DNA from: a virus
DNA length: 33,984 nucleotides
Virus record (IMG/VR): IMGVR_UViG_3300042888_000057
Location: 1 to 33,984 of that record
Direction: 5' to 3' (one strand)
The position numbers and the translations under genes were made by a program. The first letter of the stretch is position 1, and every line of letters starts with the position of its first letter. The notes beneath the pieces are model-generated. The model was not told the origin of the DNA. It was given only the letters and a program-made list of their open reading frames with translations, and did not search any database. Positions 1-33,984 of the stretch are shown in pieces.

Positions 1-92
1 TTGTTGTTTGTTACGTTGTCAGCAAGCTCACCAGTGCGGCTTTGAATGTTAGTCGCAATGATGTCGCTGATCGAGCTATTGGCAAATGCCAT
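1..92 (-). CDS. Major capsid protein, 5' end only (duplicate of the 32940-33941 gene)
   Basis: This is the N-terminal piece of the major capsid gene, cut by the window edge. The start codon is complementary to 90-92. On the coding strand GGAGA sits five bases before the ATG, a good ribosome binding site. The readable residues begin MAFANSSISDIIATN and are identical to the full gene at the other end of the window. It should not be counted as a second gene. Confidence 0.9.
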   Translation of the reverse strand, partial: MAFANSSISDIIATNIQSRTGELADNVTNN

Positions 93-124
93 AATAATCT
101 CCGATTAGGTTATCAAAAGCGTTC
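1..124. repeat. Left copy of terminal direct repeat (contig overlap)
   Basis: Positions 1-124 match 33850-33973 base for base. The following 11 bases still align but differ at three places (125, 131 and 133 against 33974, 33980 and 33982). The repeat holds the first 31 codons of the major capsid gene and the gap before it. Because it lies in coding sequence and joins scaffold to capsid, an assembly overlap of a circular or permuted genome is more likely than a packaged terminal repeat, but both remain possible. Confidence 0.93.
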
Positions 125-1027
125 ATTAAGTCCGTCAAATTGTTCGGACAGTAAAGAACGTCTATCTTGCGCTTTGGTAGCCGTGTTGACTCCGGGTGTA
201 GAGCTTCTAACGCTGACCGCTGCCGCCCGAGCAGCTTTCGCCGCTTTGTTAGCCGATTCTCGCTTAGCTGCTTCAGCTTGAGCTTGTGTGCTTTGCTGAA
301 CCTTGCCAGACAGAGACTCGTCTAGGCGTAATGCTTTGTTATATGCATCTTCCAAGTTTTGCGCCATTCCTGAGTTCAGAAGCTGGATCATTGTCGGACG
401 AGCATCTTCAAAAAACTGAGCCTTTTCTGCAAAAGTATTGATTTCGCCTAAAAGAGCTTGGTTTTGTGCTGCTTCTTGCTGCTGTTTCCATCCCATTACT
501 TCATTACGGACGCTATAAAGCTCGTTTTGAAGCATTGAAACGGTAGGATCAACAGGCTGTTGTTGCAGATTGTTGATTTCACTTAAATTTACACCATATT
601 GCTGAGAAAGGGTAGAAAACATTTGCGCTTTCTGTTGCGGTGTTCCGTGACGCAGAACATTGTCTGCATTCATCAACGCTTGAATCGCTTGTGGAGGCGC
701 AATTCCTAGCGTTTTTAGATTGTTTTGGTACGGTTCAATTGCTTGCTGAATTTGGTCTGCAAATTGCGCTTTAGAAAGCAAGGGTTCTACACCCTTCTTC
801 ATTTCTTCTTCACGCTGCCAGGCGTATTCTTTTAGCTTCGGATCAGCCGTTTGCCAGACCTCGTGGTAATCCTTCTTCCACGATGCAGGTGGACGCTCCC
901 AAACTGGCGGCTCTGGCGCAGGCTCAGTAGGCGCAGCGGGTGCAACATCCACAACGGGTTGCGCTTCTTCAGCAGCATCAAATTGCTGCATCAATAATTC
1001 TTTACGGTCTAGCTGTTCGTCGCTCAT
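113..1027 (-). CDS. Putative capsid scaffold / head assembly protein
   Basis: A 304-aa protein, acidic at the N-terminus and rich in Gln, Ala and Glu, with long helical stretches and no catalytic motif. After joining the contig ends it lies directly upstream of the major capsid gene, the usual place of a scaffold gene in portal-scaffold-capsid modules. Early residues 28-45 are rich in Pro and Ala, the centre (about 150-240) is Gln-rich and probably coiled coil, and the tail ends in a Lys/Arg/Ala-rich helix. The start has GGGAG six bases upstream, overlapping the stop of the preceding gene. The last codons differ between the two contig ends (Gly or Ser at the sixth residue from the end), which looks like strain variation. 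Scaffold function is inferred from composition and position, not from a specific motif. Confidence 0.6.
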   Translation of the reverse strand: MSDEQLDRKELLMQQFDAAEEAQPVVDVAPAAPTEPAPEPPVWERPPASWKKDYHEVWQTADPKLKEYAWQREEEMKKGVEPLLSKAQFADQIQQAIEPYQNNLKTLGIAPPQAIQALMNADNVLRHGTPQQKAQMFSTLSQQYGVNLSEINNLQQQPVDPTVSMLQNELYSVRNEVMGWKQQQEAAQNQALLGEINTFAEKAQFFEDARPTMIQLLNSGMAQNLEDAYNKALRLDESLSGKVQQSTQAQAEAAKRESANKAAKAARAAAVSVRSSTPGVNTATKAQDRRSLLSEQFDGLNERF

Positions 1028-1037
1028 AAATACTCCC

Positions 1038-1364
1038 TCAAGTAAATTTTCGGCGTAATTGGGTCAAAACTTGCTGGGCTTCTTTGTGCGTCATGTTGCC
1101 AAGTTGTTGACGCAGCACCTCTTTGCGGTTGTCCTGAGAAATTGGCGTATATTTTGTTTCCATCTTCTCGTTACCAACCTCAATACATCCATGAGCTTGC
1201 AAGTGCTCACGATGCCTTGACCTGCTCGTAATCAGTGAACCGTCAATCATGCTTTGGTACGGCTGAATGTCTGGCATAACAAATGGCCCGTACAGTTTGT
1301 CCAAATGCTCATCCGAACCCTTCTCGACCAATTTGCCATCTACATAAACGTAAGTCTTTCTCAT
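1038..1364 (-). CDS. Conserved phage hypothetical protein (MPDIQPYxSMIDGS type)
   Basis: A 108-aa protein of unknown function. It has the segment VMPDIQPYQSMIDGSLITSR (residues 29-48) followed by RHREHLQAHGC, a pattern I remember from small proteins beside portal and capsid genes in many phages. The spaced His and Cys residues suggest possible metal binding, but no complete zinc-finger pattern is visible. The C-terminal 40 residues are helical and basic. The start codon overlaps the stop of the 140-aa gene as ATGA, so the two are translationally coupled, and its own stop lies inside the ribosome binding site of the scaffold gene. Confidence 0.75.
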   Translation of the reverse strand: MRKTYVYVDGKLVEKGSDEHLDKLYGPFVMPDIQPYQSMIDGSLITSRSRHREHLQAHGCIEVGNEKMETKYTPISQDNRKEVLRQQLGNMTHKEAQQVLTQLRRKFT

Positions 1365-1783
1365 AACAGAGCTAGAACCTCCTCATCGTCCATCTCAATA
1401 TAAGCGTCATATATTTGCTGAACCTTAACCAAATCAGCCATCAACGCATCAAAGTCAATCTGATTAACAAAATCTATCGACTTTAGTTCGCTTATTGTAG
1501 CTTCCTTAATGTAGGGTGCGGCTATTTCTTCAGCGACTAGGGGTTTACCCTCAACAATGTGCTCAAACAGGGCAATAATTTCATCCCTGCGCTGCTTTTG
1601 TTTTTCGGCTTCTTTCTTGCGTTTCTTCGGGCCGCCATCATGCGTGTCAATAATGATTATCGACGTTACAACGCCCGTAAACGAACCAGAATCGTTTTCG
1701 TCAGTAGCGCTTAAAACACCAGTGACAACTAGTGTCTGGAAAGCATTAGGCTGAAACGCATTTGTCTGGAAAGCTGCTGTCAT
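1361..1783 (-). CDS. Hypothetical virion-region protein with AFQxNAFQ repeat
   Basis: A 140-aa protein of unknown function. The N-terminus carries an AFQTNAFQPNAFQT repeat (residues 4-17) that I recall from other phage structural-region proteins. A beta-rich stretch follows (about 18-47), then a highly basic KKRKKEAEKQKQRR helix (53-66), then an acidic helical C-terminal half. The switch from basic to acidic suggests protein-protein or DNA-related packing, but no enzyme motif is present. It starts 16 bases after the preceding stop with no strong Shine-Dalgarno sequence and overlaps the next gene as ATGA. Confidence 0.65.
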   Translation of the reverse strand: MTAAFQTNAFQPNAFQTLVVTGVLSATDENDSGSFTGVVTSIIIIDTHDGGPKKRKKEAEKQKQRRDEIIALFEHIVEGKPLVAEEIAAPYIKEATISELKSIDFVNQIDFDALMADLVKVQQIYDAYIEMDDEEVLALL

Positions 1784-1798
1784 TGTTTAGCCAGTATT

Positions 1799-1939
1799 TT
1801 AAACTTGCTCGGTTTCTTCTTTTGGCGTTGCTGCTTGCTGTATTGCTTGAACCATTTGGAAAACTTCTCCGTATGGGCGGCTACCCAGATAGCCAAGGAT
1901 TGCGTTTGCAAGCTCAACAGAGATAGTGATTTCTTTCAA
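1799..1939 (-). CDS. 46-aa hypothetical protein with TTG start
   Basis: A small protein of unknown function. The longest open frame starts at 2029, which would overlap the upstream gene by 89 bases. A better start is the TTG at 1939-1937: GGAG lies eight bases upstream on the coding strand, and it follows the previous stop (1943-1941) after one base. From this start the protein is KEITISVELANAILGYLGSR and on to TPKEETEQV, a short strand plus a long helix. I remember similar 'VNAILGYLGSRPYGEVFQLI' small proteins beside phage fibre genes, usually of unknown function. Confidence 0.7.
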   Translation of the reverse strand: MKEITISVELANAILGYLGSRPYGEVFQMVQAIQQAATPKEETEQV

Positions 1940-1940
1940 T

Positions 1941-2282
1941 TTAATTGCTCCAAGGTAAGGGTGGTGTAACGACTGGTGGATTAACTTGATTTTCAATCTG
2001 TTGCTCAATATTGGCGTTAATAGCCGCAACTTGTTCCGATCCCATCATATCCTGCACCCAGCCGACTACTTGCGCTTGCGTGAGGTCTGCGTAAGGCGTG
2101 AATGGTGACTTAGGTGTGTATGGATTAAGTGTCTGCGATCCGTAAACTGTAGCGTACAAGGGTGTGCCAGAAGTATCATCAACGCCGTTTACACGCCATG
2201 CCACAGAAATTACTACATCAATCTGACCTTCTTCTTGTGGGATACAGGACATTTGCTCGATTTGCCAAGTAATTGTGCTCAT
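1941..2282 (-). CDS. Hypothetical protein downstream of long fibre (DUF7936-like)
   Basis: A 113-aa protein starting STITWQIEQMSCIPQEEGQ, with a beta-rich first half and a helical second half (TQAQVVGWVQDMMG) and a Pro-rich tail. This pattern of a beta domain with W-x-I-x-Q-M-x-C near the start is familiar from small proteins following phage tail-fibre genes; the function is unknown to me. The ribosome binding site AAAGGA lies inside the last codons of the long fibre gene, so it is co-transcribed and probably co-translated with it. A role in fibre assembly is plausible but is inference from position. Confidence 0.7.
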   Translation of the reverse strand: MSTITWQIEQMSCIPQEEGQIDVVISVAWRVNGVDDTSGTPLYATVYGSQTLNPYTPKSPFTPYADLTQAQVVGWVQDMMGSEQVAAINANIEQQIENQVNPPVVTPPLPWSN

Positions 2283-2283
2283 T

Positions 2284-5200
2284 TTAGTTTCCTTTTAAAG
2301 TTGCTACATCAGATTGCAATTGAGTAATTAAAGCCTGTTGCTCTTGAATTGCTTTGACAAGAACAGGAATAAGTGTCCCCGGTGCAACTGACTTGTGTGC
2401 GTCGCCATCTTCAGTAGTAACGCCAGCCACATCGACTGCATCAGGAAACACCGTCTCAACTTCTTGTGCAATAAACCCAAGTTGATTTTTTCGGTCGTTA
2501 CCAAAACCTTTTTTAAAGTCAAAGCGCACAGTGCGTAAACCAAGAATAGTTTGCAAGCCGTCATCGGCATCTCGCACGTTTTCTTTTACTCTTGCATCTG
2601 AAATGGAAGCAATGGAAGTGCTTGTTGCAAACATTTGACCATCACCACGAAAAGCAAACTGAGGTGATGCTCCAGCAGCCACATACCAACGTGCAAGCAT
2701 ATATGCCGAACTTGCGCTTTGCCCAACAATGATTTGAAATTGATCGTATGACAGCCCAGACGTATCGCTATTTACTAAGGTACAAAGACCCAGATTGCCA
2801 GACCTATTAACGCGTAATTTAAAATCTACTCCACTAGTAGTCCCCAACAACATATTACCAGCGGCACTGATCCGCATCTTTTCGTCGCCAGCAGCCCAAT
2901 CTGCTGCGTCAGTAGCTGAATCTACATAAAAAACAAGAGGGCCGTTTCCGTTTGCGTTTTCACGAACTTGGGCTATTGCAGACTTTGAATATGTTGTGTC
3001 AGAGGAAAATTGAACTCCTGCAAGTCCTACGTTGGCATTACTGTTCTGTAAGGTCGCACCAGCAAACCCTGTGCTGTTAGAGCCAGTTACTTGAAGTCTT
3101 TGGTTTGGTGAACCCGTCCCAACCCCTAAGTTTCCAGAGGAATTGAGGAACATCTTTTCTGTGCCGCTTATTCTAAACGAATGGTCTGCTGCATCGTATG
3201 CTGTGCTTACATAACCCGGACTACTTCTGTTGTAGCTTTGGATGTAAGTGCCAACGCCACCGCCAGGATAATTTGCAAAAAATTCAAAACCAGCCGCACC
3301 ACCGTTAGACACAGATAGCTTGGCTTGTGGTGTGGTTGTGCCAATACCTACATTTGTATTGTCAGCTCTCACAGTCATAATACTAGCTGCGCCATTGCTA
3401 TTTTGAAACACAAAAGCGCCAGAGTATGATTTAAACGTCATTGTGTTGGCTACTGCAAGCCAAGCTGGAGAATCTTCTGCTCTAATTTCAAGATTAGAAT
3501 CATCCCAAAGGTATGAATATCCTTTACTTACTTTAACTGCTCCGTTAGCAATTGTTAGTTTTTGAGCAGGACTTGCCGTACCAATACCTAACCTGTCATT
3601 TGTATTGTCAAAAAACAAAGACGCATTGTCTTGAGAGTAGACACCAGACGCACCTGCAAACACTACAGAACCCGCTGTGAACGCTGTAGCTGTGCCTGTA
3701 CCGCCATTTGCTACAGGTAACGTACCCGACACCTGCGTAGTTAAAGATACGCCACTTAGCGTACCGCCTAGCGTAAGGTTTCCAGACGTTGTGACTGTGC
3801 CTGTCAGCGTGATTCCGTTGACTGTACCTGTACCGCCTACGCTAGTAACTGTGCCTAAGTTGCTTGTCTTGTTGTTGAACGTATTCCAATCGGTGCTTGT
3901 TAAATAGCCGTTTACGCTTGTAGTAGCAGCCGCCATGCTAATCGCAGGAGTGTTGCCCCCAGAGCTAACTACTGGTGCTGTACCTGTTACGCTAGTTACC
4001 GTACCGCCGCTTGATGGCGCAGTATTGGTAATCGTAAAGTTAGGGTAAGTGCCAGTCGTAGATATGCCTGTGCCAGCAGTCAATGATACCGTCTGGTCTG
4101 GTGCGGTGTTAGCAACAGTCAAAACACCAGTAGACGATGCGTTGACAGAAATAGCTGTTCCCGCTGTTAGTGCGGTATTTTTCCAATAACCGTCTAACCC
4201 GTCATAAGTAATAATTTGACCGTTAGTAGGGGTGTCAATTTGTGCATTGCTGTCAGTCCCACCAAGCGTAGAACCTGCGCTAATACGAATCAAAATCGTA
4301 CCGCCGCCAACTGAGCCGCCATTGATGACAGCCGCCATTTGCGCTTTTACATTTGGTGCTACAGGTTTGGTTTTAGTTAGACCGCCTGTGACTGCGGGGT
4401 TGTACCAAAGAATGTCACCGTCTATATACCCTGATGTATTTACGTTTCTTAGCGTTCCAAAAGATTGAATTAACCCAAATCCGTTGTTAGCAATGTTTTC
4501 AGCAGCAATACCCATGATGTAATTGCCATCGGTAATGCCTGTCGCTGGTGCGCCTGTGGGTACTCCACTTGCACCAACTGCACCCGTAAACATGACAACT
4601 TGACCTTTTGTGATAGTCGCTGTTGCTTTTGTGTAAAAGAACTGGTCTTCACCAATGTGCTGAATGACGTGACCGCCAGTCATGCCTAAACCTAACGTAT
4701 CGTTACCATTCCATCCTAATTGACCAACTCCGAGCGTTGTTGCATAAGTTGTATCAAAATCTATGTAATCAATGTTAGTAATGGTAGTTGCGCCATCAAT
4801 CGCACCTGTATCGCTTACCGTTACAACGGAGTTTTGTATTAACTTGCCAGTAGTTGTGTCGAAGCGAGCAATCGCATTGTCCGTAGCGGAGGCTGGGCCA
4901 ACCACTCCGCCAGTTGAAATGGAATTAAATGTATTCCAATCAGTGCTTGTTAAATAGCCGTTTGTTGTGCTGTTAGCGGCTGGCATTGCAATTGTTGGGG
5001 TTGTGCCACCTGTGCTTGTAACTGGGCTTGTTGCAGCTACAGACGTTACATAAGTGCCAGCAGGTTGCGCTCCAACGTCAGCAGCAGTTAATACAACCGT
5101 ACCCGTCTGGCCATTGACGCTTGTTACCGCATCGGTGTTGTCCACTTTTTGCCAGGCTGTGCCGTTAAACACCGCCCAATCGCCAACTACCCAATCCGTT

Positions 5201-5532
5201 ACACCGTCAAGGTTAGTCGAACCTGCGACAGATACAACGTAGTAATAGCCCTTGACACCGACACCAGACGCAAGGGTAGGTGTGTTTGTCGATGCATTCC
5301 ATGTGCCTTGGTAGCTTAACGCCCCCAAGACAGCCGCAGGAAGCTCAGAGACTGGGACTTTACCGCCAGCATCAAGCGTAGCAACACCGTTTGCGACACC
5401 TGCGTTTAGCTCTGCTGCTGTGCCTAAACCGATAATGGTGTGGTCAGCGTTCCAATTACTAGGGCGTACTAAGCTCGTATCCGCCGAATCTGCGACAGCA
5501 CTTACAAATGGGTGTTTGACTGTTACGCTCAT
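2284..5532 (-). CDS. Long tail fibre with C-terminal S74 chaperone domain
   Basis: A 1082-aa virion fibre. The bulk is Thr/Gly/Ser/Val-rich repetitive beta structure with the phrase GYLTSTDWNTFN occurring twice (about residues 190-201 and 544-555) and segments such as TVTSVGGTGTV, typical of trimeric fibres. The C-terminus is an intramolecular chaperone auto-processing domain (peptidase S74): SDARVKENV supplies the Ser-Lys pair at about residues 978 and 983, followed by LGFIAQEVETVFPDAV and a C-terminal helix that trimerises. In characterised family members the domain helps folding and then cuts itself off just before that Ser. The start overlaps the preceding gene as ATGA. It probably binds the host receptor. 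Function as a fibre is well supported; the receptor is unknown. Confidence 0.88.
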   Translation of the reverse strand: MSVTVKHPFVSAVADSADTSLVRPSNWNADHTIIGLGTAAELNAGVANGVATLDAGGKVPVSELPAAVLGALSYQGTWNASTNTPTLASGVGVKGYYYVVSVAGSTNLDGVTDWVVGDWAVFNGTAWQKVDNTDAVTSVNGQTGTVVLTAADVGAQPAGTYVTSVAATSPVTSTGGTTPTIAMPAANSTTNGYLTSTDWNTFNSISTGGVVGPASATDNAIARFDTTTGKLIQNSVVTVSDTGAIDGATTITNIDYIDFDTTYATTLGVGQLGWNGNDTLGLGMTGGHVIQHIGEDQFFYTKATATITKGQVVMFTGAVGASGVPTGAPATGITDGNYIMGIAAENIANNGFGLIQSFGTLRNVNTSGYIDGDILWYNPAVTGGLTKTKPVAPNVKAQMAAVINGGSVGGGTILIRISAGSTLGGTDSNAQIDTPTNGQIITYDGLDGYWKNTALTAGTAISVNASSTGVLTVANTAPDQTVSLTAGTGISTTGTYPNFTITNTAPSSGGTVTSVTGTAPVVSSGGNTPAISMAAATTSVNGYLTSTDWNTFNNKTSNLGTVTSVGGTGTVNGITLTGTVTTSGNLTLGGTLSGVSLTTQVSGTLPVANGGTGTATAFTAGSVVFAGASGVYSQDNASLFFDNTNDRLGIGTASPAQKLTIANGAVKVSKGYSYLWDDSNLEIRAEDSPAWLAVANTMTFKSYSGAFVFQNSNGAASIMTVRADNTNVGIGTTTPQAKLSVSNGGAAGFEFFANYPGGGVGTYIQSYNRSSPGYVSTAYDAADHSFRISGTEKMFLNSSGNLGVGTGSPNQRLQVTGSNSTGFAGATLQNSNANVGLAGVQFSSDTTYSKSAIAQVRENANGNGPLVFYVDSATDAADWAAGDEKMRISAAGNMLLGTTSGVDFKLRVNRSGNLGLCTLVNSDTSGLSYDQFQIIVGQSASSAYMLARWYVAAGASPQFAFRGDGQMFATSTSIASISDARVKENVRDADDGLQTILGLRTVRFDFKKGFGNDRKNQLGFIAQEVETVFPDAVDVAGVTTEDGDAHKSVAPGTLIPVLVKAIQEQQALITQLQSDVATLKGN
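3881..3913. repeat. 33-bp fibre repeat, copy 1
   Basis: Matches 4931-4963 with a single difference (G at 3892 against A at 4942). Both encode the fibre phrase around GYLTSTDWNTFN, read on the minus strand. It is an internal duplication in the fibre gene and a possible site of recombination between fibre segments. Confidence 0.85.
4931..4963. repeat. 33-bp fibre repeat, copy 2
   Basis: Near-identical partner of 3881-3913, 1050 bp away in the same gene, which is a multiple of three, so recombination between the copies would keep the reading frame. Confidence 0.85.
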
Positions 5533-5921
5533 TGGTTGCCTCTAATAATCGTTCCTGCTGTGATGTCAACGCTTTGTGTAGCAGCAATATCTACCGTGTT
5601 TAGTATCAAATCCGCACTCACTAACCCAACAGAACCGTCCATGATGACGGAGTTATCAGACTTAAAGATACGGAAAAAGCTCGCTGTACCTGACGCTGTT
5701 GCGTTTGCTGGTGCTACAGAGCCAAGCGTCAGCGTACCGTCAACGTCTGTCCCAAACACCCCCGCAATAGGCATACTTACGAGAAGTACCTGCGTAGTAA
5801 TCGCTGTATTCGCATTTGCAGGTTGCGTACCGCTGTAGAGATTGAATTGCGAGCCTGTGCCAGCATAGGTGATTAACCCCTCGTTTTGAGCGTGACGGGT
5901 AGCGTTTGAGTATTCAAGCAT
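5529..5921 (-). CDS. Hypothetical virion protein between portal and fibre
   Basis: A 130-aa protein of unknown function. It begins MLEYSNATRHAQNEGLITYA and then shows beta-rich sequence with small residues (VLLVSMPIAGVFGTDVDGTL, SGTASFFRIF), ending in TAGTIIRGNQ. The composition fits an all-beta virion component such as a fibre-attachment or head-decoration protein. It overlaps the portal stop by one base (TAATG) and the fibre start by four bases (ATGA), so the three genes form one coupled unit. No enzymatic motif is visible. Confidence 0.65.
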   Translation of the reverse strand: MLEYSNATRHAQNEGLITYAGTGSQFNLYSGTQPANANTAITTQVLLVSMPIAGVFGTDVDGTLTLGSVAPANATASGTASFFRIFKSDNSVIMDGSVGLVSADLILNTVDIAATQSVDITAGTIIRGNQ

Positions 5922-8206
5922 TATTGAACGACCTCTACGCCTGCTGCTTTACCGTCTGCCCCCCTGATAATCCTCTTGGGTGCAGCAAGCATCTGCATCA
6001 CGCCATTTAGACGGTTTGACGTTTCGCCTTGCATATTAGCCATTTGTCCTTGCATTTCAGCCATACGGTTCATAGCTTGCGCTACGTTATCGCCTAACTC
6101 AGCAACAATGTGTCTGCTTGCAGCTTCTTGAGCTTCCAATAACGGCAAATCAAGCCCAGGGTTCGCACCGATTCGAGCAACCATGATCTTAGTAGACGCT
6201 TCAAGCTCTGCTTTCCATCGCTCGTAACGCTCTTTCATCTCGATTTCTTGTTGCTTAATCGCCATCTCATACTGTTGCTTCTGTTGCTCTAACTGAGCTG
6301 CATTTTGTTGCTTTTGCTGTTCCAATTGAGCGATATTCTGAGCTTTAAACTGCTCAATCTGCATATCCGTCTGCGCTCGCATCTGGTCAGCTTGTTGCTG
6401 CATCTGCATCTTGACCGTTTCTGGATCAGGTTGCGGAGGCTGTTGCGCTGCTTGCGCTTGCTTTTGCTTGAGTTGATCCATTGCTTGATCTATTGTGCCT
6501 TCAATCGGTTCTGCTTGCTTGTATGCAGAGATACCGAACTTAACCATATCTACTAGCATTGGTACAAGCTCTGGTGTCTGCTGTCCCATTGGTAACGCTT
6601 GCGACAAGAATCCACCCATAGCTTGCAGGAATTCAACCCTGTCCCGCTTGTGTTGGTTTTCGTCAATCTGCACTAGACTGTCTGCTGCGACTTCAATCCT
6701 AAAGTTACGCAACACTTTGTCTTTCAGTAGCATCAGCGCTTGCGGCACAAGCTGCTTATCCGCATCGCTCATCTGTTCCGCAGCAGCGTACTCGATGATT
6801 GTTTGCGGCTGAAACTTAGAGCAAATGATCTGCGCTTTGAGACGGATTAGCTCTGAGGCGAAAAGTGCAACGTCCTCTTGCATGGAGCGAAGTCGTAGAC
6901 CTGCGTACTGTCCCTTGATTTGCTGGGCTGTCGCTGTTTCGCTTGCCGCAGTTTGACCACGAACAATGTCTGAAATACCCGTGATTTCATAGATTTGCTT
7001 CTTTATCTCGTCTCTTGCTCGATAGCACTGAATCAGCGCATTAGCAATCTGGTCAATAGGAAGTATGTCAATAGAACCCTTCAAACCGCCTTTCTCGCTA
7101 AAGCCCATCCACTTATCCACAGGTATCAACGTGTTGTTGTCACCCTCGGTAAGCAGTCGTTGCAAAGCAGGTTGCGAAGCGTCGTATACACCACGAACTC
7201 GCAGAGCTTTAACCAGTCCGTCAATTCGGTCACTGAGAATGTCTAGTTCTTGTGCCTGGTCTTGATACAGCACGAAATCAGCAACGGGTACAAGCGTATC
7301 GCTCGTCATTGTTGCGTACAGCGGTTTCGCACAAGGGAAGAACCCTTCTAAGTCTAGCGGATCGTCACGCTCGTCAATAATCTGTCCTGCGTTCTTGCTA
7401 AACCAGTAGACCTTCTCTGTCTCTAAGTCCCACAATTCGCAGATTTTTGCTCGTGTGAAATCACGGTTGTTTTGAGCGTATTGCTTGTTGCTCTCAGGGC
7501 CAGCGTCTAGCGGTATCTTGCCACCCACTTTTTCGCCAAATCGCTCAACAAGTGCTTCCCGAGTCATGTAGACCCAGCGCCAGACTTGAGTGACTTCTTC
7601 CCATGTTCGAGCAACTGAATGCCCAAAGTCTTTCCAATGGACATAATCCGTCGGAGCGCATTCGTACTCGATTTCCTCTTGCGGTTCAGATTCCATGCCA
7701 GCGCTGCCATCAAGCGCACTAGCATTGCCCTCGTTACCTGCGCCAATCCCCGTCTCTTTGTCAACGTCCTCAGTTACCTGATACCCGTCCTCTGGCATAT
7801 CTTGAGCGACAACGTGCGGTTCATAACGCACCCAAGCTACGCCACGACCACCGAGGAATCTATCCTCAACAGCATGACGCATTGCGCTACGGAAGTCCGA
7901 ATAGTGCTCAATCTCAAAGTCTAAAGAGCGTTCAATAAGCTGCGAAGCAACACGACCAACGGGATCATTGTCCCCAAAGCGCCGATTCACAGCAGCTTTT
8001 GGTAAGCGAGCGTATACAGCAGGAATCAACGTCTGTACGTTAGACCAGAGAATGTTGAACTTTGCTGTCTCGTTTGTGTTTTGGTTACGGTTGTCATCAC
8101 GATAGCGCTTTACTATCTTGTTAGACCGAGCTTCCCACTTCTTGAACTCATTGTCGTATTGGGCAATGATATTCAAATACTTTTGAATGCCTTTTAGAGC
8201 TTCCAT
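5921..8206 (-). CDS. Portal protein (P22 portal-like)
   Basis: A 761-aa portal, the dodecameric ring through which DNA enters and leaves the head. The N-terminal third contains the segment NILWSNVQTLIPAVYARLPK and the helix RSAMRHAVEDRFLGGRGVAW, both typical of P22-type portals in podoviruses. The middle (about 330-470) has the stem and clip region ending in SDIVRGQTAASETATAQQIK. Residues about 590-690 form a very Gln-rich coiled coil (repeats such as QLEQQKQQ), matching the C-terminal barrel of long portals. The length fits the family. It follows the 102-aa gene after about ten bases and precedes the fibre block. The gene order terminase-small, terminase-large, small protein, portal supports the call. 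Confidence 0.87.
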   Translation of the reverse strand: MEALKGIQKYLNIIAQYDNEFKKWEARSNKIVKRYRDDNRNQNTNETAKFNILWSNVQTLIPAVYARLPKAAVNRRFGDNDPVGRVASQLIERSLDFEIEHYSDFRSAMRHAVEDRFLGGRGVAWVRYEPHVVAQDMPEDGYQVTEDVDKETGIGAGNEGNASALDGSAGMESEPQEEIEYECAPTDYVHWKDFGHSVARTWEEVTQVWRWVYMTREALVERFGEKVGGKIPLDAGPESNKQYAQNNRDFTRAKICELWDLETEKVYWFSKNAGQIIDERDDPLDLEGFFPCAKPLYATMTSDTLVPVADFVLYQDQAQELDILSDRIDGLVKALRVRGVYDASQPALQRLLTEGDNNTLIPVDKWMGFSEKGGLKGSIDILPIDQIANALIQCYRARDEIKKQIYEITGISDIVRGQTAASETATAQQIKGQYAGLRLRSMQEDVALFASELIRLKAQIICSKFQPQTIIEYAAAEQMSDADKQLVPQALMLLKDKVLRNFRIEVAADSLVQIDENQHKRDRVEFLQAMGGFLSQALPMGQQTPELVPMLVDMVKFGISAYKQAEPIEGTIDQAMDQLKQKQAQAAQQPPQPDPETVKMQMQQQADQMRAQTDMQIEQFKAQNIAQLEQQKQQNAAQLEQQKQQYEMAIKQQEIEMKERYERWKAELEASTKIMVARIGANPGLDLPLLEAQEAASRHIVAELGDNVAQAMNRMAEMQGQMANMQGETSNRLNGVMQMLAAPKRIIRGADGKAAGVEVVQ

Positions 8207-8216
8207 TTAGAACCTC

Positions 8217-8525
8217 TTAGCTGAATAGTCCAACCGCAACGACTGATACACCTGCGCCTGTGGTGACTTTCCAACCAGAAGTCAAAGAAGCCATGTTTAG
8301 CTCGATGTCAATCACGCCAACACCTGAAGCTACCAAAGCAGGAACGATAGCAATGTTTACTACGCCATCGGTTAGGGTAACGCCAGAGGTTGCTGCTGTG
8401 CTAACAGTAACGATGAGACGATGCAGATAGTCACCTGCTGCGCCAGAAGCGCCAAGCATTTGAAGTGATTGACCTGCTGCTACTGTTTCGTATTGGTATC
8501 CATAACCACGCTGTACACCGCTCAT
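8217..8525 (-). CDS. Hypothetical structural protein between terminase and portal
   Basis: A 102-aa protein of unknown function: MSGVQRGYGYQYETVAAGQS, then a mostly beta, Val/Ala/Gly-rich body ending GAGVSVVAVGLFS. The composition suggests a small all-beta virion component, for example a head-decoration or stabilising protein, but position alone supports this. Its start codon overlaps the terminase stop as ATGA. Confidence 0.6.
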   Translation of the reverse strand: MSGVQRGYGYQYETVAAGQSLQMLGASGAAGDYLHRLIVTVSTAATSGVTLTDGVVNIAIVPALVASGVGVIDIELNMASLTSGWKVTTGAGVSVVAVGLFS

Positions 8526-9859
8526 AATCGACTGCTCCTAAGTGTTTTGTGGGTTGCCCACATATCATTCAATGTAACTGTGTTTTCTGAGCCAACCATC
8601 AACGGTTTCACAACGTCTGGCGGCTTCACTTTGGGTTCTACACGCCAAACTACCGCCATCATTCTGAAAGCATCTGCTGGGTGTGATGTCCAGTCATGTC
8701 TTGGACTAGCCCTAAATGCTTTCTTATCTTCGTCGTATTCCCGCTGATACTGTCTCAGAGCTTCAAGTCCATCCGAGCATTTAGTCTTGTCGAACCAACA
8801 CATCGGAAGGCATTGCCGTACTGCTTGAATCCCATCTTGTACGCCCAAGTCAGGCACAATCGCCATGTTGTTTATACCAAGGTGTTCCGCTAATTGCTCG
8901 ATAACCGATTTGCCCTGCGCTGCCAAAGTTTTAGCTTTTGCATCGTGCGGAAGTTGGTGTTTTCCGTATTTATAGGGCTTTTCTTTGATTATTTTCGCAA
9001 TTTCATCAATATTAGCACCGGAAATGGCAAAAAAGTCGATTAAATGTATTTCATTTCGCACGACTTGATACCACCAGATTGCGGTGTCATCACGGTATCC
9101 TAAGTCCCATGCTGTGTGAACTGGTATCGCAGGATCATATGGTACGTCAGTGATGCGTCCCTCGTCCTCAGCTTGTCGCAGGTCTGTGCCGTAATAAGCA
9201 CCCAAGATAGACGCTTCAAATGAGCATTCGTACTCTTGCAAGAATTGATCTTCAGAGATTTGTGCTCTTGCAGCATTCAGTTCGGTCTGGGGCAATAAGC
9301 CTGATTCTGACGCTGTGAGCTTGAGACAGAACCATTCGCCATCGCTTCTGTTTGCTTGGTCATATATCTGCCAAAACTGGTTTTTGCCCTTTGGTGTGCC
9401 AGCAAACACTGCCCAACCCTGTTTGTCGGATAAGGTAGGGCGAATGACGTTACCCCAGACGCTAGGTCTAAAGTCACCGTACTCGTCCATAAATACGCCC
9501 GAGAAGCCTAACCCTCGCATTGCGTCAGCGTTGTCAGCACCAAATAGGCGTATCTTTGCACCCGTCACTAGCTCAACGGTCAATTCAGCTTCGTTTGATG
9601 ATTTAAGTACAGGCGCTGCAAAGTGCTTGAGGTAGTCCCAAGCGACAGACTTAGCCTGGCTTCTGTATGGTGCTATGTACGCATATAGCGGATAAGAGTC
9701 TTTACTCATCAGCGCAGCACGAACAATGTCGTTTATAGCTGCGACTGTTTTACCTGCCCTTCGATGAGCAACTAAGCAAGCCCAGCGTTGTGTGCGTGAG
9801 TGAAAGGGTTTAAACGCTTGCCGAGGCGAGTACGGTAAGACTACTTCTCGTCTTGCCAC
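8522..9859 (-). CDS. terL: Terminase large subunit
   Basis: A 445-aa DNA-packaging motor. The ATPase domain has the Walker A variant AHRRAGKT (residues 31-38), Walker B with catalytic acid VFMDEYGDF (122-130) and coupling motif FAGTPKGKNQFW (152-163). The nuclease domain carries WDLGYRDDTAIWW (first acidic residue about 252), PHDAKAK (about 304-310) and a C-terminal HDWTSHPADAFRMM with the last acidic residue. The length is typical. The protein works with the portal and small terminase to fill the head and cut DNA. Its start overlaps the small-terminase gene by 19 bases. No intein or break is visible. Confidence 0.93.
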   Translation of the reverse strand: MARREVVLPYSPRQAFKPFHSRTQRWACLVAHRRAGKTVAAINDIVRAALMSKDSYPLYAYIAPYRSQAKSVAWDYLKHFAAPVLKSSNEAELTVELVTGAKIRLFGADNADAMRGLGFSGVFMDEYGDFRPSVWGNVIRPTLSDKQGWAVFAGTPKGKNQFWQIYDQANRSDGEWFCLKLTASESGLLPQTELNAARAQISEDQFLQEYECSFEASILGAYYGTDLRQAEDEGRITDVPYDPAIPVHTAWDLGYRDDTAIWWYQVVRNEIHLIDFFAISGANIDEIAKIIKEKPYKYGKHQLPHDAKAKTLAAQGKSVIEQLAEHLGINNMAIVPDLGVQDGIQAVRQCLPMCWFDKTKCSDGLEALRQYQREYDEDKKAFRASPRHDWTSHPADAFRMMAVVWRVEPKVKPPDVVKPLMVGSENTVTLNDMWATHKTLRSSRL

Positions 9860-10146
9860 TTGACCACCAGCTCTATCGGGCCATTGTCTGCGCCAACGTG
9901 TTCTTGTCTTGCGAGCTTTGGCACATGGTACTCAGCGACAGCCATAAAGCAATCGAACGCTGTCTTTGGCCCGTATCGGTCATCCATAGCAATCTGCTCA
10001 AGCCACGATTGAAGCTGGTGGGCATTACCATCCACGAACTCAGCAATCGCCTCTCTCGCCTTCGCTGTTGACTTGTTAGGCGTACCCGCAATGCGTCCGC
10101 CTGCCTTCTTTCTAGTTTTGACTACAGTAGTTTCTGCCATATCCAT
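9841..10146 (-). CDS. terS: Terminase small subunit (probable)
   Basis: About 101 aa; starts are possible at TTG 10152, ATG 10146 and ATG 10140, and I chose the first ATG. The N-terminus is basic, with KTRKKAGGRIAGTPNKSTAKAREAIAEFVDG, the pattern of DNA-binding small terminases. The rest is helical (WLEQIA, DCFMAVAEYHVPKLAR). It lies directly upstream of the large subunit and overlaps it. It would recognise phage DNA for packaging. The promoter at 10178-10205 and the palindrome at 10165-10178 are immediately upstream, so this gene probably opens the late transcript. Confidence 0.75.
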   Translation of the reverse strand: MDMAETTVVKTRKKAGGRIAGTPNKSTAKAREAIAEFVDGNAHQLQSWLEQIAMDDRYGPKTAFDCFMAVAEYHVPKLARQEHVGADNGPIELVVKWQDEK

Positions 10147-10164
10147 ACTCAATTGTCTTAGAGA

Positions 10165-10178
10165 TTAAGATAGGTTAA
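10165..10178. promoter_or_regulatory. Operator O5, TTAAG-ATAG-GTTAA
   Basis: A 14-bp imperfect palindrome matching the other four sites with one change in the second half (C to G). It begins where the -10 box of the leftward promoter ends, thus covering the expected transcription start before the terminase genes. Binding there would block late transcription. Confidence 0.65.
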
Positions 10179-10205
10179 TTATATCTTACTTGTCTAGCTT
10201 ATCAA
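10178..10205 (-). promoter_or_regulatory. Leftward promoter before terminase (late promoter candidate)
   Basis: On the minus strand TTGATA (10205-10200) and TATAAT (10183-10178) are separated by 16 bases: a perfect -10 box and a 4/6 -35 box. It overlaps the 3' end of the 282-aa gene and faces the terminase genes. It is the best sigma-70-type promoter in the leftward path. Confidence 0.65.
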
Positions 10206-11034
10206 ATTCTTGTTGCAAAAGGTCTTTTCTAGTGGAATTATAATATTCTTGTTGAGTATTTGATAAAGGTTTGCCTGTTTTGAGCCTCTGCTCCATATTT
10301 TTTATCATTTTTGCTTTGCCAATTTCGTCGTATGATTTTTGAGCCAACATCATCTCGCTTGGCCCTTGTTTTCTCATATCTAATGCTAATTGCATAACTT
10401 GTTGCATTTCTTCAGGCGTTGCAACATTAAACACATTTGCCGAACCTTCCACACCTTTTGAATGTCCTGACATTCGTATGTTAGGTATAAAACCGCCAGT
10501 TTCAGGGTCATAAATACGCAAATAGCTTGATGGGCCTGCTTTGCTGCCGCTATGGTCAAGCGTAACTTGAAAACCTTGATCCTTGAGTTGTTGGGCAAAT
10601 TTTTCTGCGCTGTTTTGTATTAAATCAGCACCTTTATTTGGTAATCCTTCTGTTTTAAACAAACTCATTGATAAGTCTGTGCCACCCACGCCTGTCGGGT
10701 TAGTCAATGCTTTCCCAGTTGCAATGCCGCCGCCAAAGGTGTTTAGCGCCATGTTTGCGGCTTCTTCGCCTGGCTTAAACGTAGGGTCTGATCCCGTCAA
10801 AGCTCGTGCTGGTGAGGTAAACGCATTTAGCGCACCCGCAAGAATGCCAGGTAACGCCAATTCTCGTTTGTTGAATACCGACCCTTCCATCGTGTCACGG
10901 AAAGGGAGCAATGTTGCTCTGCCTTCCATTGGGAGCGCTTTTGAGTACCACGGCTGCTCACCCTGCATTGCGTTAAATTTGCGTAATTCTTGTTCTTCGC
11001 TTAGTAACGATGCTATTTGCTTTGGGTCAGCCAT
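10186..11034 (-). CDS. Hypothetical protein, ejection / polyvalent-protein-like
   Basis: A 282-aa protein without an identified enzyme motif. The segment GILAGALNAFTSPARALTGS (about 63-82) followed by FKPGEEAANMALNTFGGG resembles linker regions seen in large multidomain phage proteins that enter the cell with DNA. The middle (about 140-200) may be a compact alpha/beta domain (FAQQLKDQGFQVTLDHSGSK, SSYLRIYDPETGGF), and the C-terminus is a charged helix with repeated Lys and Gln. It precedes the terminase operon and its last codons contain the promoter described at 10178. A virion or toxin-like role is possible but unproven. Confidence 0.6.
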   Translation of the reverse strand: MADPKQIASLLSEEQELRKFNAMQGEQPWYSKALPMEGRATLLPFRDTMEGSVFNKRELALPGILAGALNAFTSPARALTGSDPTFKPGEEAANMALNTFGGGIATGKALTNPTGVGGTDLSMSLFKTEGLPNKGADLIQNSAEKFAQQLKDQGFQVTLDHSGSKAGPSSYLRIYDPETGGFIPNIRMSGHSKGVEGSANVFNVATPEEMQQVMQLALDMRKQGPSEMMLAQKSYDEIGKAKMIKNMEQRLKTGKPLSNTQQEYYNSTRKDLLQQEFDKLDK

Positions 11035-11041
11035 GTCTGAC

Positions 11042-11395
11042 CTATCGTCTACGCATCATTTCGTACTCTGCATTACTCATAGCGCCTTGACCCATGCCAC
11101 GGGCCATAGGCATTGGGACAGGTTTAGCACCCATTGCGCCTTGTTGTGGGATTGCTTGCCCAAACATTGTTGCTGGCGGTTGCGTAAATTGACCTTGTTG
11201 CATGGGTTGACCAGTCATCGGCACTGATTGCATACCGTAATCAGGTTGTGCTGCCATAGCTCGTTGAGCCATTTCCATGTCTGAGCCTGACATAGCGCCT
11301 GCACCTTGCATTGATTGGAGGAATTTCTGCATCTGTTGCTGTTGCAACATTTGAGCTATTTTTTGTGCTTCTGGGTTTTGTACGAGGTCATCCAT
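11042..11395 (-). CDS. Met/Gln-rich low-complexity protein
   Basis: A 117-aa protein made mostly of Met, Gln, Ala, Gly and Pro. The N-terminus is a Gln-rich helix (KIAQMLQQQQMQKFLQSMQG), the rest looks disordered (PMTGQPMQQGQFTQPPATM), and the end is MSNAEYEMMRRR. Proteins like this sit near internal virion proteins in several podoviruses and may be flexible virion or assembly components. No function can be assigned from the sequence. It lies between the DUF5856-like gene and the 282-aa gene. Confidence 0.6.
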   Translation of the reverse strand: MDDLVQNPEAQKIAQMLQQQQMQKFLQSMQGAGAMSGSDMEMAQRAMAAQPDYGMQSVPMTGQPMQQGQFTQPPATMFGQAIPQQGAMGAKPVPMPMARGMGQGAMSNAEYEMMRRR

Positions 11396-11403
11396 AGCCG
11401 TTC

Positions 11404-11760
11404 CTATTTGAGAAAGCGCAGTTTATACAGCGTTGAGTCGAGCAATTGGGCAATTTCATCAATTACGTTCTGAAGTTGCGTGTCTTTTGGTAGCTCTTTG
11501 CGGATTTCTTTAACAAAATCACACAGGCTTTTCAGGTATCGCTGTGGATTCTTAGCTAAATGGAAGTCATCCGGATAGGTTTTAATCTTGTCGTATGCAC
11601 CTTGATACGCTTCTGTAAAAGTATCTACGAGATCAGGAATGCTTTCATAATACTTTTGCAACGCTTTGTGTTCTGCGTAGCTTTCGGTCTGAAAGTGCAT
11701 AAAATGCGTGTTAGTTGCGCTATGTAACAGCGTCGATACAAATACGGCTGGATAGTCCAT
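11404..11760 (-). CDS. DUF5856-like helical protein
   Basis: A 118-aa, almost all-helical protein. The segment LLHSATNTHFMHFQTESYAEHKALQKYYE (residues about 11-39) with spaced His and Glu, then IPDLVDTFTEAYQGAYDK, is a pattern I recall from the phage DUF5856 family, which looks like a ferritin-type four-helix bundle. The biochemical role is not known to me; His/Glu spacing leaves metal binding open. It begins directly after the RusA stop (TAAATG). The family name is from memory and should be checked by profile search. Confidence 0.65.
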   Translation of the reverse strand: MDYPAVFVSTLLHSATNTHFMHFQTESYAEHKALQKYYESIPDLVDTFTEAYQGAYDKIKTYPDDFHLAKNPQRYLKSLCDFVKEIRKELPKDTQLQNVIDEIAQLLDSTLYKLRFLK

Positions 11761-12123
11761 TTACGCCTCGTTCTCAAAGGTGGCTAGGATTATTGTACAT
11801 TGTCCATTTGATTTAATCACGCCTCTTGTGATAGTGATTTCGTCAAATTGACTGTCATCGTCAAACACTCCTGCGTCTTGCAATGCGTCTAAAAGTGCTT
11901 TGATACGGTTATCTAGGTCAATTGCTCGTTTGTCCCTTGGGTATATCTTAATTATTGCTGCAAGTCTTTGGTTGCCAAGTTTCGGTAGGTTGTTCTGGGT
12001 GACGTATTCCTGAACCGCTTGTTTGTAGTCTCTGCCGCCTTTTGAGAGGATTGTGCGCCCCCTAAAGTTACGCCAATAGGTGTTGATGCTCGGCGGTAGG
12101 GGTAGCTGCATGGTAATTAACAT
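11761..12123 (-). CDS. rusA: RusA-like Holliday junction resolvase
   Basis: A 120-aa protein with the features of RusA endonucleases: the N-terminal LPLPPSINTYWRNFRGR (about 7-23), the central DKRAIDLDNRIKALLDAL with the essential Asp pair, and VFDDDSQFDEITITR. RusA dimers cut four-way junctions formed during replication and recombination. The length matches the family. It follows the PP-loop gene with TAAATG spacing. With ERF, SSB and the exonuclease on the other strand it makes a complete phage recombination set. Confidence 0.9.
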   Translation of the reverse strand: MLITMQLPLPPSINTYWRNFRGRTILSKGGRDYKQAVQEYVTQNNLPKLGNQRLAAIIKIYPRDKRAIDLDNRIKALLDALQDAGVFDDDSQFDEITITRGVIKSNGQCTIILATFENEA

Positions 12124-12978
12124 TTAATCTCCGCAGAAACAGGCAATGCCTTCTTCATCTGGGTCAAATATTGTTTTTTGGTCTGCCGCAAACTTAACCA
12201 TGCTTTCATAATTTGGACGGTCTTTGCGAAAAGTCGCACCGCTTGGCTTGGATGCCAATGCCAATGCCAATGCCTCCATTTTAACCCACCAGACCGCTCT
12301 TTCGGGTTTTTCTGCTATTAGTGTTGCGACCTGATTGGCTGGTTTTAAAAAACACAAATCGCAATTTCCTGCCAAAGTTCTGCCTTTGTATGTTGGCAAT
12401 TCAAGATTAAATGGTTGGTTTTCCCAAAATTTACCAATGTCTTGAACGCTTACTTTAGCTGTAAACAATGGAATTCTGCGTTTATCAGTTATTTTTGCTG
12501 CTCTGCGTCCTTCGTCAAACCTTAACCCTATCCACGATGCGTTCTCAAGTTCAGATTTAGTGCAATCGTCAAATAAACCAGAGTGTTTTAAAAAACACGC
12601 CATTGTGCGTATTTTTAGCTCGCTTGTGCAAAATCTTGTTACTGGGTTTGGCAAATACTGACGCTTGCGGATAATTGCCTCAAATGGCTCACCGTTACGA
12701 GCTGCTGTTTCGTAAGTAACTTCTTTGTACCTATTTTCCGGCAATTCATGGTCTTGGTACTCAATCCAATGTATTTTGACACCCCAATTCACAGAACAAT
12801 CATTTACAAACTTGAGCGTTGCTTCTTCCTCTTTGCCTGTGTTGGCAAAACATACTATTGCTTGGTTAGGCAATTGCCCCCCCCCAGCTTCTAAGACTTT
12901 CTTTAACATATATGCAGATGTTCTGCCACCGCTAAAACTTATGCAAGTAGGTTCTGTAATTTCGTATGGGTTTAGCAT
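12124..12978 (-). CDS. PAPS-reductase-like PP-loop protein
   Basis: A 284-aa protein of the adenine-nucleotide alpha-hydrolase / PAPS reductase superfamily. Residues 14-24 give ISFSGGRTSAY, the SGGxTS PP-loop that binds ATP or PAPS phosphate; IVCFANTGKEEEATLKFV (about 41-58) is the second strand. Cys residues occur as CDLCFLKP (about 205-212) and near the end as ACFCGD, so an Fe-S cluster or thiol chemistry is possible. Relatives include CysH and DndC. Many phages carry a member of unknown role; here it is two genes from a glycosyltransferase. A run of nine G on the coding strand (12885-12877) encodes part of EAGGGQ. The start overlaps the YbcO-like gene's stop. Confidence 0.8.
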   Translation of the reverse strand: MLNPYEITEPTCISFSGGRTSAYMLKKVLEAGGGQLPNQAIVCFANTGKEEEATLKFVNDCSVNWGVKIHWIEYQDHELPENRYKEVTYETAARNGEPFEAIIRKRQYLPNPVTRFCTSELKIRTMACFLKHSGLFDDCTKSELENASWIGLRFDEGRRAAKITDKRRIPLFTAKVSVQDIGKFWENQPFNLELPTYKGRTLAGNCDLCFLKPANQVATLIAEKPERAVWWVKMEALALALASKPSGATFRKDRPNYESMVKFAADQKTIFDPDEEGIACFCGD

Positions 12979-13271
12979 TGAATCAATCCACGCTCAAATA
13001 ACTCGCCAATTGTCTTTCTATGCGCTAGTTCCCAAAGTTCGACACGCATTACTCTGTTTAAGTCTTTGCCTTGGTCTATCTCGCTATGACACTTAAAACA
13101 TAAGCTGGCTATGCGGTAATCGCTTGCTTTGAGTCCTCTGCCCTTACCGTCACGAAGTTGGTTACTGTGCGCTGCAACAACTGTACCGTCCTCTGCACCG
13201 CAAAGTTGACAGGGTATTTCTCTACAAGCGACTAAAAGTTTGGGGTTTCTGTACATTTTGATTCTGCCCAT
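12972..13271 (-). CDS. YbcO-like (DUF1364) putative nuclease
   Basis: A 99-aa protein with CQLCGAEDGTVVAAHSNQLR, then GKGRGLKASDYRIASLCFKC and HSEID. The arrangement of paired Cys, AHxN, GxGxKAxD, CxxCHxxID is that of YbcO-type proteins of lambdoid prophages, related to HNH (beta-beta-alpha metal) nucleases and thought to act in recombination. All expected Cys/His residues are present. Starts are possible at 13271 (MGRIKMYR) or 13256 (MYRNPK); neither has an ideal Shine-Dalgarno. It overlaps the 58-aa gene by 40 bases and the PP-loop gene by seven. Confidence 0.8.
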   Translation of the reverse strand: MGRIKMYRNPKLLVACREIPCQLCGAEDGTVVAAHSNQLRDGKGRGLKASDYRIASLCFKCHSEIDQGKDLNRVMRVELWELAHRKTIGELFERGLIQC

Positions 13272-13408
13272 TCCTGTAAATGGCGAGCCATAAATTGCAT
13301 TTCTACAGCAGCGTTTGCCGCTAATTCATAATTTTGTTTATGCAGCAGTTTACGGTATTGCAAAATCAGGGCTGTAAGTTTTATCATTGATTCGCTGTAA
13401 TCAATCAT
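13232..13408 (-). CDS. 58-aa helical hypothetical protein
   Basis: A short gene supported by coupling: its ATG overlaps the stop of the 107-aa gene as ATGA. The protein starts MIDYSESMIKLTALILQYRK and continues as one predicted amphipathic helix to WAESKCTETPNF. No motif is recognised. It overlaps the YbcO-like start by 40 bases, which makes translation of both from one transcript possible but leaves some doubt. Confidence 0.55.
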   Translation of the reverse strand: MIDYSESMIKLTALILQYRKLLHKQNYELAANAAVEMQFMARHLQEWAESKCTETPNF

Positions 13409-13728
13409 TTTGTCATCCTCTCAAGGTTGCGGTTGCTTGCTTGCTCGGTTCTCCATGCGTCAAAGCGCATTTTTGCACTTTCTAGCCGCCAGCGCAGTAA
13501 TTCTGCCTGTTCTGTTGCTTCCCCAATAGCTTTGCACAGGTTCTGATAGTCTGGGTGTGCGTATGCTTCACGTTCCTGAGCACCAATAGCCGTTTCGTAG
13601 CTTTGCTTCATTAGGATGGCTTTTAGGCTAGATTTGTAGGTCTCCAACTCTGCCAATTTGCCCTTTGCGGCGGCAAACTCAGGCGCTGTTTTGTAGATAT
13701 AGTCGATTGCGTCGTGTTGGTCTTTCAT
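13405..13728 (-). CDS. Conserved phage helical protein
   Basis: A 107-aa all-helical protein. The phrase SSLKAILMKQSYETAIGAQE followed by REAYAHPDY and RWRLESAKMRFDAWRTEQ is one I recall from conserved small proteins near phage replication and recombination genes; I do not know a demonstrated function. The pattern suggests an antiparallel coiled coil. Its start overlaps the glycosyltransferase stop (ATGA) and its stop overlaps the 58-aa start. Confidence 0.75.
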   Translation of the reverse strand: MKDQHDAIDYIYKTAPEFAAAKGKLAELETYKSSLKAILMKQSYETAIGAQEREAYAHPDYQNLCKAIGEATEQAELLRWRLESAKMRFDAWRTEQASNRNLERMTK

Positions 13729-14561
13729 TTTTCTACCTTTTTTAATTTCATCCCGTATTCGTTAATTCCTTCCGGTATTACTAACCCTTCTTTGCGCTTT
13801 AAAACATTGCGTTTAAACACACTGTAGTCAACTTGATGATGCCATCTACCATAGCGCCGCACTACGCTTGCCATGTCGGGATGGTAATCAACCAACATTT
13901 GCGACTTTTCTAAGTTTTTCTCACCGTTCTCGTAAATTTCTTCCGTGTTGCCGCCTTTAATTGTCAATGTTGCTGCCTTGTTTTGTAGAAAACATCTAAA
14001 CATGATGGTGCAATAACCATCTTTTAGCGCCCTCAACGACAAATCTGCATCTTCGTTGTATTTCAATCGCCAGCGATACGGAATGTCGTTTCTAATCAAT
14101 ATGCAAGAAAAAATCCTAGTATTGGTTATAAATGCTGCTTTTTTACGCCTGTTGCCGCCTGCAAAAAACCTGTATTCAAACCCTGCTTGTGCAACATTTT
14201 CGTATCTGTTTACAAAATCTTCGGACGCTTTAAAGATTGACCCTGAAGTAACTGGTATGCGCTCGTTTCTGTTTAGTCTTACAAATCCGTCTATGTTGTC
14301 ATCCAGTATCCAATGAAATTTTGCACCATTTTCTATTGAATGCTCCCAACAAAAGTTACGAGCTGGGTACGAGCCTAAGCCATGATTGCTAAACGGTAAT
14401 ATAAGTATTTTGCTTGGGTCAATCACACTGGCGTATTTGTCGTACTCTTGCGGTTCAACAGCAATTTTGTATGGAACGCCCATCTTTTCAAGCGCTTTAC
14501 TCGTTAAGCGACTTTCCCACCTTCCTTTGGAAATTATATAAATTGGGTAATCAGGATTCAT
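13725..14561 (-). CDS. TET-associated-type glycosyltransferase (TAGT-like)
   Basis: A 278-aa protein that begins PDYPIYIISKGRWESRLTSK, then VPYKIAVEPQEYDKYASVID, SYPARNFCWEHS and FHWILDDNIDGFVRLNR. The WILDDN motif is the metal/sugar-nucleotide-binding acidic motif of GT-A-fold enzymes (compare DxD). YNEDADLSLRALKDGY (about 187-202) is a second conserved acidic region. This fits the TAGT family described by comparative genomics as adding sugars to hydroxymethylated bases in phage DNA. No TET/JBP dioxygenase or hydroxymethylase is visible here, so the acceptor is unknown. The gene overlaps its neighbours on both sides. Confidence 0.75.
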   Translation of the reverse strand: MNPDYPIYIISKGRWESRLTSKALEKMGVPYKIAVEPQEYDKYASVIDPSKILILPFSNHGLGSYPARNFCWEHSIENGAKFHWILDDNIDGFVRLNRNERIPVTSGSIFKASEDFVNRYENVAQAGFEYRFFAGGNRRKKAAFITNTRIFSCILIRNDIPYRWRLKYNEDADLSLRALKDGYCTIMFRCFLQNKAATLTIKGGNTEEIYENGEKNLEKSQMLVDYHPDMASVVRRYGRWHHQVDYSVFKRNVLKRKEGLVIPEGINEYGMKLKKVEK

Positions 14562-14787
14562 CTACCCAAACCTTTTTTTCTACGTTTGTTTTAACTGGAA
14601 AAACAAGGCTTTTTGTTGTGAACTTAATGTTGCGTCCCACAAGCTCTGAAAACTTGTTCATGTCCTCAACAGTCTCAAATCCAACCATTACATGATGAAT
14701 TAGCTTTAAATCATCTTGTATAAATTCTGGCATCCCACCCCATTCTTTTTGCCAGTCAAATTCTTCTTCTCCAAACAAATCTTTCAT
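14551..14787 (-). CDS. Small acidic protein with W-GGMPEF and TKS-FP motifs
   Basis: A 78-aa protein reading FDWQKEWGGMPEFIQDDLKL, then IHHVMVGFETVEDMNKFSEL and IKFTTKSLVFPVK. I remember the pattern 'W-x-G-M-P-E-F ... F-x-x-x-x-D-x-x-x-F-x-x-L-x-G-x-x-I-x-x-x-T-K-S-x-x-F-P' from small phage proteins or domains that travel with ParB-like, PAPS-reductase-like and DNA-modification genes. Its role is unknown. It is coupled to the loader-like gene by ATGA upstream and overlaps the TAGT gene by 11 bases downstream, strengthening a functional link with it. Confidence 0.7.
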   Translation of the reverse strand: MKDLFGEEEFDWQKEWGGMPEFIQDDLKLIHHVMVGFETVEDMNKFSELVGRNIKFTTKSLVFPVKTNVEKKVWVDES

Positions 14788-15158
14788 GCTGCCTCCGCTA
14801 CTTTTTTAGCAATCCTAGCCCTGAACTGTCCCATATCTTCGCCCGGTCTGGGTTGCATATCTAACTCCCTCGCTTTGTCCATCGTCATCTGCTCCGTCGA
14901 ATACCACGGCAATGCAGGTTTTTTAGGCTGCTTGGGCTGCATATCCAGTTCGTCGTAATACCTGCCTTGATTAAGCCAAGTAGCAGGGTGTGGAATGTAA
15001 TCAGTCGCTGTCTCTTTAATCTTCCAATACTCACAATGCGTCTCTAGTGCGTCAATCGCAAGTTCCTGCTCATCTATAGGGAGTCTGCCAAAAGATTGCA
15101 TAGCGGTCTTTTTAGCGACTTTGCGAGGGTATTTAGACCAGAATTCGTCAAAGCTCAT
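14784..15158 (-). CDS. Replication-protein / helicase-loader-like C-terminal domain
   Basis: A 124-aa protein that starts SFDEFWSKYPRKVAKKTAMQ and contains ATDYIPHPATWLNQGRYYDE (about 52-71). The FWxxYPRK...A...IPHPATWLNxxRWxxE pattern is usually the C-terminal part of phage replisome organisers (lambda O / DnaT / helicase-loader-like proteins). Here it stands alone, without the N-terminal winged-helix part; a separate winged-helix gene lies about 500 bp upstream in the same operon. It may help recruit host helicase, since no phage helicase, primase or polymerase is visible. Coupled by ATGA at both ends. Confidence 0.7.
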   Translation of the reverse strand: MSFDEFWSKYPRKVAKKTAMQSFGRLPIDEQELAIDALETHCEYWKIKETATDYIPHPATWLNQGRYYDELDMQPKQPKKPALPWYSTEQMTMDKARELDMQPRPGEDMGQFRARIAKKVAEAA

Positions 15159-15331
15159 TTGTTCTTCTCTTTTAATTTGGCTTCTATATCACGAGCTACA
15201 CCGCTGCCGCTTAGGCGTTTGTCATACAGTGCAATCTCCTCATCAGTCAGCCCAACCCATTCTTTTTGTGCCTCTTGCCGCCACATTCTGGCGCTTTCCT
15301 TGTGGTGCTCGCATTGTGGGCAGTTGCTCAT
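15155..15331 (-). CDS. 58-aa protein with CPxC and WVGLTDEEI
   Basis: A small gene too short for many callers, supported by ATGA overlaps with both neighbours. The protein starts MSNCPQCEHHKESARMWRQE and continues WVGLTDEEIALYDKRLSG, ending in a basic Lys-rich tail. The single CPQCEHH cluster could bind zinc. The W-x-x-L-T-D-E-E-I phrase is common in tiny phage proteins of unknown function. Confidence 0.65.
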   Translation of the reverse strand: MSNCPQCEHHKESARMWRQEAQKEWVGLTDEEIALYDKRLSGSGVARDIEAKLKEKNK

Positions 15332-15549
15332 TCTCGCCCCCCGTTCATAGCACGATCAACCTGCTCGTTTAAATCACGCTCGCTAACCATAAACAACTGG
15401 TGAGTTGATCTATTCAACCAGCGGTAGCGGTCAGCGTCCTCTTTCAACGCTCGGATGATGTCAGCGACCTGTCCCATCTCCTCTCTGGTCATAAAATCAC
15501 CTTTGTCCAGTATCCTAATTAACTGTTCGTAATCTCGTAAATCTCTCAT
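15328..15549 (-). CDS. 73-aa phage protein with DADRYRWLN motif
   Basis: A 73-aa helical protein with DFMTREEMGQVADIIRALKE followed by DADRYRWLNRSTHQLF. The 'E-D-A-x-R-Y-R-W-L' motif is frequent in small early phage proteins; no role is known to me. It overlaps the 48-aa zinc-ribbon gene at its start and the 58-aa CPxC gene at its end, both as ATGA. Confidence 0.7.
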   Translation of the reverse strand: MRDLRDYEQLIRILDKGDFMTREEMGQVADIIRALKEDADRYRWLNRSTHQLFMVSERDLNEQVDRAMNGGRE

Positions 15550-15692
15550 TTGTGCGCCTTATAAAATTTGTTGCACCACTCGCATAACCCGTCTATTAGC
15601 GTTGAAACTTGTCCACAACAATCACAAACAGGTTCAACAGGGTGTTGCTCTTTCTGGAGTTTGTCCCTAATCCACTCGACTAATGTTTTCAT
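15546..15692 (-). CDS. 48-aa zinc-ribbon-like protein
   Basis: A short open frame: MKTLVEWIRDKLQKEQHP, then VCDCCGQVSTLIDGLCEWCN, ending KFYKAHK. Two CxxC-type pairs (CDCC and CEWC) 14-17 residues apart form a plausible zinc ribbon. The ATG lies 26 bases inside the winged-helix gene and the stop overlaps the next start as ATGA, so it fits the operon's coupling pattern. It may be a small DNA- or protein-binding factor. Confidence 0.65.
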   Translation of the reverse strand: MKTLVEWIRDKLQKEQHPVEPVCDCCGQVSTLIDGLCEWCNKFYKAHK

Positions 15693-15993
15693 ACTTGTTG
15701 TTTGCCCAGTAAAGTTGACCAAATATACCTTCGTGTTGATTTGCTAGTTTTAATGCTTGCTCAGTTGCATTCTTGTTCTTTAGTGGATACCTGTACACCC
15801 GAATGTAGCGACCACCATTATTTGCTTTTGTGTCCCTGATTCCTCTGTCAATGTCAAAAAACGCTTTTGTCTTTAAAGCTGTACGAATGTGGTTGTGCGC
15901 TATTCCAGTGATTTCAGCTATCTCTGTTGCGCTTAACCAATCGTTCTGTTTAATCGCTGTCAAAATCCGTTGTTGCGTGTTTGTCAGTGCCAT
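15667..15993 (-). CDS. Winged-helix DNA-binding protein
   Basis: A 108-aa protein from the ATG at 15993, chosen because AGGAGA lies four bases upstream; an open frame extends to 16035 but would run through the operator. Residues 1-60 form a helix-turn-helix: LTNTQQRILTAIKQNDWLSA, TEIAEITGIAHNHIRTALKT, then a wing-like YIRVYRYPLK. The rest is a short helical tail. It opens the leftward early operon and could be a regulator or the DNA-binding half of a replication initiator whose loader half is at 14784-15158. Confidence 0.75.
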   Translation of the reverse strand: MALTNTQQRILTAIKQNDWLSATEIAEITGIAHNHIRTALKTKAFFDIDRGIRDTKANNGGRYIRVYRYPLKNKNATEQALKLANQHEGIFGQLYWANNKYENISRVD

Positions 15994-16009
15994 ATCGTCT
16001 CCTATAAAG

Positions 16010-16023
16010 TTAAGATAGCTTAA
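16010..16023. promoter_or_regulatory. Operator O1, TTAAG-ATAG-CTTAA
   Basis: A 14-bp site with perfect 5-bp inverted arms. It lies 17 bp before the winged-helix start, between an A/T-run region and the AGGAGA ribosome binding site. On the minus strand TTGAAT stands near a -35 position, but no convincing -10 box is seen. It is the best match to the shared motif and probably governs the leftward early operon. Confidence 0.72.
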
Positions 16024-16408
16024 TACTGTATTCAAAAAAAAGCAAATTTTTTGTTGTTTTTTTATAAAACATATTCTTTAGACAATAGTACCCCTACCCT
16101 TATACCCACCCACCTGCAACTGAGGGTAGATATAAATCCTTTACGACAGAACTCTGCTTGTTAGCTTACGGAGAGTCATTCCGCCCACCCCCAAATCCCG
16201 TTAATCAGCGTTCATATTAACGATAGGTGCATTTCAGCACTACTCGGCGTATTGGTAATAGTTGGTTTCCCAACTCTGTCTATATACCTTTCCCTTTCGG
16301 TACTTGGTCGTGCGGGTCACACGGGAAGCACTTTGCTAGTCATTATTATCAGTTTTCTTCCACGCCGCCCTGACAGGCTCTTGCTTTCGTATGGAGTACG
16401 GGAGCAAT

Positions 16409-16495
16409 AAAAAAACCGATTTAGTCAATGCCCCTCTGGAACGCAGCTTTTTTAAGGCTGAACCCCTTGCGGGGCGGGACATTGAATAAATCGGT
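16409..16495 (-). terminator. Large stem-loop with T-run downstream of repressor
   Basis: Arms 16415-16423 and 16487-16495 pair over 9 bp, followed after one mismatch by six more pairs (16425-16430/16480-16485) and three G-C pairs. On the minus strand the stem is followed by seven T (16415-16409), the form of an intrinsic terminator for the repressor transcript. The loop holds two further hairpins, which is much more than a terminator needs. Confidence 0.6.
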
Positions 16496-16515
16496 CTTAT
16501 CTCATCGGCGTTCCA
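16437..16515. ncRNA. Candidate pseudoknotted structured RNA element
   Basis: TGGAACGC at 16437-16444, inside the large stem-loop, is perfectly complementary to GCGTTCCA at 16508-16515, outside it. The second segment itself sits in the loop of a small hairpin (16505-16508/16519-16522). An 8-bp loop-loop contact crossing a stem is the geometry of a pseudoknot. Strand is uncertain: GNRA loops and the T-run favour minus, while the G-T pairs in the 16381-16407 hairpin favour plus. No known RNA family is recognised. Confidence 0.4.
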
Positions 16516-16554
16516 ATTCCGACAATACGACTTAATTATCTACTAATTTTTAAC

Positions 16555-16776
16555 CTAATGCAACTCAGGCCAGATTTGTTTCCAATTTTCAGGGAAAATA
16601 TCTTTCCGGTGTATCACCCCTTGCGACAGTCGCTCAAGTTCGGCAGCCATAAATATCAGCTTGTCTGGCGGGATTCCGTTGTTCTTCCACTGGCTAACGG
16701 CTGGCACACTAACCCCGCACAACTTTGCAACCTTAGTTGTGCCCCCTAGAATCGTGATGATTTTGCTGTTATCCAT
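16555..16776 (-). CDS. Cro/C1-like repressor
   Basis: A 73-aa DNA-binding protein: IITILGGTTKVAKLCGVSVP, then AVSQWKNNGIPPDKLIFMAA, ending in a short acidic/aromatic tail (FPENWKQIWPELH). The helix-turn-helix 'TKVAKLCGVSVPAVSQWKNNG' with I-P-P-x-x-x-x-x-L is typical of Cro/YdaS-type regulators. It diverges from the ERF operon in the layout of a lambdoid switch. It is probably the protein that binds the TTAAG-WTAG-CTTAA sites, one of which abuts its own start codon. There is no Shine-Dalgarno and TAAGAT lies 7-12 bases before the ATG, so the message may be leaderless. No larger CI-type protein with a cleavage domain is present. Confidence 0.8.
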   Translation of the reverse strand: MDNSKIITILGGTTKVAKLCGVSVPAVSQWKNNGIPPDKLIFMAAELERLSQGVIHRKDIFPENWKQIWPELH

Positions 16777-16789
16777 GAAGCTATCTTAA
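16776..16789. promoter_or_regulatory. Operator O2 at the repressor start codon
   Basis: On the minus strand the site reads TTAAG-ATAG-CTTCA, with one mismatch in the second half, and runs into the ATG. TAAGAT within it could be the -10 box for a leaderless transcript. This would give direct self-repression. Confidence 0.62.
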
Positions 16790-16827
16790 CTTACCAAATC
16801 AAGGGTGCAGAAAAATTTATTGATAAC

Positions 16828-16856
16828 TTGCACAATTAGTTTAGATAGCTTAATAT
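16828..16856 (+). promoter_or_regulatory. Main rightward early promoter
   Basis: TTGCAC (16828-16833) and TAATAT (16851-16856) with a 17-bp spacer. Transcription would start near 16863, leaving a leader of about 38 bases before the ERF start at 16901. It also shows that the open frame upstream of 16901 is not part of the ERF gene. Operator O3 overlaps the spacer and -10 box. Confidence 0.68.
16840..16853. promoter_or_regulatory. Operator O3, TTTAG-ATAG-CTTAA
   Basis: Matches the shared motif with one change in the first arm. It overlaps the -10 box and spacer of the rightward promoter, a position where a bound repressor would exclude RNA polymerase. Confidence 0.68.
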
Positions 16857-16900
16857 CTATCTCACTGGCACACCCGCCAGGACAACATATAGGTGCAAAA

Positions 16901-17470
16901 ATGAACGAACTAGCAAAATCTCTAGTAAAAGCTCAAGCTGCTATGAACCACGCAGCGAAAGATAGTAAAAATCCCCACTTTAAATCTGCGTACTCTAGCT
17001 TGGCTAGTGTGATTGACGCTGTGCGACCTGCGCTGTCTGGCAACGGATTGGCGTTTGTGCAAAAGCTGCATACCGCTGACGGTGGCGTAGCAGTCGAAAC
17101 CGTACTTATCCACGAGTCAGGTGAGCAACTGTCTTGCGGTACGTTGTTTATCCCTGCGTCAAAACAAGACGCTCAGGGTTTCGGTTCAGCGCTTTCGTAT
17201 GCAAAAAGATACAGTTTGCAATCTGCGCTTGGTATCGCTTCGGCTGACGATGATGGTGAAGCTGCTGTTAAATCGCCGCCTAAGCCTCCAGTTGCTGTGA
17301 CTATAGATATGGACTTCGCAGTAGACGAAATGGCGGCACAGACCGATTTAGAGACTTTAAAGGCGTGTTTTGCAAAATGGTACAAGTCTGCGCCTGATAG
17401 CCAGAAAGAAGTGCTTAAAGCTATGTATGACGGTATCAAAGTTCAACTTGTTTCAAAAGGTGCAAAATAA
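16901..17470 (+). CDS. erf: ERF-family single-strand annealing protein
   Basis: A 189-aa recombinase. The frame is open from 16805 but the ATG at 16901 is the likely start: it follows AGGTGCAAAA and lies downstream of the promoter. The sequence KDSKNPHFKSAYSSLASVID (residues about 20-39) and DAQGFGSALSYAKRYSLQSA, then SADDDGEAA, are hallmark ERF motifs. ERF rings coat single strands and pair complementary DNA, working here with SSB, the exonuclease and RusA. The C-terminal part after about 125 is a variable linker and helical domain. Overlap of the last base with the SSB start suggests coupling. Confidence 0.88.
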   Translation: MNELAKSLVKAQAAMNHAAKDSKNPHFKSAYSSLASVIDAVRPALSGNGLAFVQKLHTADGGVAVETVLIHESGEQLSCGTLFIPASKQDAQGFGSALSYAKRYSLQSALGIASADDDGEAAVKSPPKPPVAVTIDMDFAVDEMAAQTDLETLKACFAKWYKSAPDSQKEVLKAMYDGIKVQLVSKGAK

Positions 17471-17886
17471 TGTCAAATGACCTTAATCGTTGTGAATTTA
17501 TTGGCAGGCTTGGGCGTGATCCAGAAGTGCGGTTTTCCGCCTCTGGTGAGGCCATTGCAAACTTCTCAATTGCTTGTGGATGGAAGTCAAAAGAAAAAGA
17601 ATCAGTCGAGTGGATTCGTATTGTTGCGTTTGGCAAGCTCGCTGGCGTTTGTGGTGACTATCTACGCAAGGGTTCGCAGGTGTACATCTCTGGGCGTATG
17701 ACCACTCGAAAATGGCAAAACAAGGACGGTGTTGAGCAATTCTCTACTGAAGTCGTTGCTGATCAAATGCAAATGCTAGGCGGTAAACCAGAGCAATCTG
17801 CGCCGCCAATATCGCAAAAGCAAGACGCATATCGCAACATTAAAGAGGGCAATATCGCTGACCTCGAAGATGATGTGCCATTCTGA
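17470..17886 (+). CDS. ssb: Single-stranded DNA-binding protein
   Basis: A 138-aa SSB. The OB fold covers about residues 5-110, with FIGRLGRDPEVRFSASGEAI, then EWIRIVAFGKLAGVCGDYLR and KGSQVYISGRMTTRKWQNKD. The C-terminus ends DLEDDVPF, the acidic tip with terminal Pro-Phe by which SSBs recruit repair and replication partners. It protects single strands made by the exonuclease and feeds them to ERF. The start follows AGGTGCAAAATA directly. Confidence 0.93.
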   Translation: MSNDLNRCEFIGRLGRDPEVRFSASGEAIANFSIACGWKSKEKESVEWIRIVAFGKLAGVCGDYLRKGSQVYISGRMTTRKWQNKDGVEQFSTEVVADQMQMLGGKPEQSAPPISQKQDAYRNIKEGNIADLEDDVPF

Positions 17887-18029
17887 TGAACAAAACTGAA
17901 GAAGCAATCCTAATATCTTGGCGGCTTCAACAGTGGCATGAGGGCATGGTCTTGGATAACAGGGCCATGCAAGACCTTCAGGATGCCATTGAGATGCTTA
18001 AAACATTAGCTAAACAGGTGCAAAAATGA
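17886..18029 (+). CDS. 47-aa hypothetical protein between SSB and exonuclease
   Basis: A small gene: the ATG overlaps the SSB stop (TGATG) and its stop overlaps the nuclease start (ATGA). The protein starts MNKTEEAILISWRLQQWHEG and is predicted to form two helices (NRAMQDLQDAIEMLKTLAKQ). No motif is recognised. The perfect coupling on both sides supports translation; a partner protein for SSB or the exonuclease is conceivable. Confidence 0.65.
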   Translation: MNKTEEAILISWRLQQWHEGMVLDNRAMQDLQDAIEMLKTLAKQVQK

Positions 18030-18763
18030 TTATTAAAACAGCAGATTCTGAGTCAGGCCACTGGTACGCAGCAGACGGATCACCAGCTTATCGCATCATT
18101 GGCAAAAACGGTGCAGAGCGCAATACACGCCTGACAGACGCTCGTGAACTTGGGCTAGTCCCGTCAGTTACGACTATTTCAGGTCTCCTCGCCAAGCCTG
18201 GTCTTAATTCGTGGTTACAGCAACAGGTTTTGCTTGCTGCGCTGACTTTGCCCAGAACGGAGGGTGAGTCAGAAGAAAACTGGCTTCAGCGGGTTATGTC
18301 GGACGCTCGATCAACAGGACGGGAAGCAGCAGACCGTGGCACTCGCTTGCATGGGGTTTTGGAAGATTTCTACCGTGGCAAAAATTACGATTTTCCTGAG
18401 TTTGTCACAAGAGTGCATACTGCGCTCGAATCCCACTTTGGCGCTAACCACACTTGGGAAGCTGAACGCAGTTTTGCGTCCAATGGCTACGGTGGCAAAG
18501 TTGACTTGATCTCAGCCAACATCGTGGTGGACTTTAAGAGCAAAGAAGGTGACTTGAGCAAGGTTACCCCTTACCACGAGCAAATAATGCAACTGGCGGC
18601 TTATAGGCAAGGATTAGGGCTACCCACAGCACGATGCGCCAATGTCTATTTCACAGAATCCGGTGATGTGCGACTGATTGAGCATTCAGAGCAAGATTTG
18701 GCTGACGCTTGGGAATGTTTCCAGTATCTTTTGGCTTTCTACCGAAAGAAGAACAACATATAA
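18026..18763 (+). CDS. PD-(D/E)XK exonuclease
   Basis: A 245-aa nuclease of the Cas4/RecB-like superfamily. Motifs in order: SVTTISGLLAKPGLNSWLQQ (about 50-69), GREAADRGTRLHGVLEDFYR (about 99-118), the catalytic GGKVDLISANIVVDFKSKEG (about 154-173; Asp of the motif and the D-x-K strand) and HEQIMQLAAYRQG. This is the usual partner of single-strand annealing proteins: it resects double-strand ends so ERF can load. The ATG is preceded by AGGTGCAAAA. Confidence 0.85.
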   Translation: MIIKTADSESGHWYAADGSPAYRIIGKNGAERNTRLTDARELGLVPSVTTISGLLAKPGLNSWLQQQVLLAALTLPRTEGESEENWLQRVMSDARSTGREAADRGTRLHGVLEDFYRGKNYDFPEFVTRVHTALESHFGANHTWEAERSFASNGYGGKVDLISANIVVDFKSKEGDLSKVTPYHEQIMQLAAYRQGLGLPTARCANVYFTESGDVRLIEHSEQDLADAWECFQYLLAFYRKKNNI

Positions 18764-18864
18764 TCAAATGGCGGGGAACGCTGGTGTCCCTCCTCCTAGT
18801 TCCGGTTAGTACCCGCACCCCAACAAAAATACAACACTTAAGGGTAAACACCTATAAATATTGC

Positions 18865-18893
18865 TTGTTTGTGTTGTTAAGTTAGCTTAATAT
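18865..18893 (+). promoter_or_regulatory. Second rightward promoter
   Basis: TTGTTT (18865-18870) and TAATAT (18888-18893) with a 17-bp spacer. The same -10 sequence and the same overlap with an operator appear at 16851. It would start transcripts near 18900, before the 62-aa gene. The stretch 18764-18864 before it holds no gene I can support. Confidence 0.6.
18877..18890. promoter_or_regulatory. Operator O4, TTAAG-TTAG-CTTAA
   Basis: Both 5-bp arms are perfect; the spacer differs by one base from O1. The position relative to the -10 box matches that of O3 to within one base, strong support for shared control. Confidence 0.7.
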
Positions 18894-18933
18894 TTGTTCA
18901 TGGCAATAACGCCATAACTTTATCGGAGGCCAC

Positions 18934-19122
18934 ATGGCTGACTTTACTTTCCTAGCTTCAGACTTTAACGCTACAGAAATTACTGTGGTTGCCAATAGTC
19001 AGTATGCCAAACAGTATTTGGCTGAACGCTACGGAGTTGGCTGTGTTTCTTTGAATGTTCGTAAATCAGCAGCTCCAGAATTTGCTGATAGCTTTGAATT
19101 TCAAGGTTTGTCTTACAACTAA
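18934..19122 (+). CDS. 62-aa hypothetical early protein
   Basis: The protein starts MADFTFLASDFNATEITVVA and ends FADSFEFQGLSYN. It is a compact alpha/beta sequence with no catalytic motif. GGAGG lies five bases before the ATG, the strongest ribosome binding site of the rightward arm, and an operator-controlled promoter stands just upstream, so it is likely made strongly on derepression. Function unknown; a host-takeover or regulatory role is only a guess. Confidence 0.7.
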   Translation: MADFTFLASDFNATEITVVANSQYAKQYLAERYGVGCVSLNVRKSAAPEFADSFEFQGLSYN

Positions 19123-19125
19123 AAC

Positions 19126-19141
19126 TGGGGCGCAAGCCCCA
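19126..19141 (+). other. GNRA-capped hairpin between early genes
   Basis: TGGGGC and GCCCCA pair perfectly around a GCAA tetraloop directly after the 62-aa gene stop. There is no T-run, so it is not a normal terminator; mRNA stabilisation or partial attenuation is possible. Confidence 0.6.
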
Positions 19142-19159
19142 TTACATACAGGTGCATAA

Positions 19160-19393
19160 ATGAATGATGAAGAACGCTTCAACATATACACACAAGACGC
19201 TAACGATGTGATGGATGTGATCCAGTTCAGCGGGATTGACAAAGACGGTCTGCATTGGCTTGACTGGTACAAACGCATCCAGTCCGGTGACGCTCTGTAC
19301 AACATCACGATGAAACTTGTACGCAATCGCAAAGACCCGAAGTACGCAGAGTTAATTGAAGAACTTGAGGCAGAAATTGGGGGATGGTTATGA
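19160..19393 (+). CDS. 77-aa hypothetical acidic protein
   Basis: An acidic protein: NDEERFNIYTQDANDVMDVI, then GLHWLDWYKRIQSGDALYNI and an acidic helix IEELEAEIGGWL. No motif is recognised. The ATG follows AGGTGCATAA, the same initiation box as ERF and the exonuclease, which supports the start. The stop overlaps the next ATG at 19390. Confidence 0.65.
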   Translation: MNDEERFNIYTQDANDVMDVIQFSGIDKDGLHWLDWYKRIQSGDALYNITMKLVRNRKDPKYAELIEELEAEIGGWL

Positions 19394-19581
19394 GCAACTG
19401 GGGCAAACACGCAGATTATTCGCATCCGAACTGGACTTTAAGGACACCACGACAAATGAAAAGGTACTCACGTTATACCAATGCAGACCAACGCATTCCG
19501 CTTGACGGCTGGGTGCTTGGCGCACTTGTGCTGTTTGTTATTTTTGGTTTCTTGCCACTGTTAAACTGGATACTAAAATGA
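19390..19581 (+). CDS. 63-aa membrane protein
   Basis: The frame is open from 19384 but the second ATG (19390) overlaps the previous stop as ATGA and has the better GGGGG spacing. The N-terminal half is basic and hydrophilic (HPNWTLRTPRQMKRYSRYTN); residues about 41-62 are one transmembrane segment (WVLGALVLFVIFGFLPLLNW). Orientation would be N-in by the positive-inside rule. The role is unknown; small early membrane proteins can alter host physiology or block superinfection. Confidence 0.65.
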   Translation: MSNWGKHADYSHPNWTLRTPRQMKRYSRYTNADQRIPLDGWVLGALVLFVIFGFLPLLNWILK

Positions 19582-19778
19582 GCAAAATCGACGCTGTGTA
19601 CTTGCATCTTAAAACCCGCAAACACATTACTTCATGGGAAGCAATTAACCTGTATCGTGCAACACGATTAGCCGATATTGTGTACAAACTTAAAAATCAG
19701 GGTTTTGACATTCAAACCGTTATGGTTGAAGGTGAAAACACCCGTTTTGCACGTTATTTTTTAAAGGGTACAAAATGA
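19578..19778 (+). CDS. Helix-turn-helix protein (HTH_39-like)
   Basis: A 66-aa protein: KIDAVYLHLKTRKHITSWEA, then INLYRATRLADIVYKLKNQG and FDIQTVMVEGENTRFARYFL. The order 'hIT-SWEAI-x-L-Y-x-x-T-R-L-x-x-x-I-x-x-L' with a C-terminal beta wing matches a small winged-helix family of phages and prophages (HTH_39), some of which act as regulators. It is a second DNA-binding candidate in the rightward arm and overlaps neighbours on both sides as ATGA. Confidence 0.75.
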   Translation: MSKIDAVYLHLKTRKHITSWEAINLYRATRLADIVYKLKNQGFDIQTVMVEGENTRFARYFLKGTK

Positions 19779-19927
19779 AAAAGTACATCATTGCAGTCGT
19801 ATTAGCGTTGTCAGCAACAGCAGCGTATGCAGCTTGCACTACGCACACCTACATATCTGGTGGGCGCATTATTACCTGCACCACCTGTTGCTACTCGCCT
19901 GGCAACTGCACAACTAGCTGTTTTTAA
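19775..19927 (+). CDS. 50-aa secreted cysteine-rich peptide
   Basis: A short gene, ATG overlapping the HTH stop. The N-terminus MKKYIIAVVLALSATAAYAA is a clear signal peptide with an AYA-A cleavage site. The mature peptide of about 30 residues has six Cys (positions 21, 35, 38, 39, 45, 49), including CTTCC, enough for three disulfides in the periplasm. No family is recognised. It is the last gene of the rightward arm, and its stop overlaps the stop of the convergent endolysin gene. Confidence 0.65.
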   Translation: MKKYIIAVVLALSATAAYAACTTHTYISGGRIITCTTCCYSPGNCTTSCF

Positions 19928-20436
19928 GCAAGCAAAGACGTAGCTTTAACTTTTACCGCAGCGACACGGTTTAGCCAGCCTTTACCAAAAGTCTCAAACG
20001 TGTTCAAGCTGCGGTAAAAGTCCTCTTTTCCTTGGCTAAATTTCTCAATAAGCTCGTCACCATCAAGAGCGTTGACCGCAGCTAGAGTGAGCGGCCCTAT
20101 CCCACCGTCAGGCGTTACACCCACAGCGCTTTGCAAGACCTTTGCGCTACGTCCACAGCCAGCGTTAACCGCAAAGTCAAACACCAAATAATCAATCCCG
20201 CTAGGCAAATCGTCGCATTTACACGCATCCCAAAACTTGCGTTTGTAGAGCGGTTCGACCATATCAGAGGTTAGGCTACGCATCTCTTTCTCGTTGGATT
20301 CACGCCCAACCCATTCTTCCCAGACCCGCTTGGTCACGCCTAAGTTAGTCATGCCGCCTGGATCGGATGGGTGGTTAACATAGCCACCTTCCGAGGAAAG
20401 CATCATCTTAAAAGCGTTGGCCCAATTACTTTGCAT
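19924..20436 (-). CDS. Endolysin, GH108-type muramidase
   Basis: A 170-aa lysozyme. The N-terminus FKMMLSSEGGYVNHPSDPGG, then MTNLGVTKRVWEEW, holds the catalytic Glu of the glycoside hydrolase 108 family (Glu-Gly-Gly-Tyr). The centre has DYLVFDFAVNAGCGRSAKVL and the C-terminal PDGGIGPLTLAAVNAL matches the peptidoglycan-binding-like end of that family. No signal peptide is present, so it depends on the holin upstream. It is the last gene of the leftward path. Confidence 0.9.
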   Translation of the reverse strand: MQSNWANAFKMMLSSEGGYVNHPSDPGGMTNLGVTKRVWEEWVGRESNEKEMRSLTSDMVEPLYKRKFWDACKCDDLPSGIDYLVFDFAVNAGCGRSAKVLQSAVGVTPDGGIGPLTLAAVNALDGDELIEKFSQGKEDFYRSLNTFETFGKGWLNRVAAVKVKATSLLA

Positions 20437-20857
20437 TTTTAATCTCCGTCTCAGTGATTTTTTCTTTGGATTTCATGTCAATAATCTTTTCTAGTGTGCG
20501 CCCACCAAAATAGAAGCTCATTATTAGCATTCCCCACTGCCCAAGCAATTCGACATATGCTTTGTTGGTTTCCATGTCAAAAGCTGACATCATTGCAAAA
20601 GTGAAATAGCCAAAAAGGATGGCAATTAAGGTCATTGGACGGATGTTCTTGGACAGCCAAGAATCTGACCTCATGTCGTTTTCTTGGCGCTTGGTAAGCT
20701 CTCCCTGCTCCTGCATATCCGCTTGCATCTTGGCAAGTTCGCCGTTTTGCTGCATCTCTAATAGCTTGAGCTTGGCTTGATCTGCTTGTGCGGGATCGGG
20801 CCAAATCTTGTCAATGATCTTGCCACCAATGTTAAATATTTCCATAAGTGGAATCAT
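20426..20857 (-). CDS. Holin, 3TM / GTA-type
   Basis: A 143-aa membrane protein. An N-terminal helical, Gln/Glu-rich part (about 1-60) precedes SWLSKNIRPMTLIAILFGYF (about 67-86) and a second hydrophobic segment LLGQWGMLIMSFYFGGRTLE. The SWLxKNxRP motif is that of the phage/GTA holin_3TM family. It would form membrane lesions that release the endolysin. The gene overlaps the endolysin start by 11 bases and is coupled to a 20-codon frame upstream. Confidence 0.85.
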   Translation of the reverse strand: MIPLMEIFNIGGKIIDKIWPDPAQADQAKLKLLEMQQNGELAKMQADMQEQGELTKRQENDMRSDSWLSKNIRPMTLIAILFGYFTFAMMSAFDMETNKAYVELLGQWGMLIMSFYFGGRTLEKIIDMKSKEKITETEIKNAK

Positions 20858-20916
20858 AATGTCAGCCCCTTAAACCATTCGACAAATTGCGCCCATTTTG
20901 TTTTTATCCAGTTCAT
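20854..20916 (-). CDS. 20-aa micro-ORF in the lysis cassette
   Basis: A 20-codon frame, MNWIKTKWAQFVEWFKGLTL, fills the gap between the 223-aa membrane protein and the holin. Its ATG overlaps the preceding stop (ATGA) and its TGA overlaps the holin ATG. The peptide would be an amphipathic, Trp-rich helix able to bind membranes. It may be a real microprotein or only a translational bridge to the holin. Confidence 0.45.
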   Translation of the reverse strand: MNWIKTKWAQFVEWFKGLTL

Positions 20917-21584
20917 TTGTCCATCTCCGATGCGGTTAGAATCATGCGGGTTTTGATTGATGTAAGGTCTTGCGGCTCACTCTTAAAGCCAACCGCAATG
21001 TATCCGGCAAACTTACCAATCTCGTTTGGTATTGATGCTCTACACATATAGGTTACGCCTTGTGACTTAGCCCATTCGCCAACGGGCGATGATGACTCAA
21101 ACGGTTTACAGGCTACCTCGTTGTTCAGCATGGATACAATGTCAGCGTTGCGCTCAGGACTTGCAGCAAACAAGGATACGGTTACACCTTCTAGTTTGTG
21201 ATTGCGTTCACCGTTAGCAAGCGCAAGAACGGTTGTGCGGCTGTTAGTGGCTAGGTTAACTTTGTTGACCACGATGCCAATGGCGTTTACATCTTTGACC
21301 AGATTGTTAGCCAAAGGCAAAAGTTCATCGTGCGTTTTTAGCTGCGGCATGGTGCTGTTGCTACTAATTGCCGCAAGGATGACTTGTCGGCTGTCCCAAG
21401 TTAGGTAGCCCAAGAAAAAAATGGTAGATAGTAGAACGACGGAAACAAGTTTGAACGGGTTATCTACCCACTTAATGAGGTCAAGTATTTTGTCCGTCAT
21501 GTCCCGTGGCGCAAGCTTGGCTCGCTTAACGGGTGCTTTCCTGACCGCCACTTTCTTGGCAACGACCTTTTTAGCCGTAACCAT
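20913..21584 (-). CDS. Membrane-anchored protein of the lysis region
   Basis: A 223-aa protein. Residues 1-27 are very basic (KKVVAKKVAVRKAPVKRAKL), and one transmembrane segment lies at about 45-63 (LVSVVLLSTIFFLGYLTW). The remaining 160 residues would be periplasmic, with two Cys (VACKPF, TYMCRA) that could pair, giving an alpha/beta fold similar in outline to sensor-type domains. It sits between a coiled-coil membrane protein and the holin, so a role in lysis timing or inhibition is plausible. No known spanin pattern is seen. Confidence 0.65.
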   Translation of the reverse strand: MVTAKKVVAKKVAVRKAPVKRAKLAPRDMTDKILDLIKWVDNPFKLVSVVLLSTIFFLGYLTWDSRQVILAAISSNSTMPQLKTHDELLPLANNLVKDVNAIGIVVNKVNLATNSRTTVLALANGERNHKLEGVTVSLFAASPERNADIVSMLNNEVACKPFESSSPVGEWAKSQGVTYMCRASIPNEIGKFAGYIAVGFKSEPQDLTSIKTRMILTASEMDK

Positions 21585-21838
21585 TACTTGTCCACCTTCC
21601 CATCTAGCTTTTCAAACAACTTGTCTAGCAGCACCTCAATTCGGTCAAACCTTTTGTCCATGTCAGCCTTAAAGTTTTCCACTTCAGATTTTTTGACGTA
21701 GTTTTCGCTCATGTGCAGACGAATTTGTGAAATATCGGTTTTTAGTTCTTTGACCGAATCCCAGAGCTGGCGAGCAAACCAGCCACCAACGCCGAGTAAT
21801 GCACCAGCCCCGATATTGATGATGGTTTGCCAATCCAT
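21584..21838 (-). CDS. Small membrane protein with coiled coil
   Basis: An 84-aa protein. The N-terminus holds a transmembrane segment with Gly repeats (IINIGAGALLGVGGWFARQL, residues about 6-25), followed by a charged coiled coil (EVENFKADMDKRFDRIEVLL). The layout resembles hemolysin-XhlA-type or other phage membrane-anchored helices and, in a lysis cassette, could be an accessory or i-spanin-like protein. Its stop and the next start share bases, so translation is coupled. Confidence 0.6.
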   Translation of the reverse strand: MDWQTIINIGAGALLGVGGWFARQLWDSVKELKTDISQIRLHMSENYVKKSEVENFKADMDKRFDRIEVLLDKLFEKLDGKVDK

Positions 21839-23407
21839 TTAAGCCTCTAGCGCTGCAACACGAACTTGCAAATCTTTAATTAATTGATGAGATTCTTGCA
21901 AAGCTGCCGTAAGGGTAGCCACGAGGAACGATGTATCGACACCCTGATACTTTGGCTTGCCTTCATTATCCACAGCGTCTTTGTCACCAGTTACGCAGTC
22001 TGGGACTACAGCTTGCAGTTCGTGAGCAATAAAACCCTGACCGTCAGAACCGTCTGCTTTCCATTTGTAAGTGACGGGTTTAAGTTGTGCAACCGTAGCT
22101 AATGCGCCAGTCATGGGCGCTACGCTTTCTTTTAGGCGGTAATCAGAAACAGACAAATACGATGCTGTAGAACCAGCAATTGAGATTTGACCAACTAACG
22201 AAGTAAACCCGTTGTTGTAAAACAAAGCACCGTTATACGCAGCAGTTCCGCTTGCGTTTCCAGCAGCTATTGCTGTAGCAGCATCGTCACTTTGTACGTT
22301 AAATCTGCCAATTGCGCTGGTTACTTTTATTGAGACATTCCCAGACGCATCAATTCTCATGCGTTCTGCAAAGTTTGTGTAAAACAGCGTCGGCGCAGTT
22401 GTGCTGTCATTCCAAACGCAACGAGCATAAGCAGCAGCTGAACCGTAATTTGAACCAGTAGAGTTATCAATGGCTATTTGAAAACTTCCACCAGTGTTGT
22501 TTACTTGAAATTTTGAAAAGTTTGTGCCAGTAGTTGATGAGGCGGTTATTGTGCCAGTTGCCGCAAAAACATCTAAAGCATTTGAAGGAACGCCACCAAT
22601 ACCTACCTTGCCATCGGCATTGATTCGCAAAGCCTCGGCAGAGTTAGTATAAAAAATTGTAGGAGTATTTAACGAGTTATAAATGCGAAATTCGTTACTG
22701 CCATTTACATCAATAAATGCAGCTGTTGCATTATTTGCAGCATTTCTAAAAGCAATTTCACCGCCTTCACCACCGCCTGCACCTAGCAAAATACTACCAC
22801 CGTCAACGTGTAATTTTGCAAGGGGAGAAAGTGTACCAATTCCTACGTCGCCAACAGCACTAATCCGCATTTTTTCTAAATTACTAGCTCCCGTGCCAAA
22901 TAAAAGATTGCTTCCAGAATCAGCAGTAATTGATCCTCGTATTGCAGTTGATGCGTCAATCCATCGAATGTCATAACTTTCGGTTAATGCAATGCGACCA
23001 TTATTTATGTCTAATTTTTGTGATGGCAAATTTGTTCCAAAGCCTACATTACCACTTGCATTTTTGTAAATTTGGTTTGTGCCAATCGCAACAACACCAG
23101 TGCCACCAGTAAAAGTACCTGTGTACTCTAAATTGACAAATCTGCCGTTGATAATACCGTCTTGGATTTGAGCCAATCTGACAGCATCGTTAGGATTTGT
23201 ACCTGCACCCAATCCGGTAATCTTGAAATTACTCATCGGAATGTTTGCAGTAATGTTGGTTTGACCGTCTTTCGTGATTGTGTTTGTCAACCCACTTGCC
23301 AAGTCAGTAGTCAGCGCATTGAAAGCCGTTGAGGTGATGGTAGTGCCGGAAACAACAGGTTGTCCCGGTGTGTTGATTAAAAATACGCCATTTCCGTTGA
23401 AACTCAT
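21839..23407 (-). CDS. Second tail fibre/spike with S74 chaperone domain
   Basis: A 522-aa fibre. The N-terminus (FNGNGVFLINTPGQPVVSGT) is likely the virion-attachment part; the body is repetitive beta sequence with YTNSAEALRINADGKVGIGG and similar phrases. The C-terminus is the S74 domain: SDYRLKESV supplies Ser-Lys at about 421 and 426, then GFIAHELQAVVPDCV, and a terminal helix. It probably self-cleaves before the Ser after trimerisation. It lies just before the lysis genes, far from the long fibre. Confidence 0.85.
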   Translation of the reverse strand: MSFNGNGVFLINTPGQPVVSGTTITSTAFNALTTDLASGLTNTITKDGQTNITANIPMSNFKITGLGAGTNPNDAVRLAQIQDGIINGRFVNLEYTGTFTGGTGVVAIGTNQIYKNASGNVGFGTNLPSQKLDINNGRIALTESYDIRWIDASTAIRGSITADSGSNLLFGTGASNLEKMRISAVGDVGIGTLSPLAKLHVDGGSILLGAGGGEGGEIAFRNAANNATAAFIDVNGSNEFRIYNSLNTPTIFYTNSAEALRINADGKVGIGGVPSNALDVFAATGTITASSTTGTNFSKFQVNNTGGSFQIAIDNSTGSNYGSAAAYARCVWNDSTTAPTLFYTNFAERMRIDASGNVSIKVTSAIGRFNVQSDDAATAIAAGNASGTAAYNGALFYNNGFTSLVGQISIAGSTASYLSVSDYRLKESVAPMTGALATVAQLKPVTYKWKADGSDGQGFIAHELQAVVPDCVTGDKDAVDNEGKPKYQGVDTSFLVATLTAALQESHQLIKDLQVRVAALEA

Positions 23408-23417
23408 CTTTTGCCTC

Positions 23418-26273
23418 TTACTCAGTTAATTGATTTAATCGCTGGCCTAATTGTTGCATTAGCTGTGGGTTTTGCAACAGGCTACCGTAAATTGCGCCAG
23501 ATGTTAGTTTTTCGCCTAGCCCTATGCCTGGCACTCGATTTGCAAGCGCATTTGCTAGATTTAACGCTTCTTTTTGATCTGCTTTGTTTACCACACCGCC
23601 AAATACTTTTCGTGCGCCTGCTTTTGCAAGAGGAACTGCCGCCGTTGCGCCTATAGCTGTACCGACTAATGGCAAGCCACCTAAAGCGCCTAGCGCATCA
23701 ATTCCTACGCCAAGCATCAATGCACCGCTATTGCTATTGTTGACAGCAGAGCCTTTTGGCTGCGTTGTCATGTATCCAGCAACACGACCTAAACGCTTTA
23801 ATTCTGTAATTTCATCAGGATTAAAGAACAATTCAAGTTTTTTATCGCCAATTTCTTTTATTGCTTTGTTATAAGACGCTGCACCAAAAGTGCCAAGCTC
23901 ATCGCTTTGACCGCCTAGCGCTTTGTCTTTTAAATGAGTCAAGATAGCCGATTTTGTAGCTGCTGGATCACCTGCTTTAGCGACAGCCGCAGCGTCAGCA
24001 ACATCACCTGACAACACAAACTTGCGTACAAACTGGTCTGGTTGCATTCCGTTAACCGTTGCGTCAATCGGCTTAGATGATTCTATCCATGTCATACGTT
24101 CACGATGTGAAGCTCTTGCTTTGTTTAAAGCGTCAAGCAATTCTTTCGGTTGAGCGTCAGCCGCTCTAAGCATTGCACCTGTTTCAGCAGTAACCAAACC
24201 ACCGCCTAAATCAGCTTTAATTGGCTTTAGCTCTGTTTGCTCAATTGCATCACGAACAATCTTTAACGCACCTTTTACGTTTCCGTCTTTAGTTGAGCGT
24301 GATGCCGTTGCGATAGTGGTCATCAAGTTATCAAGCGCATTTACATCAAATGGCACTGGAAACTTTTTACCCTCAATAATTGTTTCGCCTTTAGCAATTG
24401 TATTAAGAATAGTTCTAATCTCAGGCGGCAAAAATGCATTTTTGTTTTGTGCAGACAAAGCTGCATCAATATTGTTAATCAATCCTGAACGATCAAGAGG
24501 GATAGTGCCGCCAGCAGTATCTTGTGCTGCCTTATATAAAGCAGACGTTTCAGCTTGTTTAGCAACATCAGTTGCAGAGATTTTGCCTACGTTTGCCTCA
24601 CCTGCTGCGAGCATATATGGACTTCGCACATCACCAGCACCACGCTCGTTTAGCGCTCGAATCAATGCTTGGTTGTTTGCGTTCTGAATTTGACCTAATT
24701 GTTGCAAATCAGGATTTGTAGTATTCATGCCTGATTTTGCAAGGTTTTGCTCTAGCGTAACTTGACGAGGATCGAGTGTAATCATGCCCTTTGTTGGTGT
24801 CGCACCCTGAATCATGCGAATGTCGATCAATCGACGCATTGCATCTTCGTCAAATGTGCCGCCAGTACGCAAAGCGTTGGCAACATCATTACGCAACGCT
24901 GTTTTGACTTGATCTGGCACTTTTGCAAAATCAAAGCCTGAACGACCTAGCGTATTAGTGATTAACTCATCAATTTGTGCAGGTTGTACGCCAAATCGTG
25001 TAGGCGCAACTTTACTTCCTAGCGCTGTTGTTGCTGCTTTTATGCCGCTTCCGATAGGTGCGGCAGCAGTAGGTGCAGCAACTCCCGCAAGAATACTTGC
25101 CAACAATTCCATTTCTGGTGGTGCGCCGTACTCTCTTGCAATGCTGCCACCAGCGCCAGCGCCAGCAGCGGAAATTGCTTGCATTGCAGGGTTTGCAGAC
25201 AATTGATTCAATACTGCTTGGCTTCTTCCACCCGTCAATGGCGCTAAAGCTCGTGCGCCAGACACCATTGGAAGGGCGCTAAAACCTGTTTTTGCAACGT
25301 CAAATGCAAATCTTTCGCCTTGTCCTGAACTGTCCATTACAGACTTTTCAATAGGTTTTGGCAAACCAAGTGCATTTGCAAGTTTTTGAGCAATAGTCTC
25401 AGCAGACGAAACGGACGGGCCTCCCGCAGCTCGACTAATAGCTTCCGTTGCCATGCGTAACGGTTCTGTAGGCGCAGAAATTGCAGAACCTACGCCCTCC
25501 ATAGCCGCACGTCCTGTTAGTCCAAGCTGTCTGCCGCCACTTCTCAATAAATTCATTGCTGCGTCAGTTGTGCTTGGCTGTTTTGTTGGGTCAGTGCGCT
25601 CAATCGGCGCAACTTGTGATTGCACTGGAGTCAATGCAAATTCTGCGTTTAATGACTCAAATGGGTTATTTTGCGTTGCTTGCGCTTGAGGTGCGGCATT
25701 TATCCTAAATTCCTCGTTTAACGCTTCAAACGGATTGTTTCTTGGGTTAGCCATAGGGGTGTTCGCATCAGACGTTGTTGTTTGTGCATACATTTGATTA
25801 GGGTTTAATTTGCCCATCACAAATTCATTTGATTGCCGTGGTTGTGGGTACGGACTTGATGGCAAACTCGCCCAGATAGGGCCTGACTTCTTTACAGCGG
25901 TTTCCCAATTGCCTTTCAACACATCAGGAAGAATCCCTCTCTCTTGCAATAGGTTTACAGCCGCCAAGTCTTGACTGCGCTCACCAAAGTCAGGCAGCCC
26001 TAACTTCTTAGCTTGTTCGTCCCAAGTGTTTGACAGAAACTGATAACGACCTGCTGCTGTTGTCTTGTTAGGTCTGCCAGTTGTCTCAGTAAAGTCAAAC
26101 AACGTCCGAGGATGGTCAGTCAACGATTCCATCTTGCCGCCACCAAACAGCGTGTTATAGCCGTGTTTAGTAGTGCCTTCTGCTGCGGAAATCATGTCCA
26201 AAAAGCTACGGACATTAGGATTGTCCAGTACGGGCAATAGATTAGCAACAGCAGGATTGACTGAATTTTCCAT
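23418..26273 (-). CDS. Large ejection protein with N-terminal lysozyme domain
   Basis: A 951-aa protein from ATG 26273, chosen over TTG 26276 because it forms a TGATG overlap with the preceding gene. Residues about 20-145 are a lysozyme/muramidase-like domain: SFLDMISAAEGTTKHGYNTL with the catalytic Glu near 32, then TTAAGRYQFLSNTWDEQAKK. The remaining 800 residues are Ala-rich, with glycine-containing hydrophobic stretches (LLASILAGVAAPTAAAPIGS) that could form part of a trans-envelope channel. The build matches internal virion proteins that open the cell wall and enter the cell with the DNA. Confidence 0.75.
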   Translation of the reverse strand: MENSVNPAVANLLPVLDNPNVRSFLDMISAAEGTTKHGYNTLFGGGKMESLTDHPRTLFDFTETTGRPNKTTAAGRYQFLSNTWDEQAKKLGLPDFGERSQDLAAVNLLQERGILPDVLKGNWETAVKKSGPIWASLPSSPYPQPRQSNEFVMGKLNPNQMYAQTTTSDANTPMANPRNNPFEALNEEFRINAAPQAQATQNNPFESLNAEFALTPVQSQVAPIERTDPTKQPSTTDAAMNLLRSGGRQLGLTGRAAMEGVGSAISAPTEPLRMATEAISRAAGGPSVSSAETIAQKLANALGLPKPIEKSVMDSSGQGERFAFDVAKTGFSALPMVSGARALAPLTGGRSQAVLNQLSANPAMQAISAAGAGAGGSIAREYGAPPEMELLASILAGVAAPTAAAPIGSGIKAATTALGSKVAPTRFGVQPAQIDELITNTLGRSGFDFAKVPDQVKTALRNDVANALRTGGTFDEDAMRRLIDIRMIQGATPTKGMITLDPRQVTLEQNLAKSGMNTTNPDLQQLGQIQNANNQALIRALNERGAGDVRSPYMLAAGEANVGKISATDVAKQAETSALYKAAQDTAGGTIPLDRSGLINNIDAALSAQNKNAFLPPEIRTILNTIAKGETIIEGKKFPVPFDVNALDNLMTTIATASRSTKDGNVKGALKIVRDAIEQTELKPIKADLGGGLVTAETGAMLRAADAQPKELLDALNKARASHRERMTWIESSKPIDATVNGMQPDQFVRKFVLSGDVADAAAVAKAGDPAATKSAILTHLKDKALGGQSDELGTFGAASYNKAIKEIGDKKLELFFNPDEITELKRLGRVAGYMTTQPKGSAVNNSNSGALMLGVGIDALGALGGLPLVGTAIGATAAVPLAKAGARKVFGGVVNKADQKEALNLANALANRVPGIGLGEKLTSGAIYGSLLQNPQLMQQLGQRLNQLTE

Positions 26274-27796
26274 CAACGAATACCGTATTTTTGAGACAAA
26301 GTGTAAGTGTTGCCAGCACGATCCGTGAGCGGAACTTCAAATATTGAACCAGCAACTTTGCCCCATTCGTTTGTAATTGCAGACAAATTGCTACGCAATT
26401 CAGGTATTGAAGCTGCTTTCTGATAATAACCAGATTTACGCTGATCTTGCATAGCTTTAGCTTCAGCAACATCAAGCAAGAACTGGTTGGCTTGAGGCGT
26501 GTTTTTAAGTGATGCGTAAGTCTTTTGGAGATTATTAAAATCTTTATCTGTTTGTGGCCCTTTCTGTTTGCTCAAAGTGTCAACAAGTCCTTCATACACT
26601 TTAGATTCAAATATTTGAGCATTTGTTGCAAACTTAGCTGCGTCTTTTACACCAAGTGTGGCAAGGACGTTTGCAGCAGTTTTTTGTGCGTCAGTGCCAA
26701 ATCCGGTTGTTAAGTCAATACTTTTCAACACTCGAATGTTATCCATAGAATTTTTTGCAGACTCACCCGCAAGTCGTGCAGGTTCAAATTCGCCTGTAAT
26801 CCATTGATCGTTTAATTTTGTTCCAGCACTTACAACAACAGGGTTTTCTGCGGTAACAACAGGTTGACCACTTGCTTGTGGCGCACCCGTTCCTTGTGTT
26901 GGAAGGCCCATATTTGCTGCTTGCGTAGTTGCAATTTGCCTACCTAAAGGATCAAGCCTTGTTGCTGGAGTAGTTTGCGCCCCGCCTAGCCCAGTGCCGT
27001 ATGCTTGAGCTTGGTTAATTGCGCCAACTGATTGCGTGTACCCCGGCAACACACTTGATTGAAGCGTTTGAGGATTTATTTGTATCCCGCCCTTTGGAGC
27101 AATAAACGATGCTCTGTTAGCACCCGGTTGAACAAGTGAACCACCCTCACCAACAACAGTCGGCGCTATGTAATTTGATTTAGCCAAATTGCCTTGCATA
27201 AACGCTTGATACTGTGGCGAGCCAGGGGCTAAACCAGCCGCCATTGCGACTTTTTGAATTTCAGCAGGTGAGCTATGCGTAGACAAAGCTGTTGCATACG
27301 CTTGTGGGTTAATCATGTATTGCATCATCGCTGTTTTCGCATCCATGCCAGCAGGGATAGGCATTGCTGGTGCTGTTCCTGCTTGTACACCCGTCATACG
27401 CTGTGCATTGGTGTTGGTTGGGCCAACATCGCCTTGCATTGCCCCACCAGCTAACGCCATGTCTCGTGCTTGTGGTGCAGTTGTGCCGCCACCAACACCA
27501 AACATATTTTGAATTTGTTGCTGTTGAGCCGCAGCCAATTTTGATTGTTGCTCAGGAACTAAGTCAGCCGCTCTGCGACCAACAAAGGCTTTTAGCAATT
27601 GAGCAATACCTTGCACAGGACTTGGCGGCACATAATGCCCAGACACCATTTGACCCTGTGGTTGTTCTTGCAACGCTTGTTGCATCAAAATATCAGCATA
27701 TCGCTGATTTTGTGCAAGTTCGTATTGTTGACGAGTTACATCTGGCCCCATCATTGCTGACATAGGGTTCATTGTTTGTGCAATTGGATTAGCCAT
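26273..27796 (-). CDS. Internal virion / ejection-type protein
   Basis: A 507-aa protein. The N-terminus is a helical, Gln-rich segment (TRQQYELAQNQRYADILMQQ) followed by SGHYVPPSPVQGIAQLLKAF, which I recall from internal proteins of pelagiphage-like podoviruses. The middle is disordered Gly/Pro/Gln sequence; the last 150 residues are helical (KTYASLKNTPQANQFLLDVA). No enzyme motif is seen. It lies between the lysozyme-domain protein and another ejection-type protein, giving a set of three as in T7-like and P22-like phages. Confidence 0.7.
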   Translation of the reverse strand: MANPIAQTMNPMSAMMGPDVTRQQYELAQNQRYADILMQQALQEQPQGQMVSGHYVPPSPVQGIAQLLKAFVGRRAADLVPEQQSKLAAAQQQQIQNMFGVGGGTTAPQARDMALAGGAMQGDVGPTNTNAQRMTGVQAGTAPAMPIPAGMDAKTAMMQYMINPQAYATALSTHSSPAEIQKVAMAAGLAPGSPQYQAFMQGNLAKSNYIAPTVVGEGGSLVQPGANRASFIAPKGGIQINPQTLQSSVLPGYTQSVGAINQAQAYGTGLGGAQTTPATRLDPLGRQIATTQAANMGLPTQGTGAPQASGQPVVTAENPVVVSAGTKLNDQWITGEFEPARLAGESAKNSMDNIRVLKSIDLTTGFGTDAQKTAANVLATLGVKDAAKFATNAQIFESKVYEGLVDTLSKQKGPQTDKDFNNLQKTYASLKNTPQANQFLLDVAEAKAMQDQRKSGYYQKAASIPELRSNLSAITNEWGKVAGSIFEVPLTDRAGNTYTLSQKYGIR

Positions 27797-27797
27797 G

Positions 27798-29174
27798 TTA
27801 AATCATCTCGTAATTAACTGTTTTAAATCCTTGAGATTCGCCAACAGCATTTGGCACGACTTTTTCAACTTCGTCAGCCATGTAGCCAAGTTGAGTTGGG
27901 CCGCCCCAAACATAGTTGTAAGAATAAACATTTAGACCGTTATCAGCCATGCCAACTTTCTTAATGTTTGTTTTCAATCTACGGTCTGAGAATGTGCCTG
28001 TTGGCGCTAACAATGCAGCACCGCCTAATTGGAACAATCCTTGCGTCAATTGAGAATTAGCTGCATTTTGTGCGTTTGCAGCACCTAACTGAGCGTTATA
28101 GCCTGCTTGTGCGCCAGCAAATGTCGGTGGAGGCGCTACTTGAGACGCACTATATCCTGCAAACTGAGGCAATTGAATCTGTGAGCCGCTCATCAAGCCA
28201 ATAATTTCATTTAAAGGTTGACCACGCAAAGCCAAATCTTGCGCCAGTTGCTGTTGTTGCGCTGTGTTTCCAAATTGCGCTCTTGACAATCCTTGATTAA
28301 AGTCTTGACCTAACGCTGTGTTATACAAGCCTGCTTGACCCATTAGCTCGTTGTAGCCTTGCTGACGAGCAGACATATCTAAACCAATGCCTTGCAAAGC
28401 GGCTTGGTTAATCAAGTCGTTTTTGCTCATTTCACGGTTACGGAAAGCTGCGTTATACGCCTCAGTGCCTGGTGCTAGACCTTGGTTTGCCAATGCTTGC
28501 TTGAACGATGTGTCACCTTGATCCATCGTTGGCTGCAATCTTTGCAAGATTAAGTTTTGTGCAGTTGTGCCAGCGTTAATTGGCATCGCAGCCAAGTTAC
28601 TTGTGTCTAAGGTGTTTTGCGCTCGACCATAATCAGCAAACTCTTTGTTAATTTGCGTTGATGTTGGCTGAAACGGCGTTGAAAGTATATTTGAAGCGTT
28701 GCCTATGCCTTGCTCACCAAGTCCTGCTAAAGCGTACTGAACTCGTTGTTGAGCTTCTAAGGTTTTTTGTGCTTCTGGGGTTAATGTCTGAGTAACCGTA
28801 GGAACACCGCCGCCTTTCATAAAATCAGCTCTGTTTGGTGCAGCACCAGCGTCTCTTAATGCTTCTCGATAAGCCGCATTGTTAAAATAAGTTTCAGTTG
28901 TGCCAGAACCGCCTGCATCACCGCCGCCGCCACCACTTACGTCATAAAATTTGTTTCTATCTACTTTGGTGTTGTAATCAGAATACGCTGTGTTATAGCC
29001 AGCTTCATCAAAAGTAGGTTCGCTATAAGACACCTTTTGTGTGCCAAATGGCGTATACATATTGGGGTTGCTTAATACTGATCCTTGTTGAGCAGCTATT
29101 ACGTTTTGCCGACCTTGCTCTTTAGCAATTGCCGTGTAATCGGGAACTGGTGGCGTTGAAACTGACTTACCCAT
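27798..29174 (-). CDS. Virion protein with short C-terminal S74-like domain
   Basis: A 458-aa protein. Most of it is helical and Gln/Ala-rich (GQAGLYNTALGQDFNQGLSR), like an internal or tail-associated protein. The end carries TFSDRRLKTNI with the Ser-Lys pair at about 396 and 401, then GYMADEVEKVVPNAVGESQG, the S74 core, but stops 62 residues after the Ser, without the long trimerising helix seen in the other two fibres here. It ends two bases before the 507-aa start. It may fold without releasing the domain. Confidence 0.7.
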   Translation of the reverse strand: MGKSVSTPPVPDYTAIAKEQGRQNVIAAQQGSVLSNPNMYTPFGTQKVSYSEPTFDEAGYNTAYSDYNTKVDRNKFYDVSGGGGGDAGGSGTTETYFNNAAYREALRDAGAAPNRADFMKGGGVPTVTQTLTPEAQKTLEAQQRVQYALAGLGEQGIGNASNILSTPFQPTSTQINKEFADYGRAQNTLDTSNLAAMPINAGTTAQNLILQRLQPTMDQGDTSFKQALANQGLAPGTEAYNAAFRNREMSKNDLINQAALQGIGLDMSARQQGYNELMGQAGLYNTALGQDFNQGLSRAQFGNTAQQQQLAQDLALRGQPLNEIIGLMSGSQIQLPQFAGYSASQVAPPPTFAGAQAGYNAQLGAANAQNAANSQLTQGLFQLGGAALLAPTGTFSDRRLKTNIKKVGMADNGLNVYSYNYVWGGPTQLGYMADEVEKVVPNAVGESQGFKTVNYEMI

Positions 29175-29613
29175 AACGTACCCCTAAGAATCGGCAATCT
29201 TTTCGTGCCAATGTCATAAATATAATGTCACCGTCTGGTGAACCGTCTTTAATTCGTGCTTCTTCTGCAAAACCCATGTTATGTACTAATTTTATGCTTT
29301 TTTGGTTATTTTCGGACACAGGAACAACGATTTTTTCTACATTTAAAACATTAAAAGGGTAGTCAAAAATTGCTTTTAAATACGACTTTGTAAGCCTACC
29401 TTCTATCGCTATATGACAAAAAACCGTTCGTTTGTTCCAGTTTTCGTAGATAACACCCGCAATTGTTTTAGCGTCTTTCTGTAAACCAATAGCACTAGAC
29501 TGTTCTGCAAAGTAGGCGCTTTTTGTCTTTTCAGCAACCCAGTTACCAATCTCTGCGCCTTGTGCTATATGCCAGCCCAGCCTTGTTGGTAAACAATGTC
29601 CGTCGATGCCCAA
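29167..29613 (-). CDS. GNAT-like acetyltransferase-fold protein
   Basis: A 148-aa protein: AIGLQKDAKTIAGVIYENWN, then TVFCHIAIEGRLTKSYLKAI and FDYPFNVLNVEKIVVPVSEN, NQKSIKLVHNMGFAEEARIK. This is the order of strands and helices of the GNAT fold, with V-x-x-x-N-x-x-S near the acetyl-CoA site and the final LxxMGF. Such proteins occur among tail genes of many podoviruses; the substrate is unknown. The ATG at 29613 lies 49 bases inside the tail gene, and no later good start is visible. Confidence 0.7.
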   Translation of the reverse strand: MGIDGHCLPTRLGWHIAQGAEIGNWVAEKTKSAYFAEQSSAIGLQKDAKTIAGVIYENWNKRTVFCHIAIEGRLTKSYLKAIFDYPFNVLNVEKIVVPVSENNQKSIKLVHNMGFAEEARIKDGSPDGDIIFMTLARKDCRFLGVRYG

Positions 29614-31109
29614 AGTATTGTCACCCCTTGTGATGCGGATTTAAATTGTGTTGATCCGCAATATCCAATCCCTGTAATACCTTGCCAATTGTTGTTGATG
29701 ACGTTTGCAGAACCCCATGTGGATTGATCCCACAAGCTCGTATCCCAAATCGCCGCACTTGTTGGCGTGAATTGCACTGCCGACGTATTATCTTCCAAAT
29801 CAAAGTCTACGTTCATGCCAATAGCAACAGCAGGTGCGCCACTAGTGAAAATGCTTGTCCTAGCTCTAGTGAAATACTTTTTTACGCCCCTGCTTTCAAA
29901 GTAATTAAAAGCCTGTTGTGCAATGGTGTTGATGTTTGCGCCATCGTCAGCATAAGATTCGTCCCATGCGTGTCCAACAAAGCCATTACCACCGAAATAA
30001 GGTTCGTTGTTATAGATTTCCCAACAATTTGCCGCCCAGTTGGTAAAGTTACACCACGCTTTTGTGATGTTATTCATTACATATTGCTGCTGCAATCCTA
30101 AGCCGAACGGGATATTGACAGTCAAAGCGTTGTGCTTTGGGTCAAAAATCATTTGCCACCCAGTGTTATTTCCATATGCTTGAGTCGCAGCAGCAAAAGC
30201 ACCTTGGATTTTGTCAGACAGCGCAATTCTTGGGTCTAAGCGTGATGACTGTAGACTTGCAGCAAGAGGGTAAACGCCGTTGTATGTCAAAACGACAATA
30301 TCGCCGCCGTACTTAATCAAACAACGCTTGCCAACTGGCTTACCTGTGCGCCAAACGCCTATCAACGCCCATTTAGCAGCATTAGAGGGGTCTGTGCCAG
30401 CATAAACAATAACTTCGCCATTAGACGTTATAAACACAAGGTTATCGTCTACGCCGTATCCTGCGTCGATTGTCCATGTGCCAACAGCAACCAAATAGCC
30501 ACCAAGCTGCGCTACCGAACTCATGTCGATATAGTTAGCTGCGCCCTGAATTGAGAGCGTTGGCAAATACCACGCCTTTAGTGTCTCTTTCTGGGTAAAC
30601 CATACTTGGTTTTTAAAAATCGTAATGTTGTTAAAGGTTGTATCGTCAACGCCTGTAATCGTTGGATTGAACCATGTAGCGCCATCGTAAAGCAAAGGAT
30701 GATCTACACCGTTAACGGCATATATATAGCCACCCGCAGGTGTTGTGACGTTTGTGTATTCCCACTGAGCGTTTGACAGACCTGTTTCAACTGGTGCGCC
30801 AACCACGCCGCCAAGCGTTACGTCATAGATTTCAGTGTCAACACAAGCAAACAGCTCGTTTGTTTCACCAGACGAGTAGCCAAGCAATGTTTCCACTTCC
30901 CCCGGCAACCCTGTGGCGTACTTTGTAAAGCCTGGTCGAAGTATGACGTTGTTAACCGACGGGAATAAGTTGGTTAGCTGAACAGCGTCTAGCGTATCCA
31001 TGTTTGCAATCGAATCACGCACGTTCCATCCACCAATGGGCGAGGGAAGCGACGCAACCCTAGCTGCGGTTTGCTGGACTAATTGATTGATGCCTCTGCG
31101 TGTTGCCAT
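29565..31109 (-). CDS. Tail tube / nozzle-type protein
   Basis: A 514-aa protein. It begins GINQLVQQTAARVASLPSPI, then GGWNVRDSIANMDTLDAVQL and TNLFPSVNNVILRPGFTKYA, the signature of a large family of short-tail phage proteins with a beta-propeller-like body (repeats such as NQVWFTQKETLKAWYLPTLS). By order (portal, adaptor, this gene) it should be the tail tube or nozzle, equivalent to T7 gp12 or P22 gp10. The C-terminus ends YQQGWAGI inside the GNAT gene's start region. Confidence 0.75.
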   Translation of the reverse strand: MATRRGINQLVQQTAARVASLPSPIGGWNVRDSIANMDTLDAVQLTNLFPSVNNVILRPGFTKYATGLPGEVETLLGYSSGETNELFACVDTEIYDVTLGGVVGAPVETGLSNAQWEYTNVTTPAGGYIYAVNGVDHPLLYDGATWFNPTITGVDDTTFNNITIFKNQVWFTQKETLKAWYLPTLSIQGAANYIDMSSVAQLGGYLVAVGTWTIDAGYGVDDNLVFITSNGEVIVYAGTDPSNAAKWALIGVWRTGKPVGKRCLIKYGGDIVVLTYNGVYPLAASLQSSRLDPRIALSDKIQGAFAAATQAYGNNTGWQMIFDPKHNALTVNIPFGLGLQQQYVMNNITKAWCNFTNWAANCWEIYNNEPYFGGNGFVGHAWDESYADDGANINTIAQQAFNYFESRGVKKYFTRARTSIFTSGAPAVAIGMNVDFDLEDNTSAVQFTPTSAAIWDTSLWDQSTWGSANVINNNWQGITGIGYCGSTQFKSASQGVTILWASTDIVYQQGWAGI

Positions 31110-31111
31110 GT

Positions 31112-32020
31112 TTAGTTCGGGCCATAACCAGTGTCAGGAATGTTGTCGTATCCGATGAGGACAGTTCCGGGTCTTGGAGCAAACGACAGGTTAGCAGAGC
31201 TTGTATCTTGCGCTAGTATAGTCTCTAGTTCAGTCATGTAGTTGCGATACATTGCTGTTGTATCAAAGCCCTTAGCTTCAAAATACTTCAGTTTTGTAGA
31301 CAACACCATCAACCGATCAGGGTAAATGCAGGTGTCTAAATCGTTAGTAAACGAATTCTTTGCAGTTCCGTCAGCAGCTTCTGCCCATGCTTGTGAACGG
31401 TACTCGTAACCGAGTAGCTCATTAGTGGAAACGCCAGGCCAAATCTGAAATGTGTTGCCAAGCAAACGCCACCGGATACGAGGGCCAGTCGAGATAAACC
31501 CAGACAACAGCCACTCCCATTGCTGTGCGTCAGTCGGGCCTAACATCTCCCAGTGCTTTGACTTATCCCAATGAGTACGAGGAACTGTCGCATCATAGTC
31601 AGCAGGTAGCGGATACTGTACTTTCATAAAGCACAAATCAGCACCAACATACGTTCCCGTTGCTGGCTGATTAACTGTTACCTGAGTTGCAGAATCAACG
31701 CTTACGATGTAAACAGCGTTCCCAAGACCGTTACCTGTTACTTGATATGTCGTATCAAATCCAGCGGTGCTTGGGATGTTTGTAATTGTGTAGGTATTGA
31801 GGAGGACATCACCAGTTGTGTTGGTAAAGTCTGTCGTAAACAAATGCTGCTTAGTCAGCCTGCGCCAATCGCCTTTCTTTAGCAATTCATAGCCCGATGC
31901 GTTCATCAGAGCTAAGATTTGGATAACGTCTTGACTAGTGTTACCCGCTACAGAAGTTGGAGTTGATACGCCTAACTCGTTTGTCACTTGCGTGACTAAT
32001 TGCAGCATTGTGGATGACAT
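31112..32020 (-). CDS. Head-tail adaptor protein
   Basis: A 302-aa protein. The N-terminal TMLQLVTQVTNELGVSTPTS and ALMNASGYELLKKGDWRRLT form the helical adaptor core, a beta insert follows (TITNIPSTAGFDTTYQVTGN), and the C-terminal WNGYEYRSQAW-like region (YEYRSQAWAEAADGTAKNSF, then TCIYPDRLMVLSTKLKYFEA) is typical of adaptors such as T7 gp11 or P22 gp4. It probably docks under the portal. It is separated from the nozzle gene by only two bases. Confidence 0.78.
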   Translation of the reverse strand: MSSTMLQLVTQVTNELGVSTPTSVAGNTSQDVIQILALMNASGYELLKKGDWRRLTKQHLFTTDFTNTTGDVLLNTYTITNIPSTAGFDTTYQVTGNGLGNAVYIVSVDSATQVTVNQPATGTYVGADLCFMKVQYPLPADYDATVPRTHWDKSKHWEMLGPTDAQQWEWLLSGFISTGPRIRWRLLGNTFQIWPGVSTNELLGYEYRSQAWAEAADGTAKNSFTNDLDTCIYPDRLMVLSTKLKYFEAKGFDTTAMYRNYMTELETILAQDTSSANLSFAPRPGTVLIGYDNIPDTGYGPN

Positions 32021-32566
32021 TTATTCCTCTTTCTTCGGTCTACCAGCCTTTTTATCAGCCATGAGCGCAGCAAGTTGCCCTTTAAGTTCAGCTAACTCTT
32101 GCTTCGTATTCTCAATTTCAATTTGGCTTTCAGACTGGTTTTTGTTCAATAAGAAACTTCGAGCTTTGTCACGCAAACCTGCTGCGCCCATACCTATCTT
32201 TTGAAGCTGCATATCCGACGCTGTAGCTACTTGCTCAACAGTCTGAAACTTCAAAATACTCAATTCTTCCAATTGCATTTGATTAAACTCGCCTGGACGA
32301 GACAAATGCCAATCTTTCAACGGAGTGCCGATCATTTGTGCGTCGTTGTTTTGCATCTGATAGTGTAGCCATTGACGAGGAAACCTCTGTTTATGACTTT
32401 CACGCACTGGTTGCTCAACCACGTTCGTCTTATCGCCTGGCACTACGATTCTAACAAATGGAACACCTTGGTACTGTTTTTTTGTGTCCGTACTAGGGTG
32501 TTCAAACGTATAAAACTCGACAAATAATTGCGAGTCTGCATTACGAATATCGCTATCTAATCCCAA
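32021..32566 (-). CDS. Hypothetical head protein with coiled-coil tail
   Basis: A 181-aa protein. The first 90 residues are beta-rich (LFVEFYTFEHPSTDTKKQYQ, PFVRIVVPGDKTNVVEQPVR). Residues about 105-140 (ILKFQTVEQVATASDMQLQK, IGMGAAGLRDKARSFL) look like helix-hairpin-helix repeats, and the end is a coiled coil with a basic GRPKKEE tip. I recall similar proteins after the capsid gene in many podoviruses, of undetermined role. It directly follows the terminator hairpin and precedes the adaptor. Confidence 0.7.
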   Translation of the reverse strand: MGLDSDIRNADSQLFVEFYTFEHPSTDTKKQYQGVPFVRIVVPGDKTNVVEQPVRESHKQRFPRQWLHYQMQNNDAQMIGTPLKDWHLSRPGEFNQMQLEELSILKFQTVEQVATASDMQLQKIGMGAAGLRDKARSFLLNKNQSESQIEIENTKQELAELKGQLAALMADKKAGRPKKEE

Positions 32567-32583
32567 AATCCTCTCCCGTTAGA

Positions 32584-32614
32584 TAAAAATGGGGGGAAGG
32601 TTTCCCAACCCCCC
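32584..32614 (-). terminator. Intrinsic terminator after decoration-like gene
   Basis: Arms 32591-32596 and 32609-32614 are six G-C pairs; an AA/AA bulge and two more G-C pairs enclose a GAAA tetraloop on the minus strand. ATTTTTA follows (32590-32584). It lies between the 98-aa gene and the 181-aa gene and would reduce downstream transcription after the abundant capsid products. Confidence 0.8.
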
Positions 32615-32621
32615 GACTACA

Positions 32622-32918
32622 TTACACCGATGCTTTGCTGAACCAAGCGTAATCGCCCGAAACTAGAGCAACTGCTGGGCTTGTGTAAGCACCACCAGAA
32701 GCAGTAGCCAAGAACGTAGCTGGATCAACTGAGCAATCTGCGTCAGAAGCAGCAATACTTGCGTTTGCTTTTGCCAACACATACAACTTACCATCCGAAC
32801 CAAACACTTGCAGACCGAGAGGGCCGCTCGTGGGGACAGCCGTACCTGCGCTGTTGGTGTTGGTGGTGACAGTGCTAGTTAGCGTAGCACCGATGACTGG
32901 CGAGACTGAATAAGCCAT
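32622..32918 (-). CDS. Capsid decoration-like protein
   Basis: A 98-aa protein following the major capsid gene: AYSVSPVIGATLTSTVTTNT, then SDGKLYVLAKANASIAASDA and ALVSGDYAWFSKASV. It is all-beta with small residues, the size and place of head-decoration or capsid-stabilising proteins. AAGGA before the ATG is a good ribosome site. It ends just before an intrinsic terminator, which fits high-level expression with the capsid. The specific fold is not recognised. Confidence 0.65.
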   Translation of the reverse strand: MAYSVSPVIGATLTSTVTTNTNSAGTAVPTSGPLGLQVFGSDGKLYVLAKANASIAASDADCSVDPATFLATASGGAYTSPAVALVSGDYAWFSKASV

Positions 32919-32939
32919 GATAGTTTCCTTTTATGTTAA

Positions 32940-33941
32940 TTAAGCAATCAACACGCCGTTAAACTGTGGGCCAGACGATGTGAGGTTGCCGGCCCAGCCG
33001 ATTAGCTTCACGATTGCGTCTTGGTTAACAGCTTGGCGCTCGCCGCCGATAGGCACGAAGTTGCGATCAACGTGTGGACGGAACATCATGTACTTGGTGT
33101 TCAAGAACCACATATGGTTAGCAGTTGCATCGTTACCGATACCACCGTCTAGCACAACGTCAGAAGCCATACCAGCGCCGTAATACTTCAGGCTTGCGAA
33201 ACCAGAACCTGCACTGGAATTGCCACCGTCAGTAATACGCTGAATTGCTTGCAGCGACTGAAGATACAGGCTGTAGTAGTTGTTGTCGCAAACGATCAAG
33301 TCAGGCTTGTCTGTTCCACGAATCAACTGTACAGCAACCGAATCCATGTACTTCTGGATGTTGGAAGCCGAAACAGCAGCAGTTCCATCAGTTACGCCAG
33401 AGTAAGACACTGAGCGCCAGAATGCCCAAGTTGCACGATTGATGCCACCGTAAGTGCCAGTAGCAGGCGCATCGGGCACAGCGGCCCCGAGGCCGGTTAT
33501 GTTTTTCCCGCTGTTACCAGTACCGTCGAGATAAATATCACCCGAAATACGGTTAGCCAACTGTGCTTCAGCAACGCTCATACGACCATCGAGCAAGTCG
33601 ATGATTGCTTCTTTGCCGCTGTTTTGGATCATTTCCAGACCAGAAATCGACACGGCTGCTGCGTACTGAGTAATCGAGAACTGAGCCGCCGAAATTGGCG
33701 AGTTCTGCGACACGTTCAGGACTTCGTAGCCAGAGTACGAGTTCGTGTTGTCGGTTGCTGTGTCGGTATACATAATTTCTTGCAAAATTACGTTACCACC
33801 AGAGAAAGTCTTTACGTTGCCACGTTCTTTAAGGCGGCGCAATAAAGCGTTGTTGTTTGTTACGTTGTCAGCAAGCTCACCAGTGCGGCTTTGAATGTTA
33901 GTCGCAATGATGTCGCTGATCGAGCTATTGGCAAATGCCAT
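32940..33941 (-). CDS. Major capsid protein
   Basis: A 333-aa coat protein. NSSISDIIATNIQSRTGELA, then NALLRRLKERGNVKTFSGGN and VILQEIMYTDTATDNTNSYS form the N-terminal arm and first strands of an HK97-type fold. The central DRNFVPIGGERQAVNQDAIV near the end and the spine-helix-like segment EAIIDLLDGRMSVAEAQLAN are also typical. It is a major structural product, preceded (across the contig joint) by the scaffold-like gene and followed by the decoration-like gene. GGAGA lies before the ATG. No protease gene is visible. Confidence 0.87.
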   Translation of the reverse strand: MAFANSSISDIIATNIQSRTGELADNVTNNNALLRRLKERGNVKTFSGGNVILQEIMYTDTATDNTNSYSGYEVLNVSQNSPISAAQFSITQYAAAVSISGLEMIQNSGKEAIIDLLDGRMSVAEAQLANRISGDIYLDGTGNSGKNITGLGAAVPDAPATGTYGGINRATWAFWRSVSYSGVTDGTAAVSASNIQKYMDSVAVQLIRGTDKPDLIVCDNNYYSLYLQSLQAIQRITDGGNSSAGSGFASLKYYGAGMASDVVLDGGIGNDATANHMWFLNTKYMMFRPHVDRNFVPIGGERQAVNQDAIVKLIGWAGNLTSSGPQFNGVLIA

Positions 33942-33984
33942 AATAATCTCCGATTAGGTTATCAAAAGCGTTCGTTAAGGCTGT
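33850..33984. repeat. Right copy of terminal direct repeat
   Basis: Positions 33850-33973 repeat 1-124; the last 11 bases have three differences from 125-135. One difference is silent (Asn) and the other two change a Gly codon to a Ser codon in the scaffold-like gene. Confidence 0.93.

What the first reader, a model, noticed from the sequence alone, without database searches (positions are those of the whole stretch)
10165..18890. Five-site operator network covering early, late and repressor promoters
A 14-bp imperfect palindrome TTAAG-WTAG-CTTAA occurs at 10165, 16010, 16776 (minus), 16840 and 18877, each with at most one mismatch in the arms. I see it at the upstream boundary of five transcription units and did not notice it inside genes. 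At 16840 and 18877 it overlaps a TAATAT -10 box in the same register. The Cro-like 73-aa protein is the likely binder. It is unusual that the late terminase promoter carries the same site: one tiny repressor would hold both early and late genes. With no integrase visible, this could support a carrier or plasmid-like state rather than integrated lysogeny.
Basis: partly seen in the sequence, partly recalled or inferred. Interest (0 to 1): 0.82.

Follow-up and report, generated by a model that had tools for sequence, protein, structure and literature searches.

The report
Five-promoter repressor regulon in phage
A small freshwater virus of bacteria appears to control all its main gene blocks, including DNA packaging, with a single tiny Cro-type repressor that binds five near-identical DNA sites, a simple circuit preserved in many relatives but built from a familiar kind of switch.

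Summary
Exactly five sites match TTAAGWTAGCTTAA with at most one mismatch, at the stated positions (0.03 expected in shuffles). All five lie outside genes. In 15 related phage records that carry the same 73-aa regulator, the sites recur at the same places: on the regulator's own start codon, at the divergent Erf/SSB/nuclease promoter, at the promoter after the nuclease gene, at the leftward replication-gene promoter, and before the terminase genes (10 of 12 testable records). All 48 strong sites avoid homologues of window genes. Six relatives with the same capsid but no such regulator lack the sites. Every site overlaps a predicted sigma70 promoter between about -23 and +7, a repressing position. 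The 73-aa protein is P22-Cro/YdaS-like, and P22's own OR and OL contain exact TTAAG-N4-CTTAA sites. So the most likely account is one autorepressed Cro-type protein holding early, replication and late promoters. The window's ends overlap, so the genome is essentially complete; it has no tyrosine or serine recombinase and no ParA/ParB match. Whether the circuit supports a carrier state or only times lytic growth cannot be told from sequence. Verdict: a real, conserved new variant of known Cro/operator systems.

The parts
16555..16776 (-). 73-aa Cro/YdaS-type regulator ('Reg')
   Evidence: Pfam YdaS_toxin 3.8e-10 and P22_Cro 4.2e-10, both over cut-off; PHROG transcriptional repressor; predicted fold nearest to Xfaso 1 Cro, CP-933P YdaS, N15 Cro, P22 Cro
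16776..16789 (-). Operator on Reg's own promoter/start codon (TTAAGATAGCTTCA); -10-like TAAGAT 16783-16788, 6 nt before ATG, so probably a leaderless message
   Evidence: same position in every relative
16840..16853 (+). Operator in the PR-like promoter of Erf-SSB-nuclease (TTTAGATAGCTTAA), in spacer and first half of -10
   Evidence: geometry
16828..16856 (+). PR-like promoter TTGCAC-17-TAATAT (TTGACA-17-TAATAT in many relatives)
18877..18890 (+). Operator in the promoter of the small-gene unit after the nuclease gene (TTAAGTTAGCTTAA)
18865..18893 (+). Promoter TTGTTT-17-TAATAT of the 18934-19927 unit
16010..16023 (-). Operator in the PL-like promoter of the leftward wHTH / O-like / RusA unit (exact match)
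16017..16045 (-). PL-like promoter TTGCTT-17-TAAGCT, -10 inside the operator arm
10165..10178 (-). Operator at the terminase (late) promoter (TTAACCTATCTTAA on the transcribed strand), about -7 to +7
   Evidence: conserved in 10 of 12 testable records
10178..10205 (-). Terminase promoter TTGATA-16-TATAAT (11 of 12 consensus bases, best in the 10-kb region)
   Evidence: its -35 lies in the 3' end of the upstream gene and is not conserved in all relatives
9841..10152 (-). Probable small terminase subunit, first gene of the late unit (by position; only a PHROG of unknown function matched)
   Evidence: syntenic homologues in relatives
8522..9859 (-). Large terminase subunit
   Evidence: Pfam Terminase_6N 2.6e-8
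16898..17470 (+). Erf-type single-strand annealing protein
   Evidence: Pfam ERF 4.9e-27
17470..17886 (+). Single-strand binding protein
   Evidence: Pfam SSB 6.5e-32
18026..18763 (+). PD-(D/E)XK-type exonuclease
   Evidence: PHROG exonuclease 6e-11; Pfam PDDEXK_1 below cut-off
15667..15993 (-). Winged-helix protein, first gene of the leftward unit (rival binder considered and disfavoured)
   Evidence: weak HTH matches; homologue in only 4 of the 15 relatives that carry Reg
14784..15158 (-). Replication-initiation (O-like, C-terminal part) protein in the leftward unit
   Evidence: PHROG replication initiation protein 2.6e-17
16408..16495 (-). Terminator-like hairpin with T tract after Reg, separating it from the PL-like unit
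   Evidence: sequence and fold; not listed by the consensus terminator scan, whose loop limit it exceeds

Best explanation
The 73-aa Cro/YdaS-type protein Reg binds, presumably as a dimer, to five copies of a P22-Cro-like operator (core TTAAG-N4-CTTAA). Each operator overlaps the -10 or start region of a sigma70-type promoter, so binding blocks RNA polymerase. One protein thereby represses its own leaderless gene, the divergent recombination unit (Erf, SSB, nuclease), a small-gene unit after it, the leftward replication unit, and the late unit that begins with terminase. Reg's own operator is on average the weakest match of the five classes and the terminase operator the next weakest, so Reg should rise until the early promoters are shut before it limits itself. 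Shown here: the sites, their conservation, their position on predicted promoters, and the co-occurrence of Reg with the sites. Inferred: binding, repression, leaderless translation, order of affinity.
For: Five sites, none elsewhere. In 15 relatives with Reg, 72 sites score at least 12 against 10.6 for permuted palindromic controls; in six capsid relatives without Reg, 1 against 3.4. The operator centre lies 6 bp from Reg's start in every record, and the site is present in about 25 further Reg fragments. Of 48 strong sites, none lies inside homologues of window genes, which cover 63% of the sequence. Promoter geometry is conserved by class: TTG-17-TAATAT at PR and at 18877, -10 in the left arm at PL and Reg, TATAAT-like box ending on the operator at terminase. 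Reg is P22_Cro/YdaS by Pfam, 35% identical to P22 Cro over 55 aa with the same AVSQWK helix; the top PDB folds are Cro proteins and YdaS. P22 OR and OL hold exact TTAAG-N4-CTTAA sites. Two relatives without the sites carry a different small Cro-like protein at the corresponding locus.
Against: No binding or transcription data exist. The terminase site is degenerate in G003 and not seen in G020, and that promoter's -35 is poor in several relatives. Arms-only statistics in the window alone are modest. PWM ranking is not affinity. PR-to-Reg site spacing varies from 36 to 92 bp without helical phasing, so cooperative binding is not supported.
Confidence: 0.82

Rival explanations
1. Lytic-only role: Reg acts like Cro in a virulent phage. 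All promoters fire on entry; Reg then shuts early and replication promoters, while the weaker terminase operator lets late genes run longer. No persistent state exists. (This refines the purpose of the best explanation rather than excluding it.)
For: No Phage_integrase, resolvase or ParA match in window or relatives; no copy with host flanks found in genome contigs, the hits being phage-only MAG contigs where checked; P26218, the nearest named phage by terminase, is described as lytic. Terminase and Reg operators are the weakest classes.
Against: The late promoter looks like a strong sigma70 promoter, so it would be on at entry, and pure Cro timing would switch late genes down rather than up. 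Reg sits in the place of a CI repressor (divergent from PR, apparently leaderless).
Confidence: 0.5
2. Immunity role: Reg is a CI-like master repressor that silences early and late genes so that the phage persists as an episome or carrier, like P1 C1. (This too refines the purpose of the best explanation.)
For: One repressor covers all main promoters; the autoregulated site is the weakest, which keeps Reg high enough to shut the rest; relatives carry alternative Cro-like proteins without these sites, as heteroimmune phages do. P1 is a plasmid prophage with 22 dispersed C1 operators (PMC8546580).
Against: No partition or plasmid-maintenance gene found in the window; a ParB_N match exists only in G020. 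Reg has no C-terminal dimerisation or cleavage domain, so induction is unexplained. No plasmid record of this phage found by its regulator.
Confidence: 0.35
3. Another protein binds the sites, for example the winged-helix protein at 15667-15993 or a host factor, and Reg is incidental.
For: A second DNA-binding protein is encoded next to an exact site.
Against: Its homologue is detected in only 4 of the 15 Reg relatives, while Reg is always present with the sites. The motif matches operators of P22, whose Cro resembles Reg. Every Reg gene carries the site on its own start.
Confidence: 0.07
4. The repeats are merely shared promoter sequence (the TTAATAT -10 region) with no operator function.
For: All five overlap a predicted -10 box.
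Against: The palindrome takes three different registers relative to the -10, and both arms are conserved where only one could serve the promoter.
Confidence: 0.04

Closest known systems
Salmonella phage P22 Cro (and C2) with OR/OL operators
   Same: Homologous Cro domain with the same AVSQWK recognition helix; exact TTAAG-N4-CTTAA cores in OR and OL
   Different: P22 clusters three operators at each of OR and OL and has a separate C2 repressor; here single operators are spread over five promoters, one is at terminase, and no C2-like repressor was found
YdaS of prophage CP-933P (E. coli O157:H7) with PaaR2
   Same: Same Pfam family; YdaS is a Cro-like repressor of the divergent promoters and PL; the partner repressor gene is leaderless (PMC8630535)
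   Different: CP-933P half-site is GTTTAGTAA; two repressors share the operators; no late-gene operator appears in the passages read
Bacteriophage P1 C1 repressor with 22 dispersed operators
   Same: One repressor acting at many separate lytic promoters in a phage that persists without integration (PMC8546580)
   Different: C1 operators are asymmetric 17-mers; late genes are held indirectly through Lpa; P1 has plasmid replication and co-regulators (Coi, Lxc); Reg is not shown to be a C1 relative
Cluster A mycobacteriophage (L5) repressor and stoperators
   Same: Repressor sites dispersed through the genome; some members are extrachromosomal (PMC6550527)
   Different: 20-30 asymmetric, orientation-dependent sites, mostly away from promoters and blocking elongation; here about five palindromes, each on a promoter

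Membership tests
Cro/YdaS-type phage repressor family (PF14549 P22_Cro, PF15943 YdaS) | Sequence match above the curated cut-off | tested here: met
   39.7 and 39.9 bits against cut-offs 30.2 and 30
Cro/YdaS-type phage repressor family (PF14549 P22_Cro, PF15943 YdaS) | Small all-helical HTH fold like solved Cro/YdaS proteins | tested here: met
   pLDDT 82; top PDB matches are Xfaso 1 Cro, YdaS, N15 Cro, P22 Cro, prob 0.97-1.0 but no E-value below 0.001
Cro/YdaS-type phage repressor family (PF14549 P22_Cro, PF15943 YdaS) | Palindromic operators on its own and the divergent promoter | tested here: met
Cro/YdaS-type phage repressor family (PF14549 P22_Cro, PF15943 YdaS) | Binds the operators and represses | not testable with these tools
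   needs EMSA, footprinting and reporter assays
Lambdoid two-repressor switch (CI/C2 plus Cro) | Divergent CI-type repressor with C-terminal dimerisation/peptidase domain | tested here: not met
   The gene divergent from the early promoter is Reg itself, 73 aa; no CI-type protein among the window proteins scanned (not every ORF was scanned)
Lambdoid two-repressor switch (CI/C2 plus Cro) | Clustered multi-site OR/OL | tested here: not met
   single sites per promoter, apart from the two facing sites between Reg and Erf
P1-like dispersed operator immunity | One repressor with operators at many separate promoters | tested here: met
   five promoters, conserved
P1-like dispersed operator immunity | Plasmid maintenance functions (ParA/ParB) | tested here: not met
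   no AAA_31 in 13 records; ParB_N only in G020
L5-type stoperator system | Many asymmetric sites, mostly not at promoters | tested here: not met
   five palindromes, all at promoters
Integrating temperate phage | Tyrosine or serine integrase | tested here: not met
   PF00589 in 0 of 19 records, PF00239 in 0 of 13; window ends overlap, so the genome is essentially complete

The most novel reading that the evidence does not exclude
A stripped-down, integration-free immunity system: a single autorepressed 73-aa Cro-type protein directly silences early, replication and late (terminase) promoters of a widespread small freshwater phage group, allowing a non-integrated carrier state without a CI repressor or partition genes.
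Probability: 0.25. Interest if true: 0.68.

Novelty: new variant of a known kind. Interest (0 to 1): 0.48.

Why it matters
Phages without an integrase are usually called virulent. A conserved operator set that places both early and terminase promoters under one Cro-type repressor says that this common phage group, known almost wholly from metagenomes, has lysogeny-style control without the usual lysogeny genes. It gives a testable regulon: five sites, one 73-aa protein, and relatives with swapped regulators. It also extends the P22-type operator code to a wide environmental family.

Tried and rejected
Unbiased palindrome search over whole genomes with a simple composition background gave composition artefacts; a first intergenic version timed out; the repeat put TTAAG-N4 first in the window but not beyond the shuffled maximum, so I do not rest the case on it. 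Rfam found no known RNA and ARAGORN no tRNA. I first checked only for exact end repeats and found none; allowing mismatches showed the 135-bp overlap. A Comamonas 'plasmid' with a weak Reg-like match looked like a plasmid form, but it is a different prophage with its own S24 repressor, ParB and integrase. Foldability of the noncoding stretch after Reg is not exceptional (z -1.36). Strict cooperative looping was rejected because the spacing between the Reg and Erf operators varies without phase. I could not identify the operators of the Reg-less relatives.

Full report
Observation. The five sites are real: 10165, 16010, 16776 (minus), 16840 and 18877 are the only places in the window within one mismatch of TTAAGWTAGCTTAA, where 0.03 would be expected. 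Because the pattern was drawn from the sites, I also tested the arms alone (5 found, mean 1.39, reached in 1 of 100 shuffles) and an unbiased list of all intergenic palindromes (TTAAG-N4 ranks first, but shuffled sequence sometimes does as well). Within one genome the case is therefore good but not overwhelming; relatives decide it.

The genome. The window is a virus record. Its two ends overlap by 135 bases, 132 identical, so it is a complete or nearly complete circularly permuted genome of about 33.85 kb. Late genes (terminase 8522-9859, portal 5921-8206, capsid 32940-33941) all run on the minus strand. The plus strand carries Erf, SSB and a nuclease and then small genes up to 19927. A leftward minus unit from about 16010 carries a winged-helix protein, an O-like replication protein, a glycosyltransferase and RusA. 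The 73-aa regulator Reg (16555-16776, minus) lies between the two early units.

Conservation. A search with Reg gave 40 loci and one with the capsid 80. I took 21 related records, joined from overlapping pieces, mapped window genes on them and scanned with a symmetric matrix made from the five window sites. In 15 relatives with Reg, 72 sites score at least 12 against 10.6 for permuted palindromic controls. In six relatives with an 88-90% identical capsid but no such Reg, 1 against 3.4. Sites recur in the same five places. The centre of one site is 6 bp from Reg's start codon in every record, and more Reg fragments show it too. The terminase site is present in 10 of 12 testable records, including the window, often in the same variant TTAACCTATCTTAA; it is degenerate in G003 and was not seen in G020. 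None of the 48 sites scoring at least 15 lies in homologues of window genes, which cover 63% of that sequence.

Promoter geometry. At the Erf promoter and the 18877 promoter the operator fills the spacer and the first half of TAATAT, with a -35 hexamer 17 bp upstream; in many relatives the Erf promoter is TTGACA-17-TAATAT. At the leftward promoter and at Reg the -10-like box (TAAGCT, TAAGAT) is the left arm of the operator. At Reg the box is followed after 6 nt by ATG, which predicts a leaderless message, as reported for lambda cI and for paaR2 (PMC8630535). At terminase a TATAAT-like box ends on the first base of the operator; in the window TTGATA-16-TATAAT is the best promoter match in the 10-kb region scanned. 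Thus all five operators lie between about -23 and +7, where binding should block polymerase. Three different registers argue against the repeats being promoter sequence alone.

The binder. Reg matches P22_Cro and YdaS in Pfam, aligns with P22 Cro (35% over 55 aa, shared AVSQWK), and its predicted fold is nearest to Cro proteins and YdaS (probabilities near 1 but no E-value below 0.001). P22's OR and OL contain exact TTAAG-N4-CTTAA cores, an independent match between protein family and operator. The winged-helix protein, the other candidate, is detected in only 4 of the 15 Reg relatives. Reg-less relatives G028 and G030 have a different small Cro-like protein (recognition helix RAAVHNWK or RAAVNNWK) at the corresponding place and no TTAAG sites. 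Binding itself was not tested.

How it works. Reg most likely represses all five promoters and itself. Scoring each class with a matrix built from the other classes gives PL 20.7, 18877-type 20.3, PR 16.8, terminase 14.9, Reg 13.1 on average. If score tracks affinity, which is an assumption, Reg rises until the early promoters are shut before it limits its own synthesis. Spacing between the Reg and Erf operators (36-92 bp) has no helical phase, so sites probably act singly. A terminator-like hairpin after Reg (16408-16495) separates its message from the leftward unit.

Lifestyle. No tyrosine recombinase in 19 records, no serine recombinase and no ParA in 13; a ParB_N domain only in G020. Genome-collection hits to the capsid are metagenome-assembled contigs; those checked show phage genes without recognisable host flanks. 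The closest named phage by terminase, P26218 (45% identity), was described as lytic. The circuit suits either an immunity repressor or a Cro-type brake, and the sequence does not decide.

Place among known systems. In function it is like a P22/YdaS-type Cro acting over dispersed single operators in the manner of P1 C1 (22 operators, PMC8546580). It is unlike L5 stoperators, which are many, asymmetric and mostly away from promoters (PMC6550527). I file it as a new variant of a known kind: a single Cro-type regulator that directly covers the terminase promoter as well as the early ones. I found no paper describing this arrangement in the searches made, but the library lacks most subscription journals.

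Noticed in passing
16865-16880 and 18903-18918 (+), approximate; equivalents in relatives: A small hairpin sits at the very 5' end of the messages from the Erf and 18877 promoters: 15 of 15 and 12 of 14 relatives have a stem of at least 5 bp (3.7 and 2.4 expected in shuffles), with compensatory changes such as CTGGC/GCCAG, CTGAC/GTCAG, TAGGC/GCCTA, ATGGC/GCCAT, ATCGC/GCGAT. It is not enriched at the leftward promoter; perhaps it stabilises the message.
   Followed up: partly
1-135 and 33850-33984: Window ends overlap (132 of 135 identical), so the record is an essentially complete, circularly permuted genome.
   Followed up: yes
16036-16411: About 375 nt of noncoding DNA between the terminator after Reg and the leftward promoter; parts of the larger noncoding stretch 16036-16554 are 67-77% conserved in nine relatives, but its fold is not exceptional (z -1.36). 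Origin or small RNA possible.
   Followed up: partly
L176 (MW202520), L177 (MW202674): The early module (Reg, Erf, SSB, with nuclease, winged-helix and O-like genes in L177) with its operators occurs in phages without a detectable homologue of the window's capsid and with only about 33% identical terminase; no strong operator lies before their terminase.
   Followed up: partly
G028:8681-8794, G030:6094-6201: Relatives with a 90% identical capsid carry a different, shorter Cro-like protein with an apparently leaderless start; their operators were not identified.
   Followed up: partly
13725-14561 (-): TET-associated glycosyltransferase (TAGT, 4.7e-42), hinting at modified phage DNA.
   Followed up: no
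G020:26186-26419: One relative encodes a ParB_N-domain protein of 383 aa.
   Followed up: no

Follow-up and report, generated by a model that had tools for sequence, protein, structure and literature searches.

Two adjacent structured RNAs behind a cro-like phage gene, the first a candidate pseudoknot-assisted attenuator

Introduction

In phage lambda the terminator tR1 is located between cro and cII-O-P; it is not known to contain a pseudoknot or to have a promoter directly in front of it. GOLLD, ROOL and HEARO are structured noncoding RNAs that are often phage-borne. In phage HK022, putL and putR are cis-acting RNAs of about 70 nt with two stem-loops, which lie behind an early phage promoter and affect termination (PMC9378689). 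Within the open-licence literature, the closest working precedent that we found for the locus described here would be, as regards arrangement only, IsrK, a small RNA of the Gifsy-1 prophage with its own promoter and terminator, where transcription past the terminator produces a downstream mRNA and another stable RNA (PMC4825925).

Here we analyse a virus record from IMG/VR of 33,984 bases (the window), in which two RNAs, B and A1, are predicted behind a cro-like gene; the evidence on this RNA cassette is comparative throughout. Like tR1, B is a terminator between cro and replication genes. Its place is similar to that of the put RNAs, which lack a built-in terminator and belong to an E. coli phage. 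The arrangement of IsrK (private promoter, terminator, genes reached by read-through) is found in relatives of the window that carry a B element of class B2, not in the window itself, and is a likeness of layout only; PMC4825925 mentions no pseudoknot, and IsrK has antQ and anrP as neighbours in a Salmonella prophage instead of lying between cro and replication genes. B and A1 are smaller than GOLLD, ROOL and HEARO and have no match to Rfam models. In some relatives the A slot behind B is occupied by the Betaproteobacteria-1 RNA (RF02932), which is a different RNA from the A1 of the window.

Results and Discussion

Genomic setting and homologues

The window encodes phage terminase, portal, tail, holin and endolysin, nearly all on the minus strand, with a block of ERF recombinase, SSB and exonuclease genes in opposite orientation to most genes. 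Neither an integrase nor a CI-type repressor was recognised among the scanned window genes. The gene-free part extends from the start of one minus-strand gene to the end of another:

16555..16776, minus strand: cro-like gene, upstream of the RNA cassette (P22_Cro PF14549, YdaS PF15943)
15667..15993, minus strand: next gene, small protein of unknown function, with an operator-like site in front (16010-16023)

The operator-like repeat TTAAGCTATCTTAA is found at 10165, 16010, 16776, 16840 and 18877, giving 10 matches in the window when both strands are counted, against 3.8 expected. It is a palindrome whose five sites are intergenic or at gene starts, including the front of the terminase/structural block and the divergent cro/ERF promoters, and these sites probably constitute a Cro regulon. 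Elsewhere in the window, a TET-associated glycosyltransferase-like gene (13725-14561, PF20691) suggests hypermodified phage DNA, and an auxiliary gene at 12124-12978 is phosphoadenosine phosphosulfate reductase-like.

At the DNA level, the whole region had no match among named phages and plasmids. Homologues, present in about 100 phage contigs, were found via the neighbouring proteins (ERF, next-gene, Cro) and one A1 motif; the protein searches fetched more than 120 viral loci, of which some are stretches of the same contig that overlap. The homologues are nearly all metagenomic, the named records being MW202520 (B2) and MW202674 (B1 and A2). The ERF alignment and a motif of the A-slot type A3 found nothing in 84,980 bacterial genomes. 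Relatives display two separate conserved blocks, of which B immediately follows cro and A comes next.

Structure of the region as a whole

The initial annotation had proposed a single structured RNA in about 530 bp without a gene. The structure holds, but the single RNA is replaced by two adjacent ones on the minus strand. That strand folds with z = -4.9 over 16065-16554 (0 of 100 dinucleotide shuffles equally low), while the plus strand of the region folds more weakly (z = -2.7). The inverted repeats reported at the outset are real, the large one having arms at 16412-16434 and 16476-16498 that are 87% complementary, and there are many smaller repeats besides. Over its 8 nt the reported pairing is perfect, 16437-16444 (TGGAACGC) being the reverse complement of 16508-16515 (GCGTTCCA), and GNRA loops are present on the minus strand in CCCCGCAAGGGG (16463-16474), CCGAAAGG (16293-16300) and GTTGGGAAACCAAC (16261-16274).

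No known large phage RNA or intron core had been recognised by the first reading, and at the gathering score the region is without a match to the 4227 Rfam families, among them GOLLD, ROOL, HEARO and introns. With lax filters the best sub-threshold matches in the region had E = 3 or worse; those to Hatchet and MIR825 in the window, and to a plastid 3'UTR in one relative (L005), were dismissed as likely chance. B and A1 are both absent from Rfam, but the locus is not entirely new, the known Rfam candidate RF02932 being found in the second slot of some relatives. An RNA from the plus strand was rejected on its weaker fold and on covariance-model matches which are weak and mirror the minus-strand stems. 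A plasmid-like antisense copy-control RNA was also rejected, an antisense promoter being conserved nowhere in the region.

Anatomy and promoter of RNA B

RNA B comprises a 5' hairpin (P1), a pseudoknot and a long terminator hairpin (P2), preceded by a promoter:

16535..16563, minus strand: sigma70-like promoter of B; -35 TTGCAT (16558-16563), 17-bp spacer, -10 GATAAT (16535-16540)
16409..16528, minus strand: RNA B (class B1) with P1, pseudoknot, long P2 and U-tract; fold z = -4.17
16502..16525, minus strand: P1, 5' hairpin, arms 16519-16525 and 16502-16508, loop 16509-16518 (covariation)
16508..16516, minus strand: pseudoknot 5' strand UUGGAACGC (covariation)
16475..16494, minus strand: P2 5' arm (covariation)
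16463..16474, minus strand: P3a hairpin CCCC-GCAA-GGGG, loop type varying among relatives
16445..16459, minus strand: P3b hairpin, loop CUUAAAAAAG, a motif common to class B2
16436..16444, minus strand: pseudoknot 3' strand GCGUUCCAG, inside P2 (covariation)
16416..16435, minus strand: P2 3' arm, adjoined by the U-tract (covariation)
16409..16415, minus strand: U-tract of the intrinsic terminator, seven U

The promoter of B has a mean score of 9.16 over 47 distinct loci, compared with 4.26 (sd 1.97) for shuffled sequence, and its position is the only recurrent promoter position in the region (36 loci, both strands, -300 to +620). P1 begins a median of 5 nt behind the -10 element in the 47 loci, and therefore the RNA should start at P1; the predicted start in the window is at about 16528. 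Unlike the neighbouring promoters, that of B carries no repeat of the TTAAGCTATCTTAA type. In one lineage of relatives (L062, L063, L035, L010 and others) an inverted repeat lies inside the 17-18 bp spacer and varies with compensation (CATCG..CGATG, CACCG..CGGTG, TCTG..CAGA); it may be an operator whose specificity varies, or form a hairpin. In another relative a tRNA gene is located between cro and B (L040:2606-2678).

P2 is a 20-bp hairpin in the window, closed by CCG/CGG and followed by UUUUUUU (16409-16415), which is the make-up of an intrinsic terminator and is kept in relatives. The P1 loop pairs with the interior of this hairpin next to its 3' arm, and the 8-nt pairing (16437-16444/16508-16515) extends to 9 bp. 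As to the remark that a simple terminator would not need such structure, a terminator with a textbook U-tract is present, yet it is an unusual one.

Conservation and covariation of RNA B

Shared by the 48 distinct B sequences are the -35/-10 elements, P1, a long P2 with its U-tract and the complementarity of the P1 loop to the P2 interior. Among these homologues 29 different sequences are seen for the pseudoknot strand, and a Watson-Crick run of at least 7 joins the P1 loop to its own P2 interior in 46 of the 48; when loop and interior were taken from sequences with different pseudoknots, such a run was obtained in 18 of 2080 combinations (0.9%). The sequence of the pseudoknot drifts while its pairing persists, and therefore it is the pairing itself that matters and not its letters. 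The GCAA loop of B is replaced in relatives by UUCG and others.

Covariation of P1, P2 and the pseudoknot was scored on a MAFFT alignment built without structure. P1 and P2 together have 94.4% of cells paired and double changes in 18 of 27 pairs, with a covariation of 0.485 where slid partners do not exceed 0.12. Taken separately, P1 has 88% of cells paired and double changes in 4 of 6 pairs, and P2 has 96% of cells paired over 21 pairs, 14 of them with double changes. For the six pairs of the pseudoknot, 91.6% of cells are paired and covariation reaches 0.635, with slid partners giving 0.232 or less. In P1, P2, the pseudoknot and the helices of A1, compensating changes lie far above shuffled and slid controls, by a wide gap; relatedness is ignored by the shuffle control, not by the slid one. 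A covariance model from the B alignment matches 56 sources, those of the model-building sequences by construction, and the window scores 80.6 bits. Folded on its own, B was equalled by none of 200 shuffles (z = -4.17). On this comparative evidence, with strong covariation in all three elements, B is a genuine structured RNA. A preQ1-like riboswitch does not describe it, P2 and the pseudoknot covarying in one fold that finds no match in Rfam.

The coincidence of the start and end of B with its fold, the exchange of B classes as units and a promoter without the operator-like site of the flanking promoters would suit a stand-alone phage small RNA acting in trans on host or phage RNA or protein, with A1 as a separate RNA. 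We consider this unlikely: complements of P1 elsewhere in its own locus are no better than those of shuffled P1 and about equally numerous, the pseudoknot strand changes so freely that there is no fixed seed, and in the B2 loci the element is the direct leader of a gene.

RNA B as a candidate leader

At ten B2 loci the gene that follows has its start codon 9-11 nt behind the U-run, a Shine-Dalgarno-like sequence adjoins the U-run on its 3' side, and in most of the ten a promoter of comparable strength is absent between U-run and gene. With the start codon this close, the gene must be transcribed through the terminator. In L184 this gene is DUF1376 (Pfam), which occurs on phage replication proteins; eight of the other loci share a similar protein start, from which that of L016 differs. 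A small gene, of 74 aa and without a Pfam match (MNESHKIYLSMG...), is found between B and A in L036 (5183-5407), L038, L032 and L077 with its ribosome site just behind the terminator, the same read-through-dependent position. No conserved promoter was found between B and A1 (36 loci, both strands), and A1 therefore needs read-through of the B terminator; the A-slot RNA A2 likewise lacks a conserved promoter. Since these genes and A1 are reachable only through the terminator, B is read as a terminator-ended leader.

We lean slightly towards B being a pseudoknot-assisted attenuator for the operon behind cro, with a short RNA released as well. A single promoter would give rise to the transcript, whose first 120 nt (B) would fold into P1, the pseudoknot and the terminator. 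Most polymerases would halt there, releasing a short compact RNA, and some would read through into A1 or, in relatives, directly into replication-associated genes, so that B would set how much transcription reaches the operon behind cro. Because the 3' strand of the pseudoknot precedes and adjoins the 3' arm of P2, folding of the terminator could be affected; made just before that arm, the strand might speed, stabilise or delay it. We infer partial or regulated termination, tuned by the pseudoknot, and take A1 to be made from the read-through RNA. Polymerases that read through might have started at the cro promoter, or might be helped by an antitermination factor that acts elsewhere. We found no "antiterminator" fold that would exclude the terminator, P2 and the pseudoknot being both conserved and compatible. 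Counting against a leader, in the window B is followed by A1 rather than by a gene, and the next gene has an operator-like site of its own. The locus provides a testable example of an intrinsic terminator that contains a pseudoknot and precedes replication-associated genes.

Two other readings concern termination itself. Position and U-tract would fit a plain terminator that, like tR1, separates cro from the replication operon, the RNA doing nothing but stop transcription; we think this improbable, as a private promoter, a pseudoknot kept through 29 sequence variants and a second conserved RNA behind would all be superfluous for it. It is also improbable that B (or A) works in cis in the manner of put and makes RNA polymerase ignore downstream terminators, B's own included. 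The RNAs of HK022 lie behind early promoters, are protein-independent and have two stem-loops (PMC9378689), and no N-like protein was recognised among the scanned window genes; however, put RNAs measure about 70 nt and lack a terminator while B ends in one, sequences having been compared via Rfam only.

RNA A1

The second structured RNA follows B on the same strand:

about 16072..16400, minus strand: RNA A1, multi-helix, without a conserved promoter of its own (covariation)
16346..16405, minus strand: A1 5' domain, in the window of A2 type (mosaic)
16293..16300, minus strand: hairpin CC-GAAA-GG, GNRA loop, both pairs exchanged in relatives
16261..16274, minus strand: hairpin GUUGG-GAAA-CCAAC, conserved GNRA loop, covarying stem
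16091..16111, minus strand: G-rich tail GGGTGGGTATAAGGGTAGGGG, invariant in 40/40 distinct A1 copies

On its own A1 folds with z = -1.7 (14 of 200 shuffles as low), and the case for this predicted RNA rests on covariation, not on folding energy. In 28 diverse sequences, 96.8% of cells are paired and 20 pairs have double changes; the structure was derived from the tested alignment, which favours the former figure and makes the double changes the stronger evidence. Covariation is 0.217 against at most 0.043 for slid partners, and both GNRA loops are kept on stems that vary. A core motif of A1 was located in 61 viral contig stretches, and a B-type element lies upstream of it in the stretches listed with enough upstream sequence. 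On one contig (IMGVR_UViG_3300003375_000008) the motif was returned as two loci (L132 and L143), which may mean a second copy or stem from the assembly or the contig end.

The tail matches a G-quadruplex motif, of which the window has only two, and could form such a structure. A long helix between CCCGUGUGACCCGCACG and the G-rich tail, proposed by RNAalifold, was rejected: 13 of its 15 pairs are invariant, and a competing local hairpin shows a C-G/G-C exchange. The invariance of the tail in all 40 copies, the AT-rich DNA behind it, its distance of about 430 nt from the promoter and a replication-type gene downstream would agree with a ColE1-like replication preprimer, in which the B-A transcript forms an R-loop near the origin with its G-rich end. 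We give this little credence, as A2 has no such tail in its alignment and some loci are without any A.

Exchange of RNAs in the two slots

The A slot holds A1 in the window, L027, L033 and others; A2 in L003, L008, L111 and others (covariation 0.287 against at most 0.045); A3, which is the Betaproteobacteria-1 RNA, in L097, L013, L017 and L029; and a candidate RNA, A4, in L005 and L054. RF02932 scores 80-85 bits in the four A3 loci (gathering 49.4), and neither B nor A1 of the window matches this model at any level reported. In the B slot, B1 is found in the window, B2 in L101, L104, L109 and others, and B3 in L044, L046 and L138. B2 and B3 are unlike B1 in sequence and have the same layout of promoter, P1, loop-to-terminator pairing and terminator. 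This pairing, 7-8 nt long in 8 of the 9 B2 versions examined, fails in L006 (4 nt); in B3 it was read by eye. The hairpin loop CUUAAAAAAG is common to B1 and B2.

The combinations seen are B1-A1, B1-A2, B1-A3, B2-A3 and B3-A1, and the A1 of the window itself carries a 5' domain of A2 type. Judged from these sequences, B and A types combine freely, and relatives swap unrelated RNAs into both slots. More tentatively, and with rather less than even confidence, the region may represent a new class of RNA-based early switch, modular and with two slots, where whole cassettes are exchanged between cro and the replication operon. The same tentative reading would include at least three pseudoknot-terminator leaders in the B slot, in which a 5' loop grips the terminator, and at least four structured RNAs in the A slot. 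At least two covariation-supported RNA families, B1 and A1, are added to phage biology, together with the further candidates A2, which covaries, and B2 and B3, which are less tested; the orphan Betaproteobacteria-1 RNA is placed in a defined genomic slot.

In the two named records, small genes are annotated over these RNAs. In MW202520 (L184, 3361-3579) a small hypothetical protein, UOF78209, covers the B2 RNA, and in MW202674 (L185, 3088-3584) UOF80261-UOF80264 lie over B1 and A2 on the opposite strand. These GenBank genes are likely spurious, and their presence in two public records implies that such RNAs are readily overlooked.
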